Shown: positions 1 through 53,395 of the stretch, piece by piece | Layout of the letters: every line of letters starts with the position of its first letter | How positions within the stretch are numbered: the first letter of the stretch is position 1 | Virus record (IMG/VR): IMGVR_UViG_3300034050_000199 | Span: 1-53,395 of that record | From: a virus | Direction: 5' to 3' (one strand) | DNA length: 53,395 bases | The notes under the pieces: model-generated | What the model saw: only the letters and a program-made list of their open reading frames with translations | The model's database searches: none | What the model was told of the DNA's origin: nothing | Made by a program: the position numbers and the translations under genes

Positions 1-33
1 TCTTAAGTAATTTTGTAAATTGTAGCTTTTCAT
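1..33 (-). CDS. 5' end of a truncated small minus-strand gene
   Basis: An ATG at 33-31 opens a frame reading MKSYNLQNYLR before the window ends. It starts 3 bp after the stop of the preceding gene, with an A-rich leader like its neighbours. Only eleven codons are visible, so the product cannot be assigned. The call rests on frame position and operon context. Confidence 0.35.
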   Translation of the reverse strand, partial: MKSYNLQNYLR

Positions 34-35
34 AT

Positions 36-191
36 TTATTCTTTATAGTTATAGTATGTTGCAAAACTTTCGTAATCATTATTACAGCCTTCGCATAAAA
101 GATCTTCTGTAAAACCTTCTGTTATTATATAATAACATCCATTACAAAGTGTTGCACCTATTCCGTTATTAAATTTATGTATTGGCGTCAT
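36..191 (-). CDS. 51-aa zinc-ribbon-like protein
   Basis: This short frame reads MTPIHKFNNGIGATLCNGCY and onward, with a C-x2-C pair near residues 16-19 and a second C-x2-C pair about 15 residues later. That four-cysteine spacing is typical of small phage zinc ribbons that bind nucleic acid or protein partners. Its ATG overlaps the stop of the upstream 74-aa gene as ATGA, so the two are probably translationally coupled. The cysteine pattern is seen directly; zinc binding is inferred and the partner is unknown. Confidence 0.6.
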   Translation of the reverse strand: MTPIHKFNNGIGATLCNGCYYIITEGFTEDLLCEGCNNDYESFATYYNYKE

Positions 192-412
192 AATCCTTTT
201 TCCTTTTTAAACATTTTTAATAGTTCTTTATAATCTAAATATTTTAATTTTGAATGATTACAATTTTTAATTATCCACTCCGTAAATTCTGTCATATAAT
301 TATAAATCCATTCATCAAATTCTAAATAGTAATCTTCATAAGGTCCAGAAAATGCAGGTCTTTCTTTTATACATTCTTTTACATATTCATTATATTGTTC
401 TGTTAACGTCAT
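188..412 (-). CDS. Hypothetical protein, 74 aa, aromatic and acidic
   Basis: An unrecognised protein rich in Tyr, Trp and Glu, beginning MTLTEQYNEYVKEC and carrying a central PAFSGPYEDYYLEFDEWIYN segment. It looks like a small soluble helical protein with no membrane segment or signal peptide. It follows a 30-aa frame and overlaps the downstream zinc-ribbon start by four bases. Being on the minus strand within the early-type cluster suggests a host-interaction or accessory role, but nothing in the sequence fixes a function. Confidence 0.7.
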   Translation of the reverse strand: MTLTEQYNEYVKECIKERPAFSGPYEDYYLEFDEWIYNYMTEFTEWIIKNCNHSKLKYLDYKELLKMFKKEKGL

Positions 413-422
413 AATTGTTTAT

Positions 423-515
423 TTAATAGTTGTTGTTAGGATAATAATCTCTACCAAATGTATTTTTTAATTGAATACAAATTAATTGTAATGCAATTTT
501 TAAAGATTTTACCAT
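423..515 (-). CDS. Possible 30-aa peptide
   Basis: The frame starts MVKSLKIALQ and ends YYPNNNY. It fills the gap between the 91-aa and 74-aa genes with no internal conflict. The first half is amphipathic (hydrophobic with two lysines). Such tiny frames can arise by chance, so the call rests only on collinearity, correct spacing and matching base composition. Confidence 0.35.
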   Translation of the reverse strand: MVKSLKIALQLICIQLKNTFGRDYYPNNNY

Positions 516-518
516 GCT

Positions 519-794
519 TTATTTTTTTTTAAATTGTTCAAATATTTCTTTTGAATTTAATCCAGCTAATTTACCATTAAAAAAATTATCAATAGTATAT
601 TTAATTGAATCAATAACTTCTTCCTCACTATACTTATTATTGTCTTGTTCTTGTTGCCATTTAGTACCAAATTCAATAGCGTTTTCAATTAATTCTCTAT
701 TATTTATATGCAAATTAGCACAAGGAATATCATATACTTCATTATGTATGTCAGCATAATTTGATTTAGCTTCTTCAAGTGTTTCTTGTTTCAT
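519..794 (-). CDS. Hypothetical helical protein, 91 aa
   Basis: The protein starts MKQETLEEAKSNYADIHNEV. It contains a K-W-Q-Q-E-Q stretch followed by an YSEEEV segment and ends in EIFEQFKKK. The layout (short N-terminal helix, Gln/Glu-rich middle, acidic YSEEE segment, C-terminal FEQFK) parallels the 80-aa gene at 3.1-3.3 kb, so the two are probably paralogues. Its ATG overlaps the stop of the upstream HTH gene as ATGA. Function unknown. Confidence 0.7.
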   Translation of the reverse strand: MKQETLEEAKSNYADIHNEVYDIPCANLHINNRELIENAIEFGTKWQQEQDNNKYSEEEVIDSIKYTIDNFFNGKLAGLNSKEIFEQFKKK

Positions 795-1411
795 AATTGT
801 TTATTTAATAATTCTTTTTCTTTTTTAAGTTCATTACTCATATTGCGATGTATTGTTCTTGTTGAACATTTAAAATGCTCTGCAATATTCTTTATTGTTA
901 TCTTCTGCGATATATCATGCATGTAAAGCATTGCTTCATATATATCAGATTCAGTTACTTTTTTACTTTTACCAATTATATGTCCTACAATTGATAGTTT
1001 TTCAGAAGTTGTTAAACCTGTATTGTCTTTAAATATAATCTTACGTAATTTGTTTGGCGGTGGTTTTTCTAAATCAACCATGCTAACATCATATAATATA
1101 TTTTCTAAAGCATGCTCTGATATATTAAAAGTAACAAATCCATTAGATCTTGTACATACATATCTTGCAAGCGTTTCAAACTGGTCCTGACTCATTGAAT
1201 GATTAAGATACCATAATACATACAAATGCCATTTCAATGATTTATATGTGTTGATTTGAGCCCGTGAGTTAAATAATGTATAGCATTCGCGAGTTCCATT
1301 TTCAAAGTAATAACCCCAATCATACTCTGCTGAACACTTATCATTAACAGGATCTTGTCTATATAATATTCTTCGTTTATTTAAGTATTCTATATTTCTT
1401 TCATCATGCAT
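791..1411 (-). CDS. Helix-turn-helix DNA-binding protein, 206 aa
   Basis: The C-terminal quarter (about residues 168-197) carries a classic HTH pattern: ITIKNIAEHFKCSTRTIHRN, in which the second helix (CSTRTIHRN) would read DNA. The N-terminal part is Tyr/Trp-rich and unrecognised, and the middle contains GLTTSEKLSIVGHIIGKSK, possibly another helical DNA-binding segment. It is the largest gene of the left block and sits directly downstream of one copy of the 55-bp palindromic element, so it may be a regulator of that element or a replication-initiator-type protein. The HTH is seen; the regulatory target is inference. Confidence 0.75.
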   Translation of the reverse strand: MHDERNIEYLNKRRILYRQDPVNDKCSAEYDWGYYFENGTRECYTLFNSRAQINTYKSLKWHLYVLWYLNHSMSQDQFETLARYVCTRSNGFVTFNISEHALENILYDVSMVDLEKPPPNKLRKIIFKDNTGLTTSEKLSIVGHIIGKSKKVTESDIYEAMLYMHDISQKITIKNIAEHFKCSTRTIHRNMSNELKKEKELLNKQL

Positions 1412-1424
1412 TATATTAAATTTA

Positions 1425-1479
1425 AAAGTGTGACATTAGCCTGCTACTATAACTAATTAACAACCTATCGTCGCATTTT
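1425..1479. promoter_or_regulatory. Imperfect palindrome, copy A (55 bp)
   Basis: The left arm at 1425-1441 reads AAAGTGTGACATTAGCC and the right arm at 1463-1479 is its degenerate reverse complement. The two arms frame an AT-rich spacer. The same arms and the same 53-55 bp overall length recur at 9143 and 10768. It lies between the 88-aa gene stop and the HTH gene start. Read on the minus strand, GCGACG is followed 17 bases later by TATAGT, which could be a promoter for the HTH gene. It is either a bidirectional promoter or an operator. Confidence 0.6.
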
Positions 1480-1484
1480 AATTA

Positions 1485-1751
1485 TCATTTTAATTTATCT
1501 AATATTACTTTAAGTTGTTGTATTTTTGTTTTTGTAAGCTCTGCTTTTTCATAAGCCTCTGTTGTTATATACTCTGATAATAATAGTTGTAAACCAACCA
1601 TTTGTTGTAATACCATATCGTATGTTAAATTCTGTTGATGAACTTGATCATAAGCATAATCATATTCTATTTGTTTACGCAATATCTTTTCAACAACTGT
1701 ATCAGCTATTTTATTAATATCTTCTTGTGTTAGTCTTACGTTTAGTCTCAT
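1485..1751 (-). CDS. Coiled-coil hypothetical protein, 88 aa
   Basis: The protein starts MRLNVRLTQEDINKIADTVV and is predicted almost wholly helical, with repeated hydrophobic heptad spacing and a C-terminal KTKIQQLKVILDKLK amphipathic helix. No catalytic motif is seen. A copy of the repeated minus-strand promoter motif ends at its start codon, leaving almost no leader. The palindromic element follows its stop, so it is probably the last gene before a new transcription unit. Confidence 0.7.
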   Translation of the reverse strand: MRLNVRLTQEDINKIADTVVEKILRKQIEYDYAYDQVHQQNLTYDMVLQQMVGLQLLLSEYITTEAYEKAELTKTKIQQLKVILDKLK

Positions 1752-1786
1752 ATATATTATCGTTTATTGTTCGTATTTGTTTTGTA
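1752..1786 (-). promoter_or_regulatory. Repeated promoter motif, copy 1
   Basis: Minus-strand reading gives ACAAAACAAATACGAACAAT followed by a GATAAT-like box and then the ATG of the 88-aa gene. It matches the core of the other copies but lacks the downstream GTAACTA tail. It overlaps the end of the upstream membrane-protein gene. Confidence 0.6.
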
Positions 1787-1969
1787 TTCAATTATAAATC
1801 CTATAGCAACAATTATATTCATTCCAAATGAAGCTATTATCTCGTGTATGTCTTCATATATATTTACAGTTAAATGTACATGACCTACTACCCAGAATGG
1901 TATAGACAAGTTACTGGCTATCCATGTAATAGTAAATTTTAAAAAGTTAATAAGGTTTCGTGTTAACAT
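1757..1969 (-). CDS. Small membrane protein, 70 aa
   Basis: Two hydrophobic segments are visible, about residues 10-32 (LKFTITWIASNLSIPFWVVG) and 46-62 (ASFGMNIIVAIGFIIEY), followed by a short basic tail. This predicts a two-pass inner-membrane protein. It overlaps the upstream 64-aa gene by 23 bases, suggesting coupling. It could alter the host envelope or exclude superinfecting phage, but nothing identifies a specific role. Confidence 0.6.
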   Translation of the reverse strand: MLTRNLINFLKFTITWIASNLSIPFWVVGHVHLTVNIYEDIHEIIASFGMNIIVAIGFIIEYKTNTNNKR

Positions 1970-2141
1970 TTTCTTTTAATTCGTTTGCTAATTCAATTAT
2001 ATGCTGATCAATTGTTATTGGCATCCAGCCGTTAGCTACTAGCATGCCCTTAAATGCATCGAAAAATTGCTCTAGATCTACATCAGAATTAAGGAACTCT
2101 GTTGTAACTATTTCTGTGTGGGTTTCTAATTTTAATTTCAT
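1947..2141 (-). CDS. Hypothetical protein, 64 aa
   Basis: Begins MKLKLETHTEIVTTEFLNSD and has a hydrophobic FDAFKGMLVANGW segment in a mainly acidic context. No membrane helix is expected. The start overlaps the stop of the 83-aa gene by four bases (ATGA), and the end overlaps the next gene. The length and acidic character are typical of small phage inhibitors or accessory proteins; no family is recognised. Confidence 0.65.
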   Translation of the reverse strand: MKLKLETHTEIVTTEFLNSDVDLEQFFDAFKGMLVANGWMPITIDQHIIELANELKENVNTKPY

Positions 2142-2389
2142 ATCTCTTTCATTAATTTTTTAATATCCCCTATTGTATATATCCCTTGGTGTGAATTATC
2201 TAACGCATATACTTTTGTTTCATCCGGTAATTTACTTGCAAAATCATTAAGCCATCTTGAATTTTTTAATGATCTAAAAAATATATCATTAAAAAAGTTT
2301 TTGCTTATATATGGTTGTAATTCACCTTCTTCATCTAGTAAGATTGCATCATCTACTGGATATACTGGTATTCCAAATGTTGTACTCAT
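2138..2389 (-). CDS. Hypothetical protein, 83 aa
   Basis: Begins MSTTFGIPVYPVDDAILLDE and ends with an GDIKKLMKEI helix. The sequence suggests a small alpha/beta fold with an aromatic NDIFFRSLKNSRWLNDFASK centre. No metal or nucleotide motifs are seen. Tight spacing and the ATGA overlap with the next gene place it in the same transcript as its neighbours. Confidence 0.65.
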   Translation of the reverse strand: MSTTFGIPVYPVDDAILLDEEGELQPYISKNFFNDIFFRSLKNSRWLNDFASKLPDETKVYALDNSHQGIYTIGDIKKLMKEI

Positions 2390-2395
2390 AATTTA

Positions 2396-2566
2396 TTAAT
2401 CTAAAAATATTTTTAAAGTTTTTCCACTATCTTGTATTGATATTTGAATACTATTAAAGTCACCAAGATCTTGGTACAATGTTAATAATCTACCCATTGT
2501 AAGGTTGTTATTTGCATGGTTAATTACTTCTATTCTGTTTATTTTTGTTTCATCTATTTCTTTCAT
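2396..2566 (-). CDS. Hypothetical protein, 56 aa
   Basis: A clean short frame begins MKEIDETKINRIEVINHANN and ends ISIQDSGKTLKIFLD. It fits exactly between two larger minus-strand genes, with 2 bp to the upstream stop. The pattern suggests one helix followed by two strands. No known family is recognised. It is well supported by collinearity and by the absence of any plausible frame on the other strand. Confidence 0.6.
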   Translation of the reverse strand: MKEIDETKINRIEVINHANNNLTMGRLLTLYQDLGDFNSIQISIQDSGKTLKIFLD

Positions 2567-2568
2567 AT

Positions 2569-2808
2569 TTATTCTTCTAATTTAATTAATACTAAATCTT
2601 CTATTTCATTTAATTGTAAGTTTATAAGTATCTCTATAATGTTTATTTTAGAATCACTTACAAATATTTCATTTGCTTCAAAATATGGTCCATCACCAGG
2701 ATAGCCTAAAAAATCTGCATCATATTGTACAGGAGGAGTTGGTTCATAATAATCACCTATTACAATAATTTCAACACCCATATAATCTATTGTTACTTCT
2801 TTTTCCAT
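2569..2808 (-). CDS. Hypothetical acidic protein, 79 aa
   Basis: Begins MEKEVTIDYMGVEIIVIGDY and contains a Pro/Gly/Asp-rich middle with PPVQYDADFLGYPGDGPYF. The E-I-x-V-x-G-x-Y beta start followed by an acidic, aromatic loop is a pattern I have seen in small proteins of many tailed phages, whose role is not established. No catalytic residues are evident. Confidence 0.7.
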   Translation of the reverse strand: MEKEVTIDYMGVEIIVIGDYYEPTPPVQYDADFLGYPGDGPYFEANEIFVSDSKINIIEILINLQLNEIEDLVLIKLEE

Positions 2809-2811
2809 ATC

Positions 2812-2904
2812 TTATTTATTTTTAAATTTTTGTATAATTTTTATAATTAATTTCGCTAATAATTCTACAATTAACCATACTAAATCAAATATATTTAATA
2901 ACAT
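2812..2904 (-). CDS. Single-pass membrane peptide, 30 aa
   Basis: The frame reads MLLNIFDLVWLIVELLAKLI and then a basic tail ending KFKNK. It is a nearly uninterrupted hydrophobic helix with a cationic end, the architecture of small phage membrane peptides. It sits cleanly between two genes on the same strand. The shape argues for a real product, but it is short enough that chance cannot be excluded. Confidence 0.45.
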   Translation of the reverse strand: MLLNIFDLVWLIVELLAKLIIKIIQKFKNK

Positions 2905-2907
2905 ATC

Positions 2908-3102
2908 TTATTTTTTAAATGTTTCGTTGTAGTATTGTTCTTTACTTAATGGATTTCTAAAGTAAGCAGTATTATAACCTTGTTGGTAAGCATCAACAAT
3001 CTGTTGCTTTTCCATTTCTTTGGCTTTTTCAAATGTTTCATCTGTTATACGCTCATTTGAATACCATTTTTCTTTTAACCATTCAACTGCTGTGTTTTTC
3101 AT
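2908..3102 (-). CDS. Small paralogous helical protein, 64 aa
   Basis: The N-terminus MKNTAVEWLKEKW and the middle AKEMEKQQIVDAYQQGYN define a small-protein type that recurs in the next gene upstream. It is predicted to be two amphipathic helices. The start overlaps the upstream gene by four bases. I know related short proteins from environmental tailed phages, with no established function. Confidence 0.7.
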   Translation of the reverse strand: MKNTAVEWLKEKWYSNERITDETFEKAKEMEKQQIVDAYQQGYNTAYFRNPLSKEQYYNETFKK

Positions 3103-3341
3103 ATCTTATTTGTTTTTAAATTGTTCAAAAATTCATTAAATGGTATGCCGTTATCAAATCCTGCGGGTTTATTAAAATCTAAACAAGCATCCCAACATTT
3201 TTTCATATCTTCCTCACTATAACCTTGTTGTTGCTTTTCCATTTCTTTAGCTTGTTCAATTTCATCTTTAAATACTAAATTAAAATTATCATTAAGATTA
3301 TTTAATAATTTAACTAAAAATTCTACTGGTGTTTGTTTCAT
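3099..3341 (-). CDS. Small paralogous helical protein, 80 aa
   Basis: Begins MKQTPVEFLVKLLNNLNDN, contains QAKEMEKQQQGYSEEDMKKC and ends in NEFLNNLKTNKI. The V-E-(F/W)-L start and the A-K-E-M-E-K-Q-Q core match the 64-aa gene immediately downstream, and the YSEE segment matches the 91-aa gene at 519-794. This looks like a small gene family made by duplication. Function unknown. Confidence 0.7.
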   Translation of the reverse strand: MKQTPVEFLVKLLNNLNDNFNLVFKDEIEQAKEMEKQQQGYSEEDMKKCWDACLDFNKPAGFDNGIPFNEFLNNLKTNKI

Positions 3342-3342
3342 A

Positions 3343-3783
3343 TTATTTATCTTTTAAGTGAGCTTTACCAATTTCGTAATATTTTTTATAACCTTCAACT
3401 GCATCTGCCATTTTGTATTCGTCTGGCATACATTGTGGTGGATCGCAAAAGTCTTCAGCATGTATAGCATGTGGTACTTTAGATAATACTTCACGACACT
3501 TTGCAATAGTTAAGTGATGCTTTTTATAACGACGTGTGTATTCAGAACCTAATGCTAACATATATTCATAACACCATAAGTAATTAGCTCGTGATGATCG
3601 TACCCATACTGCTGATGGGTGATTCATGTGTGTCTTTTTATATGGTACATCATCTGGATTGCCGGATAGATGATGCGCTGTACAAAGTAATTGTGCTGCT
3701 TCTAATACCATTTTAACAACATGCTTATTATAGTGTTGTTCTGCTGCTTTAACAGGATCTCTGTCTAAATAAAATATATTCAT
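3343..3783 (-). CDS. Conserved phage protein with His-rich motifs, 146 aa
   Basis: The protein starts MNIFYLDRDPVKAAEQHYNK followed by H-V-V-K-M-V-L-E. It then carries Y-K-K-T-H-M-N-H-P and a W-x-R-S-S-R-A-N-Y-x-W motif, and late Cys/Pro residues. This arrangement is a common conserved protein of marine tailed phages. Multiple invariant His, Asn and Arg residues suggest an enzyme or nucleic-acid-binding protein, possibly in a DNA-repair glycosylase fold, but that is a guess. A repeated promoter copy lies 15 bp upstream, so it heads its own unit. Confidence 0.75.
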   Translation of the reverse strand: MNIFYLDRDPVKAAEQHYNKHVVKMVLEAAQLLCTAHHLSGNPDDVPYKKTHMNHPSAVWVRSSRANYLWCYEYMLALGSEYTRRYKKHHLTIAKCREVLSKVPHAIHAEDFCDPPQCMPDEYKMADAVEGYKKYYEIGKAHLKDK

Positions 3784-3797
3784 AGTTAATTTTTTTT

Positions 3798-3840
3798 AGT
3801 TACATTATTATTATCAATTAGTATTCGTGTTTGTTTTGTA
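3798..3840 (-). promoter_or_regulatory. Repeated promoter motif, copy 2
   Basis: Minus-strand reading gives ACAAAACAAACACGA, nine bases, then TTGATAATAATAATGTAACT. It is a full-length copy 15 bp upstream of the 146-aa gene and immediately downstream of the structured RNA region, so it could also mark the end of that RNA. Confidence 0.7.
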
Positions 3841-3852
3841 TGTTATTAATTT

Positions 3853-4145
3853 GGAACTAAAAGGGGAATCGAACCCCAAAACCCGTCGGTCGCTTAACGC
3901 TATTTAAAGCCCTCGCTTAGTTCTTTTGTTAGTGTGCAAACCGGTTATTTTCTTTATATGCACGCTTCAGTTGCAACCTTGGATCCGTTCCGGTCTATCT
4001 TTACGCAACCCCAGTAACTAACGTTTTAACAGTTCTTATTTAACGAACTCACTGCTACCTGAGTCGATTCAGCATTACGTGCTGTTTCCCACGATAACAC
4101 CGAGACTTATATATGCTCCAATTATTTTAACGGACTCGAACCGTT
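3853..4145 (-). ncRNA. Structured tRNA-like RNA region (possibly tmRNA-like)
   Basis: No credible ORF covers this stretch and it is unusually GC-rich for the block. On the minus strand it ends with a canonical T-arm, GGGGTTCGATTCCCC (3863-3877), followed by TTAGTTC. That pairs with GAACTAA at 3917-3923 to close a roughly 70-nt acceptor-like unit. A second T-arm-like hairpin spans 4129-4145, and further hairpins lie between. I could not fit canonical D and anticodon arms. A reading AYKENNRFAH-stop at 3961-3929 loosely resembles Bacteroidota tmRNA tags, but the 5' acceptor expected of a tmRNA is absent. It may be a divergent tmRNA, tRNA remnants or a new structured RNA. Confidence 0.45.
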
Positions 4146-4166
4146 CATAATGCACCGTGTATATTA

Positions 4167-4619
4167 TTATTTATTTACTACATAATTATAATTTATTGCA
4201 ATAGCTTTTGCTGCTTCTTTATTATATGTTGCTTGTTGTGTAAACGTACCAGACTTTTGAGGCATTGGCAAGTGTATAGCAACCGCATTTGCATTATCAT
4301 AGATTGCTAATTGTTCATTAACAATACCTGAATAACATGCTTCATATAGATCGTTAATTTTTACAGATATATCTAAGTATACTCTATTGTTTTCAATCCA
4401 TGCTCCAAGATAATAATCACTACTATTTGCTAAAAATTCTATGTTCTTAAGAATATAATCTTTTATTACTTGTTCGCTAAGATCATCTGGAAATAGTGTT
4501 GTTTCATAACCTGGTAATGATACCATGTAACCATCAGTAGGATTATAATCACCTGTTGTAATATTGTATGATACACCACCGTTATCATTAATTTCTTTTA
4601 ATAAGTTTCTTAAGTTCAT
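4167..4619 (-). CDS. Hypothetical protein, 150 aa
   Basis: Begins MNLRNLLKEINDNGGVSYNI and shows alternating beta-rich segments, including GDYNPTDGYMVSLPGYE and YYLGAWIENNRVYLDISVKI. It is predicted to be a soluble alpha/beta protein; the start, Gly/Asn turn and later W-I-E-N strand resemble host-transfer or immunity-type small phage proteins only in general shape. It lies just upstream of the structured RNA region and may share a transcript with it. No family is recognised. Confidence 0.7.
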   Translation of the reverse strand: MNLRNLLKEINDNGGVSYNITTGDYNPTDGYMVSLPGYETTLFPDDLSEQVIKDYILKNIEFLANSSDYYLGAWIENNRVYLDISVKINDLYEACYSGIVNEQLAIYDNANAVAIHLPMPQKSGTFTQQATYNKEAAKAIAINYNYVVNK

Positions 4620-4633
4620 AGTATATATATTTA

Positions 4634-4996
4634 TTAGTTACCTGCTTCTACTCTTTCAAATGCTCGCTCTAAAGCATTTTCTAATTCATCTACATTTATA
4701 TCAATGTTTGATAGCTCAACTCTATTGTCGTAGCTTATTTGAAATTCCGCTGAATCTTGATCAACATATTCACCATAACGATTGTCATCTAGTTCATGTC
4801 TGAATGCTTGTAATACATCTAGTTTGAATGCTGTTAATTCAGGAGCTTCCGCTGGTTTTTCTTCTTCAATTAAAAGTAATACTTCCTGCTTTAATGATTG
4901 TAAAATATTAATTACATCTTCAGTAGAAAATATACTTGACGGCGATGTTAATATAAATTGTTTTTTTAATTCAAATGTTTTGTTTACTGATTCCAT
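4634..4996 (-). CDS. Acidic hypothetical protein, 120 aa
   Basis: A strongly acidic protein starting MESVNKTFELKKQFILTSPS, with a Glu-rich middle (LLIEEEKPAEAPE) and a helical C-terminal half ending NALERAFERVEAGN. No membrane segment or catalytic motif is seen. Strong acidity is common among phage proteins that mimic DNA or bind basic host factors, but there is no direct evidence for that here. Confidence 0.7.
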   Translation of the reverse strand: MESVNKTFELKKQFILTSPSSIFSTEDVINILQSLKQEVLLLIEEEKPAEAPELTAFKLDVLQAFRHELDDNRYGEYVDQDSAEFQISYDNRVELSNIDINVDELENALERAFERVEAGN

Positions 4997-5017
4997 AATT
5001 TTATTTTTAGTTTGTTA

Positions 5018-5221
5018 TTAAATATCTTTTTCTACTAATTCAGCTATGTAATTCCATAACTCTAAATCTCTCTTTGCTCCTCTAATCATAAGGTCTAGTT
5101 GCTCATCTTCTAATATAGATAGATGATATTTTTTATCATTTTCTATATCTCTTATTTTTACCGTAATATTACTTATTTTAGAAAATGCTTTGTCTCTTAG
5201 TTTGTCTTGTAGTGCTGTCAT
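5018..5221 (-). CDS. Helical hypothetical protein, 67 aa
   Basis: Starts MTALQDKLRDKAFSKISNIT and is predicted fully helical with charged heptads, ending WNYIAELVEKDI. A promoter-motif copy abuts its start codon with essentially no leader, so it is probably the first gene of a transcript. No recognised family. Confidence 0.7.
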   Translation of the reverse strand: MTALQDKLRDKAFSKISNITVKIRDIENDKKYHLSILEDEQLDLMIRGAKRDLELWNYIAELVEKDI

Positions 5222-5260
5222 ATATTATTATTATCAATTATTGTCCGTGTTTAGTTTGTA
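5221..5260 (-). promoter_or_regulatory. Repeated promoter motif, copy 3
   Basis: Minus-strand reading gives TACAAACTAAACACGGACAA followed by a TTGATAATAATAATATA box that ends at the ATG of the 67-aa gene. The motif overlaps the stop of the upstream 49-aa gene, so a promoter has been fitted into coding DNA. Confidence 0.65.
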
Positions 5261-5400
5261 TGTAACATTATATTTTTATAAACTCTAGCGTATGCTTCTG
5301 CCATTTTTTCGTTGTTAGCATAATGTACATTTTGTACTTTATCTCGTAGCCATAAGTGAAATTTGTCACACTCAAGCATTGCTTTGTCTCTGTTACTCAT
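5251..5400 (-). CDS. Hypothetical protein, 49 aa
   Basis: A short frame starts MSNRDKAMLECDKFHLWLRD and ends KNIMLHTN. It looks like a single long amphipathic helix pair with one Cys. It is spaced 2 bp from the preceding gene's stop, and its end runs into the promoter motif. Supported by collinearity and codon pattern only. Confidence 0.55.
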   Translation of the reverse strand: MSNRDKAMLECDKFHLWLRDKVQNVHYANNEKMAEAYARVYKNIMLHTN

Positions 5401-5402
5401 AG

Positions 5403-5615
5403 TTAATCGTTTTTTTCTATAAATTCAATGTGTTTACTTACGTGAAATCCTATTGTATTGTCTTGTTCAGTTATATAATAACCGTTGTTTTCTGATTCTA
5501 ATTCGAAAAAAATGCCGCCGTTTTCAAATTTTAATACTTTACCGTATGTTTCTAATGTAGGGTCAATATAATATGACTTACCTACAATTGCATCATAACT
5601 TTTTACTACATTCAT
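5403..5615 (-). CDS. Hypothetical protein, 70 aa
   Basis: I place the start at the internal ATG giving MNVVKSYDAIVGKSYYIDPT, because an upstream ATG at 5669 would overlap the neighbouring gene by more than 50 bases and adds a hydrophobic stretch unlike the rest. The product looks like a small beta barrel (KVLKFENGGIFFELESENNG) of the size of SH3 or KOW-like domains. No motif identifies a partner. Confidence 0.65.
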   Translation of the reverse strand: MNVVKSYDAIVGKSYYIDPTLETYGKVLKFENGGIFFELESENNGYYITEQDNTIGFHVSKHIEFIEKND

Positions 5616-5616
5616 A

Positions 5617-5838
5617 TTATACTGTTTTAAAATTAATATTGTTATGATTCCATAACCCCTTGAATGCAAAGCCTTTACCTTTAGTGAAGCTAGCTTTTTG
5701 TTTAGTGGCTACTTTATTGTATTCGCTTTGATTGAAAGGCTTACAGTAACCGTGTATAGCAACCATTGTTTTATGGTGCTGCAAACATTTTTGCTTACGT
5801 TTGTTTGATCGATATTCGATAAGTTCTTGCATTGTCAT
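5617..5838 (-). CDS. Basic hypothetical protein, 73 aa
   Basis: Starts MTMQELIEYRSNKRKQKCLQ. It is strongly basic, with several His and Cys residues (CLQHHKT, HGYCKP) and a Lys/Phe-rich end. The basic charge and spaced His/Cys suggest nucleic-acid or metal binding, which is inference. It is one base from the downstream start when that start is placed at 5615, supporting the shorter choice there. Confidence 0.6.
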   Translation of the reverse strand: MTMQELIEYRSNKRKQKCLQHHKTMVAIHGYCKPFNQSEYNKVATKQKASFTKGKGFAFKGLWNHNNINFKTV

Positions 5839-5841
5839 AGA

Positions 5842-6018
5842 CTATTCTTTTATATAAGTTAAACCTTTGTGATTAAAAAATGATGTGATGCCTTCAGTTT
5901 CATTATCAGCATCGTATATAAATGCAAATGATGGTGGTAAGTTTCCAACAGTATAACCTTTGTATGGTACTTTGTTTAGTAATAATCTGTTACCAGATAA
6001 AAATTTAATTGTATTCAT
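5842..6018 (-). CDS. Hypothetical protein, 58 aa
   Basis: A clean frame starts MNTIKFLSGNRLLLNKVPYK and ends NHKGLTYIKE. It lies 16 bp downstream of a full promoter-motif copy, so it is a first gene in its unit. The predicted fold is a small mixed alpha/beta domain. No family is recognised. Confidence 0.65.
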   Translation of the reverse strand: MNTIKFLSGNRLLLNKVPYKGYTVGNLPPSFAFIYDADNETEGITSFFNHKGLTYIKE

Positions 6019-6033
6019 AGTATATTATTTATT

Positions 6034-6076
6034 AGTTACATTTATATTATCAATTGTTATTCGTGTTTGTTTTGTA
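6034..6076 (-). promoter_or_regulatory. Repeated promoter motif, copy 4
   Basis: A full-length minus-strand copy: ACAAAACAAACACGA, nine variable bases, then TTGATAATATAAATGTAACT. It is nearly identical to copy 2 outside the variable spacer. It lies 16 bp from the 58-aa start codon and touches the stop of the 87-aa gene. Confidence 0.7.
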
Positions 6077-6340
6077 TTAGTATGGAATTACCTTTAATGA
6101 ATTGGGAGTTAAATTTAATTTTTCTTCAATTTCTTTTAATGTCATCTCAACTTTATAACCATTATGGTAAATGTTAGACCAATATTCGTGGCCACGTTTT
6201 GTGCGGTGGAATGCAATAGATTCAGAAAGTGTTGCATTTTCATATACTCTATTTAGAGCCCATTCTAAGCCATCGGTATCAATCATATCTGATACAAATT
6301 CTCTAAAGTCTGTTTTGTTTAATTCGTTAATTCTAGTCAT
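6077..6340 (-). CDS. Hypothetical protein, 87 aa
   Basis: Starts MTRINELNKTDFREFVSDMI and ends LTPNSLKVIPY, with a central FHRTKRGHEYWSNIYHNGY. It is mainly helical at the start and mixed at the end, with several basic residues in the middle. No motif of known enzymes is seen. Part of the same minus-strand run of small genes. Confidence 0.65.
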   Translation of the reverse strand: MTRINELNKTDFREFVSDMIDTDGLEWALNRVYENATLSESIAFHRTKRGHEYWSNIYHNGYKVEMTLKEIEEKLNLTPNSLKVIPY

Positions 6341-6351
6341 AGTTATATATT

Positions 6352-6453
6352 TTATAAGTTATTAATTACATACGATGCATTGCGAGCACCCTCTAAAAAT
6401 TCAAATTTAATTTTAATAAATAATCTTCGTAAAAATCTTTTGTTTGTTTTCAT
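6352..6453 (-). CDS. Basic peptide, 33 aa
   Basis: The frame reads MKTNKRFLRRLFIKIKFEFL then EGARNASYVINNL. The very basic, amphipathic N-terminus resembles membrane-active or nucleic-acid-binding micro-proteins. It fits a gap of about 110 bp between two larger genes. The M-K-T-N-K or M-R-T-N-N start recurs in two other tiny genes (8849-9022 and 9519-9632). Confidence 0.45.
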   Translation of the reverse strand: MKTNKRFLRRLFIKIKFEFLEGARNASYVINNL

Positions 6454-6469
6454 GTTGTTTGTTTTAGTT

Positions 6470-6757
6470 TTAAAGTTCCATAGTTTTTCTTATAACATCT
6501 AAAGTGTCTCCTTTAGATTGGTAACCTAATACATCATCTGTTATAAGTGTGTCATACGTAATATTCCAATCATCATCATCTTCAGAATTAAATTTTATAA
6601 TTGCTATTTCAAATTTTTCTTGCTTATTACCGTAAGAAAATGAATGGCTTACTACAGATAAACCATAGTTATTATCAAATCTAAATACTATTTGCATTCC
6701 ATTATTAATAGAATTAAAGTCTATTATGTACTTATTATATTGTTTAATTAAATTCAT
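6470..6757 (-). CDS. Hypothetical protein, 95 aa
   Basis: Starts MNLIKQYNKYIIDFNSINNG and is beta-rich, with an acidic SEDDDDWNITYDTLI segment. A promoter copy ends 13 bp upstream of its ATG. The beta alternation suggests a compact domain; no family is recognised. Confidence 0.7.
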   Translation of the reverse strand: MNLIKQYNKYIIDFNSINNGMQIVFRFDNNYGLSVVSHSFSYGNKQEKFEIAIIKFNSEDDDDWNITYDTLITDDVLGYQSKGDTLDVIRKTMEL

Positions 6758-6769
6758 ATTGTTTGTTTT

Positions 6770-6812
6770 AGTTACATTTATATTATCAATATAGTGTCGT
6801 GTTCTGATTGTA
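6770..6812 (-). promoter_or_regulatory. Repeated promoter motif, copy 5
   Basis: Minus-strand reading gives ACAATCAGAACACGA, a variable spacer, TTGATAATATAAATGTAACT. The upstream half diverges from consensus while the GATAAT box and GTAACTA tail are preserved. It overlaps the last codons of the 114-aa gene. Confidence 0.65.
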
Positions 6813-7130
6813 TCTCACTATAAAGCCATCATGCCAAGGTAATAAACCGTGTTTTGTTTCTAAAAAAGGTTCAAACTTTTTCATTCGTAATCGTGATGTG
6901 GAACCAAGTGCGTATAGCAAACCGTTCAAACGCATTAACGTCGTTCTAGTGTGCCAACCACAAGTAGAGATAGATATTGTACCGTCTGCTTTCATCGTTG
7001 CAATAGGGTTACCCCATAGACGCATATAAGTTACGCCATCATCTAACTTTGTTACGGACATGTTATCTTTGTAATAGTCTTTACCGTTTAGGAATGCATT
7101 GATCGATTCCGTTGTTATCTTATTATACAT
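6786..7130 (-). CDS. Conserved phage hypothetical protein, 114 aa
   Basis: Starts MYNKITTESINAFLNGKDYY and contains LWGNPIATMKADGTISISTC followed by G-W-H-T-R-T-T-L-x-R-L-N. The G-N-x-I-A and G-W-x-T-x-T-T-x-x-R-L-N signature is one I recognise from many tailed phages, always annotated as hypothetical. The fold is probably beta-rich with a conserved basic/aromatic patch. Its end carries the promoter for the next gene. Confidence 0.75.
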   Translation of the reverse strand: MYNKITTESINAFLNGKDYYKDNMSVTKLDDGVTYMRLWGNPIATMKADGTISISTCGWHTRTTLMRLNGLLYALGSTSRLRMKKFEPFLETKHGLLPWHDGFIVRYNQNTTLY

Positions 7131-7150
7131 AATTATATTTTTATTAGTTA

Positions 7151-7249
7151 TTATTCTTCATCAAATGAACAGTGTTCTAAACAATCACCGCATAATTCAT
7201 CAAATATGTGATGTCTTGATGCACCACAACAATCGCTGTATTCTTCCAT
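7151..7249 (-). CDS. Cys-rich mini-protein, 32 aa
   Basis: The frame reads MEEYSDCCGASRHHIFDELC then GDCLEHCSFDEE. The C-C-G-A start, the C-x2-C pair and a nearby third Cys form the pattern of a short zinc-binding knuckle. I have seen the same pattern in small proteins of T4-like and marine phages. Function is unknown; it may be a protein-binding metal knot. Confidence 0.6.
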   Translation of the reverse strand: MEEYSDCCGASRHHIFDELCGDCLEHCSFDEE

Positions 7250-7262
7250 ATTATTTATTTTA

Positions 7263-7451
7263 TTATTCATCTACTGTCATTAAAAATGTGCATACAAGAG
7301 CTATTGATAAATATAATCTAATAAGTCTCCAATCAATATTTAATTCAATGATACTCCAAGAAGCGAAACAACAAATTAAGTATAGCATAATGCAAAACAA
7401 CAGTGGTAATACTATAAAGAAAGCTAAATAGGTTTTCAAAAATCTTTTCAT
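7263..7451 (-). CDS. Small membrane protein, 62 aa
   Basis: Two strongly hydrophobic stretches cover most of the protein: LAFFIVLPLLFCIMLYLICC (about residues 9-28) and LYLSIALVCTFLM (about 47-59). A basic N-terminus (MKRFLKTY) suggests the N-in orientation. Its ATG overlaps the stop of the upstream 51-aa gene. A role at the host inner membrane is likely; a holin role is less likely given the separate lysis cassette. Confidence 0.6.
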   Translation of the reverse strand: MKRFLKTYLAFFIVLPLLFCIMLYLICCFASWSIIELNIDWRLIRLYLSIALVCTFLMTVDE

Positions 7452-7603
7452 AACATACTTTTAATTAAAAAAAAATCTTTTTCGTTTGTAATAATTTTTT
7501 TCTCTGTTTTTGTTAAATATTTATAATCCTTGACTTCCTCAAAAGAATATTTTAATATACCTAAAATTTCTTTTTTATAACGTATGTAATTAATTAAATT
7601 CAT
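7448..7603 (-). CDS. Lys-rich hypothetical protein, 51 aa
   Basis: Starts MNLINYIRYKKEILGILKYS and is dominated by Lys, Glu, Ile and Tyr, suggesting two helices. The stop overlaps the start of the downstream membrane protein as ATGA, which strongly supports that the frame is translated. No family is recognised. Confidence 0.6.
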   Translation of the reverse strand: MNLINYIRYKKEILGILKYSFEEVKDYKYLTKTEKKIITNEKDFFLIKSML

Positions 7604-7604
7604 A

Positions 7605-7790
7605 TTATTTATTTTTTAATTCACTTATTATTTCACCTTGTAAGTCTTCTATAATTCGCATTTTATAGTATGCTTTTCCAAATGTTTCTGGGTTTTTATC
7701 GTATGTTATTACTTCCTCACATTCTTTATACAACCAATCTAAAGCTTCTTGTATTATCACCGCTTCTCGTCTCGCTAAATTTAATTTCAT
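7605..7790 (-). CDS. Helical hypothetical protein, 61 aa
   Basis: Starts MKLNLARREAVIIQEALDWL and is predicted to be two long helices, ending LQGEIISELKNK. One base separates its stop from the next start. The helical hairpin architecture is common in small phage binding proteins; nothing more specific can be said. Confidence 0.65.
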   Translation of the reverse strand: MKLNLARREAVIIQEALDWLYKECEEVITYDKNPETFGKAYYKMRIIEDLQGEIISELKNK

Positions 7791-7808
7791 ATTAATTATT
7801 TATTAAGT

Positions 7809-8021
7809 TTATAAATCTTCTTCGGTATAAAGAAAGTCATCAGAGTGGAACATATAATGTATGTCATTTAAGCTAAAGCCTAGTTCAACAATCCATTGTT
7901 CAAAAGCTTCACTTTCATCTAAAGAATTATCTTTATTAATTATTGCATCAATTACTTCTTGTGGGTATGTAAATTTCCAAACTCTACCCCAATTAAAATC
8001 TAAGATTGTTATATATTTCAT
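7809..8021 (-). CDS. Acidic hypothetical protein, 70 aa
   Basis: Starts MKYITILDFNWGRVWKFTYP and contains many Asp/Glu residues, ending HSDDFLYTEEDL. A promoter copy lies 14 bp upstream. The V-W-K-F-T-Y-P-Q-E-V-I-D segment resembles short conserved phage proteins of unknown role. Confidence 0.7.
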   Translation of the reverse strand: MKYITILDFNWGRVWKFTYPQEVIDAIINKDNSLDESEAFEQWIVELGFSLNDIHYMFHSDDFLYTEEDL

Positions 8022-8034
8022 ATTATTTGTATTT

Positions 8035-8077
8035 AGTTACATTATTATTATCATTTAGTAATCGTGTTGGCTTTGTA
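8035..8077 (-). promoter_or_regulatory. Repeated promoter motif, copy 6
   Basis: Minus-strand reading gives TACAAAGCCAACACGA, variable bases, then ATGATAATAATAATGTAACT. It sits 14 bp upstream of the 70-aa gene and partly inside the end of the 134-aa gene. Confidence 0.68.
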
Positions 8078-8459
8078 TTTTAACCGGTTTTACTTCATAT
8101 AACTCAATTCGTATATGGTTATTATATAATTTAAGTTCACTTTTTTTCCAACGTTCAAGTTGGTATTCTTTAGGTTTGTCATTTTCGTAATCAACTAGTA
8201 CGTCGTACCAAACGTATTCAATATTATCGTCAATACCTAGTTGCTCATAATTAAAATCGTAATACAAATAGTTTTCAAAATACCATTTAATTGCTTCTTT
8301 TAAGTCTTCCGCATAAACGTGAGAGGACAAATTATAAGCAGAAACAAACTCTAATTCGCCTTCATTATAGTCATCAACGTATATTTCGTGATAACTTTTA
8401 ATCAAATACTCTTTCATATCATTACTTTTTTTAGTTAATTTAGCGGACAACATATTCAT
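8055..8459 (-). CDS. Hypothetical protein, 134 aa
   Basis: Starts MNMLSAKLTKKSND at a TAATG overlap with the upstream stop. A second ATG at 8417 (MKEYLIKSYHEIYVDDYNEG) could be the true start, since it begins the better-structured part. The rest is acidic and aromatic, with a Y-E-Q-L-G-I-D-D segment and a basic, beta-rich C-terminus. The general look is of a mixed fold protein; no family is recognised. Confidence 0.7.
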   Translation of the reverse strand: MNMLSAKLTKKSNDMKEYLIKSYHEIYVDDYNEGELEFVSAYNLSSHVYAEDLKEAIKWYFENYLYYDFNYEQLGIDDNIEYVWYDVLVDYENDKPKEYQLERWKKSELKLYNNHIRIELYEVKPVKIQSQHDY

Positions 8460-8728
8460 TATCTAAAGTCAATTCTCTCATTACTCAAATCAAACCATAT
8501 ATTAATCGCTTGATTTACACATTCAAGGTCATCATTACCCGATAAATATACTCGACTCGCATTGTAAACCGCTAATATAGCCGGGTCACCATTCCTACCC
8601 GTAAAGTCATACGGTTCATCACCTTGCATGAAATCAATACCCACAATTGTATTAGCCACCTTAATGATTAACACTCGTCTATCGTAATCATCACTCCAAT
8701 ACTCTATTCTACTTTCTACTACTCTCAT
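8459..8728 (-). CDS. Hypothetical protein, 89 aa
   Basis: Starts MRVVESRIEYWSDDYDRRVL and has a beta-rich first half followed by FMQGDEPYDFTGRNGDPAIL. It uses more C and G in wobble positions than its neighbours. A promoter copy lies 14 bp upstream and the stop is fused to the next start as TAATG. Function unknown. Confidence 0.7.
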   Translation of the reverse strand: MRVVESRIEYWSDDYDRRVLIIKVANTIVGIDFMQGDEPYDFTGRNGDPAILAVYNASRVYLSGNDDLECVNQAINIWFDLSNERIDFR

Positions 8729-8741
8729 ATTATTATTTTTT

Positions 8742-8784
8742 AGTTACATTATTATTATCAACACCCAATCGTATTCGTCTTGTA
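8742..8784 (-). promoter_or_regulatory. Repeated promoter motif, copy 7
   Basis: Minus-strand reading gives TACAAGACGAATACGA, variable bases, TTGATAATAATAATGTAACT, 14 bp before the 89-aa gene. The tail GTAACTA is fully conserved. Confidence 0.68.
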
Positions 8785-8848
8785 AAGGTTATACTTCATT
8801 TATAAGAAAAAATATAGTTAAGGTTATTATCACCTGTCTCTCAGCTAC

Positions 8849-9022
8849 TTACGGAATGAAAACCACTCGTTTTAACTTCCAATTAATCACTTTATGGTCT
8901 TCAAGTGCGTTTTTTACTAATAATTCGGTTAAATCCGGGTAATAACTTGTATCGAATATCACTTCGAATTTCTCACCACTCGGTGATTTAAGTTTTACAC
9001 ATAATTTGTTGTTTGTTTTCAT
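8849..9022 (-). CDS. Hypothetical protein, 57 aa
   Basis: A frame missed by length cut-offs starts MKTNNKLCVKLKSPSGEKFE and ends KLKRVVFIP. It is a compact alternation of strands with one central helix. A full promoter copy lies 20 bp upstream, which is strong support that it is expressed. Its MKTNNK start resembles MRTNNK at 9632 and MKTNKR at 6453. Confidence 0.65.
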   Translation of the reverse strand: MKTNNKLCVKLKSPSGEKFEVIFDTSYYPDLTELLVKNALEDHKVINWKLKRVVFIP

Positions 9023-9041
9023 TTTGTTTGTTTGTTTGTTT

Positions 9042-9083
9042 GTTACACATATATTATCAACTTGGTCTCGTGTTCGTTCTGTA
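9042..9083 (-). promoter_or_regulatory. Repeated promoter motif, copy 8
   Basis: Minus-strand reading gives ACAGAACGAACACGA, variable bases, TTGATAATATATGTGTAAC. Just upstream is GTGTATAGCAT, an extension also present near copies 9 and 12. It drives the 57-aa gene. Confidence 0.7.
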
Positions 9084-9142
9084 TGCTATACACGATAGGT
9101 AAAGTATGAGGTTAAAAAGTACCTTGGCGACCCAATTTCCCA

Positions 9143-9196
9143 AAAGTGCGACATTAGGGTCTTAAGTAATATAATAAGAGGCTAACGTCACACTTT
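9143..9196. promoter_or_regulatory. Imperfect palindrome, copy B (54 bp)
   Basis: The left arm AAAGTGCGACATTAGGG (9143-9159) and the right arm GGCTAACGTCACACTTT (9180-9196) are inverted repeats matching at 13 of 17 positions. Read rightwards, GCGACA is followed 16 bases later by TATAAT. It lies in a gene-free stretch of about 230 bp between the 57-aa and 74-aa minus-strand genes. Function as an operator or bidirectional promoter is inferred from its recurrence. Confidence 0.6.
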
Positions 9197-9256
9197 TTAA
9201 ATACCGTGTAGGGCGGAGTCTACTCTTCCGACTCTATTTCAAAGCCAGGCCAAGGG

Positions 9257-9290
9257 TATTATCAAAAAAGAACCGTGTTCACTCTGTGTG
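9257..9290 (-). promoter_or_regulatory. Repeated promoter motif, degenerate copy 9
   Basis: Minus-strand reading gives CACAGAGTGAACACGGTTC and TTTGATAATA but lacks the GTAACTA tail. The upstream extension GGTGTATAGCA is present. No gene lies within 200 bp downstream, so it may drive a short RNA through palindrome B or be a decayed copy. Confidence 0.45.
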
Positions 9291-9310
9291 CTATACACCC
9301 TAATCGGGTG

Positions 9311-9535
9311 TTATTCTACTGGTGACAGGTATATTGTGTCATTTATTATCGTATCAATTTCAATGTGACCGTGTGCAGGTATTCCTTCTAGGTCGTCATT
9401 CCAAATAAACACTGCTCCGGTCTCTTCTGGGCTTGTTTTAGGCTCTTCTAAGTCATTTGTTATAGTTAATGCTACAATGCTTAATAATGCGCCACATAAT
9501 ACAAGTATTCCAATTACTTTATTTTCTTCTTTCAT
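9311..9535 (-). CDS. Single-pass membrane protein, 74 aa
   Basis: An N-terminal hydrophobic helix (about residues 8-26, IGILVLCGALLSIVALTI) is followed by an acidic soluble tail containing EEPKTSPEETGAVFIWND. The topology suggests anchoring in the inner membrane with the acidic domain in the periplasm. It overlaps the upstream 37-aa frame by 17 bases. No family is recognised; host-envelope interaction is a guess. Confidence 0.6.
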   Translation of the reverse strand: MKEENKVIGILVLCGALLSIVALTITNDLEEPKTSPEETGAVFIWNDDLEGIPAHGHIEIDTIINDTIYLSPVE

Positions 9536-9632
9536 CTTTTTTAGGTTTTAATTTGTTAGTAATAAATTGATCCAATGTTGTACTCGTTCTCGCAATGCGA
9601 GCAATGTACTTGTGTTTGTTGTTTGTTCTCAT
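9519..9632 (-). CDS. Basic peptide, 37 aa
   Basis: The frame reads MRTNNKHKYIARIARTSTTL and ends KLKPKKDERRK. It is highly basic and begins 7 bp from a promoter copy. Its start resembles those of the 57-aa and 33-aa genes. A nucleic-acid-binding micro-protein is possible. The overlap with the next gene slightly weakens the call. Confidence 0.5.
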   Translation of the reverse strand: MRTNNKHKYIARIARTSTTLDQFITNKLKPKKDERRK

Positions 9633-9638
9633 ATATTT

Positions 9639-9671
9639 TTATTATCAATTGTTCGTCGTATTCGTTCTGTG
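9639..9671 (-). promoter_or_regulatory. Repeated promoter motif, copy 10
   Basis: Minus-strand reading gives ACAGAACGAATACGACGAAC and then TTGATAATAAAAATAT. It has the upstream half and the GATAAT box but not the GTAACTA tail. It lies 7 bp from the 37-aa start codon and also upstream of the membrane-protein gene. Confidence 0.62.
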
Positions 9672-9683
9672 TATAGCACCGGC

Positions 9684-10049
9684 TTATTCAGCCGATACTA
9701 ATTGTTCTACAGTCGCTAGATGTCTGACATTACTTGGCATATCAGTTGATTGTGACCAATATTCACGTTTGATCCAACAAGGCATTATTGATAGTCTTGG
9801 CAACATTACATCTAGTACTTCGTCATGTTTGTAAGTTACTTTTTGATTTTTGTTGTTGACAAATGTTATCGTTTGATTACGACCATACCAAGATTTTCTT
9901 ACTACAAAGTTTGCTCGTTCGATTGGTGGATAGATTAAAGCTAACTCTTCAGGTGTTAGTTTAGAGATAGCCTCTTGTAATAATTCTTTATTACTTTTAG
10001 TTGTTAAAACTACTTCTTCTACTTTTACTTTTTTTACTTTAGTTGTCAT
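9684..10049 (-). CDS. Hypothetical protein, 121 aa
   Basis: Starts MTTKVKKVKVEEVVLTTKSN. The first part is a charged helix, and LTPEELALIYPPIERANFVV leads into a beta-rich domain with SWYGRNQTITFVNN and CWIKREYW. Several aromatic and basic residues suggest a binding surface. A full promoter copy is 18 bp upstream. No family is recognised. Confidence 0.7.
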   Translation of the reverse strand: MTTKVKKVKVEEVVLTTKSNKELLQEAISKLTPEELALIYPPIERANFVVRKSWYGRNQTITFVNNKNQKVTYKHDEVLDVMLPRLSIMPCWIKREYWSQSTDMPSNVRHLATVEQLVSAE

Positions 10050-10066
10050 ATATATTTTATTTAATT

Positions 10067-10109
10067 AGTTACATTATTATTATCATTTAAACGTCGTATT
10101 CGTTCTGTA
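10067..10109 (-). promoter_or_regulatory. Repeated promoter motif, copy 11
   Basis: Minus-strand reading gives ACAGAACGAATACGACG, variable bases, ATGATAATAATAATGTAACT. It begins right after the stop of the 59-aa gene and lies 18 bp before the 121-aa gene, serving as the intergenic promoter. Confidence 0.7.
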
Positions 10110-10289
10110 TTAGGTTATTATTGTGAATCTTAAACAAAGTCTTTTAAATACCTTCTCAACATATTCTATGTCCTCCGAATCGATCAAGAGGTTAGACCCT
10201 ATAATTCTATATGGATGTTGTAATTTATTGGAGTTAGATAACTCACTATGTAATTGTACTCGGAAATTCTTATTAATCTTTAGTATCAT
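10110..10289 (-). CDS. Hypothetical protein, 59 aa
   Basis: A clean minus-strand frame starts MILKINKNFRVQLHSELSNS and ends RLCLRFTIIT. Two promoter copies lie upstream and one follows the stop, so it is exactly framed as a transcription unit. This favours it over the plus-strand frames covering the same bases. The protein is basic and mixed alpha/beta, with no known family. It is the first gene of the leftward block. Confidence 0.65.
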   Translation of the reverse strand: MILKINKNFRVQLHSELSNSNKLQHPYRIIGSNLLIDSEDIEYVEKVFKRLCLRFTIIT

Positions 10290-10306
10290 AATGTTATTTG
10301 TTATTG

Positions 10307-10348
10307 GTTACACTTATATTATCAATTAGTCGTCGTATTCGTTTTGTA
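10307..10348 (-). promoter_or_regulatory. Repeated promoter motif, copy 12
   Basis: Minus-strand reading gives TACAAAACGAATACGACG, variable bases, TTGATAATATAAGTGTAACC, 18 bp upstream of the 59-aa gene. It is the downstream member of a tandem pair. Confidence 0.7.
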
Positions 10349-10376
10349 AGTCATACTCTCACATTTAATATTTTAC

Positions 10377-10417
10377 TTACACTTATATTATCAATGATCA
10401 CTCGTGTCCAGTCTGTA
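10377..10417 (-). promoter_or_regulatory. Repeated promoter motif, copy 13
   Basis: Minus-strand reading gives ACAGACTGGACACGA, variable bases, TTGATAATATAAGTGTAA, preceded by GCGTATAGCAT. It lies about 28 bp upstream of copy 12 with no gene between them, giving a tandem promoter at the head of the leftward block. Confidence 0.66.
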
Positions 10418-10692
10418 TGCTATACGCGTTGCTCGCTGCGCTCGCTCGCTATTGCTATTGCATTGCATCTCATCATCATCATATCATATCATCATCATAC
10501 AACGTACATACACTGACCACATCAGCACATCACACAGCACAGCTAGTATATCTATAGTAATATCTCAATCATTCCCAGAAGTTCAAAGCAAAAGGCAAAA
10601 CTTTTTCATCAAAACTTATAAAAGACCGGGGGGTGGTGTAAATCAGATTCATTTTCCTTTTCAACTTTAAGTATTGAAATAGGTATATAACC

Positions 10693-10757
10693 CCTTACTT
10701 CTATATATCTAATAACATATTTAACTACCTTACTTATATATATCTGATAACATTTTT
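10693..10757. repeat. Tandem direct repeat, two units, 35-bp period
   Basis: The unit at 10693-10722 and that at 10728-10757 agree at most of 30 positions; both begin CCTTACTT and contain TATATATCT and ATAACAT. They are 35 bp start to start, so identical faces of the helix are roughly 3.3 turns apart. They lie just upstream of palindrome copy C and the first rightward gene. They may be binding sites for a regulator, iteron-like origin sites or tandem promoters. Confidence 0.6.
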
Positions 10758-10767
10758 TATTCCGCAC

Positions 10768-10820
10768 AAAGTGTGACATTAGCTGGTATATTATATAGTA
10801 GTAGGCTATTGTCGCATTAT
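10768..10820. promoter_or_regulatory. Imperfect palindrome, copy C (53 bp)
   Basis: The left arm AAAGTGTGACATTAGCT (10768-10784) and the right arm GGCTATTGTCGCATTAT (10804-10820) frame a spacer of TATATTATATAGTAG type. It lies 60 bp upstream of the first plus-strand gene and is the best candidate promoter or operator for the whole late block. Confidence 0.62.
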
Positions 10821-10880
10821 ATTACGATGTATGTTTTGGTATTTATACGTAATGATACAGGTATACTAAAATCTATTTAT

Positions 10881-11126
10881 ATGGCACAAAAATTAAGCGC
10901 TGAAGCGGCAAAGAAAAAAGCAGCTAGAGATCTTGCTTACGCAAAAAGCCCTGACAGAAGAGCGAAGAAAGCAGATGCACAGAGAAAGAGAAGAGCAGAT
11001 CCAAGCGGAGCTAAGGGTAAAGACTGGGATCACAAGAATCAGAGATGGGAATCACCTGCGCAAAATAGAGGCAACGATGGTTTAGGTACTAAATCGGAAA
11101 GTGGTAAAAAATATAAAACAAGATAG
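10881..11126 (+). CDS. Basic Lys/Arg/Ala-rich protein, 81 aa
   Basis: I choose the ATG at 10881, giving MAQKLSAEAAKKKAARDLAY. The longer frame would start inside the palindrome. The protein is highly basic, with KKADAQRKRRADPSGAKGKD and an SESGKKYKTR end, and is predicted to be a single charged helix followed by disorder. Related basic proteins often accompany structural genes in marine phages and may bind the packaged DNA. It is the first gene of the rightward block and is separated from the next by one base. Confidence 0.7.
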   Translation: MAQKLSAEAAKKKAARDLAYAKSPDRRAKKADAQRKRRADPSGAKGKDWDHKNQRWESPAQNRGNDGLGTKSESGKKYKTR

Positions 11127-11127
11127 C

Positions 11128-11619
11128 ATGCCAACAAAAAAGAAAATTGAGCCTACGGCTAAGAAGTCAGGGGTTATGAGTAATAAATCTGGGCAAACGC
11201 CGCCTAAGAAAGAAATGATAAAAAGAAAAGACGGTAGTGTTTCTCAAAGAGGATTATGGGATAATGTTAGAGCTAATGTGGGTTCTGGTAAAAAACCTAC
11301 AGAAAGCATGTTAAAGGAAGGCGAGAAGATTAAGAAGGATAGCCCGTTAAAAAAGACGGCGGCTTGGACACGTAAGGAAGGTAAAGATCCTAAAGGAGGA
11401 TTGAATGCAAAAGGAGTTGCAAGTTATAGAAGAGAAAACCCGGGTAGTAAATTACAGACAGCTGTAACTAAAAAACCATCTGAGTTAAAACCGGGCAGCA
11501 AAGATGCAAAGCGTAGAAAATCGTTTTGTGCTAGAATGTCTGGTATGCCAGGAGCAATGAAAAAACCGAATGGTGAACCAACTAGAAAGAAACTTGCATT
11601 AGACAAGTGGAATTGTTAA
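11128..11619 (+). CDS. Basic protein with conserved Cys/Trp C-terminus, 163 aa
   Basis: Start at the ATG giving MPTKKKIEPTAKKSG, one base after the preceding stop. An in-frame GTG upstream would overlap it. The N-terminal half is Lys-rich. Two segments are notable: GLWDNVRANVGSGKKPT, and a C-terminus with KRRKSFCARMSGMPG then GEPTRKKLALDKWNC. The S-F-C-A-R-M and K-W-x-C ending is a small conserved domain I know from many marine tailed phages (a DUF-type family, number uncertain), probably Cys-based. A virion or DNA-associated role is inferred. Confidence 0.72.
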   Translation: MPTKKKIEPTAKKSGVMSNKSGQTPPKKEMIKRKDGSVSQRGLWDNVRANVGSGKKPTESMLKEGEKIKKDSPLKKTAAWTRKEGKDPKGGLNAKGVASYRRENPGSKLQTAVTKKPSELKPGSKDAKRRKSFCARMSGMPGAMKKPNGEPTRKKLALDKWNC

Positions 11620-11637
11620 TTAATAAATAAAATATAC

Positions 11638-13344
11638 ATGGCAGGAATAGTAGCATATCCCGTAGTAGCTCCAGAGATAGATGATTTACTATTAGGTACA
11701 GAAATAAAAGAGGAAGGCTCAGCTCATTTAACCAAAAATTTTACGGTAGGTAGTATTGTTAATTTAGTAGCAAGTACCATACCAGCTGGAGCTGTCGGTC
11801 CTCAAGGACCTCAAGGTATTCAAGGAGTTCAAGGATCTATTGGATCACAGGGAATACAAGGAGTTCAGGGTAATACCGGTCCTCAAGGTGTACCTGGTCC
11901 TGTTGGGCCTGCTGGATTAGAATGGAAAGGATCTTGGGTATCGGGCGATTCTTATATTGAGGATGACGCAGTCGGATATGACGGAGCTTCCTATTTTTGT
12001 ATATTAGCTACTTCAGGAACAATAGCTCCCGATTTAGACACCACACACTGGGCTTTATTAGCTGCTGAAGGTTTACAAGGACCCGCTGGTGCTACCGGAG
12101 CAATCGGAGCGACTGGACCTACTGGACCACAAGGTGTACAAGGAATACAAGGTATTCAAGGTGTCGCTGGACCGTGGGGAAGTATTACAGGGGACATACT
12201 ATCTCAAATAGATCTACAAAACCAATTTGCAACTCATGTACCTACAGCAAGAACTATAACGATTAATGGTGTTACACAGGATTTATCATCTAATAGGACA
12301 TGGACAATACCAGGAGGTGGATTAGTTAATTCAGTATTTGGAAGAACTGGAAATGTTATTGCTACATTTGGCGATTACACAACAAGTCTTGTAGCAGAAG
12401 GTGCAAACCTTTATTTTACAAACAATAGAGCAAGAACCGCTATCTCCTTAACAACTACAGGAACAAGTGGAGCAGCAGCATATAATAATTTAACTGGTGT
12501 TTTAAATATACCGCAATATACATTAGCGCTAGCAGGATATGTTCCTTATACAGGCGCTGCCCAATCGGTTAATCTTGGAGCTTTTAATTTAACAGTTAAT
12601 AATGTTTCCGTAGGTAAAGGAGCTGGGACGGGTGTAAATAATACAGCAGTAGGAGAAGAAGCTCTGCAAACAAATACAATAGGTACGCAAAATACAGCAT
12701 TTGGTTATCGCGCTTTAAAATTTAATGCTGCCGCAAGTAACAACACAGCGATTGGTACGTTTACCCTAACTTCAAATACAACAGGGTCAGATAATACAGC
12801 TATTGGTAGAGCAGTTAATTCATCAAATACTACAGGGTTTGGTAATACAGCAGTTGGTGCTGCATCATTATTTTTAAATACTATCGGTAATTATAATGTG
12901 GCTATTGGCACACAAGCACTTGGTGGTGGTAGCGGTAGTAATAATGTTGGGGTTGGTAATAGCGCTGGTAGAGACAGTAGCACTACTAATAATGTAACAG
13001 TTAATAATTCTGTTTTTATAGGTCATGAAACAAAAGCACAAACAAGTAGTCAAACTAATCAAATTGTAATAGGTTATCAAGCTATTGGAGCAGGCTCAAA
13101 TACTGTTACTTTAGGTAATAGTTCAATATTAAAAACTTTTTTAAGAGGACAGGTATATATTGGAACTTCAACACCGGACAACAGTGCCGCATTTCAAATA
13201 GATAATGGTTCAAAAGGATTTTTACCGCCAAGAGTTACAGGTACGAGTTCTATTGTAGCTCCTATTGCGGGATTAATAATTTATGACTCATCAGTAAATA
13301 TATTAAAATGTTGGAATGGAACCGTTTGGGTTGACTTATTTTAA
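11638..13344 (+). CDS. Collagen-like tail fibre/adhesin with YadA-like repeats, 568 aa
   Basis: Residues 1-48 are an N-terminal domain shared with the next two genes and probably anchor to the virion. Gly-x-y collagen-like repeats cover about 51-93 and 144-181. Between them, 94-142 contains a W-x-G-x-Y-x-x-D-D-A-V-x-Y-D-G-x-x-Y-x-C pattern like carbohydrate-binding modules of the ChiA chitin-binding type. The second half has seven N-T-A-(V/I/F)-G repeats as in trimeric adhesin heads. The C-terminus (GFLPP...GLIIYD...W) is shared with the 1046-aa fibre. A trimeric receptor-binding fibre is the likely role. Confidence 0.8.
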   Translation: MAGIVAYPVVAPEIDDLLLGTEIKEEGSAHLTKNFTVGSIVNLVASTIPAGAVGPQGPQGIQGVQGSIGSQGIQGVQGNTGPQGVPGPVGPAGLEWKGSWVSGDSYIEDDAVGYDGASYFCILATSGTIAPDLDTTHWALLAAEGLQGPAGATGAIGATGPTGPQGVQGIQGIQGVAGPWGSITGDILSQIDLQNQFATHVPTARTITINGVTQDLSSNRTWTIPGGGLVNSVFGRTGNVIATFGDYTTSLVAEGANLYFTNNRARTAISLTTTGTSGAAAYNNLTGVLNIPQYTLALAGYVPYTGAAQSVNLGAFNLTVNNVSVGKGAGTGVNNTAVGEEALQTNTIGTQNTAFGYRALKFNAAASNNTAIGTFTLTSNTTGSDNTAIGRAVNSSNTTGFGNTAVGAASLFLNTIGNYNVAIGTQALGGGSGSNNVGVGNSAGRDSSTTNNVTVNNSVFIGHETKAQTSSQTNQIVIGYQAIGAGSNTVTLGNSSILKTFLRGQVYIGTSTPDNSAAFQIDNGSKGFLPPRVTGTSSIVAPIAGLIIYDSSVNILKCWNGTVWVDLF

Positions 13345-13424
13345 TCACAAACAAAAATATAAATTACAATAAACACGGGGTTACCAAAAAAACAATTAGA
13401 TAACTAAAATAAAAACAATAATAT

Positions 13425-13676
13425 ATGGCAGGAATAATTGCATACCCAGTAGCATCACCGGAAACAAGTGATCTATTGTTGGGTACAGATATAAAAGAAG
13501 ACGGTAACTTAACCAAGAACTTTACAATTGGTTCAATCTATTCACTAATGAAAGAAGTAGGATTTTCTGGGTTACAGGTTTATACAGATAATGCCGCAGC
13601 TTTAACAGCTGGTCTAGAAGAAAATAACGTGTATCGAAAAGCTGATGGTACATTAATGGTTGTATTTAATCCCTAA
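13425..13676 (+). CDS. Fibre-anchor domain protein, 83 aa
   Basis: The first 45 residues (MAGIIAYPVASPETSDLLLG, then an I-K-E-D-G-N-L-T-K-N-F-T-I-G-S-I core) are a near copy of the N-terminus of the preceding fibre. A short tail with VYTDNAAALTAGLEENNVYR follows, resembling the repeat-end caps of Bacteroidota fibres. It may be a stand-alone adaptor, an inhibitor of fibre attachment or the remnant of a duplicated fibre gene. Its 2-bp spacing to the next gene indicates coexpression. Confidence 0.72.
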   Translation: MAGIIAYPVASPETSDLLLGTDIKEDGNLTKNFTIGSIYSLMKEVGFSGLQVYTDNAAALTAGLEENNVYRKADGTLMVVFNP

Positions 13677-13679
13677 CTT

Positions 13680-14426
13680 ATGGCAATAATCTATAGCTAC
13701 CAAACGAATACAGACATACTAGCTACAGATCTTATTATAGGTTCATCAACTAAGGTTGTAAACGGTAAAAAGAAAAATGTAACTAAGAATTTTCAGATAG
13801 CTAGCATTGCCGAATTCTATAATGAGATAAGTGCTATTGCTATTGCGGGTCAAAACAATTTCTTTTTCCAAAATCAAATTGCTCCAGGTAGAAAGCAAGG
13901 ATCAATTAGTTTTATAAATGGAAGTGGAACGGGTACGCCTTTCAGTAATATAACAATATTACGATTAAGCAAGTTTGCTACTTCTGGTAATTTAATAATA
14001 GACTATATAAACACATTAGTTAACCAGGCTATCATTATTGCACAATGTGATGATTTGAATAACTTTGGTATATATAAGTTTAATAACATATTACCCGTTT
14101 CGGGGCAGCCTAATTTTGTGGACATCGTAATAGAATCAGTAGGAGCGCATGGAAGTATTCTACAAGATAAGTTTTATGCTATCGCGGTTTATCCAGGATT
14201 TGTTAATCCAGATATAGATCCAGGTGGAAATGATAAGAACTTTGTATATACTCAAGCAGTTGCTGCGTCAATATGGAATGTGCAACATGACCTAGATAAA
14301 TTTCCATCAGTGTCTATTGTTAACGATGATAACACACAGGTTTTTGGATCAGTAGAATATGTAGATAATAATAATTTAATAATAACATTTACCGCACCGT
14401 TTTCAGGTAAGGCATATATGAACTAA
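13680..14426 (+). CDS. Tail fibre/adaptor protein, 248 aa
   Basis: Residues 1-50 contain the related anchor pattern, TDLIIGSSTKVVNGKKKNVT then K-N-F-Q-I-A-S-I. The middle is a beta-rich, aromatic segment. The C-terminal 60 residues (SIWNVQHDLDKFPSVSIVND then beta strands) form a fold widespread at the ends of phage tail proteins, in which W-x-V-x-H-x-L precedes a small beta sandwich. It is probably a virion-attached fibre or a bridging protein that carries a separate tip. Confidence 0.72.
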   Translation: MAIIYSYQTNTDILATDLIIGSSTKVVNGKKKNVTKNFQIASIAEFYNEISAIAIAGQNNFFFQNQIAPGRKQGSISFINGSGTGTPFSNITILRLSKFATSGNLIIDYINTLVNQAIIIAQCDDLNNFGIYKFNNILPVSGQPNFVDIVIESVGAHGSILQDKFYAIAVYPGFVNPDIDPGGNDKNFVYTQAVAASIWNVQHDLDKFPSVSIVNDDNTQVFGSVEYVDNNNLIITFTAPFSGKAYMN

Positions 14427-14428
14427 CT

Positions 14429-15637
14429 ATGGCAATACAATATTTAAGTAGTATAAATTTAACTACGAATCAATTACAATATGCGGTTATACAACCGGCA
14501 ACTACGGATCCTACATTATATGCACCTGTAGAAGGACAGATATACTATAATTCTGTATCTAATAAATTAAGACTTTATGATGGAGCCTTATGGAATGATG
14601 TTGGAGCAGGAGTAACTTCCTTTGCAGCAACAGATGGTACGTTTATAAATCTAACTCCTAATACTACACAAACAGGCGCAGCTACTTTAACGGCTGATCT
14701 TAGCGCAACTGGAACTCCAGATAGTACAGTGTATCTTCGAGGAGATAACACTTGGTCACCAGTTTCTGCAATACCAGGTACATACGTATGGTCAATACAA
14801 GGCGGAACAGGTGGACCTACAAATGTGGCATCCGGAACAAATATAACTTTTGCCGGGGGTACAAATGTAACAACAGCATTAGTTGGTAACACATTGACAA
14901 TAAACGCTACCAATGCTTCGATTACATTAACAGGTGATGTTACTGGAACAGGTACAACTTCTATAGCTACAACAATAGCCTCAGGAGCGGTAGAATTTTC
15001 TATGATGGATCCAGTTGCGGTAGTTACTGCAGCAGAAGGAATTGCAAGTAATGATAATGATGTAACATTACCAACATCTGCAGCCGTAAAAGCTTATGTA
15101 GATTCATCATTAGTAGGCTCTTTAATATTTCAAGGAGGATATAATGCAGCAACAAATACTCCAAACTTAGATGTTCCTCCAACAGGTACTATTAAGAAAG
15201 GATTTATGTGGACAGTAACCGCTGATGGTTTATTCTTTGGAACGGAACAACTTAGAATTGGAGATTCTGTAATTGCAAATATTGACACGCCTACAGTCTT
15301 AGCTGATTGGACAAGAGTTCAAAGTAACATTGATTTGGCTACATTAAGTACAGTAGGTATTGGTAACGTAAACGCCGGGACTGGGATTGCCGTTAGTTAT
15401 TCTAATGGGACTGCTACAGTAAGTACCCTAACAACTTCTTATGCTACAACAATATCTGTTACATCAACAATAACGCATAGTTTAAATACAAAGGATGTAA
15501 ATGTACAATTATACGATACAGTTACATTTGAAACAATTTTCGCAGACGTATCTAGACCAACTGTAAATACAGTTACAGTAACATTTGCAACTGCACCAAC
15601 CAATCCAATTAGAGTATTAGTTACAAAGGTTGGGTAA
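14429..15637 (+). CDS. Tail fibre protein, 402 aa
   Basis: The N-terminus has an YAPVEGQIYYNSVSNKLRLY then DGALW pattern typical of fibre-attachment modules in tail proteins. A Thr/Gly/Asn-rich middle is consistent with a beta-helical shaft. A LPTSAAVKAYVDSSL segment marks a stalk domain common in marine phages, and the C-terminus repeats the H-S-L-N...beta-sandwich module of the 248-aa protein. Start is ATG two bases after the preceding stop. A trimeric fibre is likely; the receptor is unknown. Confidence 0.75.
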   Translation: MAIQYLSSINLTTNQLQYAVIQPATTDPTLYAPVEGQIYYNSVSNKLRLYDGALWNDVGAGVTSFAATDGTFINLTPNTTQTGAATLTADLSATGTPDSTVYLRGDNTWSPVSAIPGTYVWSIQGGTGGPTNVASGTNITFAGGTNVTTALVGNTLTINATNASITLTGDVTGTGTTSIATTIASGAVEFSMMDPVAVVTAAEGIASNDNDVTLPTSAAVKAYVDSSLVGSLIFQGGYNAATNTPNLDVPPTGTIKKGFMWTVTADGLFFGTEQLRIGDSVIANIDTPTVLADWTRVQSNIDLATLSTVGIGNVNAGTGIAVSYSNGTATVSTLTTSYATTISVTSTITHSLNTKDVNVQLYDTVTFETIFADVSRPTVNTVTVTFATAPTNPIRVLVTKVG

Positions 15638-15654
15638 TTTAATACAAATTTAAT

Positions 15655-18600
15655 ATGAGCCAAAAATTTAAAAGTGATATAGAAACACAAGCTGGCCTTA
15701 TAGACTCATTCGGGTTTACAGGAACAGCTGGTCAAGTACTATCTTCTACAGGAACTAAAACAGAATGGATCACTCCTCCTCAATCACCAGGAGGAGGTGG
15801 ATCTAGTCAAGTATTCTATTTTAATGGAGGAACAGCATCAAGTGTTGGTGGCTATTATCAAATGAGTCCAGTTGCTAACACAGGCACAGCTGCTGATTTT
15901 ACTATTAATGCAAATGGATATATAGCTTCATTCTTAACAGATGTGGCTTCACCAAATCAACTTAATATACCAGCTGGAAATTGGAACTTTGAAATTTACT
16001 TTAGCGCAAGCTCTAGTGGAGGTTCTCCATCTTTCTACGTTGAATTATATAAATATTCTTCGGGTGGTGTCTTTACTTTAATAGCTAGTAGTTCAGCAGC
16101 ACCTGAAGGTATAACGAATGGTACAGCTATTGATGCTTATTTTACACCTTTAGCGGTTCCCGCAACTACATTACTGGCTACTGATAGATTAGCTGTTAGA
16201 GTATATGTAACTCACTCGGGTAGAACTATTACAATGCATACCCAAAATGGACACCTTAGTGAAGTTATTACAACATTCTCTACAGGTTTAACCGCTTTAA
16301 ATGGATTGACCGAACAAGTACAATATTTTAGTACGGGTACAGCTGGTACAGATTTTAATATTGCTTCCGCTGTAAATACACACACATTCAATTTACCGAC
16401 AGCATCGGCTATAAACAGAGGTGCTTTAAGTTCAGCAGATTGGATAACATTTAATTCGAAAGCAAACGCAAGCGGCACAACGAACTACGTGCCTAAATTC
16501 ACAGGATCTACAACGTTAGGTAATAGTCAGATATTTGACAATGGAACAAATCTAGGGATTGGAACGACAAGTCCTGGAGCAAAACTTGATGTGTCTTCGG
16601 GAAATATTAATTTAAGTAATTCTTTTAATTTAACTGGTAGAAACAATGCTAATACTTTAAATATTGCGTTAATTGGTAGAAGTTCAACAGACAGAGTAAT
16701 TATTGATGCTGACGGTTACGGAACTAATATTGGTGGGGGCGGTTCTGTATTAATTAATCAAAACGGTGGTAACGTTGGAATTGGAACTACAAGTCCTGCA
16801 AGAACATTACACGTTTTAGGCCAAACAGGAATTGGTACAGTTTTAAAATTAGAAGGTGCTACAGGAACGACTACTTATTTACAATTATCATACAATGGAG
16901 CGACAAACTCTCAAAGTGGGTATATAGGTTATGATTCAAGTTCTAATATGTCATTATTTACAAATGACACCGAACGTATGCGTATTGCTTCAAATGGTGC
17001 AATTAAATTTAACAACTACGGATCAGGTTCATTCACAGGAACAGCTACTCAAAAATTAGCAGTAGACAGTTCAGGTAATGTTATAGAGATTCCAATTGGT
17101 GGTGGTGCTGTAGACGGATCAGGTACAACAAACTATGTGACAAAGTGGCTAGATGCTGATACAATAGGTAATAGCCAAATATTTGATAATGGCGCAAATG
17201 TAGGTATAGGAACAAATATACCAAGTGCTGCTTTTCAAGTTGGGAATGGAACGGGTTTAAAAAACATTTTAATAAGTGGTAGTGGTAATAATTTAGGATT
17301 AGGAGGATTAAGTGTATCTTTCTTAGGATTTGCAACGGGTACTATATCTACAGTAAATACATCAGGAGCAGTTCCTTTAGGTGTTGGTACAAGGTCAACA
17401 CAACCATTAGTCTTGGGTACAAATAACGCTGAAAGAATGCGAATTGATTCAAGCGGAAACGTAGGTATTGGAACTTCAAGTCCTAGTGCAATGTTAACTT
17501 TAAACTCAATAACACCTTTTATTAGAATAGAACGCGCGGGCGTACCAACTTGGCAAATTCAAAACAATACAATTGTTGCAACGGCTGGTTTTTCAATTAA
17601 TAACATTACAAACGGAACTACGCCTTTTTTTATAAATGGTACAAATGACAATGTAGGTATTGGCACTGGTAGTCCAAATGGTAAGTTAGAAATTAGAGGA
17701 ATTGAATCAAATACAAAAGATTTACTTTTAAATTTATCTAAATTTGCTTACGGAACAACACAATTTTATCAAAACTATTCAAATACATTTTACACTGCTG
17801 GTAAAAGTTTAGAAATTGAAGTTGAGGCTTTACCTTTATTACAATTAGCTGTTAACAATGCTGGTTCACAAGGAAAAGTTATATTTCCAAACGGAAGCGT
17901 TGGAATTGGAACGACAAATCCAGGGAGTAAATTATCAGTTATTCAAGACAACGGAGTTATTACACAATTTAATACAAATTCACCTTCTTCTGGAAATTTA
18001 GCTATTGAACTTGGCGCTTACTCAACAACATATCCTAATTCAGGTACACATATAAGAGCCTATTTTAATCACGGATTAACCGCTAATTCTGATTTAGCAT
18101 TTGAAGTAAACGGAGAACAAGAAAAAATGCGTATCACTTCAGCGGGCAACGTAGGTATTGGAACAACAAGTCCAGCTTATCAATTAGATGTAGCTAGCTC
18201 AGGTAGGTTTGCTGGATTATTAATATCAAATGATAGATTGTGGCTAAACGGAAACACAGTTATTTCTGATTGGATTTCTAGCGGTTTATCAGCAGGATAT
18301 AGTCAAACAAATAGTTATGGATGGATTAATGGAGCAGGAAACCTTATTTTAGGTACAAATGGTTCTGAAAGAATGCGTATCACTTCTGGCGGTAATGTAG
18401 GAATTGGAACCACAAGCCCAGGCGGATTAGGAGAGAAATTAACAGTTATAGGTTCTATAAATTCAAATAACACAGCTCTTTTCTTTGGAGATGGAGCAGA
18501 TAATAGTGCAAGTATTTATTCAACTGCTGGACCAATTAAATTTTTAGCAAATGCGTCTGAAAGAATGCGTATTACTTCAAGTGGTAATGTAGGTATTGGA

Positions 18601-18795
18601 ACGACTAGTCCGAACGCAAGTGCAATACTTCATTTACGCTCAACTACACAAGGGTTTTTGCCTCCAGTTATGAGAACAGGAGAAAGAAATGGCATAAGTA
18701 GCCCTGCAGTAGGACTAATGATATTTAACGAAGAAGAAGATGTGGTACAAGTGTTTACTAACGGAGGGGGATGGAGAACACTAGCTTGGGCGTAA
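15655..18795 (+). CDS. Large repeat-rich tail fibre, 1046 aa
   Basis: The N-terminus begins MSQKFKSDIETQAGLIDSFG. The body holds nine copies of a G-N-V-G-I-G-T-(T/S)-(S/N)-P unit followed by a strand L-x-V, many preceded by an E-R-M-R-I-x-S-x-G strand; spacing is about 60-120 residues. This is the architecture of long Bacteroidota phage and surface fibres. The C-terminus (TQGFLPPVMRTGERNGISSP then GLMIF...W) is shared with the 568-aa fibre. Low-identity repeats suggest recombination and length variation. It is probably the main receptor-binding fibre. Confidence 0.8.
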   Translation: MSQKFKSDIETQAGLIDSFGFTGTAGQVLSSTGTKTEWITPPQSPGGGGSSQVFYFNGGTASSVGGYYQMSPVANTGTAADFTINANGYIASFLTDVASPNQLNIPAGNWNFEIYFSASSSGGSPSFYVELYKYSSGGVFTLIASSSAAPEGITNGTAIDAYFTPLAVPATTLLATDRLAVRVYVTHSGRTITMHTQNGHLSEVITTFSTGLTALNGLTEQVQYFSTGTAGTDFNIASAVNTHTFNLPTASAINRGALSSADWITFNSKANASGTTNYVPKFTGSTTLGNSQIFDNGTNLGIGTTSPGAKLDVSSGNINLSNSFNLTGRNNANTLNIALIGRSSTDRVIIDADGYGTNIGGGGSVLINQNGGNVGIGTTSPARTLHVLGQTGIGTVLKLEGATGTTTYLQLSYNGATNSQSGYIGYDSSSNMSLFTNDTERMRIASNGAIKFNNYGSGSFTGTATQKLAVDSSGNVIEIPIGGGAVDGSGTTNYVTKWLDADTIGNSQIFDNGANVGIGTNIPSAAFQVGNGTGLKNILISGSGNNLGLGGLSVSFLGFATGTISTVNTSGAVPLGVGTRSTQPLVLGTNNAERMRIDSSGNVGIGTSSPSAMLTLNSITPFIRIERAGVPTWQIQNNTIVATAGFSINNITNGTTPFFINGTNDNVGIGTGSPNGKLEIRGIESNTKDLLLNLSKFAYGTTQFYQNYSNTFYTAGKSLEIEVEALPLLQLAVNNAGSQGKVIFPNGSVGIGTTNPGSKLSVIQDNGVITQFNTNSPSSGNLAIELGAYSTTYPNSGTHIRAYFNHGLTANSDLAFEVNGEQEKMRITSAGNVGIGTTSPAYQLDVASSGRFAGLLISNDRLWLNGNTVISDWISSGLSAGYSQTNSYGWINGAGNLILGTNGSERMRITSGGNVGIGTTSPGGLGEKLTVIGSINSNNTALFFGDGADNSASIYSTAGPIKFLANASERMRITSSGNVGIGTTSPNASAILHLRSTTQGFLPPVMRTGERNGISSPAVGLMIFNEEEDVVQVFTNGGGWRTLAWA

Positions 18796-18807
18796 AATAA
18801 TAAAAAC

Positions 18808-18851
<44 letters not shown>

Positions 18852-18853
18852 CT

Positions 18854-19234
18854 ATGATCACTTACAAATGGATTTTTTCTGCATTCGATTGCAGAGTAGA
18901 CGAGGATGGAATGCAGGATGTTGTTACAACAGTGCATTGGAGATATAACGGTACAACAGAAGATGGAGTATCAGCAGAGATTTATGGAGCGCAGGCTGTA
19001 GGAACACCTACTCCTGATGCATTCACACCTTATCCTGAATTAAACGAGGAGCAGGTTATTGGTTGGATGGAAGAGACAATGGATGTTCCAGCTATGCAGT
19101 TAAATATTGCTGAGCAAATTGAACTAATAATCAATCCTGTAATGGTAACTTTACCTCCTCCCTTTGCAAACACAGAAGAAACTGTTGTTGCTGTTGTAGA
19201 TGGTGATGTTGTAGTTAAAGAAATAAATGAGTAA
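18854..19234 (+). CDS. Conserved phage hypothetical protein, 126 aa
   Basis: Starts MITYKWIFSAFDCRVDEDGM with a following W-R-Y-N-G-T-T-E-D-G segment and a Pro-rich PTPDAFTPYPELNEEQVIGW. The protein type (I-T-Y-K-W start, V-V-x-x-V-H-W strand, L-x-E-x-Q-V-I-x-W helix) occurs widely in tailed phages near tail or lysis genes, with no proven role. It overlaps the downstream holin candidate by eight bases. Confidence 0.72.
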   Translation: MITYKWIFSAFDCRVDEDGMQDVVTTVHWRYNGTTEDGVSAEIYGAQAVGTPTPDAFTPYPELNEEQVIGWMEETMDVPAMQLNIAEQIELIINPVMVTLPPPFANTEETVVAVVDGDVVVKEINE

Positions 19235-19442
19235 TAAAGAAAAAGTAGATCTATTTTTAAATAAATGGGTTAGTAGAAAATTAACAGTATTTGTAATTGC
19301 TTCAGTAGGTTTATTTACTGCGGCAATTACTTCCACAGATTGGGTTATAATAGCAACTTCATATATAACAATAGAAGGTGTTACAAATATAGTAGAACGT
19401 TTAATGAAAGCAAAGAATGACAACCAAGGAAGTAATATCTAA
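19227..19442 (+). CDS. Holin candidate, 71 aa
   Basis: Two hydrophobic helices, about residues 18-34 ([17 protein letters not shown]) and 38-56 ([19 protein letters not shown]), are separated by a short turn, with charged ends. This is the topology of class II-type holins. The gene overlaps the endolysin start by 26 bases and precedes the spanin, the classic lysis order. It would form holes in the host inner membrane at the end of infection. There is no sequence-family recognition, so the call rests on topology and context. Confidence 0.6.
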
Positions 19443-19881
19443 ATATGGCAAACCAAATGTAACTGGTGATGGTTATCTTGTTACAATACTATTACCATAC
19501 CCAATGCGATTAGCCTGGGACACAGAAACAGTAGTTAATAAAATGAGATGTCACAAATTGGTATCAGGTAGATTCTTAGCTGTATTTAATGAGTTACTAA
19601 GAGTATATGGTTATGCTAAGATAAAAGAATTAGGTATTGATTTATTTGGTGGTTGTTTTAACTTTAGAAAAATGAGAGGTGGAAACGATTGGTCTATGCA
19701 CTCATGGGCTATCGCTATTGATTTGGATCCTGCTAGAAACCAATTAAAAGAAACAAGTACTACAGCAAGATTTGCAAGGCCGGAATATAAAGCTATGATT
19801 GATATATTTTACAAGCATGGGTTTATATCTTTAGGTAGGGAAAAGAATTATGATTGGATGCATTTTGAAATAAAAGAATAA
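19417..19881 (+). CDS. M15-family peptidoglycan peptidase (endolysin), 154 aa
   Basis: The zinc motifs of the M15 / VanY-like peptidase fold are visible: S-M-H95-S-W-A-I-A-I-D102-L-D and W-M-H149-F-E151. H95, D102 and H149 are the metal ligands and E151 sits where the catalytic residue is expected. The family cleaves peptide cross-links or stems in peptidoglycan. No signal peptide is present, so it needs the holin. Length is typical for a single-domain endolysin. The start at 19417 overlaps the holin gene by 26 bases. Confidence 0.85.
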
Positions 19882-19882
19882 T

Positions 19883-20353
19883 ATGAAAAACCTAATATGG
19901 ATATTAGCATCGACATTACTTATTGGGTGTGGTGCCAAAAAAGTAAATAAAGTAGATAAAGTAGAAGATAAAACAATTGTAGAAGTTGTTACACAAAAAG
20001 ATTCTATTCAAACTACAAATAAAACAGAAATTAAATACGATGTTGAGAATTACGAAATATCAGTAGTACCTATAGATTCAACTAAAGAATTTGTAGTAGA
20101 AGGTAAAAAGTATTTTAATGCTCGTATTTTAATCAAAAAGAAGAAAGATAACACTTTATACTCTAACGATAATAAAGTGTCTAAAACAAGCTTAAAACAA
20201 GCTAAAACAATAACTAAGGAACGTAAGATTGAGAAAACAAAAGTTGTAGATAAAAAAGAAGCTAAAACATTTTGGTTTTGGTTATCGTTCTGGATTATAT
20301 TACTATTATTAATTATTTGGTTGTATCAAAAATTTAAAAGTAAACTGTTTTAA
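19883..20353 (+). CDS. Unimolecular spanin candidate (lipoprotein + TM), 156 aa
   Basis: The N-terminus is a lipoprotein signal with lipobox L-I-G-C at residues 13-16. A Lys/Glu/Val-rich periplasmic region follows, and a C-terminal transmembrane helix lies at about 130-151 (FWFWLSFWIILLLLIIWLYQ). An outer-membrane lipid anchor plus an inner-membrane helix in one chain is the u-spanin topology, used to fuse inner and outer membranes after peptidoglycan is cut. It lies one base after the endolysin. This supports a Gram-negative host. A plain membrane lipoprotein is the alternative. Confidence 0.75.
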   Translation: MKNLIWILASTLLIGCGAKKVNKVDKVEDKTIVEVVTQKDSIQTTNKTEIKYDVENYEISVVPIDSTKEFVVEGKKYFNARILIKKKKDNTLYSNDNKVSKTSLKQAKTITKERKIEKTKVVDKKEAKTFWFWLSFWIILLLLIIWLYQKFKSKLF

Positions 20354-20415
20354 CCTAAAATGGTAAAATATACGTAATAATACAACTATCAACTTAAATT
20401 AAATAAAATCAAATC

Positions 20416-21969
20416 ATGACAGAAGCAATCGTAAAGAATCTTAACTTTGGCGAAGATGCAAAGAATAAGATATTCGAAGGTATTACTAAATTAACTAGAG
20501 CCGTAAGTTCAACACTTGGTGCTAGTGGTAAATGTGTAATATTAGAAGATGGAGCTGGTAGACCAGTAATTACAAAAGATGGTGTAACAGTAGCAGATAG
20601 TATTATACTATTAGATCCAGTAGAAAATATGGGTGCAACGTTACTTAAGGAAGCTGCAAGAAAAACAGTTAAAGAAGCTGGAGACGGCACAACAACCGCT
20701 ACAGTATTGACGCATTCTATTTTAAATCATGCTTATAAAGTTCCAAAAGGTACTAGTAGCAGAGAATTAAAAGAAGGTATTGAGAATGCTACAGAAAAAG
20801 TAATTAAATATTTAGAGAGTGTTGCAATACCAGTATCAGGAGATATGATTGATAACGTAGCTACTATATCTGTTAATAATGATCCTGAATTAGGTAAGGT
20901 TATTGCAGATGCTTTTAGAGCCGCTGGTGACAATGGTATTGTAATGATGGAAATGTCAGATCTTAATACTACAGAAATAGAAGTTATTGATGGTATTCAA
21001 TATGATAAAGGATTAGTTAATTCACATTTTGTAACTAATGCTTCAAAAAAAGCAGCAGAGTTAGATAATGCTTTGGTTCTTATCATTGAATCACCAGTTG
21101 AAAATATTAGACAAATACAAGGTGTTTTAGAACACTGTATGAAAATAAAAAAACCATTACTTATTATTGCGGATATGGAACCACAAGTTCTTTCAGTAAT
21201 TGCAATGAACAAAGTTAAAGGTAATTTAAAAGCAAACGTTATTAACGCGCCAACGTACGGTGTTAATAAAAAAGATACATTAGATGATTTAGCATTATTA
21301 ACTGGAGCTACAATTATTAACGAAGATCTTGGAGATGATATGGATCTTATAACTCCAGAACATTTAGGATCATGTATTAAAGCTGTAACAACCGATGCGG
21401 AAACAATTATTCAAGTTGGAGAATATTCACAAGAAGTATTGGATCTTATTGATACAGTAAAAAAACAATTAGAAACAGCTAAGAATCCAGCTGATGTAAT
21501 TAGATTGGAAAGAAGATTAGCAAGATTATCAGGCAAAGTAGCTGTTGTAAAAGTAGGTGCTGGATCTGATATAGAATTAAAAGAAAAAGCGGATAGAGTT
21601 GAAGATGCAATCTGTGCAACAAAAGCGGCTATTAAAGAAGGTATTGTACCTGGCGGCGGAATTGCTTTATTAAATGCCGCAATGTATATTGGTGGATTAA
21701 ACAATGGAGAGCAAGCATTACTAGATGCAATCAAAGCTCCTTATCATACAATATTATCAAACGCTGGAATTGAAATACCAATACCACAAGAAGAAGGCTT
21801 AGGTTTAAATGTTATAACTGGTGAAACAGTTAATATGATTAAAGCCGGTATTATTGATCCATTACTTGTAACAAAGTCTGCGTTAAAGAATGCTTCTTCA
21901 GTTGCTACAACTATTTTATCAACCGATTGTGTAATAAATAATCTTAGAATTAATGAAGGCAATAGGTAA
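20416..21969 (+). CDS. groEL: Phage chaperonin GroEL (Cpn60), 517 aa
   Basis: It forms double-ring ATP-dependent folding cages. The ATP-binding signatures are intact: V-I-T-K-D-G-V-T-V-A (51-60) and G-D90-G-T-T-T-A-T-V-L, where D90 matches the key Asp of bacterial GroEL. V-E-D-A-I-x-A-T-K-A-A-I-x-E-G-I-V-P-G-G-G holds the second catalytic Asp. It is about 30 residues shorter than E. coli GroEL because the Gly-Met tail is missing. It is diverged enough to be a long-standing phage gene, not a recent host copy. Its end overlaps groES by 17 bases. Its likely clients are the capsid or the giant tail proteins. Confidence 0.95.
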   Translation: MTEAIVKNLNFGEDAKNKIFEGITKLTRAVSSTLGASGKCVILEDGAGRPVITKDGVTVADSIILLDPVENMGATLLKEAARKTVKEAGDGTTTATVLTHSILNHAYKVPKGTSSRELKEGIENATEKVIKYLESVAIPVSGDMIDNVATISVNNDPELGKVIADAFRAAGDNGIVMMEMSDLNTTEIEVIDGIQYDKGLVNSHFVTNASKKAAELDNALVLIIESPVENIRQIQGVLEHCMKIKKPLLIIADMEPQVLSVIAMNKVKGNLKANVINAPTYGVNKKDTLDDLALLTGATIINEDLGDDMDLITPEHLGSCIKAVTTDAETIIQVGEYSQEVLDLIDTVKKQLETAKNPADVIRLERRLARLSGKVAVVKVGAGSDIELKEKADRVEDAICATKAAIKEGIVPGGGIALLNAAMYIGGLNNGEQALLDAIKAPYHTILSNAGIEIPIPQEEGLGLNVITGETVNMIKAGIIDPLLVTKSALKNASSVATTILSTDCVINNLRINEGNR

Positions 21970-22216
21970 CAATATAGTTATTTTGCCTAAGAAGGTAAAA
22001 GCTACAAAAGAAACAAAAAACGGTCTTATTTTAAAAGAAAAAGATAGTGAAGATATTAGATATAAAGAAGCAATAATTGTATCGATCAGTGATGAAATAA
22101 AAGTCATTAAAGAAGGTGACGAAATATATTATGATAAACATGCTGGTCATACTATTGAATTTGAAGGTAATAAATATACAGTTATAAAACTACAAGATAT
22201 AGTTGTTGTATTATGA
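21953..22216 (+). CDS. groES: Phage co-chaperonin GroES (Cpn10), 87 aa
   Basis: A GroES beta-barrel pattern is seen: G-N-N-I-V-I-L-P-K-K, a short mobile loop with KETKNGLILKEKDS in which G-L-I-L is the hydrophobic GroEL-contact tripeptide, then I-K-E-G-D-E-I-Y-Y-D and the terminal L-Q-D-I-V-V-V-L. Size is close to the bacterial 95 residues. It caps GroEL. The ATG lies inside the groEL end and its own stop overlaps the next gene as ATGA, so three genes are tightly coupled. Confidence 0.93.
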   Translation: MKAIGNNIVILPKKVKATKETKNGLILKEKDSEDIRYKEAIIVSISDEIKVIKEGDEIYYDKHAGHTIEFEGNKYTVIKLQDIVVVL

Positions 22217-22659
22217 AGCGGTTAGAAGCTAGTGACCTACGTGAATCTGGTTTATTAAAACATTACAGAATAATTAGGAGATGGGCTTGTAGAAATAACG
22301 GTCTTGCTGATGCAGATTTAGAATTATTAATATATTTTGATTGTTTAGATTTCTTTACTAGACATGATTATGAGGTAGGTACTTATACATATAGTTGGGA
22401 TAAGATGCGCTGGGACAGGTTGTTAAAAGAAGGGTGGATAGTGGTTTGGAGAAAACGTAACCATACAACTCAAAAATACAATATATATAAAGTCTCTTTC
22501 AAGTGCAAACAACTAATAAGTAGAATGTACCGTATTATGATTGGAGACGAAGATATACCAACAAGCGAAAGAAGAAATACTATAATGAGAGGTAAAACAT
22601 ATACAGACACAGTTTTACAATCAGCAATAAAGAACGTTAATAAAGATAAAACACGATGA
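22213..22659 (+). CDS. Winged-helix-like phage protein, 148 aa
   Basis: The layout L-L-K-H-Y-R-I-I-R-R-W-A-C-R-N, then A-D-L-E-L-L-I-Y-F-D, W-D-K-M-R-W-D-R-L-L-K-E-G-W-I-V-V-W and a Y-N-I-Y-K-V-S strand resembles a winged-helix DNA-binding domain (helix, helix, recognition helix, hairpin wing). The C-terminus is basic. It is a conserved protein of marine phages. It overlaps groES and the next gene. It may regulate late transcription or be structural; DNA contact is inferred from fold shape. Confidence 0.6.
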   Translation: MKRLEASDLRESGLLKHYRIIRRWACRNNGLADADLELLIYFDCLDFFTRHDYEVGTYTYSWDKMRWDRLLKEGWIVVWRKRNHTTQKYNIYKVSFKCKQLISRMYRIMIGDEDIPTSERRNTIMRGKTYTDTVLQSAIKNVNKDKTR

Positions 22660-22958
22660 AAAATTATTTACAAGATGTACAACCTAAAATGACAGTTGAC
22701 AATTATACAAACGCATCACAAGCTTTAAATCCAAAGATGGATGCAAATACAGATTTAACATCACAACCTAAAATGGCTAATCCTGCTTTAGCATCTACGC
22801 CAAGACCAATGAATCCTAATATTAAGAATAGCGGTGCACCTGTACCATTTAGTCCACAAAGTGCATCAACAATTAATGGTGTATTCGGAACAGGTATGGA
22901 GAATTCATTTGACAGAACAATGTCAAGTATGGATCCAGCTCAAGAACCTCAAATGTAA
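22656..22958 (+). CDS. Pro/Asn/Gln-rich disordered protein, 100 aa
   Basis: Three Q/N-P-K-M units (VQPKM, LNPKM, SQPKM) and many Pro, Asn and Ser residues make it low complexity. No fold is expected except perhaps short motifs such as FGTGMENSFDR near the end. It could be a flexible structural linker or adaptor that accompanies the virion. Start overlaps the preceding stop by four bases. Confidence 0.55.
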   Translation: MKNYLQDVQPKMTVDNYTNASQALNPKMDANTDLTSQPKMANPALASTPRPMNPNIKNSGAPVPFSPQSASTINGVFGTGMENSFDRTMSSMDPAQEPQM

Positions 22959-22976
22959 TTACTAAACAACAAAGAT

Positions 22977-23192
22977 ATGATGAATAATAAAACAATCGAC
23001 CCACACTTAGTTAAAATGGAAAAACCTGGTGTATCTGGATTAAACCATTTATGGGACGGACCATTAGATATGTCTGCTTATCCAAAAGGACAAGGATTTA
23101 GTGGCGGTAAAAATGGTATGAAATTAAAATTAGATTGTGGATGTGGAGGTGCACCACTTGAGCCTATTACGCAACGTGCTAAAAGAAGATAA
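22977..23192 (+). CDS. Cys-Gly mini-protein, 71 aa
   Basis: The protein carries L-D-C-G-C-G-G at about residues 52-58 preceded by a basic K-L-K, and ends RAKRR. The C-x-C-G-G motif may form a metal knuckle or a redox pair. An N-terminal HLVKMEKPGVSGLNHLWDG segment is typical of small virion-linked proteins. No family is recognised. Confidence 0.6.
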   Translation: MMNNKTIDPHLVKMEKPGVSGLNHLWDGPLDMSAYPKGQGFSGGKNGMKLKLDCGCGGAPLEPITQRAKRR

Positions 23193-23195
23193 AAA

Positions 23196-23360
23196 ATGAC
23201 ATTTACGGATTTGAAGATTTATACTCTAAACTCAGTGTCATTAATGTTAAGTATGACAGCGATAGAACCATTCTTAAAAATAACTTTGTTATTGGTATCA
23301 ATAGGATATACATTACATAAGTGGATGCATATAGGTGGTAAAAAAGAAGAGAACAATTAA
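23196..23360 (+). CDS. Small membrane protein, 54 aa
   Basis: A short frame starts MTFTDLKIYTLNSVSLMLSM. A central hydrophobic span (about 28-42, LKITLLLVSIGYTLHKW) follows an E-P-F helix break. The D-L-K-I-Y-x-L-N start and the I-G-Y-T-L-x-K end recur in marine Bacteroidota phages. It may be a second membrane-lysis factor (antiholin or holin) or a structural membrane peptide. It starts three bases after the preceding gene. Confidence 0.6.
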   Translation: MTFTDLKIYTLNSVSLMLSMTAIEPFLKITLLLVSIGYTLHKWMHIGGKKEENN

Positions 23361-23371
23361 TATATAAACTT

Positions 23372-23683
23372 ATGGCGTTCAAACTAAGAAGTCCATACGA
23401 AATTGATAATACTCCTATCTATCAACAAGATATGGGTGAAGATGTTTTAGGAATGGCTACAAATAAAGGTAGTATACTTATAAATAAAAATGTTTCGCCT
23501 GCTGTATTAAAAAAGAATAAAACAATTTCTCATGAGAAGGTTCATTTAGATCAAATGAATAGAGGTGATTTGGATTATAACGATTCGCATGTATTCTGGA
23601 AAGGTAAAAAATACCCCAGAGCTACAATGAAAGAAGGTAGTAAGAAATTACCTTGGGAAGCAGAAGCCTATGCAAAACAATAA
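23372..23683 (+). CDS. Miniature HExxH metallopeptidase-like protein, 103 aa
   Basis: The motif S-H54-E-K-V-H58 gives a zinc-binding HExxH pair, with E96 or E98 in W-E-A-E-A-Y a plausible third ligand. The segment between has conserved D-L-D-Y-N-D-S-H and F-W-K-G-K-K-Y. At about 100 residues it is far smaller than ordinary zincins. The family is known in marine phages without an assigned substrate; a virion protease or prohead-processing role is possible. HExxH is seen directly, activity is inferred. Confidence 0.68.
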   Translation: MAFKLRSPYEIDNTPIYQQDMGEDVLGMATNKGSILINKNVSPAVLKKNKTISHEKVHLDQMNRGDLDYNDSHVFWKGKKYPRATMKEGSKKLPWEAEAYAKQ

Positions 23684-23742
23684 AAAGTAAATATTATGCG
23701 TGATATATATATTAATACTAATCTAATTAAATTTATATCATT

Positions 23743-24108
23743 ATGAAAAAACTTATTTTAATTTTAGCGTTTGGATTATTTAATTTAAACACTTTTGCGC
23801 AAGAAGAGATTAACACATTACAACTTATTGGTTGGTGGATGCCAGATAAACCATCTGCGCACTTATTCTTTTGGGAAACACCAGCAGGTGAATTAAAAGT
23901 ACAACAGATAAGCAATGTAACAGGAGAAAGTTTTATAAACAGAGATTTTAGAATTAATTTAGAATCTATATTTATTAAATCAAGTATCAAAGAAGAAGAT
24001 AAAGCATTAAACTATTATGTGATGTTGGAAAACGGTACTATGGAATGTACTTCTACAAACTGTTACACTAATAAAGTTACAAAAATAATATACACAAAAA
24101 CAAGATAA
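23743..24108 (+). CDS. Secreted/periplasmic hypothetical protein, 121 aa
   Basis: A clear signal peptide MKKLILILAFGLFNLNTFAQ with predicted cleavage after Ala-19 leaves an N-terminal Gln, a form frequent in Bacteroidota. The mature part is beta-rich with two cysteines (M-E-C-T-S-T-N-C). It would sit in the periplasm or outer envelope, perhaps as a superinfection-exclusion protein or host-derived moron gene. It is set off from neighbours by larger gaps. Confidence 0.65.
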   Translation: MKKLILILAFGLFNLNTFAQEEINTLQLIGWWMPDKPSAHLFFWETPAGELKVQQISNVTGESFINRDFRINLESIFIKSSIKEEDKALNYYVMLENGTMECTSTNCYTNKVTKIIYTKTR

Positions 24109-24135
24109 CAATTAACCTAAAACAAAACAAACAAA

Positions 24136-24606
24136 ATGGCATACAAACAAACACCAGGAAGAGGTAACGGTACAAAAACTGGAGCAGGAATTTCTCCTAC
24201 ATTAATGAGTGGTTCACCAATGCGTCAAGAAGACCCTAAGGTAAAAAAAGCTTTAGGATTAGTAAAAGCGGGAGAAGAAGCTGCTAAGAAGCGCGCAAGC
24301 ATTAAAAAACTATCAGAAAGAGATCGTGGTATTGAAATAGGTGCTGCTACAGATAGTATAGAAGCCAGCAATAAGGCGGGTGATTTATTTACTAAAAGAC
24401 AAAAGGCAGCCATTGGTAATAAAGCGGCTAACAAAACTCGTAAAGAAAGCGGAGCCACTACTACTGTTACAAAAACTCAAGTAGAAGGTAAAAAAGGTTT
24501 TGAGGATAAATATACTAGAACTCCTGCTAAGCAAATGGCAAAAAAATCCCCAATGAAACAAATGAATAAAATGCCAATGAAGCAAATGAAGAAAAAAAGT
24601 TGCTAA
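24136..24606 (+). CDS. Basic Lys-Met-rich virion-type protein, 156 aa
   Basis: It starts MAYKQTPGRGNGTKTGAGIS and ends with repeated P-M-K-Q-M units and KKKSC. The middle is a charged helix rich in Ala/Lys. Such K-S-P-M-K-Q-tailed basic proteins are frequent beside structural genes in uncultivated marine phages and may bind DNA in the head. The terminal Cys and Met repeats are unusual. It is followed directly by the tRNA. Confidence 0.65.
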   Translation: MAYKQTPGRGNGTKTGAGISPTLMSGSPMRQEDPKVKKALGLVKAGEEAAKKRASIKKLSERDRGIEIGAATDSIEASNKAGDLFTKRQKAAIGNKAANKTRKESGATTTVTKTQVEGKKGFEDKYTRTPAKQMAKKSPMKQMNKMPMKQMKKKSC

Positions 24607-24636
24607 TTAAAATAACTAAGCTTATGTAGTAAGCTG

Positions 24637-24712
24637 ATAGCAGGTGGGAGGTAAGGTATCTCACGGGTCTCATAAGCCCGCTTAAACTGGTTCGACTCCA
24701 GTACGTTGCTAC
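24637..24712 (+). tRNA. tRNA-Met-like (anticodon CAT)
   Basis: The anticodon arm is perfect: CGGGT, loop CTCATAA, GCCCG, with CAT at 24671-24673. The T-arm ACTGG-TTCGACT-CCAGT and a D-arm GGGA...TCTC are present. The acceptor stem is imperfect: TAGCAG pairs with TTGCTA but leaves two or three extra bases beside the T-arm. A six-bp hairpin (24619-24635, AGCTTA/TAAGCT) lies just upstream. It may be an initiator, elongator or Ile-type tRNA after modification. Confidence 0.65.
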
Positions 24713-24739
24713 TAATTATTAACAATTAAATCAAGTAAA

Positions 24740-24997
24740 ATGAAAAAAGTGGAAACAAAAACTATTAAGAAAGATCAATTAGAAAAAATCGTTGCTCAAC
24801 AAAAAGACTTAAACGTATTGTTAACGAACATTGGTGTTCTAGAAACACAAAAGCATTCGTTATTACATCAAGTTGCTGAAGTCAATAAAGAAGTTGAGGA
24901 TTTTAAATCAGAATTGGAAGCTGAATACGGTGCTATTAATATTAACCTAGAAGACGGTAGTTATACTGAAATCGAAAAGGAAGAAAGTAATGGCTAA
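24740..24997 (+). CDS. Coiled-coil protein, 85 aa
   Basis: A continuous helix with heptad hydrophobics (LLTNIGVLETQKHSLLHQVA) predicts a coiled coil, followed by a short acidic tail IEKEESNG. It overlaps the next gene by eight bases. It is probably a dimeric scaffold-like or adaptor protein. No family is recognised. Confidence 0.65.
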   Translation: MKKVETKTIKKDQLEKIVAQQKDLNVLLTNIGVLETQKHSLLHQVAEVNKEVEDFKSELEAEYGAININLEDGSYTEIEKEESNG

Positions 24998-25217
24998 TGT
25001 CATTAGAAAAATAAGTATTGGAGCGGATTATAAAAACGACGCAATGCACTATTCAGTAAATCAAGAAGTATACGGGGGACATAAAATCTCCCATATACTA
25101 TTTGAGGAAGTTGATAATTCATACAATATTTATATAAAGAAAAGTGATGAAGTTATGCCGTGGAAGAAATTTAACAGTCACATGGCTATTTCAGTGGAAT
25201 ATGATTTAGAATACTAA
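24990..25217 (+). CDS. Conserved phage hypothetical protein, 75 aa
   Basis: It starts MANVIRKISIGADYKNDAMH and contains Q-E-V-Y-G-G-H-K-I and a late W-K-K-F-N. I know this conserved small protein from many environmental phages, where it lies just before terminase. It is beta-rich and its role is unproven. It overlaps the coiled-coil gene, and its stop overlaps the next start by one base (TAATG). Confidence 0.7.
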   Translation: MANVIRKISIGADYKNDAMHYSVNQEVYGGHKISHILFEEVDNSYNIYIKKSDEVMPWKKFNSHMAISVEYDLEY

Positions 25218-25834
25218 TGAGAAGTGCATTTAGCTTTATTGTTAAACCCGTAGGCAATAGGTATGACAATACAGTTAAAGTTGGTGATAAAGATTTAATT
25301 GTTAACACATCGATTGAATCTTTTAAAGCTGTTAATAATATGGCTGAAGTTTTAGCTGTACCCTTGTTTGGAACAACTGATATTAAAGTTGGTGACAAAG
25401 TAATAATACATCATAATGTTTTTAGAAGATTTTATGATATAAAGGGTAAACCAAAAAACAGTAGATCATACTTTAACGAAGACAAGTATTTTGTAGATTT
25501 TGATCAGATATATTTATATGGTGATGTTGGTAATTGGAAAGCTTTTGGTGACCGTTGCTTTATACAACCAATAAAAAATAATAACAGTTTTAGCTTAGAA
25601 AAAGAGCAAAGACTTATTGGAATACTAAAATATGGTAATAGCTCCTTAAATGAAGCAAAAATAGTGCCAGGTGACTTAGTAGGATATAAACCATACGGAG
25701 AATTTGAATTTATTATAGAAGGTAAACGATTATACTGTATGAAATCAAATGATATTGTAATTAAATATGAATATAGAGGAGACGAAGCAGAGTATAATCC
25801 AAGCTGGACACAAAGCAGTATTGGAATTAATTAA
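25217..25834 (+). CDS. Tandem GroES-fold-like protein, 205 aa
   Basis: Two halves each look like a GroES barrel. The first (about 5-100) has I-V-K-P...V-A-V-P-L...I-K-V-G-D-K-V-I-I-H-H-N and D-Q-I-Y-L-Y. The second (about 109-187) has F-G-D-R-C-F-I-Q-P-I, then I-G-I-L-K-Y-G, V-P-G-D-L-V-G-Y, F-I-I-E-G-K-R-L-Y and N-D-I-V-I-K-Y. The spacing fits two cpn10 domains. With groEL and groES in the same block it may be a second, phage-specific cage lid for a large client. The fold call is inference from pattern. Confidence 0.6.
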   Translation: MRSAFSFIVKPVGNRYDNTVKVGDKDLIVNTSIESFKAVNNMAEVLAVPLFGTTDIKVGDKVIIHHNVFRRFYDIKGKPKNSRSYFNEDKYFVDFDQIYLYGDVGNWKAFGDRCFIQPIKNNNSFSLEKEQRLIGILKYGNSSLNEAKIVPGDLVGYKPYGEFEFIIEGKRLYCMKSNDIVIKYEYRGDEAEYNPSWTQSSIGIN

Positions 25835-26045
25835 GGTTGCTGAAGAAGCTATCTTAGATAACGGGGAAGACGACTTAGCCGCGGATAAATTAAAAAATGC
25901 TGCAGCAACAAAAAAGTTAGCTATCTTCGATGCATTCGAGATACTTAATCGTATTGAAGAAGAAAGACAAAAATTAGATGCTCAAGATGCGAGCGAAAAA
26001 GCAAGCAAAGTTTTTAAAGGGTTTGCAGAAGGGAGATCTAAATAA
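25767..26045 (+). CDS. Terminase small-subunit candidate, 92 aa
   Basis: A short helical protein starts MNIEETKQSIIQAGHKAVLE and contains D-L-A-A-D-K-L-K-N-A-A-A-T-K-K-L-A-I-F-D-A-F-E-I-L. It lies immediately before the large terminase, with a one-base overlap at its stop. Small terminase subunits are short helical DNA-recognition proteins in this position. It overlaps the preceding gene by 68 bases. Identification rests on position and shape, not on a known HTH. Confidence 0.55.
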   Translation: MNIEETKQSIIQAGHKAVLELIKVAEEAILDNGEDDLAADKLKNAAATKKLAIFDAFEILNRIEEERQKLDAQDASEKASKVFKGFAEGRSK

Positions 26046-28267
26046 TGTACGAACAAAATTTAATAACCACATTAACTGACTATATTAAACCAACTATTAT
26101 AAGTAGGCTTAATAAAAGTAAGAAGTGGGAATACGGATATAATAAAGATCATGACATAATTGTTATAAGTAAGACAGGTAAGATTGGAGAAATTGTAGAA
26201 ATACAAAATTTAAAGATTGCATTACCTTATATTGAAAACGCTTACAAAAGATCTAATAAGAAAGAAGAACAATATTGGGAACAAGCTAAATATCCAAAAG
26301 AGCTTGAGCGTATCAAGAGTGTATTTGACTGGAATAAATATCCAGATAAATTTAAAGAAAATTGGTATGACTTTATTGATGCAGAATTCAAATACAGAGA
26401 AGAAGGTTTTTCTTTTTACAACAATGGTGTACCTACTTATATAACCGGTACACATTATATGTATTTACAATGGAGCAAGATTGACGTTGGTGCTCCGGAT
26501 TTTCGTGAATCTAACAGAGTGTTCTTTATATTTTGGGAAGCTTGTAAAGCAGATAATAGATGTTATGGTATGTGCTATTTAAAGAATAGACGTTCAGGAT
26601 TTTCATTTATGTCTTCTGCTGAGTTAGTTAACCAAGCTACATTAAGTTCTGATACAAGGTATGGAATACTATCTAAGTCAGGAGCCGATGCAAAGAAAAT
26701 GTTTACAGATAAGGTTGTACCTATATCAATAAACTATCCTTTTTTCTTTAAACCAATTCAAGATGGTATGGACCGTCCGAAAACTGAATTAGCTTATAGA
26801 ATACCTGCATCAAAATTAACAAGAAGAAAATTAGATGCTCAAGAGCAATTAGAAGAGCTTGAAGGATTAGATACTACGATTGACTGGAAAAATACTGGAG
26901 ACAATAGCTATGATGGTGAAAAGTTAAGATTATTAGTTCATGATGAAAGTGGTAAATGGGAAAGACCAGATAACATTTTAAATAACTGGCGTATTACAAA
27001 AACCTGTGTAAGGTTAGGTAGTAAGATCGTTGGTAAGTGTATGATGGGTTCTACTTCAAATGCTTTAGATAAAGGAGGAGACAACTTTAAAAAATTATAT
27101 TATAATTCAGATGTAACTAAACGTAACCGTAATGGTCAAACAAGCTCTGGATTATATTCTTTATTTATACCAATGGAATGGAACTTTGAAGGATTCATGG
27201 ATAAATTTGGTATGCCTGTTTTCTTAACACCTGAGCAACCTATTAAGGGAGCAGATGATATGTGGATTGATTATGGGGTTATTGAGCATTGGCAAAATGA
27301 AGTTGATGGTTTGAAATCGGATCAAGATGCTTTAAATGAATACTACAGACAGTTTCCAAGAACGGAACAACACGCATTCAGAGATGAAGCAAAGCAATCA
27401 TTATTTAACCTTACAAAAATATATGAGCAAATAGATTATAATGATGATCTAAGAAATTCAAATGTTATAACACAAGGTAGCTTCCAATGGGAGAATGGTA
27501 TACAAGATAGTAAAGTGATGTTTGTACCAAATAAAGATGGTAGGTTTTTAATTTCTTGGATTCCTCCGCTAAATCTCCAAAATCGTGTAATTATAAAGAA
27601 TGGAGTTAAATATCCTGGTAACGAACATTGCGGTGCATTTGGTTGTGACAGTTACGATATATCAGGAACAGTTGATGAGAGTAGAGGTTCTAAAGGAGCT
27701 TTACACGGATTAACAAAGTTTTCAATGGAAGATGTTCCACCTAGTCATTTCTTTTTAGAATATATAGCTAGGCCACAAACAGCGGAGATATTTTTTGAAG
27801 ATGTATTAATGGCTTTAGTATTTTATGGTATGCCAATATTAGCAGAGAATAACAAACCTAGATTGCTTTACTATTTAAAAAGAAGAGGATATAGAGGTTA
27901 TTCAATGAACAGGCCGGATAAAGTATGGAATAAGTTATCACCAGCAGAAAAAGAAATTGGTGGTATACCTTCAGCTTCACAAGATATGTTACAAGCTCAT
28001 GCGGCGGCTATCGAATCTTACATCGACAAATATGTAGGTTTATTAGAAGGTGGCTACGGGGATATGTATTTTCAAAAGACTTTGAATGACTGGTCCAGAT
28101 TTAATATAAATAATAGAACTAAGCATGATGCTACTATTAGTTCAGGTTTAGCTATAATGGCTTGCAACAAAAACGCTTACACACCTGTATTTCACGCTCC
28201 AAAAGAGACGGTTTCATTAGGTTTTAAAAAATATAATAACGAAGGTTTTAGTTCAAAAATAATATAA
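26045..28267 (+). CDS. terL: Terminase large subunit, 740 aa
   Basis: This is the DNA-packaging ATPase and nuclease. A Walker A-like motif K-N-R-R-S-G-F-S-F (180-188), a Walker B with L-L-V-H-D300-E301 and a coupling motif G-S-T-S-N-A (335-340) are present. The C-terminal RNase H-like nuclease has F-G-C-D535-S-Y-D538 and acidic residues near E601 and the H-D-A-T-I-S segment. The Walker A lacks the usual GKS/T, as in several large Bacteroidota phage terminases. At 740 aa it is long for the family. It starts one base inside the preceding stop. Confidence 0.92.
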   Translation: MYEQNLITTLTDYIKPTIISRLNKSKKWEYGYNKDHDIIVISKTGKIGEIVEIQNLKIALPYIENAYKRSNKKEEQYWEQAKYPKELERIKSVFDWNKYPDKFKENWYDFIDAEFKYREEGFSFYNNGVPTYITGTHYMYLQWSKIDVGAPDFRESNRVFFIFWEACKADNRCYGMCYLKNRRSGFSFMSSAELVNQATLSSDTRYGILSKSGADAKKMFTDKVVPISINYPFFFKPIQDGMDRPKTELAYRIPASKLTRRKLDAQEQLEELEGLDTTIDWKNTGDNSYDGEKLRLLVHDESGKWERPDNILNNWRITKTCVRLGSKIVGKCMMGSTSNALDKGGDNFKKLYYNSDVTKRNRNGQTSSGLYSLFIPMEWNFEGFMDKFGMPVFLTPEQPIKGADDMWIDYGVIEHWQNEVDGLKSDQDALNEYYRQFPRTEQHAFRDEAKQSLFNLTKIYEQIDYNDDLRNSNVITQGSFQWENGIQDSKVMFVPNKDGRFLISWIPPLNLQNRVIIKNGVKYPGNEHCGAFGCDSYDISGTVDESRGSKGALHGLTKFSMEDVPPSHFFLEYIARPQTAEIFFEDVLMALVFYGMPILAENNKPRLLYYLKRRGYRGYSMNRPDKVWNKLSPAEKEIGGIPSASQDMLQAHAAAIESYIDKYVGLLEGGYGDMYFQKTLNDWSRFNINNRTKHDATISSGLAIMACNKNAYTPVFHAPKETVSLGFKKYNNEGFSSKII

Positions 28268-28270
28268 TAG

Positions 28271-30688
28271 ATGGTTTATACTAATAATAATAGTTCTTTT
28301 CCTAGTCAGGTAGTACCAGATTCAGAGAAACAAAGCTACGAGTACGGAGCTAAAGTAGGTAGAGCTATTGAAAACGAATGGTTTAGAGGTGATAGAGTTG
28401 GTGGTGCTGGAAACAGATGGGGATCCAACTGGCAAAACTTCCACAGATTAAGATTATATGCTAGAGGTGAGCAATCAGTTCAAAAGTATAAAGATGAATT
28501 ATCAATCAATGGTGATTTATCTTATTTGAATCTTGACTGGAAACCTGTACCTGTTATACCTAAGTTTGTTGACATCGTTGTTAACGGTATATCTAGCAAG
28601 AACTACGATATTAAAGCATACGCACAAGATCCAGATTCAATTAAAAAGAAAACAAATTATGCTTCTGCAATACTTGAAGACATGATGGCCAAAGATCTTT
28701 TAAATGAAATACAAGGAACGTTAGGAGCAAATCTATATAATACTATGGATCCTGCTAATTTACCAGAGGATAAAGAAGAATTAGAAATTAGACTTCAATT
28801 AAGTTACAAGCAAGAAATTGAAATAGCTGAAGAAGAAGTAATAAGTCAAATATTAGATAACAATAAATATCCGTTAATAAACAAAAGATTAAATTACGAT
28901 TTAGTTGTTTTGGGTATTGCGGCAACAAAAACAAATTGGAACAAAGCAGAAGGAGTAACAATAGATTATGTTGACCCTGCTAACCTTGTTTATTCTTACA
29001 CAGAGGATCCAAACTTTGAAGATATATATTATGTTGGTGAAGTTAGATCTGTTACGTTAGAAGAGGTTAAAATGCAATTTCCACATTTAACAAAAGCTGA
29101 TTTAGAAGAGATTGAAAAATATCCAGGTGATGTAAATTATACACGTAACTATTACGGACAAGATTATGACACTTCTAATGTACAGGTGTTGTATTTTGAA
29201 TACAAAACATTTTCTAATCAAGTATTTAAAATTAAACAAACAGATGTTGGTTTAGAAAAAGCATTAGAAAAAACGGATGATTTTAATCCACCAGAAAGCG
29301 ATACATTTAGCAAAGTATCAAGAAGTATTGAAGTTTTATATTCAGGAGCAAAAATATTAGGTCACGAAAAAATGTTAGAATGGAAACTAGCAGAGAATAT
29401 GACGAGACCATTTGCTGATACAACAAGAGTACAAATGAATTATGCTATTTGTGCACCAAGAATGTATAAAGGCAGAATTGAATCATTAGTAAGCCGTATA
29501 ACAGGGTTTGCAGATATGATCCAGTTAACGCATTTAAAGATACAACAAGTATTAGCTAGATTAGTTCCTGATGGTGTATTCGTCGATGTTGATGGGTTAG
29601 CCGAAGTTGATTTAGGTAATGGTACAAATTATAATCCTGCAGAAGCATTAAATATGTATTTCCAAACAGGTAGTATCGTTGGTAGATCAATGACGCAAGA
29701 TGGAGATATGAACAGAGCTAAAATTCCAATACAGGAATTACAAACTTCATCAGGTAGCGGCAAGATACAATCATTAATACAAACATATCAGTATTACTTA
29801 CAAATGATACGTGATGTAACCGGATTAAATGAGGCAAGAGATGCTAGTACACCAGACAGAGATGCTTTGGTTGGTTTACAAAAAATGGCAGCAGCAAATT
29901 CAAACACTGCAACAAGACACATATTACAATCGAGTTTATATTTAACTCTACGTATATGTGAAAACATTTCAAGAAGAGTAGCTGATTCATTGAACTTCCC
30001 ATTAACAGCAAGTTCATTAATGCAAAGTATATCGGTATCATCAGTAGAAACATTAAAAGAATTACAAAACTTAAACTTACATGACTTTGGTATTTTCTTA
30101 GAATTAGAACCAGATGAAGAAGAAAGAGCACAATTAGAACAAAACATACAAGTTGCTTTACAATCAGGGGGTATTGATCTTGAAGATGCTATTGACTTAA
30201 GACAAATTAAAAATATTAAGCTAGCTAATCAGTCTCTTAAATATAAAAGAAAAAAGAAACAAGAAAGGGATCAAGAAAATCAAAAAGCAAACATACAAGC
30301 ACAAGCTCAAGCAAACGCTCAGTTAGCGCAAGAAACAGCAATGGCTGAAGTACAAAAGCAACAGGCAATTACAGAACAAAAAATACAATTAGAGCAATCT
30401 AAGTTAAATTTCGAGATTCAAAAGATGCAACAGGAAGCATTGATAAAGAAACAGTTAATGGCAGAAGAATTTAGTTATCAATTGCAATTAGCAGAAATGC
30501 AACTGGCTCAGGCTCAAGAGAAACTTAATAAAATGGAAGATCGTAAAGATCAAAGAACAAAGTTACAAGCCACACAACAATCTGAATTGATTGAACAAAG
30601 ACAAAACAATACATTACCAAAAGATTTTGAATCAGCAGGGTTTGACAATCTTGGTGGGTTTGGTTTGGAGCAGTTCTCTCCTAAATAG
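28271..30688 (+). CDS. Portal protein, 805 aa
   Basis: Position directly after terminase, length near 800 aa and body features (a VDPANLVYSYTEDPNFEDIY wing segment and an R-D-V-T-G-L-N-E-A-R-D motif before the crown) identify the portal. It forms a dodecameric ring at one capsid vertex. The last 150 residues are a Gln/Ala-rich coiled coil (ERDQENQKANIQAQAQANAQ) that would be the barrel inside the head. The size and long barrel match podovirus portals such as P22 and crAss-type phages. Confidence 0.88.
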   Translation: MVYTNNNSSFPSQVVPDSEKQSYEYGAKVGRAIENEWFRGDRVGGAGNRWGSNWQNFHRLRLYARGEQSVQKYKDELSINGDLSYLNLDWKPVPVIPKFVDIVVNGISSKNYDIKAYAQDPDSIKKKTNYASAILEDMMAKDLLNEIQGTLGANLYNTMDPANLPEDKEELEIRLQLSYKQEIEIAEEEVISQILDNNKYPLINKRLNYDLVVLGIAATKTNWNKAEGVTIDYVDPANLVYSYTEDPNFEDIYYVGEVRSVTLEEVKMQFPHLTKADLEEIEKYPGDVNYTRNYYGQDYDTSNVQVLYFEYKTFSNQVFKIKQTDVGLEKALEKTDDFNPPESDTFSKVSRSIEVLYSGAKILGHEKMLEWKLAENMTRPFADTTRVQMNYAICAPRMYKGRIESLVSRITGFADMIQLTHLKIQQVLARLVPDGVFVDVDGLAEVDLGNGTNYNPAEALNMYFQTGSIVGRSMTQDGDMNRAKIPIQELQTSSGSGKIQSLIQTYQYYLQMIRDVTGLNEARDASTPDRDALVGLQKMAAANSNTATRHILQSSLYLTLRICENISRRVADSLNFPLTASSLMQSISVSSVETLKELQNLNLHDFGIFLELEPDEEERAQLEQNIQVALQSGGIDLEDAIDLRQIKNIKLANQSLKYKRKKKQERDQENQKANIQAQAQANAQLAQETAMAEVQKQQAITEQKIQLEQSKLNFEIQKMQQEALIKKQLMAEEFSYQLQLAEMQLAQAQEKLNKMEDRKDQRTKLQATQQSELIEQRQNNTLPKDFESAGFDNLGGFGLEQFSPK

Positions 30689-30699
30689 AACAACACAAC

Positions 30700-30725
30700 T
30701 AATTATATAATATTTTATCATGGCA
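30700..30725. repeat. 26-bp repeated leader, unit 1
   Basis: The leader ending at the ATG of the scaffold gene is identical over 26 bases to that of the gene after the capsid gene (33455-33480). It contains TATAAT, so it may be a -10 box and 5' leader. Confidence 0.7.
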
Positions 30726-31880
30726 GAACAAATTAAACAAGAAGGTGACTTTAAAATTAAAAAAGCTAAAGTACCTACCATTAAGCATGTATCAGCACAG
30801 TCTGTTGCAAAAGTAGATTTAACAACTAAACCAGTAGGCGATGCCGTTCAAGAGCAAACAACAGATGAAGGCGTGTTACAGCCAGGGCAACCCGAAATGG
30901 GATTGCAAGAAGTGGTCGAAGGAAACACCGAGCAAAAAATCATTACCGAACCGGTTGATGAGAAAGAAGTAGTTGTAGTTAATATTACAGAAACTACTGA
31001 AGAAGCAAAAGAACTTGAAGCAGAAGCAGAAAAAGCAATTAATGATTTAAAAGTATCAGGTAAACCATTACCAGAGAATATTGAAAAGTTAATTACTTTT
31101 ATGGAAGAAACAGGTGGAGATATAGAAGATTATACCCGTTTAAATACGGATTATTCTAAATTAAACCCAGAAGTTCTATTAAAAGAATATTACAAGAAAA
31201 CAAAACCACATTTAGATTTAGATGAGATTGACTTTCACATGGAAGAAACTTTTTCGTATGATGAGGATGAGGATGATGAGCGAGAAATTAAAAAGAAACG
31301 TATCGCTTTCAAAGAAGAGGTTGGTAAAGCCAAAAGCTTTCTAGAGGATCTTAAGAGTAAATATTATGATGAAATTAAATTAAAGTCTAATGTAAACCCA
31401 GATCAACAAAAAGCAATTGATTTTTTCAATCGATACAAAGAGGATCAACAATCAGTTGAGCAAATGCATTCAGCATTTAAAGATAATACCAAAAAGTTTT
31501 TTACACAAGATTTCAAAGGTTTTGATTTCAACGCAGGTGGAAAAACATTCAGGTTTAATCTACAAAATACTGACGCTGTTGCAGATAAACAATCAAACAT
31601 TACTAACCTACTTAAGAAGTTCTTAAACGAAAAAGGTGAAGTAACAGATATGACTGGGTATCATAAAGCAATGTATGCTGCTGAAAACACTGACAGTATT
31701 GCAAACCATTTTTACGAACAAGGTAAAGCTGACGCTATTAAAGAGATGTTAGCTAAATCAAACAACATTTCAACAGAGCCTAGACAAACGTCTGCTGGTG
31801 AAATTAACGTGAATGGATTTAAAGTAAGAGCTATCAATGGTGTTGATTCTTCAAAATTAAGAATTAAGAGTAAATTTTAA
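30720..31880 (+). CDS. Scaffolding/capsid-assembly protein, 386 aa
   Basis: A highly charged, mainly helical protein lies between portal and capsid, the usual position for scaffold. An acidic N-terminal half contains many E-x-E repeats, with FSYDEDEDDEREIKKKR in the middle, and a helical C-terminal half ends SSKLRIKSKF, probably the capsid-contact segment. It would form the internal core on which the shell assembles. No protease motif is visible, so it probably leaves or remains uncut. Confidence 0.75.
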   Translation: MAEQIKQEGDFKIKKAKVPTIKHVSAQSVAKVDLTTKPVGDAVQEQTTDEGVLQPGQPEMGLQEVVEGNTEQKIITEPVDEKEVVVVNITETTEEAKELEAEAEKAINDLKVSGKPLPENIEKLITFMEETGGDIEDYTRLNTDYSKLNPEVLLKEYYKKTKPHLDLDEIDFHMEETFSYDEDEDDEREIKKKRIAFKEEVGKAKSFLEDLKSKYYDEIKLKSNVNPDQQKAIDFFNRYKEDQQSVEQMHSAFKDNTKKFFTQDFKGFDFNAGGKTFRFNLQNTDAVADKQSNITNLLKKFLNEKGEVTDMTGYHKAMYAAENTDSIANHFYEQGKADAIKEMLAKSNNISTEPRQTSAGEINVNGFKVRAINGVDSSKLRIKSKF

Positions 31881-31897
31881 ACTAAAACAAACACATT

Positions 31898-33382
31898 ATG
31901 GCAACAGTAAATGTTACCCCGAACTTCGGTTCGATTAAGCCGTCACAAAAGCAACAAGCTTTAGACACAAACTATTTAAACTTTACGGATCCAAGTAACG
32001 CGGATTTCGTATCATTTGCACAACAATATTTACCAGAAGTTTATGAAGCTGAGGTAGAGCGTTATGGAAACAGAACATTATCTGGTTTCTTACGTATGGT
32101 TGGTGCTGAAATGCCAATGTCTTCTGACCAAGTTATCTGGTCTGAACAAAACAGATTACACGTTGCATACACAGGTGTAGACGTTGTAAGTGCTGCAGGT
32201 AATACTTTATTGATTGCAAGTAATTTGAATCCTTCTGTTGCTACTGATTATGTAGCTAACGTTATTTCAAAAAACCAAACAATCGTTATTATGAATCCTG
32301 CAACAGGATTAGAAGTTAAAGCTATCGTTACTGTTTCTGGAGCAAATGATACTTCTTCTAACGCTGCGAATGGTGCATTAACTGTTGCTCCTTATACTGC
32401 TGCTACTTTAGCTGCTGCTGGATTTACAGATGGAATGGACGATTTAAAAATCTTCGTTTATGGTTCTGAATACAAAAAAGGATCTACTTTAACAGGTGAT
32501 GATTACACTAGCATTCAACCTTCATTCACTCAATTTAATAACTCTCCAGTAATTATCCGTAACAAATATGCTGTTAATGGATCTGACACTGCACAAATCG
32601 GATGGGTAGAAATTGCTACTGAAGATGGTGCTGATGGTTACTACTGGTACTTAAAAGCTGAATCTGAAACAAGATTACGTTTTGAAGACTATTTAGAAAT
32701 GACAGTTGTAGAGGGTGAATTAGCTGCTGCAGGATCTGCTGCATTAGCTGCTGGTAAAAAAGGTACACAAGGTTTATTTGCTGCTGTTGAAGACAGAGGA
32801 AATATCTTAAATAACTTTAGCCCAGTTGGCGGTTTAGGTTCTTTCGATAATATCTTGAAAAACTTAGATACTCAAGGAGCAATCGAAGAAAACATGTTAT
32901 TCTTAAACCGTCAATTATCTTTAGATTTTGATGATATGTTAGCTGGTTTATCTGCTGGTTCAGCGGGTGGGGTTGCTTACGGTTTATTTGAAAACTCATC
33001 TGAGATGGCATTAAACTTAGGTTTCTCTGGATTCAGAAGAGGTTCTTATGACTTCTACAAAACTGACTGGAAATACTTAAACGATGCTTCAACTCGTGGG
33101 GCAATGACAGGTGTTGGTAGTTCAATCGAAGGTGTATTAATTCCAGCTGGAACTTCTACAGTTTACGATCAAATTTTAGGAACTAACATCCGTAGACCAT
33201 TCTTACACGTTCGTTATAGAGCTGCACAAGCTGATGACCGTAGAATGAAATCTTGGATCACTGGATCTGTTGGAGGTGCTTACACATCTGACTTAGATGC
33301 AATGGAGGTACACTTCTTATCTGAAAGATGTTTATGTGTGCAAGGTGCTAATAACTTCGTGTTATTCACTGCTTCAGCATAA
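31898..33382 (+). CDS. Major capsid protein (HK97-type), 494 aa
   Basis: It starts MATVNVTPNFGSIKPSQKQQ, with the conserved Y-L-P-E-V-Y-E-A-E-V-E-R-Y-G-N-R-T-L-S-G-F, then V-G-A-E-M-P-M-S-S-D-Q and W-S-E-Q-N-R-L-H region I associate with crAss-like and related marine Bacteroidota phage capsids. Length near 490 matches. The codon choice is richer in C-ending codons (AAC, TTC, ATC, TAC) than its neighbours, as expected for a very highly expressed gene. It follows scaffold by 17 bp and has its own terminator. Confidence 0.88.
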   Translation: MATVNVTPNFGSIKPSQKQQALDTNYLNFTDPSNADFVSFAQQYLPEVYEAEVERYGNRTLSGFLRMVGAEMPMSSDQVIWSEQNRLHVAYTGVDVVSAAGNTLLIASNLNPSVATDYVANVISKNQTIVIMNPATGLEVKAIVTVSGANDTSSNAANGALTVAPYTAATLAAAGFTDGMDDLKIFVYGSEYKKGSTLTGDDYTSIQPSFTQFNNSPVIIRNKYAVNGSDTAQIGWVEIATEDGADGYYWYLKAESETRLRFEDYLEMTVVEGELAAAGSAALAAGKKGTQGLFAAVEDRGNILNNFSPVGGLGSFDNILKNLDTQGAIEENMLFLNRQLSLDFDDMLAGLSAGSAGGVAYGLFENSSEMALNLGFSGFRRGSYDFYKTDWKYLNDASTRGAMTGVGSSIEGVLIPAGTSTVYDQILGTNIRRPFLHVRYRAAQADDRRMKSWITGSVGGAYTSDLDAMEVHFLSERCLCVQGANNFVLFTASA

Positions 33383-33399
33383 GCATAAATAATTGTAAA

Positions 33400-33434
33400 T
33401 TTTACCCTCGTTGAATCTACGGGGGTAATTTTTA
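33400..33434 (+). terminator. Rho-independent terminator after capsid gene
   Basis: A stem TTACCCTCG (33402-33410) / CGGGGGTAA (33420-33428) with a nine-base loop is followed by TTTTT. It is a strong hairpin with a U-tract 20 bases after the capsid stop and would limit readthrough to downstream genes. Confidence 0.88.
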
Positions 33435-33454
33435 CTCTTTTAATAAACAATAAT

Positions 33455-33480
33455 TAATTATATAATATTTTATCATGGCA
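33455..33480. repeat. 26-bp repeated leader, unit 2
   Basis: An exact duplicate of the leader at 30700-30725, placed just after the capsid terminator and ending at the next ATG. It includes TATAAT, so a local promoter restart is plausible. Confidence 0.7.
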
Positions 33481-34359
33481 CAAGCTAAAACTGCTGCTAA
33501 AGCAAAAACTATTCAACCAAGTACATACGTTGAACCAGAAAATACATTTGAACAAAGTGTTGAAGAAACATACACATTAGATGAACAACCAGTTGCGAAA
33601 ACAAAACCGCAAACAGTGTTACCAAAATGGGAAATTAAAGATAGAACATATATTTTAGCAGGGCCACACTCTCCTTTAACATATACTATTTCTTCAAGAC
33701 ATACAAGTAGATTCCCTTTATTATGGTTTGACAAAGATAATGGTGATCAAAAAGAATTAAGATATGCTACGAACCAAAACTCTGTTTTTGTAGAAGATCA
33801 AAAAGGAGAATCAACCTTGGGACATATCATATTTAAAAACGGTACTTTGTTTGTACCAAAAGAAAAACAAAACTTACAAAAACTATTATCATTATATCAC
33901 CCAGACTTAAATAAGAAGTACAGAGAGTTTGATCCTGTTATTACTGCTGGAGATGATTTAGATGATATGGATATACAATTAGATGCGATGAATGCAGCAA
34001 GAGAAATGGATATTGATCAAGCTGAGGCAATACTAAGAGTTGAGATTGGATCTAAAGTTTCTAAAATGACTTCTAAAGAAATTAAAAGAGACTTAATGTT
34101 ATTTGCTAGAAGTAATCCATATTTATTTATTGATTTAGCAAATGATGAAAACGTACAGCTTAGAAATGTAGCTATTAGAGCTGTTGAAGCTGGTATCGTA
34201 ACTTTATCGCAAGATCAACGTACATTCTTATGGACATCGAACAATAGAAAATTAATGACTGTACCATTTGATGAAAACCCATACTCAGCTATGGCGGCAT
34301 TCTTCAAAACAGATGAAGGTATAGAAGTTTACAGGTCTATAGAGAAAAAAATAGATTAA
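33475..34359 (+). CDS. Virion structural protein after capsid, 294 aa
   Basis: It begins MAQAKTAAKAKTIQPSTYVE. A disordered Ala/Lys/Thr start leads to a beta-rich domain (Y-I-L-A-G-P-H-S-P-L-T-Y) at about 50-140 and a helical C-terminal half with S-K-V-S-K-M-T-S-K-E-I-K-R-D-L-M-L-F. Position between capsid and connector suggests a head-decoration or head-completion protein. It has its own repeated leader. No family is recognised with confidence. Confidence 0.65.
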   Translation: MAQAKTAAKAKTIQPSTYVEPENTFEQSVEETYTLDEQPVAKTKPQTVLPKWEIKDRTYILAGPHSPLTYTISSRHTSRFPLLWFDKDNGDQKELRYATNQNSVFVEDQKGESTLGHIIFKNGTLFVPKEKQNLQKLLSLYHPDLNKKYREFDPVITAGDDLDDMDIQLDAMNAAREMDIDQAEAILRVEIGSKVSKMTSKEIKRDLMLFARSNPYLFIDLANDENVQLRNVAIRAVEAGIVTLSQDQRTFLWTSNNRKLMTVPFDENPYSAMAAFFKTDEGIEVYRSIEKKID

Positions 34360-34370
34360 CACGTAATATT

Positions 34371-34411
34371 AATATATAGAGCGGTGGCTTAACGGTTACC
34401 GCTTATATATT
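34371..34411 (+). terminator. Strong intergenic hairpin (terminator-like or tRNA D-arm relic)
   Basis: AATATATA and AGCGGT pair with ACCGCT and TATATATT, giving 14 bp around one bulged G and a 12-base loop GGCTTAACGGTT. There is no long U-run, so termination is uncertain. The loop and stem look like a tRNA D-arm, so it may be a tRNA fragment or an RNA-processing stem. Confidence 0.5.
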
Positions 34412-34428
34412 ATAATAAAATAAGCAAA

Positions 34429-35358
34429 ATGGCAATAAACGTAGATACAGTTTACAAAACCGTTTTATTAATACTTAACAAGGAGCAACGTGGTTACATG
34501 ACTCCTGATGAGTTTAATAAAATAGCAACTCAAGTTCAACTTGAAATATTCGAGGATTATTTTAATAATCTTAATCAACAATTAAGAGTACCGGATAATG
34601 ACAGTGAATATGCTGATAGGATAAAGAATTTAGATGAGCAATTAGCTGTGTTTAAAACTATAGGTAATTGTACTTATGTAGGTAATAGTGAATGGACTTT
34701 GCCAACATCATCAGGTATGGCTGTATATTCTTATGGCTTTACAACGGTTAATAATCAACCAGCATATATTCTTGGCAATCAATTAACGCAAGCAAGAATA
34801 CAAAATGGTTTGGTAAAAGTTTATTTTAGTGGAGTTTTACAAAATCCATCAGCATATACTATAGCAGACAATAATATAATATTAACAGCATTACCTACAA
34901 CAGCATTTGATGTGCTTATTACGGTTACTGATAACGACTTTTACAGATTAGGTACTGTAATATATGATGATACAATTGAAATGCAGAGAGTGCAGCGAAA
35001 TAACTTATTATATATAAATAAATCACCTTTAACAAAACCGACAAAAAAATACCCACTATATATATACGAAGAGGAAAAATTATACGTATATCCAGAAACA
35101 ATAGCCACAAACGATAAAGTTACAGCTTCTTTTGTTAGAAAGCCTAAAGATGTTATATGGAATTTTACCGCAACTGCTCCTTATTATACATATTCGTATA
35201 GTCCCAATACTTCGCAACAATTTGAATTAATGGTTTCTGAACAAACGAATGTTATAACAAAAATATTGTTATATTCGGGTGTTGTTATTAAAGATCCACA
35301 AATAATTCAAGTTGCAGCACAACAGATTCAAAACGAAAACATAAATTCAAAATCATAA
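34429..35358 (+). CDS. Connector/ring-type tail protein, 309 aa
   Basis: It starts MAINVDTVYKTVLLILNKEQ and continues R-G-Y-M-T-P-D-E-F-N-K. This conserved N-terminal helix pair is frequent in structural proteins next to portals in environmental podovirus-like phages. The rest is beta-rich, with an insertion domain around 90-170. By position (after capsid, before a second adaptor) it is probably a head-tail connector ring. No catalytic motif. Confidence 0.68.
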   Translation: MAINVDTVYKTVLLILNKEQRGYMTPDEFNKIATQVQLEIFEDYFNNLNQQLRVPDNDSEYADRIKNLDEQLAVFKTIGNCTYVGNSEWTLPTSSGMAVYSYGFTTVNNQPAYILGNQLTQARIQNGLVKVYFSGVLQNPSAYTIADNNIILTALPTTAFDVLITVTDNDFYRLGTVIYDDTIEMQRVQRNNLLYINKSPLTKPTKKYPLYIYEEEKLYVYPETIATNDKVTASFVRKPKDVIWNFTATAPYYTYSYSPNTSQQFELMVSEQTNVITKILLYSGVVIKDPQIIQVAAQQIQNENINSKS

Positions 35359-35364
35359 TAAAAT

Positions 35365-36594
35365 ATGGCATTTCCAGATGGCGGATTAATTACCGAAACA
35401 AATAGACAATATTATGCTGGAGCACAAGGCTTTCAGGTAGAAGGATTAGGTCAAACGGAATTTACATTCACTTTTGATACTGAATTATTTTTAGGTGGTC
35501 CAGACGCATGGAGTCCAGATGACGCCGGCTATGCTTTAAATAATTTTAAATTATATACTAGTATTAACGGTATAGATTTTACAGAGTACACATCAGAATA
35601 TAGATTATCAAAGAATACAATAACATTTGATACAGCCGTCGGACAAGGAGATGTTGTAGTTGTGCAACTTAAATCAACTGAAGGTGGTAATTATGGAGAC
35701 TATGATGCTTATGGGGACGCCGTAGAGAACAATTACGGAGGTTATTCTTATATTACCTTAGATGATATTATAAATAACTTTATTGTTGCTTATGTTGGCT
35801 CTGGTAAGCTTATATCAGATGTTAAAAGAACCGATGTGTTGTTCCATGCAAAACGTGGATTACAAGAATTTAGTTATGATGTACTAAAAAGCGTAAAATC
35901 GCAAGAACTTACAATACCACCTAGCTTAAGCATTATATTGCCTCAAGACTATGTGAACTATGTTAAAATGTCATGGATAGATAACCAAGGGATTAAACAT
36001 CCGATTTATCCTACATCGTTAACAATAGATCCATCAGAAACCCCATTACAAGATAATATAGGTCAACCAATACAAAGTAGTTATGATGATAACTTAGAAG
36101 GTTCATCTATAACTGAAGAGAGATGGAAGAAAATGAATAATGGCAAATTACTAAACTATATCAATGGAGTTGGTAACAATGACGGATTTGGTAATGGATG
36201 GAACAATGGATATGATTATGGTTACTACGGTAGAAGATACGGTATGGACCCTCAATATGCAAACTACAATGGTACATTTACCATAAACGAAAGCGAAGGA
36301 AAAATATCATTCTCAAGTAATTTAGTTGGTATGTTAATTGTATTTGAATACATATCTGACGGTTTAGCTTACGAATTAGATAGTAAGATACCTAAGATGG
36401 CAGAAGAAGCAATGTATGCACATATATTACATTCAATAATATCTACAAGATCAAATCAACCTGAGTATTTAGTGCAACGTCTTAAAAGAGAAAGAAGTGC
36501 TAAATTAAGAAACGCTAAGATTAGATTATCTAATATTAAATTAGAAGAGTTTACACAGGTTATGAGAGGAAAATCAAAATGGATTAAACACTAA
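35365..36594 (+). CDS. Head-tail adaptor/ring protein, 409 aa
   Basis: The N-terminal 110 residues are a beta domain (QTEFTFTFDTELFLGGPDAW). A helical part with I-I-N-N-F-I-V-A-Y-V-G-S-G-K-L and H-A-K-R-G-L-Q-E-F-S-Y-D-V-L follows; this helix bundle is typical of P22 gp4-type connector proteins. A Gly/Asn/Tyr-rich loop (about 265-300) precedes a final helix that is basic (KRERSAKLRNAKIRLSNIKL). It would bridge portal and tail hub. Six bases separate it from the previous gene. Confidence 0.7.
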   Translation: MAFPDGGLITETNRQYYAGAQGFQVEGLGQTEFTFTFDTELFLGGPDAWSPDDAGYALNNFKLYTSINGIDFTEYTSEYRLSKNTITFDTAVGQGDVVVVQLKSTEGGNYGDYDAYGDAVENNYGGYSYITLDDIINNFIVAYVGSGKLISDVKRTDVLFHAKRGLQEFSYDVLKSVKSQELTIPPSLSIILPQDYVNYVKMSWIDNQGIKHPIYPTSLTIDPSETPLQDNIGQPIQSSYDDNLEGSSITEERWKKMNNGKLLNYINGVGNNDGFGNGWNNGYDYGYYGRRYGMDPQYANYNGTFTINESEGKISFSSNLVGMLIVFEYISDGLAYELDSKIPKMAEEAMYAHILHSIISTRSNQPEYLVQRLKRERSAKLRNAKIRLSNIKLEEFTQVMRGKSKWIKH

Positions 36595-36600
36595 AATTAA

Positions 36601-39600
36601 ATGGCAGAAGTAAAAAATAGTTTCCTAAAGTCTAAGATGAATCAAGACTTAGACGATAGACTTATCCCTAATGGGGAATATAGATATGCAAATAATATTT
36701 CAGTTGGAAAATCTGAAACAGATGATATTGGAGCATTAAAAAACGTTCTAGGTAATGAATTACTTTTAAATACACAGTCAGAATATGACGAAGGCATGGA
36801 GTGTATTGGTATATTCATGGATAACCAGAATAACCGTATGTTTCAATTTTTAACGAATTATACGGATCCAAATCCAAATCAAATAACATTTCCAGAAGAT
36901 GTACCACTTCCAAATGGTATAACTGAATGGAAAATGAAAATAGCAATGTACACTTTTGAAGGCAACAGTGCTCCTTATGTAACATTGGTTGACGGGTTAT
37001 TTTTAAATCTTGCAAAAAATAAACAATTTAAAATTACGGGTGTAAATTTAGTTGAAGGTTTATTATTCTGGACTGATAATAGAAATCAACCAAGAAAAAT
37101 AAATGTTGCTAATGCTTTATCTAATATAAATTATTATACTACAGAAGAACAAATATCTGTAGCTAAATATGCTCCGATAGATCCTATAACATTATATAAA
37201 AAAGTAGTTACTACAGCCGATGGCGATTCATCAGGTAATACATTAGAGGTTGTTGATGCGGCTGGCATCGTGCCGGGTATGACATTGGTAACGGAAGATA
37301 TAAGTGGATCAGATTTTTGTACGGTTGTTGATGTTACTGGAAATATTGTAACTTTTTATGAAAATTATCCAGGAACTATTACAGAAGGTACAGAGTTAAC
37401 ATTTTTAATTTCTACAATGTCTGACAAATCCCAATTGCCGTCATGGCCTGGTGACCCTGCTTTTTTAGAAGACAAGTATGTTAGATTTAGTTATCGTTTT
37501 AAATATGATGATAACGAGTATTCATTAATGGCTCCTTTTACACAAATAGCATATATACCTAAGCAGAAAGGTTATTTTATTAATGGAAACGAAACGGACG
37601 CTTATAGAAGTACTGTAATAAATTGGTTTGAAAATAATATTAATAATATAGAATTAATTGTACCGTTCCCTGATAAAATTGGGAATCTCGCTAACAGTTA
37701 TAAAATAATTGAAATTGATATTTTATACAAAGAATCTGATTCAACGGCTATTAAAGTATTTGAAACAGTACCTTTGTCTTTTATAAATACTACAGCTAAT
37801 GCAAATAATAATTATTATATACAACAATATCAATCACAAAAACCATATAAAACATTATCTGAAGATCAAACAGTAAGAGTATATGATAAAGTGCCAGTAA
37901 GAGCCAGGGCTCAAGAATCTGCGGGCAATAGAATAATTTATGGTAATTACTATGATAAATATACTTCGTTAGCTTCTATAAATTACAATATTGCGGTACA
38001 ACCTAAATCAACATCACGTACTAACTTTATAGAATATCCAAATCATACATTAAAAAAGAATAGAAATTATCAAGTAGGCTTTGTAATAGCTGATAAGTTT
38101 GGTAGACAATCACCTGTGATTTTATCTTCCGGTGATTTACCAGGTTTGGATCTTGGACTTGCAGGGTATGCTAAAGGATCAACAGTTTATTCAAGTTACG
38201 AAAATTCAATTTTATTTGATGACGTTCGTACTTGGTTTGGTGATGCTTTAATATTATATTTGAATAGCCCTATAAATCAGCAAAAAGATATACCTACTGG
38301 TCAACCTGGTTTATACGCAATACCTACATCTAATTTTGGGTTTGCAATAACTGATTTTGCTGTAGTTGGGCCAAAAGAATATGCATTTACTATGGATCTA
38401 GATGTATTGGCTTCTCAGTTTATTCCTGAAGTAGGTAATATATTAAGAGGAAAATACGTTGATTATGTAAAGGTATTAGAATCATATCCAGTGTATCAAA
38501 TACCTGGCGATAATACATCTCCTATAGTTAGCGTTACAATTAAAACTTCTGATGACATAAACGATATATATAAATATGTTGATCAAGGATTTGATGTACC
38601 AGATATTAAGTTTTCTTATAAATACAACCCTATTGGATGGTATTCTTATAAAGTTGTTGTTAAACAGCAAGAACAGGATTACTACAATGTGTATTTGCCC
38701 GGCATGTTAAATGGTTATCCTAAGGGTCAAACTTCTGGATCTCAAGTCGTATATGATACAGCAGGTTTGGCATCACTGGAAAACGGTATAAATACTACGC
38801 AGTTTCCGGTAAGTGAGACAGGTAACACATCTCACATCGTATTAATTAATGATAATATTAATAAAGTACCAAGAGATTTATCTGAAGTTGGGCCTGACCA
38901 AAAACAATATAGAAGTAGTGTGCAATTATATGGTAGAGTTGAAAATACTAAAGATACTATAACTATAATAGGTGATGATCCTACATATTCCGCTAAAGTA
39001 ATTATAATAAAATATACAATTGTACCTCCTGGTCCAGGAGAAAAAAACAATGATTGGGCTTTAATAAACCCAGGCGACGGTATTCAATGCGTTGAAGCAA
39101 ATACACCTGTTAATAATACAACTCCAGGGTTAGGAGGCACAATACCAAACCCATATAGATGGTTAGGTGATACTGTTGTTGTTTCTAATGAGGTTGTTGG
39201 TAATGCAGGAACTATAACAATATCGTCTCCAAACTGGGTTCTAGAAGCCAGTGGCACTAACCCTGATTATAAAACATTTATAATTACAAGAGCAGAAAAT
39301 AAACAGTATTTTCCAACTAGAAAAGCTGATACAGTAATATCTATAGCTACCGCTGATGAATTTAATTTTTTGGATAGTTCAGAAGATAATTTAAGTGGTA
39401 CGGCAGGATTAAACTTTTATCAATTGCAAACAAAACCATTAATAGGTAGGGTTTCTACTGTTAATCAGATTGGTGTAACAGCAAAAGATATGATACCTTT
39501 TTTAAGTGTATATGAAACAAGAGCAGAACAAAGCTTATTAGAATTGTTTTGGGAAACAGCAACTACTGGTTTAATATCAGATTTGAATACAGATGTTTTA

Positions 39601-41874
39601 ACGGGATTTAATGGCCCGGTTGGGTTTGGCAATGTTAACTATACTCATTTTGAATGGCAAAACCCTAATGGATTAGGCACAGTTAAAGGAGAAGCTAATT
39701 CGCCATATATAACTGATGAATTTTATGTAGTAGATCAAACAGATACACCTATACAGTTTCCAACTGTAACATTGACATCCGTGTATAATGGGGAATCACC
39801 TCCTGTAAATAGAACTAGTGATTTTGAATTAGAAACTATTCTTCCTACATCACCTGGAGATATTACACAATTTAGATTAAAAATAAAACCTTATGGGCCT
39901 CCGCCTTTAACAGGAACACCATTTGTATTTAATCATACTGCTGGAAATAAAGAATCATACGTTTTTACATTTAATGTAATTGATACTTCGGATCCTGATC
40001 CAAATCAAGCTACCTTAACCTTTAGCGGTAGATTAGGAAACAAAGCCCCAATTATAACCACAACAGATGAATTTTATAGTATAACTCAAACGCCTGGCGT
40101 AGTAGTAGACTTACAAGCTAATAACGGTTCGTTTTCCTCTTCTACTTCGGATTTAAAATGGAGTATAATGAGTGGAAATAATGCAGGTTACTTCCAAATA
40201 AATGCGACTAGTGGCGTTTTAGAAATGATTGATGATACAGTGCCTTTAGGCACATATAACTTGCTTGTTAAAGTACAAGATGCGGTTAATATAACTGATG
40301 GAGAAGTACTAGAGCCGGTTAATACTATATTTGGAACTTTAGAATACACTATTCCATTAACTATAAATGTTGGAGATGCTATTGTAAATCCTTGGTTAAG
40401 ACCTAATTATACAAGCGCCGTTCTAACAGGATCTGCAGGTTGTGGAACTAGCGGAATCGGAAATAGTTTTGGAACTTGGTGGGGTGCGGCTTATATAGGT
40501 CCAAACCCAAATCCGTCAAATGAATATCTACCCGCGATTAATGGTGTTTATCAAGATATTCCATCTTACTTAGCTGGAGCAAATAGAAACGTAGAAGTTA
40601 AAAATTCATTAGATTACAATCCACCAGTGAATAGTCTTCAACCAATTGGTTTAACTGAAGGGGAATATAGATTCTCAATAAAATTAGATGTAAATGCACC
40701 TGGAATATGTCCAGCGGGACCTGGTCAGCCTACTACTAATTCCGCTAATTCAAAAGGGGAAGCGGAAATATATTTGTATAAAAGAGCATACCAGCCGACT
40801 GCTCCTTTACAATGGCAATTAGTCAGAAACGAAAATAATTTTGGTCTACCTAGTCAATCTCCGCCCGTGGTTCTGCCTTATAAAATAGGCCCATTAGAAG
40901 TAAGTACATTTGATAATGAGGGAATAATATTTCAAGGAGCTACAAAATCACTTGTTACTTCCTTTACTATTGAAGCAGAAGAAATACTACAAGAGTATGC
41001 GGTTGTTGTTAGATTGTTTGGTATATATGAAAGCGGTTTTAGTGAAGCAGGACAGACTGTTACTATCTATGGTAATGATGCAAATTTTTCTTATCCAGTA
41101 ACAACATTTCCTTTTTTACCCGCTCAAACAAATGAGTACGAATATTATACGGGAGTAGAGGAAATTACAGCTGGACCGGGACCGGGTTACCCATCGGGTA
41201 TACCTTATGCTACCCAGGATGCAACTAGAGGACTTTCTTATTTTTCAGCTAATAATCAAATAGCTTTAGGTTCGGCCAATGCTGGTAATCTTGTTGTTGA
41301 GCTTACTTTAGTAAATGTTAATAGTCAAATAGTTAAAGGTCTTAGGAGTTTAATTACTAGTGTTGGGCCAGGTAGGGTAATAGATGTTAACCCAATAAAC
41401 CCCGCTCAAATAACATTACAACTTGATTTCCCACCGCCGTCTAATATTGATTTGGCTGGGGCTAATTTACAAGTTAATACGATTGGTGACAATACAGATT
41501 TAGGAAAACTATATATTAATACTGAAGAAGGTACTGAAGCAAGAAGATTTTACACAGATCCTGATTTTATACATCCGTGGACACCTCCTGTGGCTGGTCA
41601 ATTTTACAATTTTATAACAGTTAAAGACTATAATCCGCAAGATTTGGTATTTCCACCAACTTCTCCGTACGCAGGCTTGCCTTTATATAGTAATTTTCCT
41701 ATTTATTGTGCGCGAATTAATGAAAATGGAGAAGTAATAGAACAGGCTGGTTCAACACCTAACGTACAAACAGCTTGGGAAGGAGCAGATGCGTTTAGTA
41801 ATCTTCAAATTTCAAATAGAAATTATAGCTACAATGTATTATACACGGAAACACCGGTACCACCAACACCATAG
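36601..41874 (+). CDS. Giant tail hub/muzzle-type protein, 1757 aa
   Basis: The N-terminus K-S-K-M-N-Q-D-L-D-D-R-L-I-P-N-G-E-Y-R-Y then N-N-I-S-V...G-A-L-K-N-V-L-G-N defines the P22 gp10-like tail stabilisation or hub class found across podoviruses. The long body is beta-rich, with repeated Ig-like and propeller-like strands and a cadherin-like segment around 1130-1210 (N-A-G-Y-F-Q-I-N-A-T-S-G-V-L). It is about four times the length of gp10 and compares with the muzzle proteins of crAss-type phages. It would form the lower tail barrel and hold fibres. Confidence 0.75.
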   Translation: MAEVKNSFLKSKMNQDLDDRLIPNGEYRYANNISVGKSETDDIGALKNVLGNELLLNTQSEYDEGMECIGIFMDNQNNRMFQFLTNYTDPNPNQITFPEDVPLPNGITEWKMKIAMYTFEGNSAPYVTLVDGLFLNLAKNKQFKITGVNLVEGLLFWTDNRNQPRKINVANALSNINYYTTEEQISVAKYAPIDPITLYKKVVTTADGDSSGNTLEVVDAAGIVPGMTLVTEDISGSDFCTVVDVTGNIVTFYENYPGTITEGTELTFLISTMSDKSQLPSWPGDPAFLEDKYVRFSYRFKYDDNEYSLMAPFTQIAYIPKQKGYFINGNETDAYRSTVINWFENNINNIELIVPFPDKIGNLANSYKIIEIDILYKESDSTAIKVFETVPLSFINTTANANNNYYIQQYQSQKPYKTLSEDQTVRVYDKVPVRARAQESAGNRIIYGNYYDKYTSLASINYNIAVQPKSTSRTNFIEYPNHTLKKNRNYQVGFVIADKFGRQSPVILSSGDLPGLDLGLAGYAKGSTVYSSYENSILFDDVRTWFGDALILYLNSPINQQKDIPTGQPGLYAIPTSNFGFAITDFAVVGPKEYAFTMDLDVLASQFIPEVGNILRGKYVDYVKVLESYPVYQIPGDNTSPIVSVTIKTSDDINDIYKYVDQGFDVPDIKFSYKYNPIGWYSYKVVVKQQEQDYYNVYLPGMLNGYPKGQTSGSQVVYDTAGLASLENGINTTQFPVSETGNTSHIVLINDNINKVPRDLSEVGPDQKQYRSSVQLYGRVENTKDTITIIGDDPTYSAKVIIIKYTIVPPGPGEKNNDWALINPGDGIQCVEANTPVNNTTPGLGGTIPNPYRWLGDTVVVSNEVVGNAGTITISSPNWVLEASGTNPDYKTFIITRAENKQYFPTRKADTVISIATADEFNFLDSSEDNLSGTAGLNFYQLQTKPLIGRVSTVNQIGVTAKDMIPFLSVYETRAEQSLLELFWETATTGLISDLNTDVLTGFNGPVGFGNVNYTHFEWQNPNGLGTVKGEANSPYITDEFYVVDQTDTPIQFPTVTLTSVYNGESPPVNRTSDFELETILPTSPGDITQFRLKIKPYGPPPLTGTPFVFNHTAGNKESYVFTFNVIDTSDPDPNQATLTFSGRLGNKAPIITTTDEFYSITQTPGVVVDLQANNGSFSSSTSDLKWSIMSGNNAGYFQINATSGVLEMIDDTVPLGTYNLLVKVQDAVNITDGEVLEPVNTIFGTLEYTIPLTINVGDAIVNPWLRPNYTSAVLTGSAGCGTSGIGNSFGTWWGAAYIGPNPNPSNEYLPAINGVYQDIPSYLAGANRNVEVKNSLDYNPPVNSLQPIGLTEGEYRFSIKLDVNAPGICPAGPGQPTTNSANSKGEAEIYLYKRAYQPTAPLQWQLVRNENNFGLPSQSPPVVLPYKIGPLEVSTFDNEGIIFQGATKSLVTSFTIEAEEILQEYAVVVRLFGIYESGFSEAGQTVTIYGNDANFSYPVTTFPFLPAQTNEYEYYTGVEEITAGPGPGYPSGIPYATQDATRGLSYFSANNQIALGSANAGNLVVELTLVNVNSQIVKGLRSLITSVGPGRVIDVNPINPAQITLQLDFPPPSNIDLAGANLQVNTIGDNTDLGKLYINTEEGTEARRFYTDPDFIHPWTPPVAGQFYNFITVKDYNPQDLVFPPTSPYAGLPLYSNFPIYCARINENGEVIEQAGSTPNVQTAWEGADAFSNLQISNRNYSYNVLYTETPVPPTP

Positions 41875-41927
41875 TATATAATACTACAATTAAATTAAAA
41901 ACCATAAAAAAAACGTGATTATAAAGT

Positions 41928-43457
41928 ATGGCAGCAATATTAGAATTAAAATATTTTAACTCTTTTTGGTTAAAGAAACTCGATACAATAGTAGAGGTAC
42001 AAAATACGGGAGCAGAAGTAGAGGGTAATGTCGCTAATTCTGCTACTGTAGTTATAACAACACCAAACAATGAAATTAGGGTTGGACAAACTGTTAGTTG
42101 GGTAGGGGTTCCGGTCCCTAATCCATCTGTGTATAAAGTAATAAGCTCTACTCAATTTGTATTAAGTGAACCTGTAACTATATTGGATGGTGTAGGATTG
42201 AATTTTGGTCCATTAACAGATTTTACTTATGTACCTAATGCTTATGCACCAACACCTACATCAGATTGGTATGTTGAGGAAGCTAGAATTAGAGGTGGAT
42301 ATAATAATACAAATGTGGATCTTGGTGTTAAAGCTTATATTGTTGAGGACAACATTAGACAGCAACACAGACAAAATTCATTAATATACTCTGGTGTATT
42401 CAATTCAAGAACGGGTGTTAATAAAACAAACGAGTTTTCAGTTGGTGAAGATATAACAAGAAGTTTAGATCCATCAAATGGTTCTATTCAAAAATTATAT
42501 TCTGAAGACACAAACTTAATTGTATTCCAAGAATTTAAAGTTAGTCAAGCATTAATTGATAAAGACGCTATCTATTCAGCAGAAGGACAGCCAATGACAA
42601 CATCTGGAGCGCAAGTAATCGGTCAGGTTCAAGCTTATGCTGGTAACTATGGTATTGGTACTAATCCTGAAAGTTTTGCTGTCTATGGCTTCCGTAAGTA
42701 CTTTGTTGATAGAAACAGAAACGTAGTATTAAGATTGTCACAAGATGGTATATCTGAAATATCAGAATATGGAATGGGTGATTTCTTTAGAGATAATCTT
42801 TCTGAAATTGGTAATGACGGATTTATATTAGGTATGTGGGACATGCATAATAAAGAATACGTTTTATCTATGCAACCAATTAATGGAACTTACAAAACAT
42901 TGACATTCGACGAAGACGTTGCTGGTTGGACAAGTTTCTTTGATTTTAAACCAAACTGGGGCGGAAGTTTAAGAAATAACTTTTACACATTTAAAAATGG
43001 AGAAATATGGAAGCACTATTCGCCAGGTAATAGCGGATGGGGTAGATTCTATGGAGTTACTTATGATTCATCAGTTGAAGTTATATTTAATCCTGATGTA
43101 TCTTTAGTTAAGACTTTTAAAACAATAAATTATGAAGGAAGTACTGGTTGGGAAACTTTATCGTTTTACACTGACTCTGATATTTCAGTTCCTATATCTA
43201 AAGCATCTTATACAACGACTCTTGCTGATTTAGAATTACAATTATTTACTAATTCATTCAAGAGAAAAGAAGATAAATACTTTGCAAATCTTATTAACAT
43301 TACGCCAGCCTCAAATAGTGAAGTGGTATGGGGTAACTCAATGACGGGTGTAAAAGGAACAACAGCAACGGTTAGAATGAGATATTCAAATACGGATTTA
43401 CAGAAGAGTGGAACACTGTTTGCGGTATCTTCTGACTACATAGATTCATCTTACTAA
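41928..43457 (+). CDS. Tail hub-associated structural protein, 509 aa
   Basis: It starts MAAILELKYFNSFWLKKLDT and contains WYVEEARIRGGYNNTNVDLG then a K-A-Y segment, a region I associate with tail proteins that accompany the giant hub. A Y-R...L-S-Q-D-G-I-S-E-I-S-E-Y-G-M-G-D-F-F motif follows, and the C-terminal half is beta-sheet with repeated V-x-F strands. It may complete the tail tip or bind fibres. No enzyme motif. It follows the 1757-aa gene by 53 bases. Confidence 0.68.
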   Translation: MAAILELKYFNSFWLKKLDTIVEVQNTGAEVEGNVANSATVVITTPNNEIRVGQTVSWVGVPVPNPSVYKVISSTQFVLSEPVTILDGVGLNFGPLTDFTYVPNAYAPTPTSDWYVEEARIRGGYNNTNVDLGVKAYIVEDNIRQQHRQNSLIYSGVFNSRTGVNKTNEFSVGEDITRSLDPSNGSIQKLYSEDTNLIVFQEFKVSQALIDKDAIYSAEGQPMTTSGAQVIGQVQAYAGNYGIGTNPESFAVYGFRKYFVDRNRNVVLRLSQDGISEISEYGMGDFFRDNLSEIGNDGFILGMWDMHNKEYVLSMQPINGTYKTLTFDEDVAGWTSFFDFKPNWGGSLRNNFYTFKNGEIWKHYSPGNSGWGRFYGVTYDSSVEVIFNPDVSLVKTFKTINYEGSTGWETLSFYTDSDISVPISKASYTTTLADLELQLFTNSFKRKEDKYFANLINITPASNSEVVWGNSMTGVKGTTATVRMRYSNTDLQKSGTLFAVSSDYIDSSY

Positions 43458-43468
43458 AATTTAATTAA

Positions 43469-43942
43469 ATGAATGACAAATTAGAAACAAAAACTGAGAA
43501 TAGAATAATTAGCCAAGACTATATTGATAAGGTAGAACATTTAGAGCAAACGTTGCTAGCAATGAACGATCCTAATGTAGCTAAAGGTAATACAGATTTG
43601 TTTCCATTAAAGCATTCATTTTCACACGGTATATACATACGGGAGATGTTTATGGAGAAAGATAGCGTTGTTATCGGTAAACTTCATAAGTTCTCCCATA
43701 CGTGGTTTTTATTGAAAGGTCAATTACTAGTATCAACAGATGAAGGATCAAATCAATACATAGCTCCTTGTTATGTTAATGCTCCTGCTGGTACAAAAAG
43801 AGTTATATATGCGGAAGAGGATTCTATATTTATAAATGTCCACCCAAACCCGGATAATATAACAGATACAGATGAACTTGAGGATATTTTAGCATGCACA
43901 TCGTATAAAGAATATAATGAATATAAACTATTAAAAGAATAA
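43469..43942 (+). CDS. Cupin-like protein, 157 aa
   Basis: A small beta-barrel pattern H-S-F-S-H-G-I-Y-I-R-E, then I-G-K-L-H-K-F-S-H-T-W-F-L-L-K-G, Y-V-N-A-P-A-G-T-K-R-V and F-I-N-V-H-P-N matches the two cupin motifs, with several His and Glu residues suited to metal binding. Cupins with unknown ligand are common in phages. Its place among tail genes may mean a virion component or a metabolic passenger. Confidence 0.72.
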   Translation: MNDKLETKTENRIISQDYIDKVEHLEQTLLAMNDPNVAKGNTDLFPLKHSFSHGIYIREMFMEKDSVVIGKLHKFSHTWFLLKGQLLVSTDEGSNQYIAPCYVNAPAGTKRVIYAEEDSIFINVHPNPDNITDTDELEDILACTSYKEYNEYKLLKE

Positions 43943-43945
43943 TAT

Positions 43946-44749
43946 ATGAGTATGGTAGTAGTTGGAGTAATAGGTGCCGCAGGCACAATAGCTTCAGGAT
44001 TAATAGGTGCTGGTGCTGCTAAGAAAAGAGAAAGAGCAGCTGCACAAGATAAAGCTAGATTAGGTGCTGAGCTTAACCAATTAGAAAATAGTAGACAAGC
44101 AATTATAAATCCTTACTCTACAACAAAAGACATGAGTAGCTTGGCTAAAGATTTATCTGGTACATTAAGTAATCCTTATGCTAATTTAGGTGTTGCTACA
44201 AATGCAGCTAAATTTGAGGCAGAGCAGATTGATGTTTCATTAGCAAATACATTGGACACGTTAAAAGATACTGGAGCAGGAGCAGGTGGTGCAACAGCAT
44301 TAGCTCAAGCGGCATTAAAAGCTAAACAAGGTATTTCTTCTAATATTGAATCTCAAGAGGCTAACAATGAAAAAATGAAAGCACAAGGAGAAGCAAATTT
44401 ACAAGAGGCTAAAATGCAAGAGAAACAAAGAATACAAGGTGTTCAAATTGATGAAGCTCGTCGCGTGCAATCAGCAGAGGCGGCTGGTAAGTCATTTATG
44501 TTTGGCGCACAAGAAAATAGAGAACAACAAAAAATAGACAGAGTTGCGGGACAATTAGCCGGAGCCGGAGCACAACAAATGCAGGCACAAGCGGATAGAA
44601 CAGGCGCAATTACCGGTATGATTGGTGGTTTATCATCAATAGCAGGAAGTATGGCTGGAAGTGCTGGATCTGGAGCAACAAGTACTCCCGGGTCAGGAGC
44701 AGGCTATGCATCTCAGTTTGGAGCAATGGCAAATCAATTTAAAAAATAA
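43946..44749 (+). CDS. Ejection-type internal virion protein with TM start, 267 aa
   Basis: An N-terminal hydrophobic Gly/Ala helix (about residues 2-26, VVVGVIGAAGTIASGLIGAG) is followed by a long charged helix rich in Ala/Gln/Lys and a Gly/Ser-rich C-terminus containing a second hydrophobic segment (TGMIGGLSSIAGSMAGSAGS). The shape matches T7 gp14-type proteins, injected first to cross the outer membrane. It begins the three-gene ejection set. Confidence 0.68.
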   Translation: MSMVVVGVIGAAGTIASGLIGAGAAKKRERAAAQDKARLGAELNQLENSRQAIINPYSTTKDMSSLAKDLSGTLSNPYANLGVATNAAKFEAEQIDVSLANTLDTLKDTGAGAGGATALAQAALKAKQGISSNIESQEANNEKMKAQGEANLQEAKMQEKQRIQGVQIDEARRVQSAEAAGKSFMFGAQENREQQKIDRVAGQLAGAGAQQMQAQADRTGAITGMIGGLSSIAGSMAGSAGSGATSTPGSGAGYASQFGAMANQFKK

Positions 44750-44757
44750 AAATATAT

Positions 44758-46164
44758 ATGGGAGCATATTCAAATCCACAAATACCTATTGACACACAAT
44801 CAGGACAATACTATAGGGATCTTACAAATACAATAGCAAGCAATACTGTTAATACTATTAACACATGGGCCGCAAAAGCCGCTGAGAATAAAAAAAATAA
44901 TGAAGCTTTAAAAGTAAAAGTCGGAGAAGAAGAAAGTGCGTTATATAGAAATCTAAGCAGCACACAGCAACAAAATCCTACAGTTAATTTTGAAGAATTA
45001 TATAGACCTCAAATAAAAAGATACGCTGAATTAAGAACAAGCATATTAAACGGAACAAGTACTGATCCTTCTAGAGATAGAATGGAAGCAGATAAAATAT
45101 TTGCAAGTGTTGGTAATATTAAAAATTCATTAGTGGATTTATCAAGTGAAGGTTTTGATGAAAAATATTCTAAAATGGGTGGTGCAGGTGGTTATGCCGT
45201 AAAAGAAAATGATCCAAATGTTATGAAGTCAATGCTAATATTCTCAGGTAAATTACCCGGTAAAAAAGTAGCAAGATTTGAAGATAATGATCCTTCTAAA
45301 GTAGTTTGGGATATATACGACGGTGAAACTAAAATACAATCTTTATCAGCTGAACAATTAAAGAAAGCGGCTAGTGGCCAAGGTTTATTAAAAGTAATAC
45401 CAAATGCTGCAGATTCTATAGACAATGCAAAAGCCGCTGTACCCGATGTATTTGATGTGAAAGATGGATTGCCAACTGGAACAATTAAACAAGAATATTT
45501 AGGAGAGGTATACGAAAAGGAATTACCTGGACAAGAAACATCGATAGTTAGTGGTTATCAAAAAAATACCAAAAAGTATGTAGCTACAGCAAAAATTAAT
45601 AAAGAAGCTATTATGGCAAACCAAAACTTTTTAAATGTTTTAAATGCTAAAGCTGACGGTTTCATTAATGGCTCTGCGGATAATTCTCAAGCAATATTAT
45701 TCCACAATACATATATTGCTAAGTCAGATCAAGATTTGCTTGAATGGGATAAACCTATGACTACAGAACAACAAAATAAATTCAAATACGATTATAGAAT
45801 GTTTGTTATAGATGGATTACCGGAAGAACAAACTGTTCCAGGATCTGGAATTATTGAAAAAGAAGAAATTACAAAACAAGTTATATCTAAACCAACAGGT
45901 GGTAAAGGAGGAAGTAATAAACCAAATAAACCATCTGCGGCCGCTGAAAAACAAGCAAAATTAGATGCCGAAGTTGCTGATTTAATAAAAACTAAAAAAG
46001 GAGGCCTTACTAGACAAGGGTATACATTAAGTATTATAGATGGCAGATGGGGCCTTTATGATAAAGATGGGTTACCAAAACCTGGAACAGAAAATATTAC
46101 AAGTCCTACAGAATTAGCTACATTTATTGGTGGATCACGACCAAGTAAAACAAAATTAAAATAA
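44758..46164 (+). CDS. Ejection-type internal virion protein, 468 aa
   Basis: It starts MGAYSNPQIPIDTQSGQYYR. A helical N-terminal third (NTWAAKAAENKKNNEALKVK) leads to a mixed body, and KGGSNKPNKPSAAAEKQAK is a disordered linker before a short final domain (G-Y-T-L-S-I-I-D-G-R-W-G-L-Y). It lies where T7 gp15 lies between gp14 and gp16. It may form part of the conduit for DNA. No enzyme motif. Confidence 0.62.
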   Translation: MGAYSNPQIPIDTQSGQYYRDLTNTIASNTVNTINTWAAKAAENKKNNEALKVKVGEEESALYRNLSSTQQQNPTVNFEELYRPQIKRYAELRTSILNGTSTDPSRDRMEADKIFASVGNIKNSLVDLSSEGFDEKYSKMGGAGGYAVKENDPNVMKSMLIFSGKLPGKKVARFEDNDPSKVVWDIYDGETKIQSLSAEQLKKAASGQGLLKVIPNAADSIDNAKAAVPDVFDVKDGLPTGTIKQEYLGEVYEKELPGQETSIVSGYQKNTKKYVATAKINKEAIMANQNFLNVLNAKADGFINGSADNSQAILFHNTYIAKSDQDLLEWDKPMTTEQQNKFKYDYRMFVIDGLPEEQTVPGSGIIEKEEITKQVISKPTGGKGGSNKPNKPSAAAEKQAKLDAEVADLIKTKKGGLTRQGYTLSIIDGRWGLYDKDGLPKPGTENITSPTELATFIGGSRPSKTKLK

Positions 46165-46182
46165 AAAATAACAATAATATAT

Positions 46183-49100
46183 ATGGCAAAGTATTTTAAT
46201 AATAACGGAGAAGAATATACTATAGAAGAAATCGTAGCAGCTGCTGAAGAAAACAATAAAAGTGTTGAAGACATTATAGCAGATAATGGTTTAACTATGG
46301 ATGGTGAGAAGCCGGGAAAGTCTCAGGGTGTAACTGCAAAGAAACCGGTAGTTGCACCAAAAAAACGAAAATCGGTTTTACCATCGGGAAATACTTCTTC
46401 GGGTTGGAATACTAAAGAGGCACCAAAATATGGTATTGAAGCTATTACGGAAACTTTTCAAATAAAAAAGAAAGCTCAAGAAAAAAAAGCAGCAACTAAA
46501 AAAGCAGAAGTTAAGAAAAGCAAAGCTGTTGTTAATAATTTTGTAGATGCACAGCCTGATATAGCTAATCCTTTTGATACAACAATAAAAGCAGATGTAA
46601 CTGATCCATTTAATACGGGTGTAAAATTAGATGTAAGTAATATACAAAGCGATTATTTAGGTAGAGAAGATAAAAAAGCAATGCAATTTATTAATTCTAG
46701 TGTTAATTTTGACGAAGCTAACAGTAAGTTAAATGATGAATTAAATGATTCTCAGACTATTGATTATGTAAGAGAAGGAGCAAAAGAATATTATAATGAA
46801 TTAATTGCAAATCCACTTACTGAAGTTGCTGGGTTATTTGGTGCAAATATTGATATAAAAATGGCCCCATATAAACCATTAGAGAATGAGAAGAAACAAG
46901 CTAGAGAAGAATTAGCTAAAAAAGGCATAAAGATTACTAATGAAAAAATAGAAGAAAGAGCTAAATCTATATATATAGATAATCAAATATTAGATCAAAA
47001 AGGTAAAGCTGCTGAAGAATATTTTGACACATTAGATGATGACAAATTAAAAGACCAATTAAAAATTAAAGCGATTGCTGATAAATTAAATGCATCGGAC
47101 AAAGCTAGGCAATATACAATGCTATCTAAAGTTTATGATTCTCAAATAAAAAGCTTTGGTAGTTATGCAAATAATATAAGAAAAAAATACAATGACGGTA
47201 GTATAACGCCTGAAGAGTTAGCAGAATATAAAGTTAAAGCAAAAGAAGCTAAGGAAGCTTATGGATATTTAGAAAATATTTATAAAGACTTTCCTAAAGT
47301 AGAGAAGCAATTAAAAACAGACACAGAAAAACTAGACTTTTATAAATTAAATTATGATGATGTAGAAGGTAATCTAAAAAGATTATATGCAAGTGGTTTA
47401 AAAGTATTAGGTGGAACGTTAAAAATTGGTGGTGAAAGCGCTAAGTTTTTAGAAGAAAGCATAACAGGTAATATAAGCCCAATTGGTACAGGAACAAACT
47501 TAAGTACTATTGGAGGTATGATGTTGGAAGATGCCGAGACCGAAACACAGGATTTAAAATCTATAACTTTTGAAAGTGTTAGTAATTTTAATGATTTTGG
47601 TAAATATATGGGTAATCTGTTCTCAGATCAAATACCTATATATGCTTCAATGTATTTTGGTGGTTCCGCAGGAGCAGGTGCAGTTTCGCTTAGTTCGGGT
47701 GGACAAAAGATACAAGAAATGGAAAACGAAGTTGGAGCTAACTATAGTTTAGGTACAAAGCTACTTACAGGTTATGCTTATGCTACAGCTGAATTCATTC
47801 CAGAAAAAATAGGTACACTTAGAATGTTTGAGAACCTAAAAGGTACTATGGCTTCTGTTGGTAAAGAATCAAGAGAATTATTTAAAGACGGACTATTTAA
47901 GTCTGCTATTGGAATTGGAGGTAAAACGGCAATGGAATCCACCATAGAAGGTGGTACTGAGGGTTTGACTGAATTTTTAGATATGGCTATTGATGAGCAT
48001 TTATTAGGTAAAGAATTTACAGCTCAAACAAAAGTAAAAAGGATTAAAGAGGCTGTTGCCGGTGGAGTATTTATGGCTGGTCCTATGCAAACTATTGGAG
48101 GTGCTAATACTTTAATTGCAAAAGAATTAAAAAACTATGCAACCGAAAACGAAATACAAGAAAGTAAAAAGATTATAGATAGAATCGATTTTTTACAGAA
48201 TGAGTTAGCAACTAATGCTAGTTTATCAAGTAGTGAATCAAATCAAATCAAACAAGAGATAAATAATTTATCTGATACTTCTATTGGTATAATTGAAAAT
48301 TCTCAAGATAGAGTTTACAATATGACTACAGAAGATATGGTTGCTGTAGTTAATATAAATAAAGAACAAGCTAACTTAAAAAATAAGTATACAGAATTAA
48401 TTGACTCTAATTTTTCAAATGAAATTAAAGTTGAAAAAGCAAACGAATTAAATAAGGAATTTAAACAACTTGAAAAAGAAAGACAGTTTTTATTAACGGA
48501 TAAATATGCTACAATAAATAAAGTAGTTAATAACGCTTTGGTTATTAATGACAGCATTGAAAATATAACTAAAATAGCTAATTCTATTGGACAAGTTGAA
48601 TTTGATAATAAAATAGGTGATCAATCTGGTATTGCTGTATTTAATTCACCAAAAGAATTAGGTGAAGCGTATAAAGTATGGTTAGTTAAAGATAATAAAA
48701 ACGAAGATGGTACGGAAAAGAAAACACCTGCTCAAATTGATTTAGAAGTAAAAGAAGCAATTAACTCAGATGGTTTTAAATTACCAAATGGACAAATTGT
48801 AATCAATAAAGCTGTTGCTGCTAATACAGGGGCTATTAACGTTGCTAACCATGAATTCTTACATAAAATACTACAATCAACATTTGAAGATAAAAAACAA
48901 GCTAGTTTATTAGTTAATCAATTTTTAAATGTATTGAGCAATAAAGAAAGAGCTATTGTTCAAAAAAGGATTGATGATAATTATAGATATTCAATAGACG
49001 CAAACGGCAATAAAGTTGAGAATGATTTTGAAGATTATGCTGAAGAATATTTTAATTCATTTATTGATGCTTTAAAATACGAAGAGATTAATAACAAAGA

Positions 49101-52100
49101 TAACTTTAAACAATTATTAATTAGAGTTGCTTATCCTATATTAAAGTATTTTAAAAAATTAGGTTTTAATAAAATAGAATTTGAATCAGGTGATGATGTT
49201 TATCAATTTTTAAAGTCCTACCAAAAAAATATATCAAAAGGTAGAATTAGTAAAAGAGCAACTAAATTACTTAGCCAAGAAAAAGTAGGTGGTAGAGTAA
49301 TGAAATCAAAATCTATTCAAGAAAGAATGGATAAACTTGATGATCAATTAGGTTCAGGAGAAATAGACATTGACATGTACGAGACCCGTATGGTTGCCCT
49401 TGAAAAAGAGGAATTTGAAGAATCTAAAAAAGCATACGAAGAAGAAAAGAAAACGGTTAAAAAAGAACCAACTAAAAAAGAACCAACAGAAATAAGTGAA
49501 TCAGCTGCAAAAGCAAAAGCTAAATTAGATAGTATTGGTAATGATCCTAAAGGGTATAATCCAAACAATCCAGCTATTTACGATGAGCTTGACAAAATGG
49601 TTAAAGCTAAATCAAGAAACTATAGAACTTCAAACGGGACCGTTATTGATCTTACAAGTAAAGAGAAGGGTGGATTAGATGGATTCAATATGGAAGAAAT
49701 GGTAAGTTATGTTAGAACTTCCATGATCCCTTATATTGCTAAATTTGATCCTACTAAAAATAATAGTTTGTATGGCTATATCAATGCCCAGTATATTAAT
49801 AGAATGAAGGCTGCTCTGAAAAGTGGAGAAGTTGCTGATGTTGTATTTACTGAAGATGTTAGTGAAATGACTAAACTTTCTAATGAAGAAGTTGAGGTAA
49901 AAACACCTTCATTACCAGAAAGGAAAAGATACCAGAATATTTTAGAGTCTGGTGTATTTTCACCAGCTGTTATTGAAGATATACAAGCAAAGATATTACC
50001 AATAATAAGAACTTTAAAATCTAAAATAGATGAGAAGGTTTCATTAAATAAAACAGTACCTCCTATTATTGCTGAAATACGTAACGAGATTGGTAAACAA
50101 GCTGATATTGACGTTAAAAGAGCTATGGGCGGTAAAGAAGATGGCCAACTTAGAAAGTTCTTATTAACAAATAAAAAACCTATTCTTGAAAACATGACTA
50201 CTACATGGTTAATGGGTAAAGATAATGGTAAAACAGTTTCAGGTGGTATGCCTTTTGCTGTTCAAAAAAGAATTAATAATCAATGGACAAGTTATCCAGA
50301 TTGGATTGGAAGAAAAGTTGATAGAGAATCTGTTAGCACTGATTTAGCTGGTAGAACATCTGGTGCTGAATTAGTCAGAAGATTACCTAATGTAGCTAAT
50401 AATATTTCTGATGAAGTATTTTTAGAGTCTATTATAGATCCAGTTACAGGATTACCATTAAGAGGTAGAAAAGAATCATTAGCAAAAGCAATAAGCGAGG
50501 AAATTACTTTTGATATAATATCAGATGATTTAGCAAATGAAGGTATATTATCTCAAGCATTACAGAAAAATCAAGAAATACTGGGTGCAGAAATTGGTAA
50601 AGTAATTGTACAAGAGTTTGATAGATTAGCTGAAAGGGGTAATGTTAAATTTTCTTTATCTTCGCAAAAGAATATAAACTTAGATAAAGCAATGCAATAT
50701 CTAATTAAAAATGGCGGAGATGTAATACAAATAGAGGAAGATTTAAAAGAAAGATCTAAAGACGAAAATACTAATGAATTTAGAAAACTTTATAAATATC
50801 TTATAAGCAATAAGGTTACTAAAGATGACATAATTGATATTATTAAAAAATATACAGAAAGTTTATCTAAGATAGCTTATAATTACCATGAAAAGTATTT
50901 AGTAAATTTAATAAACTCTACATCTAAAACAGGGCCAAGAGCTAAATCTTATGGTGGAAATAATAACAATGTTCCTGATATAGTTATTGGAGCGGCTTTT
51001 AGAATAAAAGATAAAGACAAGTTAAATAAATATAACGGTTCATTAGCATTTGTGGAAGCTAAACTAAATGCTTATGCAAGATTGACTTCTGGTACTTTAA
51101 ATGCTTTAAATACTAAGCATAATAATAAAGAATGGGCAAAATCTATAAATGATCTATATTCTAAATTTAATGATTCTACATTAGGAAAACAATTAAACAA
51201 GTATACAGAAAGTAATAAGACTGATGCAGGTGCTCTTGTTATTAAAGATGGTGAATTAAATAATGTAAATAATCTTTTATTAAATAATAAACTAGTAGGT
51301 AAGATTGATTTAGGTATTGATGCAATATTAGATATTAATAATTCTAAAACATTTAAAAACGATCTGTTAATTATAAAAACAACAGTAACAGATTATTTTG
51401 GCGAAGATTTTTTTAATACATACTTTGGCAATGAAGATGTTAGTAAGAATATAATATCTGCACAAATAGAGTTAAAGGTTGAACAAAATAAATTTATAAG
51501 GCCTAGAGTTTACTTTTATATTAATAGAAATATTGCTAACAATATTAATAAATTAAATATAGAAAAAAGCAATTTAACGGAAATACTGCCAAAAGCGGAT
51601 GCTGTAATTAAGAATAAAACTTTATTAAAAGAGAATAAATTAATTGAAAACTCTGTTAAAGTAGTTAATTTTAGTAAATCAATATCAACCGCTACTGATT
51701 ATATTAATAAAAACAATTTAAGAAGATTAGACACTGAAACTTCTTATGAATTACTTGATCAATTAGCAAAAGAAATTGAAAATTATTGGGGTGTTTTACC
51801 TAATGATGTTATTCTTGGAATGAACAGAGCTGTAGATTATGCTGTGGACGTAATAGAAGATCGCGAAGGATCTGGCTTCTTAATGGAAGCATTGAATCAA
51901 GGTTTGAATATTGAGACTGTTAAAAATGCTGAAAAGCAATTAAACGAATTTATTGATAAAAACAAACCAAAAAGCACAATGTATAGCAAATCCTTGGATT
52001 TTGAATTCAATGATATACTAGAAAGAAATACGGGTGTTGCAGCATTTACAAAAGTATCTGATGTAGTGGCTAAAAGAACAGGTATTAAGAAAAACACATT

Positions 52101-53395
52101 ATCATTCTTTGTACCACCTTCAGCTGATGACTTTAGAGGTTTAACAACTTATATGTTTGCTGGTAAAGGTAAACAAGGAGAACAAGATCAAGAATTCTTT
52201 GATAAAAACTTAACTGTTCCGTATGTAAAAGGTATTAATACTTTAGATTCTGTACGTCAGTCTATTAGAAAAGAATATAAGATGTTGCTTAATAATTTCC
52301 CTGATATTAAAAAGAAACTTGAAAAGTTAACACCAGATAAAGGTTTTACTTATGATCAAGCTGTTAGGGTTTATCTTTGGTCGTCAACTGGTAAGGAAGT
52401 TCCTGGTTTATCAAGAACTGATAAGAATAAATTATTGTACTTTGTAAAACAAAATCCTGATTTACTGGCTTTTGCAAACGCATTGTCAATAACGGGTAGA
52501 CAAGATGGCGGCTGGATTGATCCTTCAACAACTTGGGATAGTGAAACTATTATATCTGATCTTCACAATATTACTGAAGGCGCTGGTAGAAAGAAATATC
52601 TAGAGGAGTTTATAGAAAACGCTGATGCAATATTTACAAAAGAAAACCTAAACAAGATACAATCTATATATGGTACAAATACAAGAGAAGCATTAGAAGA
52701 TTCTTTATATAGAATGAAGAATGGTAAGAATAGACCAGAAGGTACTGATAGAGTAACAAATACTTGGATGAACTGGATTAATGGTTCTACTGCTGCAATT
52801 ATGTTCTTTAATACTAGATCAGCATTGTTACAGACTATATCAGCAATTAACTTCATAAACTGGAATGATAATAATCCATATATGGCAGGTAAAGCTTTTC
52901 TTAATCAGAAACAATATTGGTCTGACTTCGCGATGATTATTAATTCCGACAAATTAAAAGAAAGAAGATCTGGTTTAAAAGCCGATGTTACTCAAGCTGA
53001 GATTGCTAATGCTGCAAACAGTGCTAAAAACAAATTTAACGGTGTTATATCTTATTTACAAAAAATAGGTTTTACACCTACACAAGCAGCGGATAGTTTT
53101 TCTATCGCAGTTAGCGGTGCTACATTCTATAGAAATAGAGTTAACACATATTTGAAAGCAGGTGATACTGTACAAGAAGCTGAAGAAAAAGCATTCAATG
53201 ATTTTTCAATCATAACGGATCAATCAATGCAATCCGCCGATCCAATGTACGTTTCAAAACAACAAACAACTGCATTAGGACGCATTATATTGGCTTTTGG
53301 TAATACTCCAATGCAATATAATAGATTGATCAAAAAAGCTACGTTAGACTTAGCTAATAGACGTGGAGATTGGAAAACAAATGTTTCTAAAATTG
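46183..53395 (+). CDS. Giant polyvalent ejection protein, >2404 aa, 3' end missing
   Basis: The frame from the ATG at 46183 stays open to the window end. Several parts are visible. Around 480-680 is a Gly-rich amphipathic part with E-G-G-T-E-G. A zincin motif H890-E-F-L-H894 occurs with acidic residues about 50 further on. Residues 1166-1212 (V-S-Y-V-R-T-S-M-I-P-Y-I-A-K-F-D-P-T then Y-G-Y-I-N-A-Q-Y-I) resemble sigma-factor region 2. A PD-(D/E)xK-like nuclease has P-D1599...E1625-A-K1627. The C-terminal W...F-F-N-T-R-S-A-L-L-Q is typical of phage large polyvalent proteins. It would be packaged and injected. Confidence 0.8.
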   Translation, partial: MAKYFNNNGEEYTIEEIVAAAEENNKSVEDIIADNGLTMDGEKPGKSQGVTAKKPVVAPKKRKSVLPSGNTSSGWNTKEAPKYGIEAITETFQIKKKAQEKKAATKKAEVKKSKAVVNNFVDAQPDIANPFDTTIKADVTDPFNTGVKLDVSNIQSDYLGREDKKAMQFINSSVNFDEANSKLNDELNDSQTIDYVREGAKEYYNELIANPLTEVAGLFGANIDIKMAPYKPLENEKKQAREELAKKGIKITNEKIEERAKSIYIDNQILDQKGKAAEEYFDTLDDDKLKDQLKIKAIADKLNASDKARQYTMLSKVYDSQIKSFGSYANNIRKKYNDGSITPEELAEYKVKAKEAKEAYGYLENIYKDFPKVEKQLKTDTEKLDFYKLNYDDVEGNLKRLYASGLKVLGGTLKIGGESAKFLEESITGNISPIGTGTNLSTIGGMMLEDAETETQDLKSITFESVSNFNDFGKYMGNLFSDQIPIYASMYFGGSAGAGAVSLSSGGQKIQEMENEVGANYSLGTKLLTGYAYATAEFIPEKIGTLRMFENLKGTMASVGKESRELFKDGLFKSAIGIGGKTAMESTIEGGTEGLTEFLDMAIDEHLLGKEFTAQTKVKRIKEAVAGGVFMAGPMQTIGGANTLIAKELKNYATENEIQESKKIIDRIDFLQNELATNASLSSSESNQIKQEINNLSDTSIGIIENSQDRVYNMTTEDMVAVVNINKEQANLKNKYTELIDSNFSNEIKVEKANELNKEFKQLEKERQFLLTDKYATINKVVNNALVINDSIENITKIANSIGQVEFDNKIGDQSGIAVFNSPKELGEAYKVWLVKDNKNEDGTEKKTPAQIDLEVKEAINSDGFKLPNGQIVINKAVAANTGAINVANHEFLHKILQSTFEDKKQASLLVNQFLNVLSNKERAIVQKRIDDNYRYSIDANGNKVENDFEDYAEEYFNSFIDALKYEEINNKDNFKQLLIRVAYPILKYFKKLGFNKIEFESGDDVYQFLKSYQKNISKGRISKRATKLLSQEKVGGRVMKSKSIQERMDKLDDQLGSGEIDIDMYETRMVALEKEEFEESKKAYEEEKKTVKKEPTKKEPTEISESAAKAKAKLDSIGNDPKGYNPNNPAIYDELDKMVKAKSRNYRTSNGTVIDLTSKEKGGLDGFNMEEMVSYVRTSMIPYIAKFDPTKNNSLYGYINAQYINRMKAALKSGEVADVVFTEDVSEMTKLSNEEVEVKTPSLPERKRYQNILESGVFSPAVIEDIQAKILPIIRTLKSKIDEKVSLNKTVPPIIAEIRNEIGKQADIDVKRAMGGKEDGQLRKFLLTNKKPILENMTTTWLMGKDNGKTVSGGMPFAVQKRINNQWTSYPDWIGRKVDRESVSTDLAGRTSGAELVRRLPNVANNISDEVFLESIIDPVTGLPLRGRKESLAKAISEEITFDIISDDLANEGILSQALQKNQEILGAEIGKVIVQEFDRLAERGNVKFSLSSQKNINLDKAMQYLIKNGGDVIQIEEDLKERSKDENTNEFRKLYKYLISNKVTKDDIIDIIKKYTESLSKIAYNYHEKYLVNLINSTSKTGPRAKSYGGNNNNVPDIVIGAAFRIKDKDKLNKYNGSLAFVEAKLNAYARLTSGTLNALNTKHNNKEWAKSINDLYSKFNDSTLGKQLNKYTESNKTDAGALVIKDGELNNVNNLLLNNKLVGKIDLGIDAILDINNSKTFKNDLLIIKTTVTDYFGEDFFNTYFGNEDVSKNIISAQIELKVEQNKFIRPRVYFYINRNIANNINKLNIEKSNLTEILPKADAVIKNKTLLKENKLIENSVKVVNFSKSISTATDYINKNNLRRLDTETSYELLDQLAKEIENYWGVLPNDVILGMNRAVDYAVDVIEDREGSGFLMEALNQGLNIETVKNAEKQLNEFIDKNKPKSTMYSKSLDFEFNDILERNTGVAAFTKVSDVVAKRTGIKKNTLSFFVPPSADDFRGLTTYMFAGKGKQGEQDQEFFDKNLTVPYVKGINTLDSVRQSIRKEYKMLLNNFPDIKKKLEKLTPDKGFTYDQAVRVYLWSSTGKEVPGLSRTDKNKLLYFVKQNPDLLAFANALSITGRQDGGWIDPSTTWDSETIISDLHNITEGAGRKKYLEEFIENADAIFTKENLNKIQSIYGTNTREALEDSLYRMKNGKNRPEGTDRVTNTWMNWINGSTAAIMFFNTRSALLQTISAINFINWNDNNPYMAGKAFLNQKQYWSDFAMIINSDKLKERRSGLKADVTQAEIANAANSAKNKFNGVISYLQKIGFTPTQAADSFSIAVSGATFYRNRVNTYLKAGDTVQEAEEKAFNDFSIITDQSMQSADPMYVSKQQTTALGRIILAFGNTPMQYNRLIKKATLDLANRRGDWKTNVSKI

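Follow-up and report, generated by a model that had tools for sequence, protein, structure and literature searches.

The window analysed here, a stretch of 53,395 bases, is a virus record without end repeats, and its source is a marine phage of flavobacteria. Its late genes follow the order TerL, portal, capsid, tail, muzzle, small proteins and giant gene, with portal, capsid and tail assigned by PHROG match (Table 1). The TerL relatives are phages of Flavobacterium, Cellulophaga, Maribacter and Tenacibaculum, with 63% identity to Manatee Spring podovirus, 44% to Elemovirus of Flavobacterium, about 37-39% to Cellulophaga phages and 31% to Tenacibaculum phage Gundel_1. Its Pfam matches identify the muzzle-like protein as a Crassvirales muzzle; it is followed by a short tail-fibre protein, then the two small proteins, and then the giant gene. 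GroEL and two GroES-like proteins are encoded at 20416-21969, 21953-22216 and 25217-25834; one GroES-like protein adjoins GroEL (by reading) and the other precedes the terminase. GroEL and GroES are also present in Elemovirus, with cpn10 likewise in front of the terminase.

Table 1. Coordinates of the features discussed; residue numbers refer to the giant protein.
Feature	Position	Strand	Basis or remark
Early promoter-like element ACRRAACGAAYACGA ... TTGATAATAWWAATGTAAC, 11 copies	3799..10394	-	before leftward small genes
Terminase	26045-28267		left of giant gene; PHROG match
Muzzle-like tail protein	41928..43457	+	Pfam crAss_MUZ and crAss_MUZ_C, over Pfam cut-off
Two small proteins, 267 and 468 aa	43946..46164	+	candidate smaller cargo/ejection proteins; position and synteny
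Giant open frame, 2404 aa	46183..53394	+	last gene of late/structural block; cut by contig end
N-terminal region, residues 182-779	46726..48519	+	homologous to Elemovirus giant (26% identity); 357-516 to Cellulophaga phage phi38:1
Zincin-like metallopeptidase segment, residues 825-1036	48655..49290	+	A7 alignment; helix/strand order
HEFLH (HExxH), residues 890-894	48850..48864	+	invariant in 21 homologues
E955, candidate third zinc ligand	49045..49047	+	downstream helix; invariant in A7; helix in model
Variant junction motif K-S-K-S-I, residues 1041-1045	49303..49317	+	KYSKSI in relatives; low-confidence linker before sigma-like domain
Sigma-70 region-2-like domain, residues 1132-1216	49576..49830	+	profile-profile comparison, Pfam in relatives, Foldseek
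Junction motif KFSLS, residues 1489-1493	50647..50661	+	start of cassette slot
PD-(D/E)xK nuclease-like cassette, residues 1489-1828	50647..51666	+	E1570, D1599, E1625, K1627; relatives lack it or carry another module
Variant junction motif NFSKS, residues 1829-1833	51667..51681	+	
Junction motif MYSKS, residues 1933-1937	51979..51993	+	start of C-terminal domain
C-terminal domain with FFNTRSALLQ (RSALLQ 2212-2217)	51979..53394	+	common among viral giant proteins; truncated in the window

The giant gene comes last in the late operon, with a crAss-type muzzle ahead of it, which is the cargo position; a giant gene likewise closes the same block in Elemovirus, phi38:1 and the Manatee Spring phage. 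In phiCrAss001, the genes that follow the muzzle encode cargo that mass spectrometry has detected (PMC10172136). The Elemovirus and phi38:1 giants were labelled 'structural protein' by their depositors. Outside residues 182-779, the window protein is unrelated to the Elemovirus giant and to phi38:1 gp101; because the N-terminus is shared with these phages while the remainder is not, the protein can be read as a common carrier part with an exchangeable payload, residues 182-779 being the probable virion or ejection part. An earlier reading of the sequence alone (the sequence-only reading) had called co-injection of such proteins with phage DNA established, which is too strong for this one: the proposal rests on gene position and on homology to proteins annotated as structural, and taking a 'structural' protein to be an injected one is our inference.

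The frame is open without a stop over 2404 codons and continues past the contig edge, so the single long frame described in that reading is real, and the positions that it gave for HEFLH, for D1599, E1625 and K1627, for the sigma-like text (1166-1212) and for the C-terminal RSALLQ all proved correct. What had been observed is thereby confirmed; the interpretation attached to it is partly supported. Full-length relatives measure 2,589-3,370 aa (for example 3004 aa in L002 and 2965 aa in L003), and since related contigs show the complete gene, the window protein is short of about 400-600 aa at its C-terminus. Homologues counted here and below are not independent of each other. A Pfam scan of the window protein gave no family over cut-off, including the described polyvalent-protein domains, in a library that may lack this clade, and Pfam and PHROG scans together gave nothing usable. 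An ADDT match (E 0.06) was rejected, as it straddles the border between zincin and linker. There was no match to PDB sequences by phmmer or hmmsearch, no transmembrane segment by hydropathy, and no DxDxD motif of virion RNA polymerases in the window protein, the record being a fragment. In two relatives (L019, near 10660-10693, and L072, near 10174), the giant frame is interrupted within or just after the sigma-like block; each resembles a single break caused by a frameshift or by assembly, probably an assembly error, and was rejected as gene architecture. A distant giant of 2220 aa with HEVLH and a sigma-like domain 38% identical (L218) lies on a 16 kb contig binned to a Crocinitomicaceae MAG. 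As the only relative of this kind, it was rejected as a sign of host prophage origin; the contig is probably a phage contig that carries a host hint.

Downstream of the N-terminal region, HExxH and E955 are invariant across 21 homologues whose identity falls to about 30%. In the predicted structure, a short strand pair is followed by the HEFLH helix, and E955 lies in a later helix, the arrangement expected of a zincin-like metallopeptidase; this order agrees with that of the polyvalent-protein zincins of PMC5512222. A Foldseek search of PDB with the model of residues 825-1265 placed no zincin among its best 50 matches, so the fold is without independent confirmation. The zincin that had been claimed thus stands on its residues and predicted helix order but not on a fold match, and HEFLH and E955 would bind metal in a zincin-like manner. 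Two small observations belong here: residues about 1046-1071 (window 49318-49395) form a short helix-turn, QERMDKLDDQLGSGEIDIDMYETRMVALEKE, which by eye resembles a SHOCT-type repeat, and a 103 aa protein with HEKVH at window 23372-23683 is possibly another tiny metallopeptidase.

The next segment is the best-conserved central block of the giant. The sequence-only reading had suggested a resemblance to sigma-70 region 2, the guess likeliest to be noise, and it came out as the best supported. Searches with the window protein itself against Pfam and PDB sequences gave nothing for this segment, and the Pfam family Sigma70_r2 did not match the window's own copy. In eight related records, positions 19-68 of the Sigma70_r2 model aligned each time to this segment of the giant frame, at E 0.001-0.024, and L142, an RSALLQ giant further removed, was matched with E 3.3e-6; none of these matches passes the Pfam cut-off. 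A profile of the window clade reaches L142 in register, together with about 14 further giants. In profile-profile comparison by hhalign, the window clade against a shallow sigma alignment was not significant, and an unrelated control (a nuclease alignment) scored better; slices of the whole-giant alignment against sigma were not significant either. The deciding alignment held 36 giant segments (Neff 4.1) and matched sigma factors over 67 columns covering regions 2.1-2.4 with P 9.5e-5 and a score of 30.5, against at most 20.1 in 150 column shuffles and 13.0 for the reversed profile. The result persisted with cellular sigmas only (P 2e-4) and without L142 (P 8.6e-5).

Structure prediction pointed the same way. 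The AlphaFold model of residues 825-1265 has a middling pLDDT of 69, higher over the sigma-like helices, and sigma factors made up most of its best 50 PDB matches by Foldseek, with E-values that are weak (0.36 or worse) and not significant alone in a database rich in redundant sigma chains. The N-terminal domain of SigE aligned with a TM score of 0.64 by target length, at 3.3 A over 83 columns, and T4 gp55 with a TM score of 0.46; the rmsd of the long alignments was mostly near 30 A. Of the three folds that the sequence-only reading expected from structure prediction, the sigma type appeared among the matches listed, with weak E-values, and no zincin and no nuclease did. On the combined evidence of the broadened hhalign comparison with its controls, the Pfam matches in relatives and the Foldseek list, homology to sigma-70 region 2 is accepted. 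Since Sigma70_r4 (PF04545, -35 recognition) has no match in the window, the segment is not a complete sigma factor and is named here a sigma-region-2-like domain. It is present in many giant proteins of different phages and was not found in the Elemovirus and phi38:1 giants.

Relatives vary in the stretch that separates the sigma-like block from the C-terminal domain. The window carries in this slot a module in which E1570, D1599, E1625 and K1627 are invariant among 10 modules of 22-47% identity to the window. Its model (pLDDT 84.5, pTM 0.73) places the E-helix, the (P)D strand and the (D/E)xK strand in the order of PD-(D/E)xK nucleases; Mrr_cat was matched by the module of one relative (E 2.7e-4, below cut-off), and no nuclease was found among the listed matches of PDB and viral fold searches. 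The claimed nuclease therefore holds for the invariant residues but not for the fold search, and the cassette is called nuclease-like, with putative nuclease activity. L002 and L003 share about 60-100% identity with the window in the sigma-like and C-terminal blocks and 6-40% in the slot. An unrelated module fills it in L009 and L020; in L059, L065 and L071 it is occupied by different modules in which PD/ExK-like text recurs. L016 has no nuclease-like module and L050 has the same short start; in both giants, the cassette is cut down to a short stub after the sigma-like domain, and the border motifs are retained. Further relatives add an ART-like, a HAD-like or another small module, the ART and HAD names coming from reading the sequence, not from a search. 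HAD-phosphatase-like text, GISVFDFDDTLA, was seen among a group of more distant giants at protein residues about 1990-2197 in L059, 1994-2195 in L065 and 1993-2194 in L071, and in L065 and L071 it directly follows a border motif. The swappable cassette slot is new here. Viral contigs contain the RSALLQ end that closes these proteins in at least 119 stretches, and 80 of the 80 loci examined carry it.

Modules tend to start with [K/M/N][F/Y]S[L/I/K/R/Q][S/T], written more narrowly as [K/M/N][F/Y]S[K/L][S/T], and this border motif at module junctions is also new here. In protein P0001, one of the four motif copies has the strict KFS form. Across 21 giants, K[FY]S was observed 74 times against 30 expected, and the reversed control S[FY]K 14 times. 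Among 218 homology-block borders, which are not independent, 92 left borders lie at most 12 residues from a motif, compared with 9.8 at random (maximum 20 in 2000 trials). Over the broader set of RSALLQ proteins, many but not all C-terminal domains are preceded by the motif. Our preferred reading is that the junction motif would serve as a processing site. It could also be an opening turn that each module conserves, or a footprint of recombination that travels with the modules when they are exchanged, and this alternative falls only a little short of an even chance. The C-terminal domain of many giants begins FSKSL..FN, so part of the motif is homology, and homology blocks begin at the motif; however, it is also found on unrelated modules. 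Its serine is encoded by both codon classes, TCN and AGY, which places the constraint on the protein rather than the DNA; on this ground, the motif was rejected as a DNA recombination site.

At the other end of the window, TTGATAATAWWAATGTAAC has 12 matches in all against 0.7 expected, 11 of them leftward copies in the left block. It is preceded by ACRRAACGAAYACGA, and the element often lies 14-19 nt before a start codon. Promoters of the Bacteroidetes type have TTG at -33 and TAnnTTTG at -7. The early promoter-like element does not look like this type, and in that sense would be non-host-like; its occurrence in 11 copies is new here. It is common to relatives and absent from Elemovirus and phi38:1, and the clade-wide co-occurrence of promoter and sigma-like domain may be mere descent. 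Many related genomes encode separate Sigma70_r2 proteins of 250-262 aa, most of them above the Pfam cut-off. Such proteins were seen in more than one RSALLQ-phage lineage (L193, L194, L196-L202 and L235:6997-7755), and none was seen in the window fragment. This separate sigma factor of about 250 aa is a rival reader of the left-block promoter, at which the sigma-like domain of the giant could possibly act as well. In G006, a near-complete relative of 61 kb, no recognised RNA polymerase was found among the early ORFs scanned, and its separate sigma-70 protein (252 aa) is encoded downstream of the early promoters. Should a phage factor be required at these promoters, this protein cannot itself start first transcription, because of where its gene lies; with no polymerase recognised either, the early start would fall to the host polymerase alone or helped by something brought in. 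The redirection of transcription suggested in the sequence-only reading is thereby a reasonable possibility.

Taken together, the giant is probably a polyvalent-type protein carried as virion cargo, in which a conserved N-terminal carrier is joined to independent modules that include the sigma-region-2-like domain. The conserved N-terminal region would bring the protein into, or out of, the particle, and the payload chain would comprise a zincin-like protease, the sigma-like domain, the exchangeable nuclease-like cassette and the RSALLQ C-terminal domain. The junction motif could be the place of cutting, by the protein's own zincin or a head protease, or a point of exchange. After ejection, the sigma-like part might bind host RNA polymerase and help to open phage early promoters, and the nuclease-like part might target host DNA or a defence system. 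The analysis shows the open frame, its conservation and modular build, the motif, the relationship to sigma region 2 by profile and the gene position; we infer packaging, injection, cleavage and transcriptional activity, and 'polyprotein' is meant in the sense of a presumed cleaved precursor. The multiple activities foreseen for the protein accordingly hold as several unlike domains in one virion-position chain, but its nuclease and zincin folds were not confirmed by fold search. The phage may thus deliver, along with its DNA, a component of its own that steers transcription in the cell. The most far-reaching form of this idea, that a phage without its own RNA polymerase injects a sigma-region-2-like module of a self-processing cargo polyprotein, capturing host RNA polymerase for non-host early promoters, and that many marine RSALLQ-giant phages follow the same scheme, we consider rather unlikely as a whole.

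A somewhat doubtful but serious contender is that the protein is ordinary large polyvalent cargo. Its sigma-like segment would then be only a helical module, structural or DNA-contacting, of sigma-region-2 ancestry and without a role in transcription, and reading of the early promoters would fall to the host enzyme or to a separate phage sigma. The free-standing sigma proteins of related genomes would suit this arrangement, as would the absence of region 4, the occurrence of the domain in many giants of different phages and the replacement of the tryptophan pair of RpoD region 2.3 by A-Q (alignment by eye, in ungapped register on KFDP). However, GYxxAQxxNRM, the equivalent of the melting region, is kept in nearly all 21 members, and both observations on G006, its scanned early genes without a phage RNA polymerase and its sigma gene downstream of the early promoters, argue in the other direction. 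It is improbable that the modules are structural or ejection pieces (internal core, channel or DNA-binding) with decayed enzymatic motifs that deliver no effector. The N-terminal region is indeed common to phages without such payload domains, phi38:1 needs no more than 1691 aa and lacks HExxH, and the nuclease fold lacks confirmation, but catalytic residues invariant in strongly diverged modules are unlike decay, and the unrelated slot modules of L059, L065 and L071 again show PD...ExK-like text. The polyvalent cargo reading is retained, with polymerase binding by the sigma-like domain as a putative property.

Several known systems offer points of comparison. Virion RNA polymerases that are injected are known from N4 and crAss phages; that of the N4 type (Schitoviridae) is an ejected protein of about 3,500 aa with a zincin-like domain, which carries out early transcription. 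N4 injects a polymerase, whereas here at most a sigma-like part that needs the host polymerase would be delivered, and the DxDxD motif of the crAss virion RNA polymerase is absent from the window protein. T4 gp55, one of the region-2-like fold matches of the window domain, is synthesised as a separate protein once infection has begun, whereas the window domain is embedded in a giant protein at a virion position. The giants of the cultured flavophages Elemovirus and phi38:1 share the late-block end position and a homologous N-terminus but have unrelated payloads with no sigma-like domain and, in phi38:1, no HExxH. In crAss-like phages, the cargo genes (gp45-gp50) likewise come after the muzzle and the giants are the largest cargo (PMC10172136), while the TerL relatives of the window are phages of the four genera named above. 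Polyvalent proteins of phages and conjugative elements likewise combine unlike domains in one chain, with a zincin-like peptidase as hub and with proposed self-processing and co-delivery with the genome (Iyer et al. 2017, PMC5512222). The window protein joins two or more unrelated domain types in the same way; that account describes no sigma-type domain, the word 'sigma' being absent from it, and its passages compared here describe no junction motif or single exchangeable slot. The literature searched contained no case of a sigma-factor fragment that is injected and reprograms host polymerase in the first minute of infection. The window probably encodes a polyvalent virion protein made notable by its sigma-region-2-like domain. 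The exchangeable slot and the border motif provide a testable handle on polyvalent-protein processing and effector swapping, and because the sigma-like domain can be traced by profile through about 15 further viral giants, one biochemical test would inform a large group of aquatic phages.
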